In this document: positions 1-46,652 of the stretch, in pieces | How the letters are laid out: each line of letters opens with the position of its first letter | Numbering within the stretch: the first letter of the stretch is position 1 | Assembly: GCA_902560225.1 (NCBI GenBank) | Contig: CACEKT010000005.1 | Span: 1-46,652, forward strand | DNA length: 46,652 bases | Reading direction: 5' to 3' | Source of the DNA: an uncultured Pelagibacteraceae bacterium | GTDB taxonomy: Bacteria > Pseudomonadota > Alphaproteobacteria > Pelagibacterales > Pelagibacteraceae | Made by a program: the position numbers and the translations under genes | Notes under the pieces: model-generated | The model's input: the letters and a program-made list of their open reading frames with translations, nothing else | Told to the model about the DNA's origin: nothing | The model's database searches: none

Positions 1-1
1 A

Positions 2-637
2 CCTGAATATGGAATGGAAGGTATATCATATTGGACAGCTACAAACATATACGTAACCCCTACTACACTTAGTGGTATTACTTTTAACTTCTTGATGTCG
101 TTATCAGGAGGTTTGTTAGCCGGTTATTGGATTGCTAAAGGTGATCCTTTCTGGACTTACTCAAGTGGACTAGCAGGTATCATCTGTGCTTCGGCTGGAA
201 ATGATTTATATCATCCAATTCAAGCAATGATCATAGGTATGATCGGTGTTGTGATTGCATACAAACTACATTACTGGGTTGAACGTAAGTTCAAAATTGA
301 TGATGCAGTTGGTGCAGTAGCGGTACACGGTTATGCTGGTGTAGTTGGTCTAATCATTTGTGGATTTGTTTTAAATGGTTATCCTTCATCTGGATATAGT
401 GTAGGAGCTATGTGGGACGGATCAACTTATGCATCAATCAACCCATTAGGACAATTGATAGGAGCATTTATAATGTTCGTAGTTCTTGGACTAATACCAG
501 GCTATGTCTTGGCTAAAATACTAAACGGAATGGGTAAATTAAGAATTCCGCGTGAAGTAGAAATAGCTGGACTAGACTATGAAATGATGGAGTCTGCTAA
601 AGAAGATGAAAAAGCAGTTTCATCAGCAACCAGGTAA
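2..637 (+). CDS. amt: Ammonium transporter, C-terminal part (cut by left edge)
   Basis: This is the C-terminal part of an Amt/MEP/Rh-family ammonium channel of the inner membrane. The reading frame is open from base 2, so the true start lies outside the window and the ATG at 14 is internal. Seen in the sequence: several glycine-rich hydrophobic segments, the Amt-like stretch DDAVGAVAVHGYAGVVG with the family's pore-region histidine, and a short charged cytoplasmic tail ending near KEDEKAVSSATR. The REVEIAGLD motif near the C-terminus matches the Amt tail that contacts GlnK in the family. A small membrane protein gene follows 11 bases downstream with a good ribosome binding site. Nitrogen scavenging through Amt is typical of SAR11 bacteria. 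Confidence 0.93.
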   Translation, partial: PEYGMEGISYWTATNIYVTPTTLSGITFNFLMSLSGGLLAGYWIAKGDPFWTYSSGLAGIICASAGNDLYHPIQAMIIGMIGVVIAYKLHYWVERKFKIDDAVGAVAVHGYAGVVGLIICGFVLNGYPSSGYSVGAMWDGSTYASINPLGQLIGAFIMFVVLGLIPGYVLAKILNGMGKLRIPREVEIAGLDYEMMESAKEDEKAVSSATR

Positions 638-648
638 AGGAGAAAAAT

Positions 649-879
649 ATGGCTACAGTAACAAACTGGATAGATCATCTAAATAAACCAGCAGAAGAAG
701 TTGCCGGTGCAGTGTATCCGGGAGCTGGATCTAGTGAAACTTTACTGGTTATTTTAGGTGTGGTTATCTGGCTAGGGTGGCATGTTTTGACTGCAAGAAA
801 TGAAAGCGAAGAGCTTTCAAGGCTAGCAAGAAAAAGACATGGTGCCAATGATCATAAAAATAATGTTACCGATTGGTAA
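649..879 (+). CDS. Small single-span membrane protein downstream of amt
   Basis: A 76-residue protein with one predicted membrane span around residues 30-48 (LLVILGVVIWLGWHVL) and a charged, Arg/Lys-rich C-terminal tail. I do not recognise a named family. It lies 11 bases after the ammonium transporter and is preceded by AAAGGAG at about 636-642, a good Shine-Dalgarno, so it is very likely co-transcribed with amt. A perfect terminator hairpin follows directly, so this is the last gene of the transcript. A role as an accessory subunit or a stabiliser of the transporter is only an inference from position. Confidence 0.75.
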   Translation: MATVTNWIDHLNKPAEEVAGAVYPGAGSSETLLVILGVVIWLGWHVLTARNESEELSRLARKRHGANDHKNNVTDW

Positions 880-893
880 TTAAAAGAAAATTT

Positions 894-925
894 GGGCGCT
901 ACATTTATGTAGCGCCCTCTTTTCT
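894..925 (+). terminator. Rho-independent terminator of the amt operon
   Basis: A perfect 10-bp stem GGGCGCTACA (894-903) pairs with TGTAGCGCCC (908-917) around a TTTA loop and is followed by TCTTTTCT. The stem is unusually GC-rich for this window. It ends transcription after the small membrane protein. Confidence 0.9.
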
Positions 926-941
926 ATTCTTTAAATTATAA

Positions 942-1094
942 ATGACAGAAGATAACAACGAAGAACTTAGGCCTAGAAAGATGCGAGGTGTTGCATTTCC
1001 GAAAGCAAAATATGGTGCAATAATTGCTGTAATCGTGATAATAGTAGTTAATTTAATTTACTATAAAGAAACAATTTTTTCTTTTTTGAAATAA
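942..1094 (+). CDS. Short ORF, putative 50-residue membrane protein
   Basis: An ATG-started ORF of 50 codons fills the space between the amt terminator and glnT. The N-terminal half is charged (MTEDNNEELRPRKMRGVAFP) and is followed by a hydrophobic segment at residues 26-41 rich in Ile and Val, then a short Lys/Phe tail. This is the layout of a tiny single-pass inner membrane protein. It ends 17 bases before glnT, so it may be read with it. No family is recognised. The start lies 25 bases after the terminator stem, so it would need its own promoter or read-through. Coding status is supported only by the clean charge-then-membrane pattern and by the otherwise unexplained gap. Confidence 0.5.
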   Translation: MTEDNNEELRPRKMRGVAFPKAKYGAIIAVIVIIVVNLIYYKETIFSFLK

Positions 1095-1111
1095 TTGTGT
1101 TAACCTAAATT

Positions 1112-2437
1112 ATGGGTAAAAACTTATTTAAAATTGCAAAACAAAAAAAAATTAAATATTTTCTAATTAGTTTTGTAGATTTATTTGGTGTTCTTAGGTC
1201 AAAATTAGTACCAGCCCATGCTATAAAAGAAATGCAAAAAGCAGGAGCTGGATTTGCAGGGTTTGCGGCCTGGCTTGATATGTCGCCTGCTGATTCAGAT
1301 ATGTTTGGTATTCCAGATCCTGATAGCTTGATACAGCTACCATGGAATAAAGAAGTCGGTTGGCTAGCTTCAGATTTATGGATGAATGGCAAACCTGTTG
1401 AAGCATCACCAAGAGTAATGCTGAAAAATCAAATCAAAAAATTAAAAAAACAAAATCTAACGATGAAATCAGGTGTTGAGTGTGAATATTTTTTAATTTC
1501 TGCTGATGGTAGTTCTATTGCTGATCCAAGAGATACTCAATCAAAACCATGTTATGATCAATCAGCATTAATGAGAAGATATGATTTAATTAAAGAGATT
1601 TGTGATTGTATGATTGAAATGGGCTGGGGTCCCTACCAAAATGATCATGAGGACGCTAACGGTCAATTTGAAATGAATTGGGATTATTCAGATTGTTTAA
1701 AAACTGCAGATAGACATACTTTTTTTAAATATATGGTTAAAACAATTGCTGAAAAACATGGTTTAAGAGCAACATTTATGCCTAAACCATTTGAAAATTT
1801 AACCGGAAATGGATGTCATGCTCATGTATCATTGTGGCAAGGAAAGAAAAATAAATTTTTAGATAAATCCGATAAATTAGGATTAAGTTCAATTGCATAT
1901 AATTTTTTGGGAGGCGTAATCAAAAATGCTTCATCTTTATCTGCTTTTTTTAATCCAACAATTAATAGCTACAGAAGAATAAATGCTCCACCTACAAAAT
2001 CTGGAGCGACTTGGTCTCCTAGCAGCATTTCTTATACAGGTAATAATAGAACACATATGATTAGAATTCCAGATCCAGGTAGATTTGAATTAAGATTAAT
2101 GGATGGTTCTGCAAATCCATATCTATTACAAGCAAGTGTGTTAGCTGCTGGCTTATATGGCTTAAAGAATAAAATTGATCCTGGAAAACCGCTTGATTGT
2201 AATATGTATACTGATCATGAAAAATATCCTGATCTACCAAAACTGCCTAATGAATTAAATCAATCCTTAAACCAGCTTAAAAATAATAAAGAAATGAATA
2301 ATGCTTTTGGAAAAAATGTAATTGAAAGTTATATTAAACTTAGAGGTGCTGAAATTAAAGAGTTTGAGTCTAAAGAAGATTTTAACAAAACAAAACCTAT
2401 TTCAAAGTGGGAAAAAGATAATACATTAGATTGTTAA
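1112..2437 (+). CDS. glnT: Type III glutamine synthetase (GlnT family)
   Basis: A 441-residue enzyme of the glutamine synthetase superfamily, full length for the GlnT branch. It would condense glutamate with ammonia, or with an amine, using ATP in the cytoplasm. Visible features: an N-terminal beta-grasp part (KYFLISFVDLFGVLRSKLVP), then the catalytic domain with the metal/glutamate motif NDHEDANGQFEMNW, the ATP-site NGCHAHVSLW, the glutamate-binding GNNRTHMIRIP, and RFELRLMDGSANPYL near the end. These match rhizobial GlnT closely as I remember that family. It lies 3 bases before a diaminopropionate ammonia-lyase-like gene, so the two are probably one operon. GlnT relatives include gamma-glutamylmethylamide synthetase, so methylamine is an alternative co-substrate. 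Confidence 0.9.
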   Translation: MGKNLFKIAKQKKIKYFLISFVDLFGVLRSKLVPAHAIKEMQKAGAGFAGFAAWLDMSPADSDMFGIPDPDSLIQLPWNKEVGWLASDLWMNGKPVEASPRVMLKNQIKKLKKQNLTMKSGVECEYFLISADGSSIADPRDTQSKPCYDQSALMRRYDLIKEICDCMIEMGWGPYQNDHEDANGQFEMNWDYSDCLKTADRHTFFKYMVKTIAEKHGLRATFMPKPFENLTGNGCHAHVSLWQGKKNKFLDKSDKLGLSSIAYNFLGGVIKNASSLSAFFNPTINSYRRINAPPTKSGATWSPSSISYTGNNRTHMIRIPDPGRFELRLMDGSANPYLLQASVLAAGLYGLKNKIDPGKPLDCNMYTDHEKYPDLPKLPNELNQSLNQLKNNKEMNNAFGKNVIESYIKLRGAEIKEFESKEDFNKTKPISKWEKDNTLDC

Positions 2438-2440
2438 ATC

Positions 2441-3568
2441 ATGACAATATTGTCTAATGGTCATCAATGGAAATATTCTGAGTTTATTGATAATAAAAAT
2501 TTTTCTTTTGATAAAAAAGAAATCTTACTATCTCTCTCTGAAAAAGAAATTGATGAGGCTTATTTAAGTATTTCGAATTGGAAGGGATATGCTCCAACTC
2601 CATTAATGGAGTTAAATAAATTATCTAAAGAATTAAACCTTAATAAAATTTATTATAAAGATGAAAATAAAAGATTTGATTTAAAATCTTTTAAAGCTCT
2701 TGGTGGTGCTTATGCAGTTGAAAAAATTACTAAAGGAAATAAAGATATTATAGTTTCAACTGCTACAGCTGGTAATCATGGAAGATCTGTAGCATGGGGT
2801 GCAAGAAGATTAGGATTAAAATGTAAAATTTTTATTAGCGAATTTGTAAGTGATGCTAGAGGTAAAGCAATGGCAGATCTTGGAGCGGATGTGGTTAAGG
2901 TAAAAGGTAATTACGAAAAATCGTTAATGGAATGTATTAAACAATCTACAGAAAATAGTTGGCAAATTGTTCAGGATGTTGCTTGGAAAGATTACATGCT
3001 GGTCCCAAAATATACGATGGCAGGGTATACGGTAATGATGAAAGAAATTGTTAATCAATTAAAAAATCAAAAAATTACTCATATAATATTACAGGCTGGA
3101 GTTGGAGGAATGGCAGGTGCAATGGTTGCTGGTATTGCAAGATATTTAGATAATGTTCCTACCACTATAGTTGTAGAACCAGATAGCGCTGCTTGTGTAA
3201 TGGAAAGTATTAAATCAGGAAAAATTGAAAAAATTGATATAAAAAGAGAAAGTTTAATGGGTGGAATGTCATGTGGAGAGGTATCATTAGTACCATGGGA
3301 AATCTTAAAAAATTCAGTAAAACACTGCATAAGTTTACCTGATGATGATATTGCAAAAACTATGAGATTACTTGGAAATTCAACCTTTAGTGATGAAAAA
3401 ATAATAGCTGGAGAAAATTCAGTTCCTGGAGTTATTAGTTTAATCGCTAGTAGTGAGGATCAAAATATAAAAGAAAAGTTAAAGTTAAATAAAGACTCAA
3501 ATGTTTTAGTAATTGGATGTGAGGGAGATACAGATAAAGAAATGTATCAAAAACTTATAAAACAATAA
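2441..3568 (+). CDS. Diaminopropionate ammonia-lyase-like PLP enzyme
   Basis: A 375-residue fold-type II PLP enzyme. Family members split 2,3-diaminopropionate into pyruvate and ammonia. The PLP lysine is K85 in the motif KSFKALGGAYAV, close to the family's GLGSFKALGGAYAV. The substrate-contact loop TATAGNHGRSVAWGA and the phosphate-binding glycine loop GVGGMAGAMVAG follow. Length is slightly short of the usual ~400. It starts 3 bases after glnT, which makes sense for handling released ammonia, though this link is inferred. It could be a relative acting on threonine/serine or on another diamino acid such as an ectoine-derived compound. The specific FKALGGAYA signature favours the diaminopropionate branch over ordinary threonine dehydratase. 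Confidence 0.8.
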   Translation: MTILSNGHQWKYSEFIDNKNFSFDKKEILLSLSEKEIDEAYLSISNWKGYAPTPLMELNKLSKELNLNKIYYKDENKRFDLKSFKALGGAYAVEKITKGNKDIIVSTATAGNHGRSVAWGARRLGLKCKIFISEFVSDARGKAMADLGADVVKVKGNYEKSLMECIKQSTENSWQIVQDVAWKDYMLVPKYTMAGYTVMMKEIVNQLKNQKITHIILQAGVGGMAGAMVAGIARYLDNVPTTIVVEPDSAACVMESIKSGKIEKIDIKRESLMGGMSCGEVSLVPWEILKNSVKHCISLPDDDIAKTMRLLGNSTFSDEKIIAGENSVPGVISLIASSEDQNIKEKLKLNKDSNVLVIGCEGDTDKEMYQKLIKQ

Positions 3569-3579
3569 ATTAATCAAAT

Positions 3580-4044
3580 TTGATGAAAAAAATCTTAAAA
3601 AAAAAAATTGTAAATTATGATTTTTATAAAATATTTAAGCCTGAATTAACTCCTAAGAGAATGTTAGAATTAGGAGTATTTGGTGGTTCCTATTTTGGAT
3701 CCAATGTTAAGGAGTATCCTAAATCATGGTTTGTAAATGCAAAAATAAGTAAAACTTTTGATGTAAATTTAAATCGGTTTAAGGTTGTCTCAGGTTTATC
3801 AAGAGAACATTGGATTGAAAAAGGCTGGATTTTTAAAGAGGATCCTTTGGGTTGGTTTCAATGGTACTGTAGATTTTGTAATGGAAGAAGAATTTCTAAA
3901 ATAGACGAAATTCAAATTAAAAGGTGGAAAAATTTTAGAAGACATGTGCTTGCAATTGAAAAAAACTGTGAAAAAGGTGATCTAGGTTGCAGAAGAAGAC
4001 AAAGACAAGCTATTTTACAATGGGCTTACAACCCATATAGATAA
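3580..4044 (+). CDS. Uncharacterised Trp/Arg-rich conserved protein
   Basis: A 154-residue soluble basic protein. I recognise the type: bacterial and algal homologues share a layout ending in a block like GWFQWYCRF..GRR, then KRWKNFRRH, then LGCRRRQRQAILQWAYNP. No biochemical function is known to me. The sequence is dense in Trp, Arg and Lys, with an N-terminal basic region, a central LGVFGGSYFGSN segment and four cysteines (CRFC, NCEKGDLGC) that could bind metal or form a pair. It follows the ammonia-lyase-like gene by 11 bases on the same strand and converges with yjbQ 7 bases away. The second methionine, three bases in, is an equally good start. Confidence 0.75.
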   Translation: MMKKILKKKIVNYDFYKIFKPELTPKRMLELGVFGGSYFGSNVKEYPKSWFVNAKISKTFDVNLNRFKVVSGLSREHWIEKGWIFKEDPLGWFQWYCRFCNGRRISKIDEIQIKRWKNFRRHVLAIEKNCEKGDLGCRRRQRQAILQWAYNPYR

Positions 4045-4051
4045 TATAATT

Positions 4052-4471
4052 TTAATCACCAATGAAATGATGAATTATTTTTCTATCTTGTGGATTTAGT
4101 CTATGTTCAAAAAGATATAATCCTTGCCAGGTTCCAAGCAATAATTTTTGATTCTGAATACTTAACGATACTTGATTGTTAGTCAATGCAGATTTAATAT
4201 GTGCAGGCATATCATCTTTGCCTTCAGTGGTATGTATATATAGTTTTTTATCCATTGGAGCTAATTTATCAAAATAATTAATTAAATCTGTTTGAACATC
4301 AGGATCTGCATTTTCCTGAACAACTATGGAAGCACTGGTATGTTGTATAGATAGATTTATAATTCCATTATTGAAATTATTTTCTTTAATCCAATTTATT
4401 GTTTGTTCAGTAAATTCATAAAGTTTTTGACCACTCGTTTTAATTTTTAAATTAAAAAATTGCTGCTTCAT
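4052..4471 (-). CDS. yjbQ: YjbQ/UPF0047 family protein
   Basis: A 139-residue protein of the YjbQ (UPF0047) family, also annotated as secondary thiamine-phosphate synthase. Its full-length single domain carries all the conserved motifs: LSIQHTSASIVVQENADPDV at about 40-60, EGKDDMPAHIKSAL at about 83-96, and LLGTWQGLYLFEHR at about 110-123. The histidines of HTSAS, PAHIK and FEHR form the metal/active site in solved family members. The true cellular role remains uncertain. It is the last gene of the long minus-strand run, starting 2 bases after the zapE stop, and it faces the 154-residue gene tail to tail. Confidence 0.9.
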   Translation of the reverse strand: MKQQFFNLKIKTSGQKLYEFTEQTINWIKENNFNNGIINLSIQHTSASIVVQENADPDVQTDLINYFDKLAPMDKKLYIHTTEGKDDMPAHIKSALTNNQVSLSIQNQKLLLGTWQGLYLFEHRLNPQDRKIIHHFIGD

Positions 4472-4473
4472 AT

Positions 4474-5526
4474 TTAATTATATTTTATTGAAGTTAATTC
4501 ACTTATTCGACTTATAGTTCTTTTAAAAATATCTTTTAAGCTTTTAGAAGAACTTATCAAACCTAGCTCTGATTTGGACGTAACTAACAATGGTTTATAC
4601 TTCTCATATAAAATATCTATTAAAGTAATAAATCTATTTTGTTGATTAGAATTATCGTTATTGAAATTAGGAATATTTTCGATAACAATAAAATTACATG
4701 TTTCGGCAATTTTAATATAATCTTCAGCTCCAATGTTTTTTGCACATAAATCTTTGAAATCAAATCTTGAAATACCTTCATAATAGTTTTTAATATTATA
4801 TTTTCTTCCTTTTATGATTAAAATTTTCTCTTTCTTCATTTTATTCTTTGTAATTTGTCTAAAATATTTATTTACTTTAAAGTTAGTTGTTTCATTTAAA
4901 GGAAAATAATATCTTCCCATATTATTAGCTGAGGACATTCTATAATCTTCTTTAATGCTTAATTTGTGCTGATAACACTTATTTTTAATAATCTTAATAA
5001 ATGGAATAAACTGATCCCTTTGCAATCCATCTTTATAAAGATCAGTAATTTTAATATTAGAGGAAAATAAAACTTTTATATTTTCGTTAAAAATCTTTTT
5101 AAAAAGATTGCCTAAAATCATTGCATCAACAATATTGGTTACTTGGAATTCATCAAAATAAATTAATTCAATTTTTTTTTTTAATTTATTAACAAATTTA
5201 TCAATAACATTTTCTTTTTTAATCTCTTTGTTTTTGAAAACAAAATCATGAAAACCAATCATAAACTCATTAAAATGCAATCTTTGTTTTGAACCTTTAA
5301 AATTATCATAAAAGAAATTTAAGATCATTGTTTTTCCTACTCCAACATCTCCTTGCAAATAAAAACCAAGCTTTGAGTTATTTTTAGAAAAAATTTTTTT
5401 TATTAATGATTTATTAAAATTTAAATTATAAAATTTATGAAGCTCTTCTACAGTTTCAGTTTGATTTGAGTTGATTTCAAAATCGTTTTTTTTACAATAA
5501 TCTAAAAATAATTTATTTAAGTTCAT
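4474..5526 (-). CDS. zapE: Cell division protein ZapE (AFG1-like ATPase)
   Basis: A 350-residue AAA-type ATPase of the AFG1/ZapE family, which in Escherichia coli acts at the constricting Z-ring and in mitochondria in protein quality control. Walker A is GDVGVGKT at residues 59-66 and Walker B is LIYFDEFQV near 135-143, followed by the family's DAMILGNLF helix. Sensor-like FSSNIK and the RDQFIPFI motif follow, as in ZapE. Length is usual for the family. Its start overlaps the stop of the upstream cupin gene as ATGA (5523-5526), so translation is probably coupled. Composition is very Lys/Asn/Ile-rich, as elsewhere in this window. Confidence 0.9.
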   Translation of the reverse strand: MNLNKLFLDYCKKNDFEINSNQTETVEELHKFYNLNFNKSLIKKIFSKNNSKLGFYLQGDVGVGKTMILNFFYDNFKGSKQRLHFNEFMIGFHDFVFKNKEIKKENVIDKFVNKLKKKIELIYFDEFQVTNIVDAMILGNLFKKIFNENIKVLFSSNIKITDLYKDGLQRDQFIPFIKIIKNKCYQHKLSIKEDYRMSSANNMGRYYFPLNETTNFKVNKYFRQITKNKMKKEKILIIKGRKYNIKNYYEGISRFDFKDLCAKNIGAEDYIKIAETCNFIVIENIPNFNNDNSNQQNRFITLIDILYEKYKPLLVTSKSELGLISSSKSLKDIFKRTISRISELTSIKYN

Positions 5527-5951
5527 TTTTTAGTTTTAAAATCTATTCCATATTCTGACCTTGGACCTTTTCTTAGTCCAAAGGGTCCGGAAATAAATAA
5601 AGTTAATGGTTTTGTTCCTGGCTTAAGGTCAACTCTATGCAAGTTGTTTGCAGATCTAAAACCAATATATCCAGGTGGTCTCCAAAATTTTCCTGAGCTT
5701 AAAGTTTCCCAGTAGCCTCCTCTTAATACAATCGTAATATAGGGAAATGTATGATTATGAACTCCATCACCATGATCATCTGCCAACATTTCATGAATTA
5801 AAATATTGAAAGGAAACCATTTAGGGCGATGTCGTATCAAGACATAATATCGATTCATCCATGGTTTAGCTTCATTATATTTTGGATGAGATGGCCCTCT
5901 ATCTAAAACTACTTTTTTCCTACCAATCTTTTCTAAAAATTTTAAGATCAT
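5523..5951 (-). CDS. Cupin-fold conserved protein
   Basis: A 142-residue protein with the look of a single cupin barrel. The first cupin motif is DGVHNHTFPYITIVLRGGYW at about 72-91, with two histidines; the second is FRSANNLHRVDL with one histidine. Together they resemble the metal site of cysteine-dioxygenase-like cupins. The N-terminus (EKIGRKKVVLDRG) is basic and no signal peptide is seen. No substrate can be named. It sits between the bamB-like gene (2-base gap) and zapE (ATGA overlap), so it belongs to the same transcript. Confidence 0.75.
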   Translation of the reverse strand: MILKFLEKIGRKKVVLDRGPSHPKYNEAKPWMNRYYVLIRHRPKWFPFNILIHEMLADDHGDGVHNHTFPYITIVLRGGYWETLSSGKFWRPPGYIGFRSANNLHRVDLKPGTKPLTLFISGPFGLRKGPRSEYGIDFKTKK

Positions 5952-5953
5952 GC

Positions 5954-7253
5954 TTAATCATATTTAATAATAGATCCATTTCTAATAACAAATAAATTTT
6001 TATTATAAATGATTGGTTCAGAAGTAAAGTTTCCAGAAATTTTTTCTATTTTTTTTACATTACCAAGACTTAAATCAGCTAAAATCATTTTTCCATCTGT
6101 ATTCATCAAATATAAATTTGTTTCACCTATCACAAATCCAATTGGTTTAATTTTATTTCTTTTCTTAATTTCATAACTTTTAAAAAGATCAGTTACACGA
6201 ATAATATTTCCCTTATTTTTTTCTATTACAAATAAATATCCATTGTTAGAAACTGTAAAAATTAGATTTGCAATTATTACAGGTGTAATATTTGAGTTTA
6301 TCTTATTTATCCAATTAGTTGTTCCTGTTTTTTTATCTATAGAATAAAATTGACCTTTATTGTTTGAAAATAAAATCGAATTACCGTCAGATACCAATTT
6401 AGAAATTTTAAAATTATAAGTTTCATTAATAATACTACTGCTTTGTGTTGGTAGCTGCCATACTATTAATCCTGTTTCAATATCAACTGCGGTAATATCT
6501 CCAATCGAGTTATTAAAAACAACAACATTATCAATAATTATCATTGAAAACTGAGAATTTGAAACTGTAAAAGAATCTTCTGTTTGCAAGCTCCAGCATT
6601 CAGAACCATCATTAATATTGTAGCATTTTAAAGTATTTTTATAATCAACTGCAAAAAATTTTTTTTTTGTTTTCTTGATTTCTGAATTAAATGGATATTT
6701 ATTACTTTTAGACCAATTTAATTTACCAGTATTAATATTTATTGAATAATATTTAGCAATACTATCGATTATTATTAAATCTTCACCATTTAGTACAAAA
6801 TTAAGAGTGGGCTTTAATTTTTTTTCAGATTTTGAATAATAATTATTTTTCCATAAAATTTTTTGATTTGCATCATACCTTATGATTGATCCTTTATTTT
6901 CAAAAAATATAACACCATCACTTAAAAAAAACTGGTTTAAAATTTAATTGATTAATATCTTTTAATTTTGAAAATTTATATATTCCAGTTTTAATAAGCG
7001 ATCCATTATAGTCTTGAGATCCAAAATTATTTAGGTTATTGTTAGCTTTATTATTAGTAATAATTCCACTTAAATCTATTTTTAATTCAGCATTAAATTC
7101 GGTTATAATCTTTTCTTCTTCTTCAAAAATTTTTTTTATATTTTCTTTAGCTTGTAATTTTTTTTCTTTGTCTTTCCAGATACGAGAATTTTCGTTTAAA
7201 GAGCAATTGTTTAAAGTAATTAATACTATAATTAATATAACTATTTTATTCAC
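5954..7253 (-). pseudogene. bamB: BamB-like outer-membrane assembly lipoprotein, frameshifted
   Basis: Two reading frames together encode one PQQ-type beta-propeller lipoprotein of about 432 residues, the usual size for BamB, which helps insert beta-barrel proteins into the outer membrane. The N-terminal part (7253 down to about 6931) begins MNKIVILIIVLITLNNCS, a signal peptide with a lipobox-like cysteine, then an acidic/Lys helix. The C-terminal part, read from about 6930 to 5954, contains repeated propeller blades such as ILWKN, KLNWSKSN, ECWSL and GLIVWQLP. The frame breaks in a run of eight T on the coding strand (6924-6931); seven would restore a continuous protein (PVFLSDGVIFFE). Position next to the YfgM-like gene is as in enterobacteria. 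Either a sequencing error or a real or slippage-rescued frameshift. Confidence 0.8.
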
Positions 7254-7890
7254 TCAAATCTCTATTCAATCTTTTCTGTGCCTGCATCATTATATCTGGA
7301 TTAGCATTTTCTAAACTAATTATTTGATTGAAAAATTCTTTAGATTTTTGTTTTTGATCCTTAGCATAAAAAAACTCTGCCATTAAATATAAAGCATGAG
7401 ATTTCCAAACACTTTGAGAATTTATCAAAGGGTTTAGAATATTTAAAAGATTATTTTCTTGAGCCTTATCTGCATTAAATAATGCTTTTTTATAAATTAT
7501 TAAGTTTTTTATCTCTTCTTCTAACGAAGTTTTTTCAATTAAAACATCAAATAAACTATTAATTTTTTTATTATCAGAAACAAGATTGTTATCAATAATG
7601 AAATATAAAGATAATGGAGAGTAAGTTGGGTCTTGCTTATTCACAAGTTCAATTAAACTTTCAGCTGTTTTGGTCTTTGTATTTTCAGTATATTTTAGTG
7701 TTGTTGTATTAAATTTATTAGATATTTCTATTTTTTTACTTGTTTTATATTTGTCAAAACCATAAACAAATATAAAAACAACAATTATAGCTAGTACAAG
7801 TGAAATTAATTTTTTCTTATTTTCTAATAGAAAATTTTTTATTTTTTCATTTCTAGTATTGGTATTTATTATTGAAATATCTTCATCCAT
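7246..7890 (-). CDS. YfgM-like membrane-anchored TPR-type protein
   Basis: A 214-residue protein with a cytoplasmic N-terminus of about 28 residues, one membrane span at about 29-45 (LISLVLAIIVVFIFVYGF), and a helical periplasmic domain with TPR-like pairs (HALYLMAEFFYAKDQKQKSKEFFNQ). This matches the YfgM/ancillary SecYEG translocon subunit layout, where the protein links the translocon to periplasmic chaperones. The following gene is bamB-like with an 8-base overlap (7246-7253), the same neighbour order as yfgM-bamB in Escherichia coli, which supports the call. The sequence is strongly diverged. Confidence 0.75.
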   Translation of the reverse strand: MDEDISIINTNTRNEKIKNFLLENKKKLISLVLAIIVVFIFVYGFDKYKTSKKIEISNKFNTTTLKYTENTKTKTAESLIELVNKQDPTYSPLSLYFIIDNNLVSDNKKINSLFDVLIEKTSLEEEIKNLIIYKKALFNADKAQENNLLNILNPLINSQSVWKSHALYLMAEFFYAKDQKQKSKEFFNQIISLENANPDIMMQAQKRLNRDLSE

Positions 7891-7892
7891 AT

Positions 7893-10562
7893 TTAAATCA
7901 TATTCCTTAATACATATTGGAGAATACCTCCATTTTTATAGTATTCTAGTTCATTTTTTGTATCAATTCTGCATAAAGTTTTAACTTTTTTAATATCACC
8001 CGAAGCATATTTAATCTCAACAACTATTTCATCAGATGGGTCAATCCCTTTTTTAATATCTTTAATAGTGATTAATTCTGATCCTATTAAATTTAAGTTT
8101 TTTCTATTTGTATCATCTTTGAACTGTAATGGTAAAATCCCCATACCTATTAAATTAGATCGATGAATACGTTCAAAACTTTCTGCAATTACTGCTTTTA
8201 CTCCTAATAATTTTGTTCCCTTCGCTGCCCAATCTCTTGAAGATCCAGTTCCATACTCTTTACCTCCAATAACTACTAAGTCTGTACCTCTTTTTTTGTA
8301 TTCAACAACTGCATCATAAACGGGAAGAACTTTTTCCTCTGGGTACAATTTTGTAAAGCCACCTTCTGTGCCTGGTGCCATTTCATTTCTAATTCTAATA
8401 TTTGCAAATGTTCCTCTCATCATCACTTCGTGATTTCCTCTTCTTGATCCATATGAGTTATAATCTTTGGGAAGAATTTGATGTTTCATAAAATATTCGC
8501 CTGTAGGACTATCTTTTTGAATATTTCCTGCTGGCGAGATATGATCAGTTGTAACCATATCACCCAATATTAACAAAGGTCTTGCATCTTTAATTTCTTT
8601 AAACCCTTCTGGTTCATCAGATAAATCATCAAAGAAAGGTGGTTTTTTTACATATGTTGATCCTTTGTCCCAATTATAAATACTACTTTCTTCAGTTTTA
8701 ATTTTTTGCCATTGGATAGGTCCTTCTGAGACATTTGAATACCTCTGAATAAACATCTCAGCATTTAAAGACTGTTTTAAGGTATCTTCTATTTCTTTGT
8801 TTGAGGGCCAAATATTTTTTAAGTAAATATCATTTCCATTTTTATCTTTACCTAAACTATCTTTGTATAAGTCAAATTCCATGTGGCCTGCTAAGGCATA
8901 AGCAACTACGAGTGGAGGTGATGCTAAATAATTAGCTTTAATATGTGGAGATATTCTTCCTTCAAAATTTCTATTTCCCGATAAAACAGATACAGCATAG
9001 ATATTTTCTTTTTGAATAGCCTCAACTATATTTTTAGGTAAAGGTCCAGAATTACCGATACATGTTGTGCATCCATATCCTACCAAATTAAAACCTAATT
9101 TATCTAAGTAAGTATTTAAACCAGCTTTAGCTAAATAATCTGTTACAACTTGTGAACCAGGTGCCAATGAAGTTTTAACCCAAGGTTTTACCTCTAATCC
9201 TAATTCAACGGCTTTTTTTGCAAGCAGCCCTGCTCCAATTAAAACATTTGGATTTGATGTGTTTGTGCATGATGTTATCGCTGCAATTAAAATTGATCCA
9301 TCTTTAATTTCATAATCTGTACCTGAAACTCCTGAAACAGAATTTTCTTTTTTAATTGAAGCTTCATCTAGAACTTTTTTAAAAGAGCTAGGTGCATCAG
9401 TTAATAAAACTTTATCTTGTGGTCTTTTAGGTCCAGATATTGTTGGAACTACTGTAGACATATCTAAAGAAATTGTATCTGTAAATTCTATTTCATTACT
9501 TGTCCAAAGTCCTTGCTCTTTGGCATAGTGCTCAACAATATCTACTGTATGTTGATCTCTACCAGAAAATTTTAGATACTTTAATGTTTCATCATCTATA
9601 GGAAAAAAACCACAGGTAGCTCCATACTCAGGCGCCATATTTGCAATTGTTGCTCTATCTGCAAGAGTTAAATTTTTTAGACCATCACCATAAAATTCAA
9701 CAAATTTACCAACAACACCTTTATCTCTTAACATTTTTACGACAGTTAATACTAAGTCAGTTGCGGTTGTTCCTTCAGGCATTTTATTTTTAACTTCAAA
9801 ACCAATTACTTCTGGAATTAACATTGATATAGGTTGACCTAACATCCCTGCCTCTGCTTCAATACCTCCAACACCCCATCCTAAAACTGACAATCCATTA
9901 ACCATCGTAGTATGACTGTCTGTTCCAACTAAGGTATCTGGAAAAAGATATTTGTCTCCTTCAAATTCTTCTGACCAAACTACTTTAGATAAATATTCTA
10001 GATTTACTTGATGACAGATTCCTGTTCCTGGAGGAACAATTCTAAAATTATTAAATGCTTGTTGACCCCATTTCAAAAAAGAATACCTTTCTCCATTTCT
10101 TTCAAATTCAATATCAACGTTTTTTTCAAATGAATCTGCTTTTGCAGATTGGTCAACTTGCACTGAGTGATCAATTACGAGATCTACAGCAGATAATGGA
10201 TTAATTGTATTTGGATCTTTATTTTTATCTTTAACAGCCTCTCTCATCGCCGCTAAATCTGCAACAGCTGGTATACCAGTATAATCTTGAAGCAAAACTC
10301 TGGCAGGTCTATATGCTATCTCAGTATTTGATTTTTTTGATTTTAGCCACTCTTTAATTGAATTTATTTGATTTTTATTAACTGACAAATCATCTTCATA
10401 TCTTAACAGATTTTCTAAAAGAACTTTTAGAGATTTAGGTAGTTTTGAAATACCTTCAAGACTATTTTCTTCAGCTTTTTTAAGTGAATAAAATTTGTAA
10501 CTTTTGCCACCTACCAAAATATTAGATAGAGAATTATAAGAATTTTTTTTTCCTGGTTTCAT
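7893..10562 (-). CDS. acnA: Aconitate hydratase A
   Basis: An 889-residue enzyme, exactly the AcnA size, which isomerises citrate to isocitrate in the TCA cycle. The [4Fe-4S] cluster cysteines are visible in AAITSCTNTSNPNVLIG and GYGCTTCIGNSGPL. Other landmarks are LVGTDSHTTMVNGLSVLGWG in the N-terminal half and the swivel domain motif YGTGSSRDWAAKGTKLLGV with the active-site serine and arginine. The start at 10562 is preceded by the exporter gene 3 bases upstream. It is an intact core metabolic gene inside the tightly packed minus-strand run. Confidence 0.97.
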   Translation of the reverse strand: MKPGKKNSYNSLSNILVGGKSYKFYSLKKAEENSLEGISKLPKSLKVLLENLLRYEDDLSVNKNQINSIKEWLKSKKSNTEIAYRPARVLLQDYTGIPAVADLAAMREAVKDKNKDPNTINPLSAVDLVIDHSVQVDQSAKADSFEKNVDIEFERNGERYSFLKWGQQAFNNFRIVPPGTGICHQVNLEYLSKVVWSEEFEGDKYLFPDTLVGTDSHTTMVNGLSVLGWGVGGIEAEAGMLGQPISMLIPEVIGFEVKNKMPEGTTATDLVLTVVKMLRDKGVVGKFVEFYGDGLKNLTLADRATIANMAPEYGATCGFFPIDDETLKYLKFSGRDQHTVDIVEHYAKEQGLWTSNEIEFTDTISLDMSTVVPTISGPKRPQDKVLLTDAPSSFKKVLDEASIKKENSVSGVSGTDYEIKDGSILIAAITSCTNTSNPNVLIGAGLLAKKAVELGLEVKPWVKTSLAPGSQVVTDYLAKAGLNTYLDKLGFNLVGYGCTTCIGNSGPLPKNIVEAIQKENIYAVSVLSGNRNFEGRISPHIKANYLASPPLVVAYALAGHMEFDLYKDSLGKDKNGNDIYLKNIWPSNKEIEDTLKQSLNAEMFIQRYSNVSEGPIQWQKIKTEESSIYNWDKGSTYVKKPPFFDDLSDEPEGFKEIKDARPLLILGDMVTTDHISPAGNIQKDSPTGEYFMKHQILPKDYNSYGSRRGNHEVMMRGTFANIRIRNEMAPGTEGGFTKLYPEEKVLPVYDAVVEYKKRGTDLVVIGGKEYGTGSSRDWAAKGTKLLGVKAVIAESFERIHRSNLIGMGILPLQFKDDTNRKNLNLIGSELITIKDIKKGIDPSDEIVVEIKYASGDIKKVKTLCRIDTKNELEYYKNGGILQYVLRNMI

Positions 10563-10565
10563 ATT

Positions 10566-11156
10566 TTATATATAAAATGTAATTATGCTCAAAAGAAGAA
10601 GGACTGACATAACATAATTAAAGTATTTAATAAATTTATCATTTGTCGCAAATTTCCTTAAAAATTTACCAACAAATGTCCATAAAGTAATACTTGTTAT
10701 AGAAAATAAGAAAGCAAGAGTAAGTATTTGAGTCGTGTAACTTATATAATTTTCTCCAAGTTCTAAATAAGTTGATACAACAATTATTGCAACTGTTACT
10801 CCTTTAGGGTTTAAATATTGAAATAAAAAAGTTTCAATAAACTTTACAGGGTTTTCTTTTTTTGTTTCATTGGTAGTTCCTGAAAATGCAATCTTATAAG
10901 ATAAATAAATTAAAAATAAAGTACCAAGATATCTCATAACAACTTGAATAATTGGAAATAATTTAAAAATATTAATTAAACCTATTGATAAAAATAATAC
11001 TAGTGAGGTAAAACCAAAAGTTACTCCAAGAATGTGTGGTATAGTTTTTGTAATTCCAAAATTAAAACCAGAATAAGATGCAACAACATTATTGGGTCCA
11101 GGCGTATAAGCTGTAACAAACCAAAATAAAGAAATTGACAATAACTCTGGGTGCAT
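10566..11156 (-). CDS. LysE/RhtB family exporter
   Basis: A 196-residue membrane protein with about six spans. The family signature is near the N-terminus: WFVTAYTPGPNNVVASYSG, matching the TPGPN motif of LysE/RhtB amino acid exporters. Hydrophobic segments follow through to the last residues. It would export an amino acid or a similar small amphiphile across the inner membrane; the substrate cannot be told. It lies 2 bases after csaA and 3 bases before acnA on the same strand. Confidence 0.88.
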   Translation of the reverse strand: MHPELLSISLFWFVTAYTPGPNNVVASYSGFNFGITKTIPHILGVTFGFTSLVLFLSIGLINIFKLFPIIQVVMRYLGTLFLIYLSYKIAFSGTTNETKKENPVKFIETFLFQYLNPKGVTVAIIVVSTYLELGENYISYTTQILTLAFLFSITSITLWTFVGKFLRKFATNDKFIKYFNYVMSVLLLLSIITFYI

Positions 11157-11158
11157 AA

Positions 11159-11500
11159 CTAAGCTATTGGCAAACCATTTTCAGATTTGTGTGATGGGTG
11201 AACTAAAATTACTTTACCCTCCTTATCAATGGAACCTAAAATCAAAACTTGAGAAACTACTCCTGCAATATTTTTTTCAGCAAAATTGCAAACAGCTATT
11301 ACCTGTTTTCCTTTTAAATTCTCCTCGTTATAATAATGTGTAATCTGAGCTGAAGATTGCTTAATCCCTATTTCTTGACCAAAATCTACCTCGACAATTA
11401 ATGAGGGTTTTCTAGCTTTCTCATTTTTTTTAACAGATATTACAGTGCCCACTCTAATATCAATTTTATCAAAAATATCGTATGTTATTTGTTCTTTCAT
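11159..11500 (-). CDS. csaA: CsaA-like tRNA-binding domain protein
   Basis: A 113-residue single EMAP/OB-fold tRNA-binding domain, the full length of CsaA, a proposed chaperone associated with Sec export in Bacillus. Visible motifs: FDKIDIRVGTVISV at the start, then LIVEVDFGQEIGIKQSSAQIT, KGKQVIAVCNFAEKNIAG and the closing ILVHPSHKSENGLPIA, all characteristic of CsaA-type proteins. It is the first gene of the long minus-strand run and is divergent from argE with only 29 bases between starts, so both promoters must overlap in that gap or within the neighbouring gene. Confidence 0.9.
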   Translation of the reverse strand: MKEQITYDIFDKIDIRVGTVISVKKNEKARKPSLIVEVDFGQEIGIKQSSAQITHYYNEENLKGKQVIAVCNFAEKNIAGVVSQVLILGSIDKEGKVILVHPSHKSENGLPIA

Positions 11501-11529
11501 AAAAACAGTATTTATATTAATTATTAGTT

Positions 11530-12720
11530 ATGAGTACAGGAATTAATTTAGAGGAATTATATAACAATTCAGTAAAAATTTTAACTGATCTAATTGGTTT
11601 TAAAACAATTTCAGGTGAGGACAACAGTGCTTTGATTGATTATTGTGATGATATACTGAAAAAACTTGGCGCTACTTCATTTAGAACCTATGATGATGAA
11701 AAAAAAAGAGTCAATTTATTTGCAACAATAAACGCTAAAAATTCAAATAATAAAAAACCAATAATTTTGTCTGGCCATACTGATGTTGTTCCAGTTTCAA
11801 AGGGTTGGAGCTCAGATCCTTTTATTGCAACAATTAGAGAGGATAAATTATATGGAAGAGGTTCTTGTGATATGAAAGGTTTTATTGCATGTGCTTTGGC
11901 TTATGCTCCCATGTACTCTAAATCCAATTTAGATAGAGATATTCATTTCTCTTTTACATTTGATGAAGAAACAGCATGTATAGGAGCTCCTATATTAATT
12001 GAAGAATTAAAAAGAAGAAATATTAAAGATGGTATTTGTATAGTTGGAGAACCAACTAATATGAAAATTATTGATGCACATAAAGGGTGTTACGAATATA
12101 CAACTTATTTTAAAGGTTTAGCAGGACATAGTTCTGCACCTCATAAAGGTGTAAGTGCTGTTGAATATGCATCAATGTATGTAAATAAATTAATTGAATT
12201 AAGAGAAAAACTTAAAGAGAGAGAACCTAAAGATTCTATTTTTGATCCACCTCACTCTACACTATCAATTGGAGGAGTATTCGGCGGTATAGCTCACAAT
12301 GTAATAGCAGATAAATGTCATGTTAATTGGGAAACAAGACCTGTTGTAAAAGAGGACGGTATATTTTTAAATCAAGAAATAGATAAATATGCAAATGAAG
12401 TTTTACTTCCAGATATGAAAAAAATTTTTCCTAATGCTTCAATTGAAAAAAATATTATAGGTGAAATAATTGGATTTGATAGAGAGGATAAATCAGATGC
12501 TTGTGAACTAATTTCAAGCTTAACAGGTGATAATTCAAGACAAGTTGTCTCTTTTGGAACAGAAGCTGGTCTTTTTCAAGAAATAGGAATTAGCACAGTT
12601 GTATGTGGCCCAGGTTCAATTGAACAAGCACACAAAATTGATGAATTTATAGTTTTAGACGAACTTAAAAAATGTTTAAATTTATTAGACGGAATTAAAA
12701 ATAAATCAATTTTAAATTAA
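11530..12720 (+). CDS. argE: Acetylornithine deacetylase (M20 family)
   Basis: A 396-residue M20 zinc amidohydrolase of the ArgE type, removing acetate from N-acetylornithine in arginine synthesis. Metal and catalytic motifs: LSGHTDVVPV (His, Asp), LYGRGSCDMKGF (bridging Asp), TFDEETACIG (Glu pair), GEPTNMKI, and the late histidine in GPGSIEQAHKIDEF. Length is typical. It is divergent from csaA and converges on an aldehyde dehydrogenase with a 4-base overlap. A related N-acyl-diamino acid deacetylase role cannot be excluded, given the ectoine-like genes elsewhere in the window. Confidence 0.9.
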   Translation: MSTGINLEELYNNSVKILTDLIGFKTISGEDNSALIDYCDDILKKLGATSFRTYDDEKKRVNLFATINAKNSNNKKPIILSGHTDVVPVSKGWSSDPFIATIREDKLYGRGSCDMKGFIACALAYAPMYSKSNLDRDIHFSFTFDEETACIGAPILIEELKRRNIKDGICIVGEPTNMKIIDAHKGCYEYTTYFKGLAGHSSAPHKGVSAVEYASMYVNKLIELREKLKEREPKDSIFDPPHSTLSIGGVFGGIAHNVIADKCHVNWETRPVVKEDGIFLNQEIDKYANEVLLPDMKKIFPNASIEKNIIGEIIGFDREDKSDACELISSLTGDNSRQVVSFGTEAGLFQEIGISTVVCGPGSIEQAHKIDEFIVLDELKKCLNLLDGIKNKSILN

Positions 12721-14150
12721 TTCCAGCCTCCAACAGACTTAACTTCTAAAAATTCTTCAAGTCCATGTTCTCCTGCTTCTCTACCAATTCCTGAGTGTTT
12801 AAAACCACCAAAAGGAGCATCTACTGCTATTCCTGCACCATTAACATCTACCATTCCTGATCTAAGTTTTCTAGCTACCCTTTTTACTTTCTCAGGGTCT
12901 TGTGTTTGAATATAATTTGTTAATCCATAAGGTGTATCATTTGCAATTTTAATTGCTTCCTCTTCTGTCTCAAATGGAATCACTGAAAGAACAGGACCAA
13001 AAATTTCAGTTCTAGCAACATCCATTTGATTATTTACATCAGCAAAAACTGTTGGTTTAACAAAATAACCTTTTTCTAACCCTTCTGGTTTTCCTGGTCC
13101 TCCTGCTACTAATTTTGCACCTTCATCAATACCTTTTTTAATTAAGGTTTGTATTTTATTATATTGAGTTTCAGAAATGACAGGTCCTATGTGATCTCCT
13201 TCCTTATTTGGATCACCTACTTCAAAATTTTTAGTATATTTTTCTAAACGTTCAACGGCTTCAGCGTAAATTGATTTTTCAACCAACATTCTTGTAGGAG
13301 CATTACATGATTGACCTGAATTTCTAAAGCATCTTAAGGCTCCTCTTTCTATTGCTTCTGGATCTGCATCTTTAAAAATTATATTTGCTCCCTTTCCCCC
13401 TAGCTCAAGACTTACTCTTTTAAAATCTTTAGCTGCATTTTGAGAAATTAAAGCACCTGCTCTTGTAGAGCCTGTAAAAGATATCATGTTAACATCCGGG
13501 TGGGAAGTTAGAGCATTTCCTGTTACTTCACCATCGCCATTAACTAAGTTAAATACACCTTTAGGAAATTTTACCTCATCAATAATTTCTGCCAATATCA
13601 TAGAAGATAGTGGGGCTAATTCTGATGGTTTCAAGATCATTGTACAGCCAGAAGCTAAGGCAGGTATAACTTTTAAACATACTTGATTCATTGGCCAATT
13701 CCATGGTGTAATTAATGTACAAACACCCTTAGGTTCATATAATAGCCTTTGATCTGGAGCATGTTCCCCTAATGGTTTTTCAAATTCAAAATCTTTTAAA
13801 TACTTAATAAATGACTTTATATGACTTGCCCCAGTACCTGCTTGTAATTTTGAAGCAAAGTCTTTGGGTGCTCCCATTTCAATTGTGATTGCTTCAGCAA
13901 TATCAGACCATCTTTTTTTATAATTAGCATACAGTTTTTCTATTAATTCTAATCTTTCTTTTTTTGATGAGAACGCCCAGATTTCAAAGGCTTGCTTTGC
14001 TGCTGTTACAGCTAAATCTACATCTGATTTATTGCCCAATGATATTACAGCGCAGTTTTCTTCTGTTGCAGGATTAATAACTTTTATCTCCTCTTTACTG
14101 TTAGGTTCAACCCATTGACCGTTAATGTAAAAATTTTTTTTATCTAACAT
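12717..14150 (-). CDS. NAD(P)-dependent aldehyde dehydrogenase
   Basis: A 477-residue aldehyde dehydrogenase, oxidising an aldehyde to its carboxylate. The catalytic cysteine is in RCFRNSGQSCNAPTRM, the general-base glutamate in SLELGGKGANIIF, and the catalytic asparagine and cofactor loop in TPWNWPMNQ; EIFGPVLSVIPF is the usual late motif. Full length. It lies 20 bases after an agmatinase-family gene on the same strand, so the pair may degrade a guanidino compound through an amino-aldehyde, but the substrate is not shown by the sequence. Its 3' end overlaps argE by 4 bases, tail to tail. Confidence 0.9.
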   Translation of the reverse strand: MLDKKNFYINGQWVEPNSKEEIKVINPATEENCAVISLGNKSDVDLAVTAAKQAFEIWAFSSKKERLELIEKLYANYKKRWSDIAEAITIEMGAPKDFASKLQAGTGASHIKSFIKYLKDFEFEKPLGEHAPDQRLLYEPKGVCTLITPWNWPMNQVCLKVIPALASGCTMILKPSELAPLSSMILAEIIDEVKFPKGVFNLVNGDGEVTGNALTSHPDVNMISFTGSTRAGALISQNAAKDFKRVSLELGGKGANIIFKDADPEAIERGALRCFRNSGQSCNAPTRMLVEKSIYAEAVERLEKYTKNFEVGDPNKEGDHIGPVISETQYNKIQTLIKKGIDEGAKLVAGGPGKPEGLEKGYFVKPTVFADVNNQMDVARTEIFGPVLSVIPFETEEEAIKIANDTPYGLTNYIQTQDPEKVKRVARKLRSGMVDVNGAGIAVDAPFGGFKHSGIGREAGEHGLEEFLEVKSVGGWN

Positions 14151-14170
14151 TCAGCGAAACTATCCTTTCT

Positions 14171-15130
14171 TTATGTTTTTGCAAATAAATTAGTTAATTC
14201 ATAAACAATTGTTGCTGCAGCCAATGAAGTAACTTCTGCATGGTCATAAGCTGGTGAAACTTCTACTACATCAGCAGAAACAAGATTTAAACCTGACAAT
14301 CCTCTTAAAACATTCACCATCTCTCTTGTGGTCATCCCTGCAATTTCTGGTGTACCAGTACCTGGTGCGAAGGCTGGGTCCAACACATCAATATCAATTG
14401 ATAAATATAATGGGTTATCACCCACTCTTTTTCTAATTCTTTCAGCTATTTTATCTGTTCCCTCTGTTTGAAATTCATCACAATGAATTATTTTAAAACC
14501 AAAGCTTTCATCATTTTTTATATCATCTCTACTATAAAGTGGACCTCTGATACCAACATGCATTGAGGCATCATCTAAAAACAATCCTTCTTCTCTTGCT
14601 CTTCTAAAAGGTGTTCCGTGAGTATAGGGAGCACCAAAATAAGTATCCCAAGTATCTAAATGTGCATCAAAATGCACTAAGGAAACTGGTCCATTACATT
14701 TTTTATTTATTGCTCTTAAAAGTGGTACAGCAATTGTATGATCGCCACCTAAACTAATTATGCCTCCTACTTTATTTAATAAATCTGTTGCTCCAGCCTC
14801 TATTTGTTTTATTGCTTCATCAATACTAAATGGGTTGCAAGTAATATCACCTGCGTCTGCTACTTGTTGAACTTTAAAAGGCTCCACATCATAACTTGGA
14901 TGATAGTTAGTTCTCAAATGTCTTGATGCTTGTCTTATACTTTGTGGTCCAAATCTAGCTCCTGGCCTATAACTTGTGCCAGCATCAAATGGAACTCCTA
15001 CAATTGCAACATCACAACTTTCAACATCTCTTAATTCTGGTAATCTTGCAAATGTAGAAGGTCCTGCAAATCTAGGAACTTTTGTTCCACTAACCGGTTG
15101 AATAGGATTTTTGTTACGTTCTTTTTTCAT
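14171..15130 (-). CDS. speB: Agmatinase/ureohydrolase family protein
   Basis: A 319-residue binuclear manganese ureohydrolase. The metal ligands are visible in SLGGDHTIAVP, VHFDAHLDTWD and YLSIDIDVLDPAFAPGTG, the three arginase/agmatinase motifs in order. The N-terminus (PVSGTKVPRFAGPSTFARLP) resembles agmatinase and guanidinobutyrase branches. Agmatine to putrescine plus urea is the default assignment; guanidinobutyrate or guanidinopropionate are real alternatives that sequence reading cannot separate. The adjacent downstream aldehyde dehydrogenase suggests a short catabolic pair. The start is divergent from a secreted HExxH protein with 56 bases between. Confidence 0.87.
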   Translation of the reverse strand: MKKERNKNPIQPVSGTKVPRFAGPSTFARLPELRDVESCDVAIVGVPFDAGTSYRPGARFGPQSIRQASRHLRTNYHPSYDVEPFKVQQVADAGDITCNPFSIDEAIKQIEAGATDLLNKVGGIISLGGDHTIAVPLLRAINKKCNGPVSLVHFDAHLDTWDTYFGAPYTHGTPFRRAREEGLFLDDASMHVGIRGPLYSRDDIKNDESFGFKIIHCDEFQTEGTDKIAERIRKRVGDNPLYLSIDIDVLDPAFAPGTGTPEIAGMTTREMVNVLRGLSGLNLVSADVVEVSPAYDHAEVTSLAAATIVYELTNLFAKT

Positions 15131-15186
15131 TTATAAACAAAATGTACCACATTCTTTTTAAATCGAATATCATCTAAATTATTTTT

Positions 15187-15909
15187 ATGAAGATTTTTAA
15201 GCTAGTTTTAATATCCTTTTTTTTAATATCTGCGGCAAACTCAAATTCTATTTATAACCTCATTAAAATTCCAAATTTAGAAATTTATAAATTAAAAACG
15301 CCCAACAAACTCAAATATTTCTATGCAGAAAAACCATTTAGATTAGGGGTTCAGAAAAATATTGCCTGTAGCAACTCAGATAAAAAAACTTATGATAAAA
15401 AATTCAAGATCATATTCAAGAGTTTAAATAGATACTCAGCAGAATTTTTAAAAAAAATTAATCTTAAATATATTGTAATGTGTGAAAATCTGTCAATCTC
15501 AGGAATAAATACAGCGGGTATTCCTGATCATGTAATGAAAACACTAATCATAGATCTTAAATTTAATGAAAAATATTTTGAAAGAGTAATTCATCACGAG
15601 TTATTTCATATTATTAGCGATGGTTTTAAAGATTTATTTAATGAGGAAAAATGGAAAAAATTTAACGACCCAAATTTTAAATATGCAAATTGTTCTACCT
15701 GTTCAAAAAATTTAGGTCTCGATACATATAAAAATACTAATGGTTTTTTTACAGAATATTCAATGACAATTCCATCTGAAGATATGGCAGAAGTATATTC
15801 CCATTTAATATCTGGGAATTACAAAACCTCAGATGATAAAATTCTTAATAAAAAAATAAAATTTATTAAAGATAAATTAAATGAAATTGATAGTACCTTT
15901 GTATTTTAA
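15187..15909 (+). CDS. Secreted HExxH zinc-peptidase-like protein
   Basis: A 240-residue exported protein: MKIFKLVLISFFLISAANS is a classic signal peptide. The mature part carries HELFH at residues 137-141, an HExxH zinc site inside RVIHHELFHIISDGF, and a downstream acidic helix PSEDMAEVYSHL (E198, E202) that can supply the third ligand, as in gluzincins. Cysteines occur at 61 and 99 and as CSTC at 169-172, which may form periplasmic disulfides or a metal knot. I recognise it as a putative zinc-binding metallopeptidase, not a named enzyme. It is followed 2 bases later by a membrane-anchored cyclophilin, so the two are probably co-translated. Confidence 0.8.
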   Translation: MKIFKLVLISFFLISAANSNSIYNLIKIPNLEIYKLKTPNKLKYFYAEKPFRLGVQKNIACSNSDKKTYDKKFKIIFKSLNRYSAEFLKKINLKYIVMCENLSISGINTAGIPDHVMKTLIIDLKFNEKYFERVIHHELFHIISDGFKDLFNEEKWKKFNDPNFKYANCSTCSKNLGLDTYKNTNGFFTEYSMTIPSEDMAEVYSHLISGNYKTSDDKILNKKIKFIKDKLNEIDSTFVF

Positions 15910-15911
15910 AA

Positions 15912-16562
15912 ATGATTAAAAAAATTCAAGCTTCCTCGCATGAAAAGTTAATTTTTTTATTCTTATTATTGTTAGGCTTCTTTGCTTTAAGTTTTACAAT
16001 TTTGATCAAAAATAAATGTCTATTTGTTAAAAATATTAATCCTCAAAATATAAATTTTGAAAAACCAAACAATATTGTTGTGCTTAATGCAGAGTGTGGA
16101 AACGTTATAATTGAACTTTATCCTGAAATTTCACCTAACGGAGTAGAAAGATTTAAAAAATTAGTTAATAAAAAATTATATGATGGGGTTGCTTTTCACA
16201 GAGTTATTAAAGATAAACTTGTACAAACTGGTGATCTTGAATTTGGTAAAAAAAATAAGTTAGATTATGGTAAAATTGGAACAGGTAAATCTGGTTTTGG
16301 TACAATTAAATCGGAAATTGAAGCTGAATTTAATTTTGATAAGGGCAGTGTTGGTTTAGCAAGATCTTTAAAGTATGATACTGAAGATAGTCAATTTTTT
16401 ATAGTTCTTGATGATGAGCCCTTGTTTGAAGGAGAATATACTCCAATAGGAAAAGTTATCTATGGAATTAAAGTTTTGGAAAAAATTAAATACTCACATA
16501 GATCTGAATATATTTTAAGACCTGATTTTATTAATACAATTAGAATGTATAATGAAAACTAA
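15912..16562 (+). CDS. Membrane-anchored cyclophilin-type prolyl isomerase
   Basis: A 216-residue protein with an uncleaved-looking N-terminal span at about 13-31 (LIFLFLLLLGFFALSFTIL) and a cyclophilin domain from about 55. Cyclophilin landmarks are VVLNAECGNVIIELYPE, the active-site FHRVIKDKLVQTGD, GSVGLARSLKYDTEDSQFFIVL and EYTPIGKVIYGIKVLEKI. It should catalyse Xaa-Pro cis/trans isomerisation in the periplasm, tethered to the inner membrane. The active-site arginine in FHRV is present. The gene trails a secreted metallopeptidase-like gene by 2 bases and overlaps the FadN-like gene tail to tail by 4 bases. Confidence 0.9.
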   Translation: MIKKIQASSHEKLIFLFLLLLGFFALSFTILIKNKCLFVKNINPQNINFEKPNNIVVLNAECGNVIIELYPEISPNGVERFKKLVNKKLYDGVAFHRVIKDKLVQTGDLEFGKKNKLDYGKIGTGKSGFGTIKSEIEAEFNFDKGSVGLARSLKYDTEDSQFFIVLDDEPLFEGEYTPIGKVIYGIKVLEKIKYSHRSEYILRPDFINTIRMYNEN

Positions 16563-18693
16563 TTAACTAAAGGCTTTCCAGTTGATAGAGTATGCTTTAT
16601 TCTTTGTTGTGTTTGTTTAGTTTCAATTAATCTCATAAAGGCATCTAATTCTAGCTTGTAAAGATCATCCTCAGATAAAGTTTTATCTATAGAAGTGTCT
16701 CCACCGCTAAGAACATTGGCAAGTTCTGTACCAACTGTCATTCCATGGTCTAAAATAATTTTCTCGTTGTATAATTTTTCTAAAAGTTTAACCATTTTAT
16801 CTTTTAAAGGTTTGCCAGATAAATTAAAATTAACTTCAACAGGAGGCACAAAATCTTTGTTATCTTGTAATATTGACCTTGATACTTGTAATAAACTGTT
16901 CCTACTCATAATTTTTTTATTCTCTGGTAATAAATATTTCAATGGTTCTGCTTCAACTGGTGAAGTTGCTGTCTTACCATAACCAATAATATCAAAAACT
17001 TTAAGAGGAGCAAAATCTGGGTCATTTTTTGCCTCATCAGTTTGTGACCATCTCCACAACATTTCCTTACATCCTCCTCCTGCTGGAACAAGTCCAACCA
17101 TTGTTTCAACTAAACCAACTACAATGTTGGTGTGTGAGGCAACAAAATTACTCTGAACAAGAACTTCAAAACCTCCACCTAATGTTAGTCCTGAAGGAGC
17201 TGATACTACTGGATATTTTGAATATTTGAGTTCTTTACAAGTGTCTTGGAAATATTTAACGAATTTTTCAATGGACTTATGATCGCCTTTGTCAGCAAAG
17301 TTCATTGTATAAGTTAAATTTACACCAGCTGAAAATTGCATACTTTCATTAATAATTATCAAAGGTTTATCTGTAGCTTTTTTCAATGCATCCATTGAAT
17401 CATAATCAAGTGCATTAGCTTTAGTAGTGAACTCAACGATATTAAAGTCGTTAAATCTATAAATTGATGCTGAGCTATTTCCGTCAATGCTAGTTGCTGT
17501 TTTTTTAACTTTTCCCAAAGTTTCAATGTCTGTATATTTTTGTCTTACACCATGAAATTTTTCATTCTTTGTTTTAGATAAATTTTCTAAAAATTTATTA
17601 CCTTCGTAATTTTTGAATTTATCAAAAAAATTAGCAACACCAATTTCCTCCAACATTTCAAATGGTCCCTTACTCCAATTAAATCCAAGTCTCATTGCCT
17701 CGTCAATATCATTAAATTCATCAGTAATACCTGGAACTAATGATGAGGCGTAATTAATAATTTTAGAGATAACTGACCAAGCATATTCACCGTATTTATC
17801 ATCTTTATTGATTAATGCTTTGAGATCTACTTTTTCGGATTTGATATTTATTTTTTGTGTAGGATGGTATTCTCCAGTTTCTAAATTAATTTTTTTACTA
17901 AGGGTATTTCTTTAGCAACTTCTTGGAATTCATCTGATTTGGGCAATTCTTTAATAAAACTTTTTAAAACATCTGCCATTAAATCTATTCCAATTAAATC
18001 ATATAAACCAAACACTCCCGTTTTTGGTATTCCCATTGGTCTTCCAAAAATAGCATCTGCTTCTTCTATAGATAGTTTCAATTTAAAAGCTTCAGTCATT
18101 GCTACTTGCATAGCATAAACACCAATCCTGTTACCTAAAAAACCAGGTGTATCATTACAAATAATTGCACCTTTTCCTAAATCTACCTCACAAAAATTTT
18201 TTAAATGTTTTATTTTTTCTAAATCACTTTTTTCATTTTTAACTATTTCAAGTAAATCCATATATCTAACTGGATTAAAAAAGTGAGTTATGCAAAAATC
18301 CTTTTTATCTTCTTCAGATAATTTTTCTGAAAGAACACTTATTGGAATAGATGAAGTGTTTGAAGATACTATTGAATCTTTTTTTCTTTTTTTGAATATT
18401 TTTTCATATATATCGTGTTTAATATCGATACGTTCTACAACTGCTTCGACTATCCAATCTGCTTCTGCTACAAGATTAAAATTATCTGCTATATTTCCAA
18501 CGTTAATTCCATCAATTTTTGATTTGTCTATTAAAAGTGGAGGTCTTGATTTTTCAATTCTTTCTTTAGCTTTTTGGCTTATTTCAGTCTTTAAATCTAA
18601 AAGAGTAACAGGAATATTTGCGTTACAAAGTTGAGCAGCTATTCCACTTCCCATAGTTCCTGATCCGATTACAACAACGTTATTTATTTTCAT
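16559..18693 (-). pseudogene. FadN-like 3-hydroxyacyl-CoA dehydrogenase/enoyl-CoA hydratase, frameshifted
   Basis: Two frames together make one bifunctional beta-oxidation protein of about 711 residues. The first part (18693-17881) has the NAD-binding VVIGSGTMGSGIAAQL, SSNTSSIPISVLSE, THFFNPVRYMDLLEIV and NDTPGFLGNRIGV motifs of 3-hydroxyacyl-CoA dehydrogenase. The second (frame open from about 17899 to 16559) completes the dehydrogenase C-terminal domain (EAMRLGFNWSKGPFEMLEEIG) and carries a crotonase domain (PSGLTLGGGFEVLVQS, GLVPAGGGCKEML). The dehydrogenase-first order is that of FadN, not FadB. The break is in a run of seven A on the coding strand (17890-17896); eight would join both parts in frame (VKKINLETGEYHP). 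Sequencing error or a true lesion cannot be told apart here. Confidence 0.85.
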
Positions 18694-18742
18694 AGAGAGC
18701 TTCTTATATAATTTTTCTTCATCATGTAATAAAAAAAATGAC

Positions 18743-20776
18743 CTAGTTTAATGTTTGTTGATTTTTTAAATCATCTATTTTTATATGGCACCTAATTGAA
18801 TTTCCATTTTCGGTAGTTTGCCATGGCGGTACTTCATTTTTACAAATATCGCCTAATATACGTGGACATCTTCCTTGAAAACTACACCCATTTTCTGGTG
18901 GTTTTTCTTCTACAATATCCTCTGCAACTAATTTTGGTTTAATATCTGGGTCTGGTTCCAGTACAGCACCTAAAAGAACCTCAGTATAAGGATGAGATGG
19001 AAATTTATAAACATTTTTTGAAGGTCCAATTTCGCATAATCTACCTTGATACAAAACTGCTACTCTATCGCTAATAGCTCTTACAACTGCCAAATCATGA
19101 GAAACGAATATATATGTTGTTCCAAAATCTTCTTTTAATTCTTGAAGTAGATTTAAGACTGCAGCCTGAACAGAAACGTCTAATGCTGAAGTTACTTCAT
19201 CACAAAGTATAATATCTGGTTTTGCTGCAAATGCTCTTGCTACTGCAACTCTTTGTTTTTCGCCTCCAGATAATTGTCTTGGATACCTTGTGATATAAAA
19301 TTCACCTAATCTAACTTTATCTAAAACATTGATTATCTTTTCTTTCAATTCATGTCCCTTTAAGCCAAAATATAATTTGAGTGGTTGAGCAACTATTTCT
19401 TCAACTGTGTGGTTTGGATTTAAAGATTCATCTGGGTTTTGAAAAATTAATTGAATTGCCCTTAAAAATTTAGGATCTCTTTTTCTCAAATCACTTGATA
19501 GTTCCTTATCCTTTTCAAATTTGATTATTCCATCTTTTGTTTTAAGTAATCCGGCAATAGATTTTAAAATCGTAGATTTACCACTTCCTGACTCTCCAAC
19601 TAAAGCAAGAGTTTCTCCTTTGTTTATATTGATATCAATATCTTTGACTGTAGGATTTTTATCTTCAATTTTATTAATTAATTGCTCTATAAATTTCTGT
19701 TTCGCATAACTTATTGAAACATTTGATAAATCTAAAATTTCATTTTTTAATATTTTGTTTTCTATAGATTTTACTGTTTGTGAGTTTAATTCATTCTGAT
19801 TTATTAATTCTTTATGCCTAAAACATCTAACATGAGTATTTAAATCATTAATATATTCAAGTTCAGGAGAATTAATTTTACAATTTTTATCTGCAAATTC
19901 ACATCTATCATAAAAACTACATCCTTCCTTGATTGATCCAGGTTGTGGTTGACTTCCTGACATAGAATTAGGTAATCCAGGTAATGTAAGTTTTGGAATA
20001 GATTTTAGTAAACCAAATGTATAGGGATGAATAGGATTTTTTAGTATACTTCTTACTGGGCCATCTAAAACTATTTCTCCTGAATACATTACTATTACTC
20101 TATCGCTAACTTGAGCAATAGCGCCAAGATCATGACTTACATAAACCATTGATGTGCCAGTGTCTTTTGCAATTAAGTTAAGTAATTCTAAAACGTGTGC
20201 TTGAGTTGTAACATCCAATCCAGTTGTTGGTTCATCTAGTAATAACAATTCAGGGCTTCCTGCCAGTGCCATAGCCACTGCCACTCTTTGTTGTTGTCCA
20301 CCGGATAGTTCATGAGGATATCTTTGGGCCATAGTCTCTGGAGATGGAAGTCTTACCTTATTCAGTAATTCAGAAATTTTGTTATCTCTATCAGTTTTTT
20401 TTAGATCGGTATGAAGTTTTAAAGCTTCATCAATTTGGTAACCAATTTTAAGATTAGGTGTCAGAGACTGACCAGCATTCTGAGGTATCATAGCAATCTT
20501 TCTACCTCTTATATTCTCTAGCTCTTTGTTGTTCATTTCTAATAAGTTATTAGAGTGAAACATGCACTCACCAGAAATAGTGAAAAGACCATGTTTCACA
20601 TATCCCATCATAGCCAAAGCGAGAGTACTTTTGCCAGATCCTGATTCACCAACAATACCTACTGTTTCTCCTTTATTAATTGTTGTATTTATATTTTTTA
20701 AAATCGATATCTGTTGTCCTTTTTGACTTTGAAATCCTATAGTTAGATTGTTTATTTGTTGAACTGATGTTTTCAT
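18743..20776 (-). CDS. Fused double ATPase of Dpp/Opp-type ABC importer
   Basis: A 677-residue protein in which two nucleotide-binding domains, normally separate (DppD and DppF), are joined. The first has Walker A GESGSGKS at 43-50 and the signature LSGGQQQRVAVAMAL followed by LLLLDEPTTGLD. The second, from about residue 345, has another GESGSGKS, then LSGGEKQRVAVARAF and IILCDEVTSALD. Each domain ends with the oligopeptide/dipeptide transporter cysteine tail (SFYDRCEFADKNC and SFQGRCPRILGDIC), which supports the peptide-transporter subfamily. Start overlaps the permease stop by one base (TAATG). It powers uptake through the two permeases encoded upstream. Confidence 0.93.
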   Translation of the reverse strand: MKTSVQQINNLTIGFQSQKGQQISILKNINTTINKGETVGIVGESGSGKSTLALAMMGYVKHGLFTISGECMFHSNNLLEMNNKELENIRGRKIAMIPQNAGQSLTPNLKIGYQIDEALKLHTDLKKTDRDNKISELLNKVRLPSPETMAQRYPHELSGGQQQRVAVAMALAGSPELLLLDEPTTGLDVTTQAHVLELLNLIAKDTGTSMVYVSHDLGAIAQVSDRVIVMYSGEIVLDGPVRSILKNPIHPYTFGLLKSIPKLTLPGLPNSMSGSQPQPGSIKEGCSFYDRCEFADKNCKINSPELEYINDLNTHVRCFRHKELINQNELNSQTVKSIENKILKNEILDLSNVSISYAKQKFIEQLINKIEDKNPTVKDIDININKGETLALVGESGSGKSTILKSIAGLLKTKDGIIKFEKDKELSSDLRKRDPKFLRAIQLIFQNPDESLNPNHTVEEIVAQPLKLYFGLKGHELKEKIINVLDKVRLGEFYITRYPRQLSGGEKQRVAVARAFAAKPDIILCDEVTSALDVSVQAAVLNLLQELKEDFGTTYIFVSHDLAVVRAISDRVAVLYQGRLCEIGPSKNVYKFPSHPYTEVLLGAVLEPDPDIKPKLVAEDIVEEKPPENGCSFQGRCPRILGDICKNEVPPWQTTENGNSIRCHIKIDDLKNQQTLN

Positions 20777-21660
20777 TAAACTGGCGCCTTTGTTGATCTG
20801 TCTATTCCCAATGCTTTTGCAAATGCATCAGCTGTTAAATTAATTCCAATAATTAATGAACTTAAACCAACAATTGGCGCCAAAACCGCCCAATATGCAA
20901 AAGACATTAAACCTCTAGCATTTGATATCATTAAACCCCAATCAGGTGTGGGTGGACTCACACCAAATCCTAAAAAAGACAATGAACTAAAACCAAGTAA
21001 CATCCATGACCATCTCATAGCTCCTTCAACCATTATTGCATCTCTAACATTAGGTAATATCTCATTCCAAATTATTGAAATATTGCTATGACCTCTTGCT
21101 CGAGCCGAAACAATAAAATCCTTAGCTATAACATCATGAGTTGCAGCTCTTGCAACACGTACAATTCCTTTTCCATAAAAGAAACCTAGCGCAGGAATTA
21201 GCACTAATGTTGTAGTGCCCAGTAAAGATACAATTAATAGCATTGCCAATATCCAAGGTATTGAAAGAAAAGCGTCTATAATTCTCATTACAACATCATC
21301 AATTTTACCTCCGACAAGCCCACAAAAAATTCCTAGTGATCCTCCCCATAACAACGCAATTAATGATCCAAAAAATGTAACTGTAAGAGCAGTTCTTCCT
21401 CCAAGAATAGTTCTTGTAAACACATCTCTTCCCAGGCTATCAGTTCCAAACCAAAATTCTGATGATGGCGGATTAAGCATAAGCGATGGGTCTATAGCTT
21501 TATAATCATATGGTACATATAATGGACTCGTAATTGCCAGGATCACATGAAAAATCAATATTGTTAATCCAATTAAACCAGATGGCTTGGATGCCATTGT
21601 TTTAATTACTTCTAATATTTTTTGAAAAGTATTTTTTTGTTTTTCTTTTTTATTTTTCAT
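20776..21660 (-). CDS. ABC permease, DppC/OppC type
   Basis: A 294-residue inner-membrane permease with an N-terminal span (SGLIGLTILIFHVILAI), the DppC-like periplasmic segment EFWFGTDSLGRDVFTRTILGGR, four to five further spans, and the cytoplasmic EAA-type loop KDFIVSARARGHSNISIIWNEILPNV that docks on the ATPase. It forms a heterodimer with the DppB-type protein encoded just upstream (no gap). The substrate class, peptide or other family-5 solute such as a glycoside or opine, is not determined by the permease. Confidence 0.92.
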   Translation of the reverse strand: MKNKKEKQKNTFQKILEVIKTMASKPSGLIGLTILIFHVILAITSPLYVPYDYKAIDPSLMLNPPSSEFWFGTDSLGRDVFTRTILGGRTALTVTFFGSLIALLWGGSLGIFCGLVGGKIDDVVMRIIDAFLSIPWILAMLLIVSLLGTTTLVLIPALGFFYGKGIVRVARAATHDVIAKDFIVSARARGHSNISIIWNEILPNVRDAIMVEGAMRWSWMLLGFSSLSFLGFGVSPPTPDWGLMISNARGLMSFAYWAVLAPIVGLSSLIIGINLTADAFAKALGIDRSTKAPV

Positions 21661-22617
21661 TTACTTTTTAATTTGAAGTGATTTTAATCTAGGATTTAAC
21701 ATTAGTGTCATAAGATCAGCTATTAAATTTATACTGACATAAATTGATGCAAGAATAATTGCTAAAGCTTGAACAACTGGTAAATCTCTATTTGATATAG
21801 ACTCAATAACTAATCTTCCTAAACCGGGATAATTAAAAACTACTTCGGTTACTACTACTCCTCCTAATAACCATGCAATTGTTAAAGCAACTACATTAAT
21901 TGCAGGTAACAATGCATTTGGTAAAACATGCTTAAATACCATTTTCCAATAAGGCACTCCTTTTAAAATTGCCATTTGTACATAATCACTAGCCATTACT
22001 TGAATTACACTTGATCTTACCATTCTTGCCATGTGCGCTGTCATAATCATTGAAATTGCAATAACTGGTAAAATTATATTTGGAAGTAACTCTGAAATTG
22101 ATGCCTCTGATGGAACTATTACAATTCCAGGTAACCACTCTAACCAAATAGCCACTATAAGAATTAACAAAGTAGCACTTATAAATTCAGGGATCGTCAT
22201 AGAAAATATTGTAACTGTTGAAATTATAATATCAGGAAGTTTATCTCGCCATAAAGCAGTAATAATACCTAATAAAAGAGCAACAGGTATTCCAATTAAT
22301 ATTGATGCTGATGCGAGTACCATAGAATTTTTTACTTTTGGTCCCAACACTTCGTTAATTTTCATCTCGCCACTTAACGAATATCCAAAATCACCTTGCA
22401 ATACTCCTATTGCCCAAGATATATATCTTTCATAAGCTGGTAAATTTAGTCCTAATCTTTCATAACACGCCTCTAAAGCTGCGCCGAAAGCTTGTCGTTC
22501 AAGATAAGTTGTACAAGCATCTCCAGGTAAAACTTCAACGCCAACAAATGTAATAAGTGATACTATAAATAAAGTTATTAGACCTAACAGAATTCTCTTT
22601 ATTACTAAAAAAAACAT
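21661..22617 (-). CDS. ABC permease, DppB/OppB type
   Basis: A 318-residue permease with six predicted spans. N-terminal FFLVIKRILLGLITLFIVSLITF and the following LPGDAC and ERYISWAIGVLQGDFGYSLS segments are typical of DppB/OppB, as are the EAA-type loop DYVQMAILKGVPYWKMVFKH and the end GRLVIESISNRDLPVVQA. It is the first permease after the binding-protein gene; a strong hairpin lies in the 90-base gap between them. It works with the DppC-type permease immediately downstream. Confidence 0.92.
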   Translation of the reverse strand: MFFLVIKRILLGLITLFIVSLITFVGVEVLPGDACTTYLERQAFGAALEACYERLGLNLPAYERYISWAIGVLQGDFGYSLSGEMKINEVLGPKVKNSMVLASASILIGIPVALLLGIITALWRDKLPDIIISTVTIFSMTIPEFISATLLILIVAIWLEWLPGIVIVPSEASISELLPNIILPVIAISMIMTAHMARMVRSSVIQVMASDYVQMAILKGVPYWKMVFKHVLPNALLPAINVVALTIAWLLGGVVVTEVVFNYPGLGRLVIESISNRDLPVVQALAIILASIYVSINLIADLMTLMLNPRLKSLQIKK

Positions 22618-22660
22618 AACTTAAACTGTTTATCGAATAAAAAAATCGTTTAAAAGATGA

Positions 22661-22695
22661 AAAAATTTTACAGGCCTTGGAAAAGGCCTGTAAAA
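22661..22695 (-). terminator. Hairpin with U-tract between binding protein and permease genes
   Basis: A perfect 13-bp inverted repeat: TTTTACAGGCCTT (22666-22678) pairs with AAGGCCTGTAAAA (22683-22695) around a 4-base loop. Read on the minus strand it is followed by a run of U (22665-22661). It lies after the binding protein stop and before the permease start, so it is well placed as an intra-operon partial terminator that gives more binding protein than permease. Confidence 0.85.
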
Positions 22696-22707
22696 CGATA
22701 TTTTGTA

Positions 22708-24195
22708 CTAATCTATGTTAACTTTATGCCAACGAACTGAGAATACCTCTACCTCATCTAAATTTTTAACTTTTGAAGAAGTTACTACTAATTTAGAAAC
22801 ATGGTAAGGAATCATTGTTCCTGACTCTTCCCATAGAGTTTTTTGCGCATTTCTGTAAGCTTTTCTTCTTTTATTAAAATTAAGCTCACCTCTAGCATCA
22901 GCTAAATTTTTATCAAAATCTGGATTTTTGAAATAAGACTCATTCCATTTTGCTCCACTATGATAAATTTCATGTAATGCACTGTCAGCAGGTCTTTCGT
23001 TCCAACGAGTCATTGCAACAGGTTTTTTCATCCATGTTTCATTCCAATAACTTTTAGAAGGAGTCATTTTAACTTCAGCTTTAATTCCAGCTTCTGCTAA
23101 TTGTTGTTGCAAAACTTCTCCTATTGTCGGCCAAGTAGGTTCTTTAGTTGAAACATGAATTACCATATCAATTCCATTTGGATAACCAGCTTCTTTAAGA
23201 AGTTTTTTTGCTTTTTTGATATCCTGTGGACATTTCATTTTAAGACGATATTGATCTGATGGTGCAACAGGAGTATCGCAAGCAACAGTTGCTGCTCCAC
23301 CCATAACTAAATCAACTAACTCTTGTCTATCCACAGCTAATCTTACTGCTTTTCTAACTTTTGGATTATCAAACGGTGCTGTATCAGTTCTCATCACCAT
23401 TCCTCTCCAGTTTCCTGTTGGTACAACAGAAACATCAAATTTAGAATTACCATCAAAGATTTTTTTCTGACTAAATGGCACGTATCTGTTCATATGTATT
23501 TGTCCTGTTAAAAGAGCTTGAACTCTTGCTTCTCCATCAGGAATACCAATAACATGAACTTCTGCTAAACCAGGGGCCCCTTCCCAATAATTAGGGTTTG
23601 CTTTTAAAATTGTAGTTCCTTCTGCATCAAATTTATCTACTATAAAAGGACCTGTACCAATTCCAGTTTTTCCAATTGTATCACCTGAACCTGAAGGTAT
23701 CATTCTTAATCTATAATCAGTCAATAATAATGGAAAATCAGCAAAAGAAGTATTTAACTTCATTTTAACAGTGTGTGAGTCAACAACTTCAATATCAGTT
23801 ACTGAGCTCATACTTTTTTTTGCAGGAGATCCGATATCAGGGTCTTTAACTCTCATCAAAGAATATTTCACATCTTCAGCATCAAAATCTGATCCATCAT
23901 GAAATTTAACTCCTTTTCGAAGATTAAAAGTCCATTCTGTAGCATCTGCGTTTGCTGACCATTTTGTAGCTAATTCCTCTGATACTTTTCCTTTAAGGTC
24001 TTTTCTGACTAAACGATTTTGAGTCATTATAACTACTTGAAATAGACGTCCTTTAGTAATTGCGTCTAAATTTGTATCTTTTCCAAATCCAAGATCATGT
24101 GAAATTTTAAAAGTTCCACTCGAAGCATTTGCAAATGAAAATGATAATAATATTGATAGCAACGAAACTGATATCAATCTAAAAGTATTTTTCAT
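22708..24195 (-). CDS. Family 5 solute-binding protein of Dpp-type ABC importer
   Basis: A 495-residue periplasmic binding protein with signal peptide MKNTFRLISVSLLSILLSFSFANAS. The family-5 (SBP_bac_5) signature appears as WTFNLRKGVKFHDGSDFDAEDVKYSLMR, followed by GTGPFIVDKF, NPNYWEGAPGL and DNPKVRKAVRLAVDRQELV. Length is usual for the family. It captures a peptide or similar solute in the periplasm and delivers it to the DppBC-type permeases. The start is supported by GAGAGG at 24205-24210 on the minus strand, nine bases ahead of the ATG. It is the first gene of the operon and is divergent from a DmdA/GcvT-like gene. Confidence 0.93.
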   Translation of the reverse strand: MKNTFRLISVSLLSILLSFSFANASSGTFKISHDLGFGKDTNLDAITKGRLFQVVIMTQNRLVRKDLKGKVSEELATKWSANADATEWTFNLRKGVKFHDGSDFDAEDVKYSLMRVKDPDIGSPAKKSMSSVTDIEVVDSHTVKMKLNTSFADFPLLLTDYRLRMIPSGSGDTIGKTGIGTGPFIVDKFDAEGTTILKANPNYWEGAPGLAEVHVIGIPDGEARVQALLTGQIHMNRYVPFSQKKIFDGNSKFDVSVVPTGNWRGMVMRTDTAPFDNPKVRKAVRLAVDRQELVDLVMGGAATVACDTPVAPSDQYRLKMKCPQDIKKAKKLLKEAGYPNGIDMVIHVSTKEPTWPTIGEVLQQQLAEAGIKAEVKMTPSKSYWNETWMKKPVAMTRWNERPADSALHEIYHSGAKWNESYFKNPDFDKNLADARGELNFNKRRKAYRNAQKTLWEESGTMIPYHVSKLVVTSSKVKNLDEVEVFSVRWHKVNID

Positions 24196-24355
24196 TATTA
24201 TTTTCCTCTCTTTAATTTTTTTAGGAAAGCTAACATCTTAAAAAATTTACAACAATAGAAATAAATAATACAATTACAGATTGAAACCTGTTTTAGGTTA
24301 AGTGATACTTATATATAACTAGATAAAATAATTATTTTAATTTATTAGAAATTAT
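24196..24355. promoter_or_regulatory. Divergent intergenic region
   Basis: These 160 bases separate the minus-strand binding protein gene from the plus-strand aminomethyltransferase-like gene and must hold both promoters. I see the GAGAGG ribosome binding site (24205-24210, minus), a weak AACCT/AGGTT inverted repeat at 24285-24299, and otherwise AT-rich sequence. No riboswitch or clear operator could be supported. Confidence 0.45.
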
Positions 24356-25579
24356 ATGGATAAAACTCTTAAAAATATAAGGTTTTCAATAAAACCACAA
24401 AAACAGGAGGGTAGCAGACCTGTTGAATTAGCCAGGACTATGAGCATTCATCCTTTAACTTATCAGGAGCTACCATATGACCCAGAATATTCACAATATG
24501 CCGGTCGACTTACGACTGAGAAATTATCAAATGCAACTCCAGATGAACAATACTGGAAAACTAAACAAGAAGTAATTCTTCGTCATACTGGCGAACATCC
24601 TTATGAAATTTCAGGACCTGATGCTTTAAAATTATTACAAAAAATTTTTCCTCGAGATATTTCAAAGATTAAAAAAGGGAGATGCTCTTATCAGTTTGCT
24701 TGTTATCATGATGGAGGAATGATTACTGATGGATTACTTTTACGGATTGATGAAAATTGCTACTGGTTTGTTCAAGCAGATGGTGACATGTTTTCTTGGT
24801 ATAAGGCTAATTCTGAGGGATTAAATGTAGAAATTAAAGAACCCAATGTTTTTGTAAGTCAAATTCAAGGACCGAAATCTATGGAGCTTCTTGATAATTT
24901 AATTGAAACACCAATAGCTAAGACATGGAATTATTTTGATTGGAAAGAAGTAATAATGGATAATGAAAAAGTAATAATTAGTCGAAGTGGATTCACAAAT
25001 GAACTTGGATGGGAAATCTATTTTCGTCCAGAAAATAATACAGAAAAATTAGGAGAATTAATTCTTGCGGAAGGAACAAAGTTGGGAATGATACTAACTG
25101 CAACACCTTCGTTTAGAGGTAGAAGAATAGAAGCTGGGCTTCTATCAGCAGGACAAGATTTTACAAATAATACTAATCCTTTTTCTGTTGGGCTAGGTCG
25201 TTTTGTTGATTTAGAAAAAGATGATTTTATTGGTAAAAAAGCTTTACTTAATGCAGATAAAGAATGCCGAAGTTGGGGTATAAGAATTGTTGATGGTGTT
25301 GCAAAAAAAGGAAGGTCGATAAAACTTAATGATAAATATATTGGAAAAATAACATCAAGCACATGGTCTCCCTATCAAGTTTGTGGTGTTGGCATAGTAT
25401 TATTAGATAAATCTGAAATAGGACCTGGTTCAATAGTTGATGTAGAATGTACTGATGAAAAACTTCATAAAGCTGAGCTTTGTAAACTACCTATGTATGA
25501 TCCAAAAGGTGAAATAGTAAGAGGTATAAATCAAAACATACCTAAGGGACCAGAACCATGGTCAGGAATAAAAAGCTAA
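24356..25579 (+). CDS. Folate-dependent aminomethyltransferase-like protein (GcvT/DmdA superfamily)
   Basis: A 407-residue protein of the glycine cleavage T-protein superfamily, which moves one-carbon groups from a methylated amine or sulfonium compound to tetrahydrofolate. Visible features: TGEHPYEISGPDALKLLQKIFPRDISKIKKG in the folate-domain start, GGMITDGLLLRIDENCYWFVQADGD, VSQIQGPKSMELLD, and the GYTGE-like turn SRSGFTNELGWEIYFRP, then RRIEAGLLSAGQDF. About 50 extra N-terminal residues precede the domain (total 407 against ~370 for GcvT/DmdA). It is clearly a paralogue of the protein encoded at 30312 but diverged. The substrate is unknown. It stands alone on its strand, its end overlapping a minus-strand gene by 4 bases. 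Confidence 0.82.
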   Translation: MDKTLKNIRFSIKPQKQEGSRPVELARTMSIHPLTYQELPYDPEYSQYAGRLTTEKLSNATPDEQYWKTKQEVILRHTGEHPYEISGPDALKLLQKIFPRDISKIKKGRCSYQFACYHDGGMITDGLLLRIDENCYWFVQADGDMFSWYKANSEGLNVEIKEPNVFVSQIQGPKSMELLDNLIETPIAKTWNYFDWKEVIMDNEKVIISRSGFTNELGWEIYFRPENNTEKLGELILAEGTKLGMILTATPSFRGRRIEAGLLSAGQDFTNNTNPFSVGLGRFVDLEKDDFIGKKALLNADKECRSWGIRIVDGVAKKGRSIKLNDKYIGKITSSTWSPYQVCGVGIVLLDKSEIGPGSIVDVECTDEKLHKAELCKLPMYDPKGEIVRGINQNIPKGPEPWSGIKS

Positions 25580-26304
25580 CAAATATTAGGAATACTTAAT
25601 TTGTCTTGAACATTGTGTTTTTTTAACAAACTTTCAATATAGCCTTCTTTTATAAGCTTATGAATAAATTGATTTAAAAAATTTAAAACATCAGGATTAC
25701 CTTTTTTAATACCTATTGATTGTTTTATATGAGTAAATGGATTTGATATAATTTTAAAATCAACATTATTTTTAAGTTCTTCAGTAAGTTTAGGTTTCAA
25801 TCCAGCAAGAACATCTACTTCACCTAATCTAAATAATTTATGAGAACTTTCTATCGTATTTACTTTTATTAAATTGGCTTTTTTGAAATTTTCTGTTAAC
25901 CATAAATCATAAGCACTTCTTTCAACGACAGCTATCTTGATACCTGGTGAATTTATCTCATCATTACTTTTAAAATTATCTTTATTTCTGAAGATAAAAT
26001 TAGCATCAATATTCACATAAGGTTCAGAAAAATCTATGGTTTTACTTCTTTCCTTCTCACTTGCTATATTTCCAATATCCCACAGATTATCATTTACAGC
26101 GTCTGCTAATAACCCCGGTTTTTCAAATTTAACTAATTTACAATTTACATTAAGCTCTTTTGCAAGTTTTCTTCCAATATCTGGAGATACACCATCAGGC
26201 AAATCATTAGAATTTTTTGTATTAACTAGTAAAAAATTACTCATATTTAAACCAACACGTAATTCACCAGTTGGTATTAATTTTTTAGATATATCGTTAA
26301 TCAT
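25576..26304 (-). CDS. Leaderless family 3 solute-binding-protein-like protein
   Basis: A 242-residue protein with the fold signature of amino-acid-type (family 3) binding proteins: PTGELRVGLNMSNFLLV, DGVSPDIGRKLAKELNV, DIGNIASEKERSKTIDFSEPY and GIKKGNPDVLNFLNQFI. It has no signal peptide: the domain begins within ten residues of the start, and an in-frame stop at 26317-26319 (minus) excludes an upstream extension with a leader. It should therefore be cytoplasmic, perhaps a ligand-binding sensor, a cyclodehydratase-like enzyme, or a decayed transporter component. No permease or ATPase of this family is adjacent. Its 3' end overlaps the GcvT/DmdA-like gene and its 5' end is divergent from peptidase E. 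Confidence 0.75.
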   Translation of the reverse strand: MINDISKKLIPTGELRVGLNMSNFLLVNTKNSNDLPDGVSPDIGRKLAKELNVNCKLVKFEKPGLLADAVNDNLWDIGNIASEKERSKTIDFSEPYVNIDANFIFRNKDNFKSNDEINSPGIKIAVVERSAYDLWLTENFKKANLIKVNTIESSHKLFRLGEVDVLAGLKPKLTEELKNNVDFKIISNPFTHIKQSIGIKKGNPDVLNFLNQFIHKLIKEGYIESLLKKHNVQDKLSIPNIC

Positions 26305-26358
26305 TAGAAACTTTTTTTAAGTAGTATTATATATTATTTAACTTTTAAATTTAATTAA

Positions 26359-27051
26359 ATGCCTAGTATAGAAAAAAAAATAATTGCTATTGGTGGTGGT
26401 GGTTTTACGCATCAGGCAGATGAAAACTTAGATCAATTTGTAGTAGATCAGTCAAAAAAAATAAATAATAAAATAGGTTTTTTAGCAACAGCTAGTAATG
26501 ACGATAAAAAAAAAATAAGTTTATTTTATAAAAGGTTTGAAAATACTGAATCGGAATTATCACATTTTAATCTAACCTCTGATGTAAATGGATTTTCAGA
26601 ATGGATATTAAATAAAGATATAGTTTACATAGGAGGTGGAAATACAAAATTCATGTTGGAGATTTGGAAAAATAATATGTTAGAAAATATTTTTAAAAAA
26701 GCTTATGAGAGTGGTATTATTTTATCTGGCGTTAGTGCAGGAGCAGTTTGTTGGTTTGAATGGATATTGTCAGACTCAGTGAGTCCAGGTTTTAAACCTC
26801 TAAAAGGAATTAATTTGATATCGGGAAGCTGCACTCCTCATTCATCTAATATTGAAAGAATTAATCAATTTCAACAAGACATTAAAAATGGCAAATTACC
26901 CCATGGTATTGCAATTGATGATGGTGTAGCAGTAGTTTTTATTGACGGAAAACCAACTGAAGTTTATTCTGCAAGAAATAACCATGAAGCTTATTTTTTA
27001 GATAAAAATAACAAAATTAATCTAAAAGACTATATTAAAAATTATGAATAA
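26359..27051 (+). CDS. Peptidase E (S51 family)-like protein
   Basis: A 230-residue class I amidotransferase-like hydrolase of the S51 family. Dipeptidase E cleaves Asp-Xaa dipeptides, and cyanophycinase-type relatives act on beta-aspartyl bonds. The nucleophile is S126 in LSGVSAGAVCWFEW, matching the family GxSAGA elbow; IIAIGGGGF at the start and VYIGGGNTKFML in the middle are also family features. HSSNIERINQF probably supplies the histidine region. It is the first gene of the plus-strand block and overlaps the next gene by 8 bases, so translation is likely coupled. Confidence 0.85.
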   Translation: MPSIEKKIIAIGGGGFTHQADENLDQFVVDQSKKINNKIGFLATASNDDKKKISLFYKRFENTESELSHFNLTSDVNGFSEWILNKDIVYIGGGNTKFMLEIWKNNMLENIFKKAYESGIILSGVSAGAVCWFEWILSDSVSPGFKPLKGINLISGSCTPHSSNIERINQFQQDIKNGKLPHGIAIDDGVAVVFIDGKPTEVYSARNNHEAYFLDKNNKINLKDYIKNYE

Positions 27052-28198
27052 TATAACTGCAAGTAAAAAAATTCATAGCGTTGATGACGCAAGAGCTTTA
27101 GCAAAAAAAAGAATGCCTAAATTAATGTTCGATTTTGTAGATGGTTCATCGGGAGATGAAAAGCTTTGTGAAATAAATAGCTCAGCCTTAGATCAAATAA
27201 GATTAGAGCCAAAAGTTTTAAGAAATGTAGAAAATAGAATTTTAAAAAAAAATTTTTTAGATATTGATTTTGATCAACCGTTTGGTTTCTCACCAATGGG
27301 AATGTGCAACTTAACATGGACAGGTGCAGATAAAATGTTAGCTAAAGAGAGTATTATAAACAATGTACCTGCTTGTGTGTCAATGGCATCCTCAACGTCT
27401 TTAGAAAAAATGTATGAATTATCTGAAGGACGATCTTGGATGCAGTTATATAATTTCCAAGAAGATTTTGTAATGGAACTTCTAAAAAGAGCAGAGCAAA
27501 CTGGTTATAAAGTTGCAATTCTAACTGTTGATGTTCCCATCCAATTTAGAAGAGCTAAAGATAATAAAAATGGTTTCACAGTGCCTTTTAAAATTGGTCC
27601 AAAACAAATATTTGATTTTGCTACTCATCCTTTATGGTCTATTGCAACATTGTTAGGTGGTATTCCAAAACCTATGAATTACGAAACATCTAAAAGTGGA
27701 AATAAGTTTGTTAGAAGTGAAAGTAGAGGAGCAACCGACTGGGGAACACTTAAAAGAGTAAGGGAAGCATGGAAAGGAAAATTAATAATTAAAGGAGTTA
27801 TGTCACCCGAAGATGCTTTAAAAATTAAAGCCGAAGGTGTCGATGCTATTCAAGTGTCAAACCATGGTGGAAGACAATTGGATAGCGCAACTGCTGCTAT
27901 TGAAGCATTACCTTTAATTAGAAATGAATTAGGTAAAGAATTTCCATTACTTTTCGATAGTGGAATTAGAGGTGGAAGTGACATTATAAGAGCTTTAGCG
28001 CTAGGAGCTGATTTTGTCATGCTAGGTAGACCATTAATGTACGGAATTGGTGCTGATGGAGCGAATGGCTTAAGAAGAATTTTAGATATAATTAAAGATG
28101 AACTTAGTACTGCGCTTGGTTTGGTTGGTTTAACTGATATAAATGATATTTCATCAGAAATTATTGCTAAAAAATTTATTAAAGATATGAAATACTAA
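27044..28198 (+). CDS. FMN-dependent 2-hydroxy acid oxidase/dehydrogenase
   Basis: A 384-residue member of the L-lactate dehydrogenase/glycolate oxidase family, oxidising an L-2-hydroxy acid to a 2-oxo acid with FMN. Visible motifs: the N-terminal RMPKLMFDFVDGSSGDE, FGFSPMGMCNLTW, MASSTSLEKM, the catalytic histidine in IQVSNHGGRQLDSATAAIEALP, and the FMN phosphate-binding DSGIRGGSDIIRALALGADFVMLGRP. Length is full. Its start overlaps the peptidase E stop, and the ThDP enzyme follows 5 bases later, so the 2-oxo acid product may be passed on to that enzyme. The substrate is not identified; lactate, glycolate and mandelate-like acids are all possible. Confidence 0.9.
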   Translation: MNNITASKKIHSVDDARALAKKRMPKLMFDFVDGSSGDEKLCEINSSALDQIRLEPKVLRNVENRILKKNFLDIDFDQPFGFSPMGMCNLTWTGADKMLAKESIINNVPACVSMASSTSLEKMYELSEGRSWMQLYNFQEDFVMELLKRAEQTGYKVAILTVDVPIQFRRAKDNKNGFTVPFKIGPKQIFDFATHPLWSIATLLGGIPKPMNYETSKSGNKFVRSESRGATDWGTLKRVREAWKGKLIIKGVMSPEDALKIKAEGVDAIQVSNHGGRQLDSATAAIEALPLIRNELGKEFPLLFDSGIRGGSDIIRALALGADFVMLGRPLMYGIGADGANGLRRILDIIKDELSTALGLVGLTDINDISSEIIAKKFIKDMKY

Positions 28199-28203
28199 TT
28201 ATT

Positions 28204-29946
28204 ATGTTGGAAAAAAAAATTAGAGGTGGATCACTAATTGCTAGAGCCTTAAAAGATAAAGGTATAGAGCATGTCTTTACCTTATCTGGAGGATTTTGTA
28301 ACCCTGCCTTGGAAGGTTTTATGGAATGTCAGATGGAAGTAATAAATTGTCCTCATGAACAAATAGCTGGTCATATAGCTGATGGCCATACTAGAATTAC
28401 TCGAAAGCCTGCTGTTTGTTTAGTTGGCCCTGAAGGATTTGCAAACGCAGTTCCTTCTATGATGGAGGCCTGGGGTGAGAGATCTCCAGTAATATTTATA
28501 ACTGGATCTAGCAGTTTAAAAAGACAAGGATCTGGAGGATTTAAAGAAATTGATGATGTTGCTATTGCAGCTCCACTAACGAAATATAGTGCTAGCATAA
28601 CTGATGGTACAAGAATTAGAGAATTTGTAGATAAAGCATATAGGATTGCAACAAATGGTTATCCTGGTGCAGTTCATTTGAGTATGCCAGTTGATATAAT
28701 GTTTTCATCTTTTTTAGAAGATGCAGGACTTGAGGAAAGACCATTTTCTCATCAAACAAAACCAATTATAAAAGCCTGGCCTGATCCAATACAAATATCT
28801 GAAATATTAGAACTTGCATGTAGTTCAAAAAAACCAGTTTTAATTGGTGGACATGGAGTTTGGTGGTCTGGCTCTGAAAAAAAATTAGAAGAAGTAGGAA
28901 ATAATTTAAATATTCCAATATTTAATATTCCTTACCATCAAAAATTACTTGGTGAAGAAGCCAAAGCTTACATGGGTCTAGCTGATATTCATCAATATCC
29001 CCCATCAAAGTTTGCATTACATGAATCTGATTTAGTATTAATGGTTGGCGCAAGATTAGATAATCAAATGAATTTTGGAAATCCTCCGCTATTTCCTAAA
29101 TCAACAAAACTAGTATGTATTAATGGATCACATGAGGAAGTTGAGCTTAATAGGGCAGCAGATATGAACCTATTATGCGATCCAGGTGTATTTTTTGACA
29201 CTCTAAATAAACTTAAAATAAATAACAAATGGAATTTAAGTCAAGAGTGGTTTGATTTTAATAAAACTAAAAAACAGGAGTGGGTTGATAAGACATTAAA
29301 GGATTTGAGTAAAGAAACTAAAGAAGCTGAAGCTAATGGAGGAAAAATGCATCCACTTCAATTAGCTTTAGATGTCCAAGATGCTATCGGGGAAAAAGAT
29401 TGGTTAGTAATTGATGGTGGTAATACTCATTTCTGGTCAGAGATTGCTATTAATATTGCAGGATCAAAAGGAAAGAAAATTGGTGGCATACTCCATCCAG
29501 GTACTTTCAGTATGTTGGGCGTTGGTGTGCCTTTTGCTCTTTCAGCAAAAAATATAAATCCTGACTCAAAAGTAGTTTTAATAAGTGGAGATGGAGCTTT
29601 TCTTTCTGGCGGTTTATCTATAGAAGCTGCTTTTCAAGAAAATAAACCAATAGTAGTCGTTATAGATAATAATGGTGGTTTAGACTGTATTTCTCAACAA
29701 CAAGAACGTTTGTTTGAAAATGGAAAACATTTTGCAACTGATTTTAGAGATATACCTTTCCATAAAATTTTTGAAGGGTTTGGTGGTCATGGAGAACTTG
29801 TAACAAAAAGAGAGCAGTTAGCCCCAGCATTAAAAAGAGCATTAGAAAGTGGAAAGACGGCATGTGTAAATGTCAAAGCTAAAGGTGTAATAAGTCCTAT
29901 TGTTGCTGCAGTTAGTGATAAAAGAGACAAAGCTTCTATAGAATAA
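28204..29946 (+). CDS. ThDP-dependent enzyme, acetolactate-synthase-like
   Basis: A 580-residue thiamine diphosphate enzyme with the three-domain acetolactate synthase layout. The activating glutamate is E52 in CPHEQIAGHIADGHTRI. The central domain spans about 190-330, and the ThDP-binding motif is SGDGAFLSGGLSIEAAF followed by IDNNGG near the C-terminal third. It does not closely match IlvB, Gcl, Xsc or oxalyl-CoA decarboxylase as I remember them, so it is a 2-oxo acid decarboxylase or ligase of unknown substrate. It sits 5 bases after a 2-hydroxy acid oxidase and 4 bases before a transthyretin-like hydrolase gene. The order suggests oxidation of a 2-hydroxy acid and then decarboxylation, which is inference. 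Confidence 0.85.
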   Translation: MLEKKIRGGSLIARALKDKGIEHVFTLSGGFCNPALEGFMECQMEVINCPHEQIAGHIADGHTRITRKPAVCLVGPEGFANAVPSMMEAWGERSPVIFITGSSSLKRQGSGGFKEIDDVAIAAPLTKYSASITDGTRIREFVDKAYRIATNGYPGAVHLSMPVDIMFSSFLEDAGLEERPFSHQTKPIIKAWPDPIQISEILELACSSKKPVLIGGHGVWWSGSEKKLEEVGNNLNIPIFNIPYHQKLLGEEAKAYMGLADIHQYPPSKFALHESDLVLMVGARLDNQMNFGNPPLFPKSTKLVCINGSHEEVELNRAADMNLLCDPGVFFDTLNKLKINNKWNLSQEWFDFNKTKKQEWVDKTLKDLSKETKEAEANGGKMHPLQLALDVQDAIGEKDWLVIDGGNTHFWSEIAINIAGSKGKKIGGILHPGTFSMLGVGVPFALSAKNINPDSKVVLISGDGAFLSGGLSIEAAFQENKPIVVVIDNNGGLDCISQQQERLFENGKHFATDFRDIPFHKIFEGFGGHGELVTKREQLAPALKRALESGKTACVNVKAKGVISPIVAAVSDKRDKASIE

Positions 29947-29950
29947 TTAT

Positions 29951-30286
29951 ATGGCAACTTTATCCTCACACTTACTTAATTCTGTAAACGGAACTCATGC
30001 AAGTGGAGTAAATATTTTGATTAATCAAATAAACCCTTCTGGTGATAAAAAAATATTTTATGAAGCTAAAACCGATGAGTCAGGAAGAATTTTAAAAGAA
30101 TTTGAACTTTCAAATGAAGACTGTGCTTGCGATTATGAAATGGTTTGTAAAACTGCAGATTACTTTTCAGAAAAAAATATTGTAACAGAAATCATTGTAA
30201 AATTTAAAATGGAAGATCCAAAAAAAAAATATCATTTGCCAATTATCATATCTCCAAATGGTTATACTATTTGGTGGTCTAAATAA
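29951..30286 (+). CDS. Transthyretin-like, 5-hydroxyisourate hydrolase-related protein
   Basis: A 111-residue protein of the HIU hydrolase/transthyretin family. The start TLSSHLLNSVNGTHASGVNI gives the conserved His (H7), ESGRI gives the conserved Arg (R46), and KYHLPIIISPNGY gives the second His (H95). The family's C-terminal YRGS signature is absent: the protein ends YTIWWSK. Canonical HIU hydrolase opens 5-hydroxyisourate in urate breakdown, but no uricase or OHCU decarboxylase gene is in the window. A changed substrate, perhaps another cyclic amide or lactone, is a fair inference. It lies between the ThDP enzyme and a DmdA-like gene. Confidence 0.8.
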   Translation: MATLSSHLLNSVNGTHASGVNILINQINPSGDKKIFYEAKTDESGRILKEFELSNEDCACDYEMVCKTADYFSEKNIVTEIIVKFKMEDPKKKYHLPIIISPNGYTIWWSK

Positions 30287-30311
30287 TAAATCAATAATTA
30301 TAAATTTATTT

Positions 30312-31457
30312 ATGTCAAAAAATATAAAGTTAAATATGTCTAGAAGAATTAGAAGAACCCCCTACACGAATAGAGTGGAAGAACATGGTGTTTCAGATTT
30401 TACAGTGGTAAATCATATGCTTCTACCAAAAGGATTTAAAAATTCCATTGAAGAGGATTACTGGCATTTAAATAAAGAAGTTCAAATTTGGGATGTATCA
30501 TGTCAACGACAAGTCCAAATTAGTGGTCCTGATGCACTTAAACTTGTACAAAAAATGACCCCTAGATCATTAAAAAATATGGAAATAGGAAAATGCTTTT
30601 ATATTCCAATCCTTAATGAAAATGCTGGCATGATAAATGATCCTGTCTTACTTAAACTAGAGGACGATATGTTTTGGATCTCAATTGCGGACTCTGACAT
30701 TTTGTTATGGGCTAAAGGATATGCTTTAGGTTTAAATTTAGACGTAAAAATTATAGAGCCAGATGTTTATCCATTAGCTATTCAGGGTCCTAAATCTGAG
30801 AAGTTATTAATAGACATATTTGGAGAAGATATAAAAAAAATTAAATTTTTTAATTTTAGGATAGTTGATTTTATGGGAACTAAACAAATTATTGCTCGAT
30901 CAGGCTACAGTAAACAGGATGGGTTTGAAATATATTTTAAAACACACGAAAAATATTTTGATAATGTTGAAATGGGAGAAAAACTTTGGGATACAATTTG
31001 GGAAGCTGGACAAAAATTTAATATATCACCAGGATGTCCAAATTTAATTGATAGAATTGAAGGAGGATTAATGTCTTATGGTAATGATTTTACTATAGAA
31101 AATAACCCATTAGAGTGCAATTTGGAAAAATACTGTAAAAAAGATGTTGTTCATGATTTTATCGGGAAATCAGCTTTATCAAAAATTCATAATGATGGAA
31201 TAAAACAAAAAATGAAAGGTATTACATTTGAAGGTGAGCCGTGTTATGGAATTGGCCAGCCATTACCAGTATTTTCAAAGGATAATAAAAGAATAGGTCA
31301 AATAACTTCGGGTATTTATTCTCCAAGAGTTAAAAAAAATATTGGTCTATCTATGATATTAAAAGATTACTGGGATGAAGGGAGAGATATAATAGTTCAA
31401 ACATTGAATGGACAAAAAACAAATGGGACTATTACGTCTTTGCCATTTCCAGATTAA
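30312..31457 (+). CDS. DMSP demethylase-like protein (DmdA/GcvT superfamily)
   Basis: A 381-residue folate-dependent methyltransferase strongly resembling Pelagibacter DmdA, which takes a methyl group from dimethylsulfoniopropionate to tetrahydrofolate. The N-terminal SRRIRRTPYTNRVEEHGV, the VNHMLLPKGF and QIWDVSCQRQVQISGPDA segments, FWISIADSDILLW, and PGCPNLIDRIEGGLMSYGND match DmdA as I recall it. The start at 30312 is chosen because an in-frame upstream ATG (30258) would overlap the previous gene and adds no conserved residues. Several positions differ, so it may be a DmdA paralogue with another substrate. It is followed by a thiolase and preceded by the transthyretin-like gene. Confidence 0.82.
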   Translation: MSKNIKLNMSRRIRRTPYTNRVEEHGVSDFTVVNHMLLPKGFKNSIEEDYWHLNKEVQIWDVSCQRQVQISGPDALKLVQKMTPRSLKNMEIGKCFYIPILNENAGMINDPVLLKLEDDMFWISIADSDILLWAKGYALGLNLDVKIIEPDVYPLAIQGPKSEKLLIDIFGEDIKKIKFFNFRIVDFMGTKQIIARSGYSKQDGFEIYFKTHEKYFDNVEMGEKLWDTIWEAGQKFNISPGCPNLIDRIEGGLMSYGNDFTIENNPLECNLEKYCKKDVVHDFIGKSALSKIHNDGIKQKMKGITFEGEPCYGIGQPLPVFSKDNKRIGQITSGIYSPRVKKNIGLSMILKDYWDEGRDIIVQTLNGQKTNGTITSLPFPD

Positions 31458-31474
31458 ATAGCTATATATAATAT

Positions 31475-32599
31475 ATGTTTAAAGCGGTTATTGCAGGATA
31501 TTCTAGATCTCCTTTTACTATGGCAAAAAAAGGTGAGCTAATTGATATAAAGCCAGTAAATATGCTCGCTGAAGTAATTAAATCATTAACAACTAAATCA
31601 AAAATAAACAAAGAAGATATAGAAGATATCGTTATAGGATGCGCTTTTCAAGTTGGTGAACAATGTTTTAATATTGGAAAGCTAGTAACTTTTCTCACTG
31701 ATATGAAAATTAAAACCTCAGGCATGACTGTAGATAGATGGTGTGGATCTTCTATGGAAGCAATACATATTGCTGCAGGAAAAATTGCAATGGGTTCAGG
31801 AAGAGTATTTATTTGTGGTGGAGTTGAAAGTATGACAAGAGTAAATACTGGTTTTGATCCAATTCCTTATCCATATATAGAAAAAGAAAATCCAAATGTC
31901 TATTTTACAATGGGTATTACTGCTGAAAATGTTGCAAAAAAATTTAATATTTCAAGAAAAGAACAACAAGAGTTTGCTATTAACAGTCATCAAAAAGCTT
32001 ATGAAGCACAAAATAATGGTAAATTTAAAAATGAAATTGTAACAATTGGAAGTTGTAGTATTGATGGAAATATTCGACCAAATAGTAACCAAGAAAAATT
32101 AGATGGATTAAAACTTGCATTTGATCAAAATGGAACTGTTACAGCAGCAACCTCTTCACCATTAACTGATGGAGCATCAGCTGTTCTAATTTGTGAGGAA
32201 AATTATGCCAAAGAAAATAATTTAGAAATACTTGGAAGAATAGTTTCTACTGCAGTTGAAGGTTGTGAGCCAGATTTTATGGGTTTAGGTCCAATTGGAG
32301 CATCAAGAAAAGCATTAAAAAGAGCTAACCTTTCAATAAATCAAATAGATATTGTAGAGATTAATGAAGCTTTTGCCTCTCAATCAATTGCTTGTATAAA
32401 AGATTTAGGAATTGATATTAATAAAGTAAATTTAGATGGAGGAGCTCTAGCATTAGGTCATCCTTTAGGAGCAACAGGATCAAGAATTACTGGTAAAGCA
32501 TCAGAGCTACTAATTAGAGAAAATAAAAAATATGCTTTATCTACACAATGCATAGGTCTTGGGATGGGCATTGCTACTGTTATAGAAAATATACATTAA
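31475..32599 (+). CDS. Thiolase family acetyl-CoA acyltransferase
   Basis: A 374-residue thiolase that either condenses or cleaves acyl-CoA esters. The nucleophilic cysteine is C90 in MTVDRWCGSSMEAIHIA. The remaining catalytic motifs are complete: VEINEAFASQ, GGALALGHPLGATGSRI (His) and STQCIGLGMGIATVIE (second Cys). Length is slightly below the usual ~390. It is 17 bases after the DmdA-like gene and 11 bases before the aminotransferase, within the plus-strand block. A role in cleaving the carbon skeleton left by the preceding enzymes is inference; general beta-oxidation is the alternative. Confidence 0.92.
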   Translation: MFKAVIAGYSRSPFTMAKKGELIDIKPVNMLAEVIKSLTTKSKINKEDIEDIVIGCAFQVGEQCFNIGKLVTFLTDMKIKTSGMTVDRWCGSSMEAIHIAAGKIAMGSGRVFICGGVESMTRVNTGFDPIPYPYIEKENPNVYFTMGITAENVAKKFNISRKEQQEFAINSHQKAYEAQNNGKFKNEIVTIGSCSIDGNIRPNSNQEKLDGLKLAFDQNGTVTAATSSPLTDGASAVLICEENYAKENNLEILGRIVSTAVEGCEPDFMGLGPIGASRKALKRANLSINQIDIVEINEAFASQSIACIKDLGIDINKVNLDGGALALGHPLGATGSRITGKASELLIRENKKYALSTQCIGLGMGIATVIENIH

Positions 32600-32610
32600 G
32601 TCAAAAATTA

Positions 32611-33492
32611 ATGGAACAAATACCCTTTGATAAAAGATCAGGAAAAATTTGGTTTAACAATGAGTTAGTTGAATGGCAAGATGCTAAGGTTCATGCAATA
32701 AGTCATGGAATGCATTATGCAAGTTTAGTTTTTGAAGGTGTAAGAATTTATAATTCAAAAATATTTAAACTTGAAGAACACACTGAAAGATTGTTTCACT
32801 CAGCTAAAATTATGGATATGAAAATTCCATATACTGAAGATGAGATTAACAAAATAACTAAAAAATTAGTCCAAGATCAAGATATCCAAGATGGATATAT
32901 AAGACCTTTTGTTTGGAGAGGAAGTGAAATGATGGGTGTTTCTGCACAAAATACAAAAATTAATGTTGCAATAGCAATATGGGATTGGCCTGCTTATTTT
33001 GATCCAAAAGTAAAGTTAAATGGTATTAAACTAAACATTTCAAAATGGCAAAGACCTCCTCAAAACTCATCTCCTTGGAATAGTAAAGCTGCAGGTCTAT
33101 ACATGATATGCACCCTATCAAAACATCAGGCTGAAAGAGATGGATTCACAGATTCTTTAATGCTTGATCATGAAGGTAATGTAGCTGAAGCCACTAGTGC
33201 TAATATTTTTTTTAAAGATCAAAATAATGAGCTACATACACCAATAGCTGACTCTTTCTTAGATGGAATTACCAGAAAAACAGTAATTGATTTAGCAAAA
33301 TCAAAAAATATTAAAGTAAACGAAAGAAAAATATCTCCAAATGAGATATCTAATTTTGTTGGTTGTTTTATCACAGGTACAGCAGCAGAGATAACTCCAG
33401 TCGGGAGTATATTAGATAACAATTTTAAAATTTGTGATTTAATTAAAGATCTTTCAACTAGTTACGAAAAGCTTGTGGGCAAAAACAATTAA
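32611..33492 (+). CDS. ilvE: Branched-chain amino acid aminotransferase
   Basis: A 293-residue fold-type IV PLP aminotransferase. The PLP lysine is K159 in SPWNSKAAGLYMICTLSKH. HGMHYASLVFEGVRIY, DGYIRPFVWRG and HEGNVAEATSANIFF are the IlvE signatures, and ITRKTVIDLAK closes the core. It would interconvert Leu/Ile/Val with their 2-oxo acids. The start at 32611 (MEQIPFDKRSG) is preferred; a longer frame from 32548 lies inside the thiolase gene. It closes the plus-strand block and meets the TRAP transporter tail to tail with 8 bases between. Confidence 0.92.
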   Translation: MEQIPFDKRSGKIWFNNELVEWQDAKVHAISHGMHYASLVFEGVRIYNSKIFKLEEHTERLFHSAKIMDMKIPYTEDEINKITKKLVQDQDIQDGYIRPFVWRGSEMMGVSAQNTKINVAIAIWDWPAYFDPKVKLNGIKLNISKWQRPPQNSSPWNSKAAGLYMICTLSKHQAERDGFTDSLMLDHEGNVAEATSANIFFKDQNNELHTPIADSFLDGITRKTVIDLAKSKNIKVNERKISPNEISNFVGCFITGTAAEITPVGSILDNNFKICDLIKDLSTSYEKLVGKNN

Positions 33493-33500
33493 ATCTAAAA

Positions 33501-34766
33501 TTAAATAAGATTTGGCAACCAAGTAGAAAATACAGGAAATAGTATCATTAAAATTCCATACACTATTCCAACAATTACAAATAAAGGAACTTCTCTAAAT
33601 GCTTTTGCTGGATTTTCTTTTATAACTCCTGCTGCAGTATATATACCAACACAGACTGGAGGGGTTATCATTCCTATTCCAGCGAAGGCAACAAAAACTA
33701 CATATAAATGTAAAAGACTTTGATTGAAAGATAATGTAATCGCAGCAAAAATTGGAACTGTTAAATAAAATACAGGAACTATTTCTATAAAAGTTCCAAG
33801 TATCAAACAAATTGCCCCCAACATAACCCAGAATAAATTTACGCTAACACCCATTTCAGTAAAATAAGTAATAATTTTTTGTGGAGCTTGAGTGTATGTT
33901 AGAACTACACTTAAAAAGGTTGCTGTTGCAATAATAGAAAATATTACAGCTGTTATAATTGCAGTTTCTTTAAGACAACTTAATAATGAAGTTAAAGTTA
34001 ATTCTCTGTAAATTAAAAAACCTATTGCTACTGCATATACACCAGCTATCGCTGCAGACTCAGATGGAGTAAGAAATCCAGCATATATACCTCCTAAAAT
34101 TATTATTGGAGTAATTAGAGCTGGTAAAGCTGCTACAAAAGAATTTATTCTTTCTTTGAAAGAGGCTTTTTTGTCTGTTTTAATATGTCTGCATTTTAAC
34201 AGAACTAACATAACCATTAATAAAAGAAGAATTAAACCTGGTATTACACCTGCTGCAAATGTTTTTGATACAGGAACATATGTAAGTGCACTAAATAAAA
34301 TAGCAGCATTTGAAGGAGGTATCAGAGCTTCGAGCAAAGCTGCTGAAGCTGCAAGCACTACAACAAAAGGGGTTGGATAACCTTGCTCAATCATCTTAGG
34401 CATCATGATGGTTCCAATTGCAGTAATAGCAGCAAGAATTGATCCGCAAAAAGCTGCAAAAAAACCCATTGCTAATACCATTGCAACACCCAAACCACCT
34501 GGCCAATGACCAACTAATGTTGTTGCGAATTTTACTAACCTTAATGCGGCTCCTCCTTTTAACATTGCCATTCCACTAAAAATAAACAAGGGTACAGCTA
34601 TTAGAACATGTTTAGTTAAAGCACCAAAAGATACTTGAATTAATACTGACCAAGGAAGATTAAGTCCACCAATTGCTGCTATTGAACTTCCTAATCCAAA
34701 TACCAAAAAAATTGGAACAGAAATAAGTAAAGTTACAATAGATAAAATAAAAGCGAGAACAAACAT
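33501..34766 (-). CDS. dctM: TRAP transporter large permease
   Basis: A 421-residue very hydrophobic protein with about twelve spans, the large subunit of a tripartite ATP-independent periplasmic transporter. Family landmarks include VPLFIFSGMAMLKGGAA, FFAAFCGSILAAITAIGTIMMP, EALIPPSNAAILF and GMITPPVCVGIYTAAGV. It forms the sodium-driven channel with the small subunit encoded 9 bases upstream. It is the last gene of the dctPQM-order operon. Confidence 0.94.
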   Translation of the reverse strand: MFVLAFILSIVTLLISVPIFLVFGLGSSIAAIGGLNLPWSVLIQVSFGALTKHVLIAVPLFIFSGMAMLKGGAALRLVKFATTLVGHWPGGLGVAMVLAMGFFAAFCGSILAAITAIGTIMMPKMIEQGYPTPFVVVLAASAALLEALIPPSNAAILFSALTYVPVSKTFAAGVIPGLILLLLMVMLVLLKCRHIKTDKKASFKERINSFVAALPALITPIIILGGIYAGFLTPSESAAIAGVYAVAIGFLIYRELTLTSLLSCLKETAIITAVIFSIIATATFLSVVLTYTQAPQKIITYFTEMGVSVNLFWVMLGAICLILGTFIEIVPVFYLTVPIFAAITLSFNQSLLHLYVVFVAFAGIGMITPPVCVGIYTAAGVIKENPAKAFREVPLFVIVGIVYGILMILFPVFSTWLPNLI

Positions 34767-34775
34767 TATTTAAAC

Positions 34776-35267
34776 TTATTTATTCATTAAGTTTAAAAAA
34801 TTATCAAATATCAACTCTAATGCTGTAAGGGCTAATATTAAAAAACCCACTGGAAAGGCTAAAAACATCCACCAAATTGGAATACTAATTTCTATTTCCA
34901 TTACTTGTCCTAAGTTATAATACATGATGGTTGCATCTAGACCCGCTTTAAAAAATACACAAGCTGAAATAAAAGCAACTAAATTGACTAACAAAAATAA
35001 AATCTTTTTAAATCTTTCAGATAATATAGGAGTTAAAAAATCTACTTTTATATGTTGGCCTTTTTTCAATAATGGTCCAAGCAATGGAAAAACTAACCAA
35101 CTAACTAAAACAGGTGGCAGCTCTATAAACCATGCAAATCCAGTTCCTGTTATAAATCTTGTGGTTGCACTTAAAAATAAAGCAGCAACCATAATAAAAA
35201 TTATTGACATTGCGAGCATCATAGATGCCGAAGCAAATAAATTGTTAATTGCTCGCAATGCTTTCAT
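34776..35267 (-). CDS. dctQ: TRAP transporter small permease
   Basis: A 163-residue protein with four predicted spans and the DctQ-family centre WFIELPPVLVSWLVFPLLGPLLKKGQHIKVD. It associates with the large permease in the inner membrane. It lies 27 bases after the binding protein gene and 9 bases before dctM, the standard TRAP order. Confidence 0.92.
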   Translation of the reverse strand: MKALRAINNLFASASMMLAMSIIFIMVAALFLSATTRFITGTGFAWFIELPPVLVSWLVFPLLGPLLKKGQHIKVDFLTPILSERFKKILFLLVNLVAFISACVFFKAGLDATIMYYNLGQVMEIEISIPIWWMFLAFPVGFLILALTALELIFDNFLNLMNK

Positions 35268-35294
35268 TTTTTTAGACTAAGCTAATAACTTATT

Positions 35295-36314
35295 CTAATT
35301 ATTCTTTGTGTACTCTTGTGCAGCAACTAAAGCATCAGAGTCGATCATTTTAGCCATAGCTGGCATAACTTTTTCTTTCATTAGCTTATCAAATTTAGCT
35401 TTTTCAGCCCCTGAAAGAGTAGTTACCACGCCACCTCTGTCTTGGAATTCCTTTAGAACTGTTTCACCATGATCCATAATTCTATCTGTTGAAAGAGTTC
35501 CAACTTCTTTACCAACATCCATAATTATTTTTTGTAAATCAGCTGGTAAACTGTTAAACCAAGTTGAATTTGCCATTATATAAGCGTCAGCATAATATTG
35601 ATATGGCTTTTGTGCATATTTTAAAAATTCCCACCAACTATATGCTTTGATACTTCCTGGAGGACTATTTATTGTATCAATCATTCCTGATTGTAAAGCG
35701 TTATATACTTCTCCAGTTTTTAGAGACACACGATTTGCTCCAAGAGCGTCCCACATAGGCTCTTCACTCTTAAGTAACCTTCTAGCTTTCAAACCTTTCA
35801 TGGCATCTATTCCTGTTAATTCACGAGCGCTAGAAATTGACATTACTGGCCCTACAGGATTATACATAATTAATGTTGAATTAGTTTTTTTGGTTAGTTC
35901 ACCCCAGATTTCTTTTCCTTTTGGTGAATTTTGAAAAAAACCTCTTTGTTGTTCCCAAGAATTAAATAATCCAGGAAATGAAGCTACATTAAAGTTTTTA
36001 TTTATTGGAGGAAAACTAACTACTCCAACTATTCCACCAAGCTCAACAGCCCCTGATGTTACTGCTCCCATAACCTCTCTAATTCCAAAAAGTTGCTTAG
36101 AAGGATATACTTCAATTTTTAATTTACCCTTTGCTCTTTTATTAACCTCATCAGCAAAGATTTGTGCATGTTTAGCACTATGATGCTTTGGACTCCAATG
36201 AACTGAAAGTCGGCCTACTATTTCTGAAGCCAAAACCGAAGTCGATGAAATTATAAGAGATAATAGAACAAAAAAAGCAATTAAAGTTTTTGATAATTTA
36301 TTAATAATACTCAT
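35295..36314 (-). CDS. dctP: TRAP transporter substrate-binding protein
   Basis: A 339-residue periplasmic DctP-family protein with a signal peptide ending near SSTSVLASE. Visible motifs: LSVHWSPKHHSAKHAQIFADEVNKRA, KLKIEVYPSKQLFGIREVMGAVTSGAVELG, MKGLKARRL (the conserved Arg region that clamps the substrate carboxylate) and GEVYNALQSGMIDTINSPP. It binds an organic acid or ectoine-type solute; which one is not shown. A strong GGAGAG ribosome binding site precedes the ATG. No carboxylate pathway is uniquely tied to it, though the neighbouring plus-strand block or the doeA/eutA genes could use its cargo. Confidence 0.92.
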   Translation of the reverse strand: MSIINKLSKTLIAFFVLLSLIISSTSVLASEIVGRLSVHWSPKHHSAKHAQIFADEVNKRAKGKLKIEVYPSKQLFGIREVMGAVTSGAVELGGIVGVVSFPPINKNFNVASFPGLFNSWEQQRGFFQNSPKGKEIWGELTKKTNSTLIMYNPVGPVMSISSARELTGIDAMKGLKARRLLKSEEPMWDALGANRVSLKTGEVYNALQSGMIDTINSPPGSIKAYSWWEFLKYAQKPYQYYADAYIMANSTWFNSLPADLQKIIMDVGKEVGTLSTDRIMDHGETVLKEFQDRGGVVTTLSGAEKAKFDKLMKEKVMPAMAKMIDSDALVAAQEYTKNN

Positions 36315-36389
36315 TATTTCTCTCCATTAATTGTTATTTATATAATGAGTTTAATAACTAATTAGCCATAGGTCTATTTATTTAAAAAA

Positions 36390-36411
36390 ATAATAATCAA
36401 TTATAAATTGA
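36390..36411 (-). terminator. Weak possible terminator after the Pot-type operon
   Basis: An AT-only 6-bp stem TCAATT (36397-36402)/AATTGA (36406-36411), read on the minus strand, is followed by a T-rich stretch. It lies just past the end of the last permease gene, in the 108-base gap before the TRAP binding protein gene. The stem is weak, so the call is tentative. Nothing else is seen in the gap. Confidence 0.3.
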
Positions 36412-36422
36412 ATTTTGAGAAA

Positions 36423-37277
36423 TTAACGGTTAATTCCTCTTAATCTTTCAGATCTTCTTCTAAGAAGTTCTGCGCTAACTAAAATTAACGTAGACATTAC
36501 AATTAAACAAGTCGCAACAGCCATAATAGTTGGACTTAACTGCTCTCTTAGTCCTACCCACATTTGAATTGGAATAGTTGTATTTTCAAGACCTGCTAAA
36601 AATAATACTACAACAACTTCATCAAATGAAGTTACAAAAGCAAACAACGCTCCAGATATAACTCCTGGCATAATTAATGGTAGAGTTATTTTCATAAAAG
36701 TATTTACTGGATTGCTACCTAAACTCGCAGCAGCTCTAGTTACACTATGATCAAATCCAGTTAATGTTGCAGTTACAGTAATTACAACAAATGGAGTTCC
36801 TAAAATTATGTGAGAAAGTATAATTCCAGTATGTGTTGCGGCCAATCCTACTTTTGCCATAAAGAAAAATATTGCTGTACCTGAAATTATCAAAGGAACA
36901 ATCATTGGTGAAATCAATAAAGCCATAAATGCTGCTTTGTATGGCATATGTCTGCTACTCAATCCCAATGCAGCAACTGTCCCAAGAATTGTTGAGCCTA
37001 TTGTTGCAAAGAATGCAATGATTAAACTATTTTTTGTGGCTAATCCCCATGGATTTTTTGTTCCATAGATCATATCTTCGTACCATCTTAAAGAAAATCC
37101 TTCAGGATCCAATGCTAACATCTTTGCTGAAAAATGGATGTATTGTTCGGCATTAAATGAAAGTGGTAAAATTACAAATAATGGTGCTATCAAAAAGAAA
37201 AACACCAAACCACAAAAAGTTAAATATGTATAATGCCATATTCTATAATTTAGAGGAGTGTGATTTGGTAAAGCCAT
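36423..37277 (-). CDS. ABC permease, PotC type
   Basis: A 284-residue permease with six spans and the type I ABC importer EAA loop near VTRAAASLGSNPVNTFMKITLPLIMP, followed by SGALFAFVTSFDEVVVVLFL, which is characteristic of PotC/YdcV-type polyamine permeases. It pairs with the PotB-type protein encoded 3 bases upstream and is the last gene of the operon. Confidence 0.92.
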   Translation of the reverse strand: MALPNHTPLNYRIWHYTYLTFCGLVFFFLIAPLFVILPLSFNAEQYIHFSAKMLALDPEGFSLRWYEDMIYGTKNPWGLATKNSLIIAFFATIGSTILGTVAALGLSSRHMPYKAAFMALLISPMIVPLIISGTAIFFFMAKVGLAATHTGIILSHIILGTPFVVITVTATLTGFDHSVTRAAASLGSNPVNTFMKITLPLIMPGVISGALFAFVTSFDEVVVVLFLAGLENTTIPIQMWVGLREQLSPTIMAVATCLIVMSTLILVSAELLRRRSERLRGINR

Positions 37278-37280
37278 TTT

Positions 37281-38528
37281 TTATCCTAATTTAATATTAT
37301 CAATCCCTACAAGTTTATTATAAACCCAATATATTGCTAAAACTCCAACCAAGAGCATTGTTCCAAGAGCTGATGCAAAAGCCCAGTCTAATGAGCTTTT
37401 CATATGATAAGCAATTGAATTGCTTATCAGGGAACCGCTTGCCCCTCCGACTAACGCAGGAGTTATATAATAACCAATCGCTAAGATAAATACTAATAAA
37501 CATCCAGCTCCTATACCCGGTATCGTCAAAGGAAAATAAATTTTTAAAAAGGATATTAATGGTGTTCCACCTAATGATTTTCCTGCTCTCATCAAACTAG
37601 GAGATATAGTTTTCATAACACTATAGAGAGGCAATACCATGAATGGTAATAAAATTTGTGTCATTGCAACAAATGTTCCTACAACGTTGTACATTAACTC
37701 TGGCCTATTATCATCTGCTGCTATGCCAAGCCAAACAATCAAATCATTAATTGGTCCTTGCTGTTGAAGCAAAACCATCCAACTGGAGGTTCTTACTAAT
37801 AATGACGTCCAAAAAGGAAGTAAGACACAAATCATTAATAAATTGCTATATTTCATAGGCAAAGTTGCCAATAAATGTGAGATCGGATAAGCAAGAATAA
37901 AACAAAATAAAGTAACCCAAAAAGCTACATTTAAAGTTCTCATCCATAAAATTTTATAAATCCTTCTATCTTCCTCAACTAGAACAATATTTCTATCTTG
38001 ATCAAATCTCATATCTATTCCTTTGAGATATTTTGCATATGACCAATTTGGAGCAGCATTTTTTAATGCAACTAAGTATTCTGGTTGACTCCACCTTTTA
38101 TGAACTTTAATAAACTGTTCTTTATAATTTCCCTCTTCAAATTTATCGAGTTTTCTAACCGTTTTTTTAATTAAACTACTAAATCCTGATTTCTCGTAAT
38201 TTAATCTTGCTATAATTTTTCCATATGTTTTGTTTTCTTTCAAAAATTTTAAATCCTCATACAATCCTTTATAAACTGTTTCATCTGGTAAATTCTGTCC
38301 ATCCCAATTTTCAATGGCTTTAAATGTTTTGGGCAACATTTTTGTAATCATTCTATCGTCAACACTTCTAAAAAGCATATCTCCAATAGGAAAAACATAA
38401 ATGATTAAAAGAAATAGAAATAAAGGAGCTACAAGTAAAACAGCTTTTAATTTATTTTTTCTTTCAGCTTTTTTTAAGCTTTGCTCTAGTGGTATTCCGT
38501 CAGATGATAATATTTGCTCTTTGCTCAT
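37281..38528 (-). CDS. ABC permease, PotB type, with long inserted domain
   Basis: A 415-residue permease, well above the ~285 usual for PotB. The first span (about 28-48) is followed by roughly 135 hydrophilic, Lys-rich residues (about 55-190) before the second span at 195-215, so an extra periplasmic domain is inserted there. The rest is a normal PotB core, including the EAA-type loop LMRAGKSLGGTPLISFLKIYFPLTIPG. It starts 12 bases from the terminator-like hairpin that separates it from the binding protein gene. The insertion might contact the binding protein. The core fold and pairing with a PotC-type permease are clear; the substrate is not. Confidence 0.9.
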   Translation of the reverse strand: MSKEQILSSDGIPLEQSLKKAERKNKLKAVLLVAPLFLFLLIIYVFPIGDMLFRSVDDRMITKMLPKTFKAIENWDGQNLPDETVYKGLYEDLKFLKENKTYGKIIARLNYEKSGFSSLIKKTVRKLDKFEEGNYKEQFIKVHKRWSQPEYLVALKNAAPNWSYAKYLKGIDMRFDQDRNIVLVEEDRRIYKILWMRTLNVAFWVTLFCFILAYPISHLLATLPMKYSNLLMICVLLPFWTSLLVRTSSWMVLLQQQGPINDLIVWLGIAADDNRPELMYNVVGTFVAMTQILLPFMVLPLYSVMKTISPSLMRAGKSLGGTPLISFLKIYFPLTIPGIGAGCLLVFILAIGYYITPALVGGASGSLISNSIAYHMKSSLDWAFASALGTMLLVGVLAIYWVYNKLVGIDNIKLG

Positions 38529-38531
38529 AAT

Positions 38532-38564
38532 AAAAAAAAAGGGCGGTTAGTTATATAACCGCCC
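38532..38564 (-). terminator. Hairpin with U-tract between binding protein and PotB-type gene
   Basis: The 9-bp perfect stem GGGCGGTTA (38541-38549)/TAACCGCCC (38556-38564) with a 6-base loop is followed on the minus strand by nine U (38540-38532). It sits 36 bases after the binding protein stop and ends 4 bases before the PotB-type start codon. It is a strong intrinsic terminator placed inside the operon, which should reduce permease expression relative to the binding protein. Confidence 0.88.
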
Positions 38565-38600
38565 TAATAATATAGTAAAAACTTAATCTATAAAACTAAA

Positions 38601-39728
38601 TTATAGACCAGCTTTCATTGCTTCCCACTTCTCATTAATCTCATCCTGGTTATCTGCCCAGTAATCAGGGTTCATAAGAATATGGCTTTTTAAGTTAGCA
38701 GGATTCGTTGGCATATGAGGTACCATGTTTGTTTTACCATCTTTATACCAAGGCTCTCCAGCTTCCATTACAGCAATTGAAGATTTTCTCCAAGGAGCAT
38801 ATGCAATATACTTAGCACTTCCAGCTAAACCTTCTGAGCTTGTCATTTCTCTAAGTACTTTCAAAGCTTCACCATTAGCATCGTTAGGTCCACCCTTAAC
38901 CATTGCAAAATATTCATAGTCAAGAATTTGAGCATCCCATACTTGTACAAGTGGAGTTCCTTCCATTTGTGCATTAAAGAATCTACCGTTCCAACCAGTA
39001 GCCATAACTACTTCACCATTAGCTAATAGTTCTGGTGGTTGAGCTCCAGCATTCCAAAATACACATCCACCATTTGGATCTGTACAAAGTGCTTTAATTT
39101 TGTTTAAAGCTCTGTCAATACCAGCACCTTCCATTTTTCTGTAAAGTAAGTCTCCACCAGCTTGTGATCCACTAGCTTTTACTCCATCAGCAACCAATGC
39201 GATCTCTAAGTTAGACATAGCACCTTTGTAGATTGCTCTTTTTCCTGGAAACTTTTTAGTATTAAAAAAGTCTTTAATTGTTTTTGGTTTTTTGTCTCCA
39301 ATAGTTGCATCATTGTAAGCAAAATTCCAAGAGTAAAGAATGTTACCAACTGCACATTTAGATGGCATGCTAGTAAAGAAGTCTTGACTTGCAGGTGTTC
39401 CATCTGGAGCAGGCGCGAAATCTTTATCAAAATCAAATTCAACAAAAATTCCTTCATCACATCCAATGATTGTATCTTTTGCATATACATCCATGATGTC
39501 CCAAGTAATTGCACCAGCTTCTTTTTGTGCTTTAATTTCTGATAATCCACCAGTGTAGTCTACCCAATCTACAGGTATTCCTAATTTTGCAGCTGTAGGA
39601 TCACCATACCCTAATTTTTGACTCTCAGTATAAGCACCACCCCAAGACACAACAGTAACTGCAAATGCTGAAGTTGTAATTGAAAGTACAAAAGAAAGAG
39701 CAAGTAATAATTTACTTAATTTTTTCAT
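38601..39728 (-). CDS. Polyamine-type ABC substrate-binding protein
   Basis: A 375-residue periplasmic protein with signal peptide MKKLSKLLLALSFVLSITTSAFA. The mature start VTVVSWGGAYTESQKLGYGDP and later YSWNFAYNDATIGDKKPKTIKDFFN and NGEVVMATGWNGRFF are typical of the PotD/YdcS-like family, which binds polyamines and related cationic or zwitterionic solutes. Four cysteines (CDEG, SKCAV, CTDPNGGC) may form disulfides. AGGAG precedes the start on the minus strand. It lies between the ATPase gene and the permease genes, with a terminator-like hairpin after it. A nearby doeA/eutA pair makes an ectoine-type solute conceivable, as inference. Confidence 0.9.
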   Translation of the reverse strand: MKKLSKLLLALSFVLSITTSAFAVTVVSWGGAYTESQKLGYGDPTAAKLGIPVDWVDYTGGLSEIKAQKEAGAITWDIMDVYAKDTIIGCDEGIFVEFDFDKDFAPAPDGTPASQDFFTSMPSKCAVGNILYSWNFAYNDATIGDKKPKTIKDFFNTKKFPGKRAIYKGAMSNLEIALVADGVKASGSQAGGDLLYRKMEGAGIDRALNKIKALCTDPNGGCVFWNAGAQPPELLANGEVVMATGWNGRFFNAQMEGTPLVQVWDAQILDYEYFAMVKGGPNDANGEALKVLREMTSSEGLAGSAKYIAYAPWRKSSIAVMEAGEPWYKDGKTNMVPHMPTNPANLKSHILMNPDYWADNQDEINEKWEAMKAGL

Positions 39729-39830
39729 TTATTCTCCTAATTTAACGTTAACGTTTTATTTTTATAAAGTTAAAGTAAAACAATATAGATTAACTTAGTC
39801 AACAGCTGAATCGGAGAATTTCAATAATGT

Positions 39831-40916
39831 CTATTTTGGGTCTAAAGCTCTGCAATCAATACTATTCCAGCCAATAGTGATTTCTCTACCTTCTTTAATA
39901 TCCATTCTATTTGAACTATTTGGAACCTTAAGTATAAAATCTTTGTTGCCTAACAAGTCAACTCTTAATCTTGTATGATCACCATGATATATAACTTCTT
40001 CAATTTTTCCTTTGTGATTATTGTCCATTTGAGTCTCTGGATCAATAATCGCTCTTTCAGGTCTCAGTGAAACTGTAGTTTTTTCTCCCTTTGATTTGGC
40101 AACTATAGGGTTTGCCAATATTTCTGATCCAGAATTTAATTTTACTTTACATTTATCTCCCGAAGCATCAATAATTTCTCCTGCAAAAGTATTATTTTCA
40201 CCAATGAATTCTGCAACAAATGAATTAACTGGTCTCTCATATAATTCATCCGGACTAGAAAGTTGTTGAACTTTACCATCATTAAACACAGCAATTCTAT
40301 TAGACATTGTTAATGCTTCTGTTTGGTCATGTGTAACATATACAACTGTTACACCAATACTTTCATGTATATGTTTAATTTCATATTGCATACTTTCTCT
40401 TAAGTTTTTATCTAAAGCACCAAGCGGCTCATCCATCAGAACCAGTTGAGGATCAAAAACTAGTGACCTTGCAACAGCTACCCTTTGTTGTTGGCCACCT
40501 GATAATTGCATTGGCATTCTGGCTTCAAAACCTTGAAGCGATACCATTGATAATGCTTTATCTACTTTTTTATCTGCTTCATCTTTAGGAATCTTTCTTA
40601 CTCTTAATGGAAATGCTAAATTTTCATAGACAGTCATATGGGGAAATAATGCATAGTTTTGAAACACCATTCCTATACCTCTTTTATGCGGGGGAATATC
40701 TGAAATAACTTTGTTATCTAAATAAATTTGCCCATTAGTTGGAGTTTCAAATCCTGCTAGCATCATTAGACATGTTGTTTTACCTGAACCAGATGGTCCA
40801 AGCATCGTAACAAATTCTCCCTCTGCTATATCTAAATCTAGTCCTTTAACGACAAGTTGCTTTCCATCGTAACTTTTATCTACATTTTCAAATCTTACGA
40901 ATTGATCATTAGCCAT
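39831..40916 (-). CDS. ABC transporter ATPase, PotA type
   Basis: A 361-residue ATPase. Walker A is GPSGSGKT at 40-47; the signature LSGGQQQRVAVARSLVFDP and LVLMDEPLGALDKNLRESMQ follow, then the switch THDQTEALTMSNRIAVF. The C-terminal ~110 residues form a TOBE-type domain (EVIYHGDHTRLRVDL), as in PotA/UgpC ATPases. It energises the PotB/PotC-type permeases encoded downstream. It is the first gene of the transporter run; the doeA copy ends 39 bases upstream on the same strand, so read-through from it is possible. Confidence 0.94.
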   Translation of the reverse strand: MANDQFVRFENVDKSYDGKQLVVKGLDLDIAEGEFVTMLGPSGSGKTTCLMMLAGFETPTNGQIYLDNKVISDIPPHKRGIGMVFQNYALFPHMTVYENLAFPLRVRKIPKDEADKKVDKALSMVSLQGFEARMPMQLSGGQQQRVAVARSLVFDPQLVLMDEPLGALDKNLRESMQYEIKHIHESIGVTVVYVTHDQTEALTMSNRIAVFNDGKVQQLSSPDELYERPVNSFVAEFIGENNTFAGEIIDASGDKCKVKLNSGSEILANPIVAKSKGEKTTVSLRPERAIIDPETQMDNNHKGKIEEVIYHGDHTRLRVDLLGNKDFILKVPNSSNRMDIKEGREITIGWNSIDCRALDPK

Positions 40917-40955
40917 AAGTGTTTAAAACATTTGTTAGATTGATAATCAAGCGAT

Positions 40956-42071
40956 TTATTTAATAAATAATTCTTTACTCATATTACAAAATAATTCGCT
41001 ACCACTATCGGTTACTCTAACTGCTTCAGAAGCCTCAACACCCCAATCTCCAAACTGCATAACAGCGATCATATGAAAGCAAACATTTGGCTCTAAAACA
41101 GTCATGTCCCCTTTGTATATATTCAAGGTGTGTTCTCCCCAATCAGGTGGATAACCAATACCAATTGAATAGCCTGTTCGAGATTTTTTTTCTATTCCAT
41201 ACTTATCAAGTATTTTCCAAAAAGCCTGTGCCACATCATCTGCTGTATTTCCAGGTTTTACTGCACTTATGCCACTTTCAAGTGCCTCGATAGTTTTTTT
41301 CATAGTATCAATTTTTAATTGATCAGGTTTACCCAATAATATTGTTCGAGCCATTGGTGCGTGATACCTCTTATAAACTCCAGAAAGCTCTATAATGGTT
41401 GCTTCTCCCTCAACAAATTTATCTTGTGTAGCAGTTAAGTGTGAAGCTGAGGTTCCTTTCCCTGTAGGAAGTAAAGTTGCAATACTGGCGTACTCTCCTC
41501 CAAATTCTTTAGTTCCATAAAATAATGATTTTTGGATTTCACCAACCGCATCACATTGTCTAACACCTGGATTAATAACTTCCATTGCAGTTTTCATAGA
41601 TTTTTCTGAAATTAATGCTGCAGATTTCATGTAACTTATTTCTGTATCTGATTTAACTAATCTTGCCCAATTAACTAGTCTATCACTATCTTTAATTTTA
41701 GCATTTGGCAAACCTTGTTTGATTTTCTCATAGCAAAATGCTGTAAAGTAATGAGCATCCATTTCTAAACCTATAGAAAGCTGATCCCATTTTCTTTCTT
41801 TAATTATTTGAACTAAATAATCATAAGGGTGTCTGGGCCAAGTATGAATATAACTTTCATCATAAACGATAACATTTTCATTTTTTAAATAAGTTTTGAT
41901 ATATGCACCTCCGGCGTCTTGAGCTCTTACAAAACATAAAGGTTCATCAGCATCAACATGGACTATCGCACATTGAGCATAATAAAAAGACCAAGCATCA
42001 TAACCTGTCAGATAATTTAAATTATTTGTATCATGCGAAATTAATAATTCGATGCCTTTATCTTGCATCAT
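40956..42071 (-). CDS. doeA: Ectoine hydrolase-like M24 protein, 5'-truncated copy
   Basis: A 371-residue protein of the creatinase/DoeA branch of the M24 family. DoeA opens ectoine to N-acetyl-diaminobutyrate. Visible motifs: TGYDAWSFYYAQCAIVHVD, FGGEYASIATLLPTG, GYSIGIGYPPDWGEH and the late GDWGVEASEAVRV. The usual metal-ligand aspartates of M24 peptidases are replaced (ELSGVYKRYHAPMART), as in metal-free creatinase/DoeA enzymes. The N-terminus is cut: the sister copy at 43779 has 17 further residues (MDFTKEEYKQRLKKVQK). It now starts at an internal methionine whose ATG overlaps the TGA of the serine hydrolase fragment. The protein could still be made and fold, but lacks the first helix. 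Confidence 0.8.
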   Translation of the reverse strand: MMQDKGIELLISHDTNNLNYLTGYDAWSFYYAQCAIVHVDADEPLCFVRAQDAGGAYIKTYLKNENVIVYDESYIHTWPRHPYDYLVQIIKERKWDQLSIGLEMDAHYFTAFCYEKIKQGLPNAKIKDSDRLVNWARLVKSDTEISYMKSAALISEKSMKTAMEVINPGVRQCDAVGEIQKSLFYGTKEFGGEYASIATLLPTGKGTSASHLTATQDKFVEGEATIIELSGVYKRYHAPMARTILLGKPDQLKIDTMKKTIEALESGISAVKPGNTADDVAQAFWKILDKYGIEKKSRTGYSIGIGYPPDWGEHTLNIYKGDMTVLEPNVCFHMIAVMQFGDWGVEASEAVRVTDSGSELFCNMSKELFIK

Positions 42072-42080
42072 TTTCTGAAC
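41795..42080. repeat. 286-bp perfect direct repeat, copy A
   Basis: The bases match 43796-44081 with no mismatch or gap on reading, at a constant offset of 2001. The repeat covers the 5' part of the doeA coding region from just after its first residues to the VQIIKE segment. Outside these limits the two flanks diverge at once. Confidence 0.95.
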
Positions 42081-42415
42081 ATTTTTGTAATTGACATTAT
42101 TGTTTGTGGAGTTTTTTCATTAAAGTCACTTGCATATTTTTCAAATAATATTTCTTGATTTTTTCCAACTAATAATGAACAAAAATACTTATGCTTAATA
42201 ACTTTTTTTACAGAAGGTATATTTTCAATTTTTTTATTATATTTTTTATTAAGTTTTAAAACTAAATCAGATCTATATAGCAAGCCATATCTATTTATTT
42301 TGTGTAAATTTCTATATCCTTCTCTACGACTTTCTGGCAAATACCATTTTGGTTTATTGTCTCTTAAAACCACAAGACTAGGATTAGCTTCACTTTTAAG
42401 CTTATCGTTACTCAT
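42068..42415 (-). pseudogene. N-terminal fragment of a beta-lactamase-like serine hydrolase
   Basis: A 115-residue ORF. The sequence ESRREGYRNLHKINRYG near the start and FEKYASDFNEKTPQTIMSITKMF at the end look like the N-terminal third of a class C beta-lactamase/DD-peptidase-type hydrolase, ending exactly at the SxxK nucleophile motif (SITK). Full-length members are several hundred residues, so the rest is missing. The break coincides with the boundary of direct-repeat copy A at 42080/42081; the last few codons (FRK) and the stop come from doeA sequence. It starts 17 bases after the homocysteine methyltransferase stop. It is very probably non-functional. Confidence 0.75.
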
Positions 42416-42432
42416 AAATGTTTGTCCTTATT

Positions 42433-43350
42433 TTATTCTTTTAATACTGATATTGCCTTTATTTCCGCAACCCCTAAGCCACAACATCCTCCGATAATTT
42501 GAACTCCACTGTTGGACCAAGATTTTGCATATTTTAAATAATCACCAGGAGTAAAATTATCTGCAAATTTCCAATGAGGTTTTTCATAATACCCTGTATT
42601 TGGATAAGCACCCAATATTCCATTAAAGTTTTTTTTTGCAATTTCTATAGCTTTTCCAGTAACATCGACGTCACTATGTGCAATTAAAATTGGACCTTTG
42701 TGAAGTTTGCTAAATCTATTTAATGATTTTTCAAAGTTTTCATAAACTTCAGGTGGAGAGTCTACAGTATCGTTATAGCCAAGCATTACATTTTTGGTTT
42801 TATCATCTATTACACATGATATTGAAAGCCAAACAGGAATATTTATTTTATATGAACATTCAATCATTGTCTGAACAATATCTGCTTGAGATGACATTGC
42901 TTCTAAAATAATTAAATCAACACCTTCCTCTTTTAAGATTTTAATTTGTTTTTTAAAACCAGGAATCATTGCATCAATTCCCAATCTATAAAAACTTCCA
43001 CTGGCTGACACACTGCCAGCCAAAGCAATATTTTTTTTTGAATTTTTAATTGCTTTTTTTGCTACCTGGACACTTTTTTGGTTAAACTCTTCAATTGATT
43101 TTTCTAATCCATAGTTTTTCATTGAAATTGGTGTGCAAGCGTATGTATTTGTAGTAATTATGTCTGCTCCAGCACTAATATATTCCTCATGAACTTTCGT
43201 TACTAATTCAGGGAATTCAACAGAACACGTGCCACACCATAAATCTTTATCCATTTTAGCCCCCTTTTTTTCAAGCTCCGATCCCATGGCTCCATCTAAA
43301 ATTACTAATTTACCATTATCTAATTTTTCTTTAATAAGATTGTATGTCAT
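42433..43350 (-). CDS. Homocysteine S-methyltransferase family protein
   Basis: A 305-residue zinc-dependent methyltransferase of the MmuM/BHMT family, moving a methyl group to homocysteine from S-methylmethionine, betaine or a similar donor. The start LVILDGAMGSELEKKG and ADIITTNTYACTPISM are typical. Zinc cysteines appear in SISCVID and the paired IIGGCCGLGVAEI near the C-terminus. Length is usual for MmuM. It overlaps the VOC gene by one base and lies inside the segment flanked by the 286-bp repeats. No SAM-type riboswitch is seen upstream, since the gap is absent. Confidence 0.88.
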   Translation of the reverse strand: MTYNLIKEKLDNGKLVILDGAMGSELEKKGAKMDKDLWCGTCSVEFPELVTKVHEEYISAGADIITTNTYACTPISMKNYGLEKSIEEFNQKSVQVAKKAIKNSKKNIALAGSVSASGSFYRLGIDAMIPGFKKQIKILKEEGVDLIILEAMSSQADIVQTMIECSYKINIPVWLSISCVIDDKTKNVMLGYNDTVDSPPEVYENFEKSLNRFSKLHKGPILIAHSDVDVTGKAIEIAKKNFNGILGAYPNTGYYEKPHWKFADNFTPGDYLKYAKSWSNSGVQIIGGCCGLGVAEIKAISVLKE

Positions 43351-43736
43351 TAGGTTTTGTTATTTGTAAAAGCACAAATTTTATTCCCATCTAAATCACG
43401 AATATAAGAATAGTAAACTCCTGAATTAGGAGGTCTCTCTCCACCTGATCCTTCACTTTTACCACCTGCTTTTAATCCAGTTTTATGAAAATTATCAACC
43501 ATATGTCGTGAGTCTGTAACAAATGAAACCTGTGTGCCATTACCATTAGTAGCTTTTTCTTTATCAAAAGGTTTTGTTACATAAAATTCAATTGCTGTTG
43601 GTTTTTCTATAGGAGCATAAGCTGCATATTCAGGATCTGTCTCCACTCTTTTTATATTAATTGATTTTAATATTTCATCATAAAAACTAATGGCTTTATC
43701 AAGATCATTAGTTCCAACCATTACATAACCAATCAT
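43350..43736 (-). CDS. VOC (glyoxalase/bleomycin resistance) family protein
   Basis: A 128-residue vicinal oxygen chelate protein. It begins MIGYVMVGTNDLDKAISFYDEIL and ends with YYSYIRDLDGNKICAFTNN, the usual two-half VOC pattern with the RDLDGN turn. The canonical early His ligand is replaced (YVMVGT), while the glutamate in AIEFYV is present. The substrate is unknown; such proteins include glyoxalase-like lyases and dioxygenase or binding relatives. It is the first gene inside the repeat-flanked segment, 42 bases after the end of the doeA fragment. Confidence 0.85.
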   Translation of the reverse strand: MIGYVMVGTNDLDKAISFYDEILKSINIKRVETDPEYAAYAPIEKPTAIEFYVTKPFDKEKATNGNGTQVSFVTDSRHMVDNFHKTGLKAGGKSEGSGGERPPNSGVYYSYIRDLDGNKICAFTNNKT

Positions 43737-43778
43737 ATTACTTTCAACAACATTTCTATTCTTCTTTTATCACAATAA

Positions 43779-44123
43779 TTATATTTCATATCCTATTTCT
43801 TTAATTATTTGAACTAAATAATCATAAGGGTGTCTGGGCCAAGTATGAATATAACTTTCATCATAAACGATAACATTTTCATTTTTTAAATAAGTTTTGA
43901 TATATGCACCTCCGGCGTCTTGAGCTCTTACAAAACATAAAGGTTCATCAGCATCAACATGGACTATCGCACATTGAGCATAATAAAAAGACCAAGCATC
44001 ATAACCTGTCAGATAATTTAAATTATTTGTATCATGCGAAATTAATAATTCGATGCCTTTATCTTGCATCATTTTCTGAACTTTTTTTAATCTTTGTTTA
44101 TATTCTTCTTTAGTAAAATCCAT
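43779..44123 (-). pseudogene. doeA-like 5' fragment, 3'-truncated copy
   Basis: A 114-residue ORF starting MDFTKEEYKQRLKKVQKMMQ that is identical to the other doeA copy from MMQDKG to VQIIKE, then ends in IGYEI and a stop after leaving the repeat. It has the native start and its native neighbour, eutA, 4 bases upstream, so this is the original 5' end of the gene. The catalytic C-terminal two-thirds is absent, so the product cannot be an active hydrolase. Confidence 0.85.
43796..44081. repeat. 286-bp perfect direct repeat, copy B
   Basis: Matches 41795-42080 base for base on reading. Together the copies bound a 1715-base segment (42081-43795). The repeat length is far greater than any transposon target duplication, and no inverted terminal repeats or transposase are present between the copies. 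Confidence 0.95.
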
Positions 44124-44127
44124 AATT

Positions 44128-44871
44128 CTAATTTTTAAATAATTTTCCAAAACCATCTATTGAAGATTTTTTTCCAATTGATTGTAATGTATCCCATATC
44201 AGAACTTGATTACTAGATAAGACTACTTTGTTTAATTTTTTTTCAAGTTTTTCTATAATTGACAATGCTGGTAAGGCTGTACAAGAAATAAAAAGACAGT
44301 CTGCATTTCCTAAATCCATCTCTAATAAAGTTTTATACAGATAATCTTCATCAACTTTACCGATATCTAAATCGTTTGTAATATCAAAATATGCATTTGA
44401 TGTAATTTTAAAATTTTGGCTTTCAAAATATTTAACCACATCATCATTTAAAGCTTTAGAATAAGGGGTGAATATTGAAATATTTTTAATGTTCATTTTT
44501 CTTAAAGCGTTAATTGCAGCTGTGCTAGGTGTTGTAACTTTAGCCTCTGGTTTTGCTAAATTAACTTTTTTTTTAATCGTGTCATATCCTGCAGCTATAG
44601 TTCCAGATGTACATCCATATACAACACAATCTATTTTTTCATTAGGTAAAATATCTTCTGAAATTTCTGTTACAGTGTTAGACATTTTGATTAAATTTTC
44701 ACTTGTTAAAGGAGCATAACAATGAATACGATTTACAAAGAAATCTATATCTTGATCTTTAATTACGTTAATAAAATCTTTTTCAATTCTAAAATCAGTA
44801 GCTAATGCGATTAAACCAATTCTAGGGTTCGATTTACTAGTATATTTAGGCTCTATTTTAGTTGAATTCAT
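44128..44871 (-). CDS. eutA: EutA-like Asp/Glu racemase superfamily protein
   Basis: A 247-residue protein of the aspartate racemase/maleate isomerase superfamily. The start RIGLIALATDFRIEKDF and VVYGCTSGTIAAGYD match EutA of ectoine utilisation as I recall it. The two catalytic cysteines are in YGCTSG and in FISCTALPAL, and VTTPSTAAINALRKM is also typical. The exact reaction of EutA is not established. It is 4 bases upstream of the native doeA start, the same pairing seen in ectoine-utilisation operons, which supports the call; maleate isomerase or arylmalonate decarboxylase relatives are alternatives. It is divergent from an EamA-type gene (60-base gap). Confidence 0.82.
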   Translation of the reverse strand: MNSTKIEPKYTSKSNPRIGLIALATDFRIEKDFINVIKDQDIDFFVNRIHCYAPLTSENLIKMSNTVTEISEDILPNEKIDCVVYGCTSGTIAAGYDTIKKKVNLAKPEAKVTTPSTAAINALRKMNIKNISIFTPYSKALNDDVVKYFESQNFKITSNAYFDITNDLDIGKVDEDYLYKTLLEMDLGNADCLFISCTALPALSIIEKLEKKLNKVVLSSNQVLIWDTLQSIGKKSSIDGFGKLFKN

Positions 44872-44931
44872 ATTTCAAAAAGTGAATATATCATAAGTTC
44901 TTTAATAATCATTAATATTAAAAATAGCTAT

Positions 44932-45804
44932 ATGAATATAAAAGACACCTTGATTGCATCTTTGGTGCCCATCTTTTTGGGTTTTGGTTTTGTGATTGCA
45001 AAACCTGCTTTCGCGTCATTTCCGCCTATTCTTTTAATGGGTATAAGATTTATTTTTGCAGCATCTATTTTGGTTTGGTGGTTTCCAATACCAAGAGGTT
45101 ATTTAAAAAAAATATTTATCGCCTCCTTCATAGCAAACACTATGCAATATAGTATTACCTATACTGGTTTAAACTACATTGATGCATCTGCTGCAGTTTT
45201 ATTAGTTCAAACAGAAGTTCCTTTTGGAGTTATCTTTGCTTATTTCATGCTTAAAGAAAAACCAACCTTTCGAGCATTGCTTGGTATTGGTATTGCCTTT
45301 GTTGGAGTTTATATTCTAACTGGATCGCCAAATTTAGACGGAAAATTTTTTGGTATTTTTCTAACAATCTTAGGTTCAGCTATTTGGGCGCTTGGACAAG
45401 TTATTGTTAAGCCTCTAAGTAAAGAAATAAATCCATTGGCACTTGTTGCTTGGTTAGCATTATTTTCTGGGCCGATATTAATTAGTTTATCTGCAGTATT
45501 AGATGGAAATACTATAAATTATTTGAAATCAGCAAGCTTTGATCATTGGATAATTGCAATCTATATTGGATTTATTATGCAGCCAATAACTTACGGTTGT
45601 TTTTATTATGTTTTAAAAAACAACCCATTATATAAAGTGCTACCTATTGTTACAATGGGTATTCCACCTACAGGTTTATTGGCAGCAATATTTTTATTAG
45701 ATGAAAAACCAACACCTGAATTATTTATAGGTGGAGCAATTATAATAGTAGGAGTTGTTATGATAGTATTTACAAAAAACAAAAAAGATGAGGTAATAAA
45801 ATGA
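44932..45804 (+). CDS. EamA/DMT family transporter
   Basis: A 290-residue protein with about ten spans in two EamA repeats. The first repeat ends near the family motif LLVQTEVPFGVIFAYFMLKEKPTFRALLGIGIAF, and the second ends IPPTGLLAAIFLLDEKPTPELFIGGAIIIVG. Drug/metabolite exporters of this type move amino acids or nucleosides. Its stop overlaps the next start as ATGA (45801-45804), so it is co-translated with the dehydrogenase. It is divergent from eutA. Confidence 0.92.
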   Translation: MNIKDTLIASLVPIFLGFGFVIAKPAFASFPPILLMGIRFIFAASILVWWFPIPRGYLKKIFIASFIANTMQYSITYTGLNYIDASAAVLLVQTEVPFGVIFAYFMLKEKPTFRALLGIGIAFVGVYILTGSPNLDGKFFGIFLTILGSAIWALGQVIVKPLSKEINPLALVAWLALFSGPILISLSAVLDGNTINYLKSASFDHWIIAIYIGFIMQPITYGCFYYVLKNNPLYKVLPIVTMGIPPTGLLAAIFLLDEKPTPELFIGGAIIIVGVVMIVFTKNKKDEVIK

Positions 45805-46652
45805 AAGTAGGTTTTATTGGCTTAGGAAATGTTGGTGGCAAACTTGCAGGAAGTTTGTTGAAAAAAAAGTTTGATTTAACCGTTAGAGATTTAGACCAAA
45901 ATTTAACTAAAGAGTTTACAAACTTAGGAGCAAAAATTGCAAGCTCACCAAAGGAATTAGCTGAAAAAGTTGATTTAATTATTACTTGCCTTCCCTCTCC
46001 AAAAATTTGTGCTGAAGTCATGGAAGGAAAAGATGGAATTTTAAATGGACTTTCTGAAAATAAAATTTGGCTAGAAATGAGTACAACAGATGAAGCTGAA
46101 GTAAAAAGAATTGGTGAAAAAGTAATTGCTAGAAAAGCTATACCTATGGATGGACCAGTAAGTGGAGGATGTCACAGAGCAGCAACTGGAAATATTGCAA
46201 TTTTTGTAGGTGGTGAAAGAAAAATCTTTGAAAAAATATTACCAATACTGACTGTGATGGGTAGAAAAGTATTGCATACCGGTGACCTTGGATCTGCGTC
46301 TATACTTAAAGTAATTACTAATTATTTAGCATCAGTGCATTTAGTTGCTCTGGGTGAAGCTTGGACCGTAGCAAAAAAATCTAATTTAGATTTAGCAAAA
46401 ACATATAAAGGAATAATGGCTTCTTCAGGTAATTCTTTTGTCCATGAAACTGAAAGTCAGGTTATTTTGAATGGATCTTATAATATTAATTTCACTATGG
46501 ATTTAGTTTTAAAAGATACTGGTCTTTTTGATGATTTAGCAAAAAAACTTAAAGCACCTTTAGAAATATCACCTTTAGTTGTTGATATATTTAAAGATGG
46601 ACAAAAAAAATATGGTTCAAAAGCTTGGTCATCTATGATTGTAAAAAGAATG
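45801..46652 (+). CDS. Beta-hydroxyacid dehydrogenase (3-hydroxyisobutyrate type), partial
   Basis: At least 284 residues of an NAD(P)-dependent beta-hydroxyacid dehydrogenase; the gene runs off the right edge. The cofactor motif is at the very start, MKVGFIGLGNVGGKLAGSLL, then DGPVSGGCHRAATGNIAIFVGG for the substrate site and GSASILKVITNYLASVHLVALGE carrying the catalytic lysine. 3-hydroxyisobutyrate, tartronate semialdehyde or a related acid is the likely substrate class. The start overlaps the EamA gene stop as ATGA. Confidence 0.9.
   Translation, partial: MKVGFIGLGNVGGKLAGSLLKKKFDLTVRDLDQNLTKEFTNLGAKIASSPKELAEKVDLIITCLPSPKICAEVMEGKDGILNGLSENKIWLEMSTTDEAEVKRIGEKVIARKAIPMDGPVSGGCHRAATGNIAIFVGGERKIFEKILPILTVMGRKVLHTGDLGSASILKVITNYLASVHLVALGEAWTVAKKSNLDLAKTYKGIMASSGNSFVHETESQVILNGSYNINFTMDLVLKDTGLFDDLAKKLKAPLEISPLVVDIFKDGQKKYGSKAWSSMIVKRM

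Follow-up and report, generated by a model that had tools for sequence, protein, structure and literature searches.

The interruption of doeA, encoding a predicted ectoine hydrolase, by a 1715-bp segment framed by perfect direct repeats in the genome of an uncultured Pelagibacteraceae bacterium is most likely not a real genomic feature. With a probability of roughly 0.88, we consider the split gene to be an artefact which arose when the DNA of one cell was amplified by phi29 multiple displacement amplification (MDA) and which was carried into the assembly. The stretch of DNA analysed, hereafter the window, has a length of 46,652 bp and is a complete contig of a genome of 919 kb in 47 contigs with an estimated completeness of 67%. 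The inserted DNA is, to judge from the comparison with relatives, a local inverted copy of native DNA, as the segment is native to the contig of doeA in the closest relative found, G103, where it stands in opposite orientation and carries the start of a full-length gene for a putative hydrolase. The features of the locus are the following:

40956-42071, minus strand: 3' part of doeA (ectoine hydrolase, M24 peptidase) together with the left repeat copy, from the profile search
41795-42080: left copy of the repeat (D), 286 bp of internal doeA DNA, from exact matching
42068-42415, minus strand: open reading frame of 115 aa, a gene cut at junction J1, equivalent to the N-terminal part of a protein which in G103 has 387 aa
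42078-42080: junction J1, 3-bp microhomology AAC common to doeA and the inverted segment, join at 42080/42081
42081-43795, minus strand: S', the 1715-bp segment, inverted with respect to its native place at 17431-19145 of contig C14 of G103
42433-43350, minus strand: complete gene of the homocysteine S-methyltransferase family
43350-43736, minus strand: complete gene of the VOC/glyoxalase family (Pfam Glyoxalase)
43779-44156, minus strand: 5' part of doeA, ectoine hydrolase profile positions 4-115
43796-44081: right copy of D, 286 bp, with the native doeA start, from exact matching
43796-43801: junction J2, 6-bp microhomology TTTCTT common to the inverted segment and doeA, join at 43795/43796
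46652: last base of the contig, from which 67 bp are missing up to the point where the segment natively begins in G103

By exact matching, the two copies of D are identical in 286/286 bases at a period of 2001, without a further identical base on the left side and with a mismatch directly after the right end. The repeat search, which lists the same 41795/43796 pair as 292 nt at a rounded 100%, reports it as the sole repeat of at least 60 bp in the 46,652-bp window, and a perfect repeat of 286 bp is far beyond chance. The identical copies, their period and the splitting of doeA had been described in an earlier note on this DNA, and exact matching and profile searches agree with this description. 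The open reading frame at 40956-42071 covers positions 22-390 of the 391 positions of the ectoine hydrolase profile, while the 5' fragment ends, by chance, in the IGYEI-stop of a dehydrogenase-like neighbour gene which is carried by S'.

That a VOC gene, a homocysteine methyltransferase gene and a cut gene lie between the repeats had equally been read from the sequence and is borne out by the profiles and the 387-aa protein of G103. The designation 'serine hydrolase' for the cut gene is a putative name from the earlier note, kept here as a label; the 115-aa open reading frame at 42068-42415 has no Pfam or NCBIfam match. Among the six proteins of the locus that were scanned, transposases and integrases are absent, as stated in the earlier note. 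No inverted repeat of at least 60 bp was found in the window by the repeat search, and the one inverted repeat of at least 20 bp between 40 and 46.6 kb is located in the 286-bp repeat copies. A transposon insertion with target-site duplication was thus rejected, as the proteins of the insert are not transposases and inverted repeat ends (at least 20 bp searched) are lacking.

The native context of the insert became apparent when the 1715-bp segment was searched in its own genome and 200 others of the genus. The closest relative found was G103 (AG-333-P05), which carries the segment at full length and 98% identity on the minus strand of contig C14 (AG-333-P05_NODE_14) at 17431-19145, and on the same contig an intact doeA on the plus strand at 13666-14800. 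The segment, denoted S in its native orientation, is found there 2.9-4.4 kb from the doeA joins in opposite orientation, and its genes continue into the full-length 387-aa gene. Inspection of the same locus in close relatives had been proposed by the earlier note as a check, and it decided the question, as both an uninterrupted doeA and the home locus of the insert were found in G103.

Direct comparison aligns window positions 35290-42091 with positions 8000-14800 of this G103 contig, 43796-46652 with 14505-17357 and 42078-43801, reversed, with 19148-17425. If L denotes the left part, M the doeA start, eutA and the transporter-like and dehydrogenase-like genes (the last two named by eye) and R the sequence after S, the order is L-D-M-S-R in G103 versus L-D-S'-D-M in the window, after which the contig stops. 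S is 98.5% identical to its G103 counterpart over 1724 bp, and the flanks are 97.3% and 97.8% identical; as the divergence of S is close to that of its surroundings, nothing points to an outside source. The rest of the window is collinear with G103 without further inversion wherever G103 has sequence, namely at 2-23,289 with contig C15 and at 27,293-42,091 with C14. When the window's own genome was searched for the insert, no more than two short matches (34-46 bases) appeared outside the locus itself, and the matches to the 6.9 kb which follow S in G103 were all of 63-75% identity. With R, over the 6.9 kb tested, having no close match in its own assembly, the locus is situated at the edge of the recovered sequence.

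These findings bear on two explanations put forward by the earlier note, the capture of a ~2-kb circle and a tandem duplication followed by deletion, neither of which is upheld by an insert that is the inverted native neighbour in G103. Additional DNA within a split gene, flanked by direct repeats of a fragment of that gene, is formally the layout of a single crossover, as Campbell-type integration of a ~2-kb circle with an internal doeA fragment would leave it. However, the cargo is the inverted neighbour from the same locus and not DNA of another replicon, the two inverted joins would already have to exist before a circle composed of D and S' could form, and no replication or mobility gene was found among the proteins scanned at the locus, which makes such an integration extremely improbable. 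The 2001-bp period and the perfect 286-bp copies could likewise stem from a tandem duplication of a 2-kb unit with a subsequent deletion, but a tandem duplication leaves the orientation of the DNA uninverted, while S is natively apart from D and opposite to it in G103 and in all 24 close pairs of S and doeA described below, so that this route is barely credible.

Among the 37 genomes with both S and doeA, the two are within 15 kb of each other in 24, 67 kb apart in one and on different contigs in 12. Where both lie at most 15 kb apart on one contig, S is found on the start side of doeA in opposite orientation without exception (24/24). In G180, the genome with 67 kb between S and doeA on one contig, the orientation is also opposite, with S on the other side, and in G128 and G193 the two are located on different contigs far from contig ends. 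S is thus not always the neighbour of doeA in the genus, given the 12/37 genomes with different contigs, some of them with positions far from contig ends. This table was compiled by hand from 41 insert rows and 37 doeA rows; it omits G171 and G143, in which the insert match is in pieces or partial, and the doeA side of G124, G054, G048 and G137, in which doeA matches are weak or not among the matches listed.

The doeA search gave a match in 166/201 genomes, the own genome included, and the reading at protein level, which covers 29 relative loci (the best 30 matches with the own locus excluded), found doeA full length and stop-free in 29/29. Patterns of 40 bases across J1 and J2, with up to 3 mismatches allowed, are present in the own genome and in 0/398 others, most of which are too divergent to match, as such a pattern requires ~92% identity, a level which among the relatives seen is reached by G103 alone. 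For the absence of the split in relatives, the intact doeA at 29 relative loci is therefore stronger evidence than the junction patterns.

At both junctions, segments are joined in inverted orientation; measured on G103, the distances between the joined points are 4.36 and 2.93 kb. To determine the microhomologies AAC at J1 and TTTCTT at J2, we used the flank which S natively has in G103, since the own flank is unassembled. Among 200,000 random inverted joins at the locus, an overlap of at least 3 occurs in 8.1% and of at least 6 in 0.39%, and one overlap of at least 3 plus one of at least 6 together have a chance of ~6e-4 of random join pairs. The breakpoints lie within doeA and the 387-aa gene and, in the case of the dehydrogenase-like gene, within its last codons; nothing there resembles a recombination site. 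The short overlaps also bear on a pure assembly error, by which an assembler would have joined unrelated graph edges with no chimeric molecule involved. While a contig ending at the boundary of S is what a tangled graph would give, overlaps of 3 and 6 bp are far below any assembly k-mer, so that chimeric reads must have existed, and this explanation is highly improbable.

The joins share with inverted MDA chimeras the inverted orientation, the spacing of less than 10 kb (PMC1855051) and complementarity in the range of 2-21 nt. In the amplification of one E. coli cell by MDA, 406/475 chimeras were reported to be inverted, 337 of these 406 with the joined points less than 10 kb apart, and junctions were characterized by complementarity of 2-21 nt and a frequency of about one per 22 kb (Lasken and Stockwell 2007, PMC1855051). 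A second, larger study of MDA chimeras reports overlaps of 3-13 nt in more than 95%, distances which mostly stay below 5 kb and preferably amount to 80-280 nt, and, besides one-junction chimeras which account for ~96%, chimeras of three or more segments (PMC5372508). A rate of 1.5 misassemblies per 100 kb, obtained from benchmark cultures, is quoted for the GORG-Tropics workflow (PMC11247762), which translates into ~0.7 misassemblies expected in a contig of the size of the window.

As to how amplification could have produced the contig, the 3' end freed during the copying of doeA would pair via AAC with a displaced strand which has the opposite polarity and lies 4.4 kb ahead at the same locus, and then copy 1715 nt backwards; the strand, freed again, would re-anneal via TTTCTT to doeA, 286 bp upstream of the point of departure. 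The product would be L-D-S'-D-M in place of L-D-M-S-R, and the return into doeA 286 bp upstream of the departure would let D appear as a perfect direct repeat. In a variant, two chimeric molecules sharing S and D would have been joined in the assembly graph, giving the same contig. We infer the order of the switches as well as an intact doeA in the living cell.

With the inverted chimeras of the E. coli study, as described there, the locus has in common segments less than 10 kb apart, inversion and short complementary stretches, and it differs in the two consecutive junctions, the return to the starting gene and the direct repeat left behind (PMC1855051). The three-segment, or 2-level, chimeras of the second study resemble it in three segments of adjacent origin and in overlaps within 3-13 nt; those, in the description given, were found in short reads of human DNA, whereas here a finished bacterial contig is concerned and the distances are larger than 80-280 nt (PMC5372508). 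It speaks against MDA that two successive switches are rarer than one, that 4.36 and 2.93 kb exceed the preferred 80-280 nt and that microhomology is likewise expected of template switching in living cells.

The last point leads to a real mutation, in which a replication fork in doeA would have switched to the opposite strand ~4 kb ahead, copied 1.7 kb and returned 286 bp upstream. Such a microhomology-mediated templated insertion is of the MMBIR/FoSTeS kind, with which the locus shares the logic of its sequence, an inverted local template, microhomology and a return near the start. A template switch in the cell would yield the identical sequence and fits the short microhomologies, the identical repeat copies and the local origin of S; an insertion of this kind would be expected in unamplified DNA, too. 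It would also require a doeA broken in one cell, while the gene is whole at all the relative loci examined (29/29). In the E. coli data on MDA, moreover, local joins with inversion arise at a rate of about one per 22 kb (PMC1855051), which shifts the prior strongly towards an artefact and renders a mutation in the cell unlikely. The inverted native neighbour, the microhomologies and the position of the contig end favour the chimera arising in assembly or amplification which the earlier note had kept as its alternative, and among such chimeras we prefer the MDA artefact.

The MDA artefact presupposes amplification of a single cell. All of the 11 named relative loci carry AG- names and NODE contig names, and AG-333, AG-325, AG-365 and AG-414 are listed as sort plates of single cells, with MDA or WGA-X as the method of amplification (PMC6122165); against a single-cell origin, the record titles of 5/11 named relatives, AG-333-P05 included, open with 'MAG:'. 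Its kin and its assembly statistics suggest that the genome of the window is a single-cell amplified genome as well.

The contig stops at position 17357 of the G103 contig and the match to S begins at 17425, with 67 bases between the two. The pipeline of the Single Cell Genomics Center comprises SPAdes assembly, trimming of 100 bp per contig end and 500-bp libraries (PMC5519541), details which we assume to be valid for the own genome. If the 100-bp trimming applies, the untrimmed contig end would be situated ~27-33 bp inside S, as expected of a short-read graph in which S has already been used in inverted form. Since D, with 286 bp, is shorter than the 500-bp library insert, read pairs could bridge it. 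A fit of the untrimmed contig end to an assembler k-mer was given no weight, as it hinges on G103 coordinates and assembler settings.

In the remaining assembly, a megablast search (at least 97% identity, E at most 1e-10) found no second repeat in 54 other stretches with 655,043 bases, in which ~18 kb are counted twice, as L064 and L067 are the same DNA, and a few other pairs share shorter pieces. When the starts of 20 own contigs were compared with 21 stretches of G103 (L064 and the starts of 20 contigs), 8 pairs were found to overlap, not counting the two pairs of the window; these 8 cover 40.7 kb in total, and in none of them is the alignment broken up or changed in orientation. The lack of a second repeat in the 54 stretches and the 8 one-piece pairs suggest that assembled double junctions are uncommon here, which speaks against the MDA artefact.

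For the mining of single-cell genomes, the locus calls for caution, as a perfect repeat around a gene set in a split gene mimics a captured mobile circle. A quick test consists of two questions, namely whether close relatives natively carry the inserted genes nearby in inverted orientation, and whether the boundary of that neighbouring segment coincides with the end of the contig. If the arrangement were true in the cell, it would be an inverted templated insertion made by two microhomology-primed switches, with loss of the ectoine hydrolase, a template-switch mutation caught in a single wild, streamlined SAR11-type bacterium.

On the stretch from doeA to the VOC gene, the site between a dehydrogenase-like gene, named by eye, and the VOC gene is, judged from the gene orders compared, a variable spot, as in the relative genomes G159 and G073 (loci L065 and L066) the two genes are separated by ~6.5 kb of DNA, which includes a stretch resembling window 12733-14153, and in the closest relative found, AG-333-P05, the dehydrogenase-like gene adjoins the VOC gene. 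A stretch of ~4 kb (window 23290-27292) is without counterpart in the AG-333-P05 assembly, falling into the gap between the end of contig C15 and the start of contig C14.

Among the record titles of the AG- genomes, 5 of 11 open with 'MAG:', that of locus L067 included. As AG-333 and AG-325 appear among the single-cell sort plates in PMC6122165, such titles are a labelling trap for users of the records.

Another position concerns one gene of the window:

32548-33492, putative aminotransferase gene (named by eye)

A colinear match to window 32620-33476 is absent in G159 and G073, and in both genomes this stretch is matched on a different contig with 75-77% identity. The putative aminotransferase gene seems, on sequence comparison, to change place or to have been gained or lost at this position.
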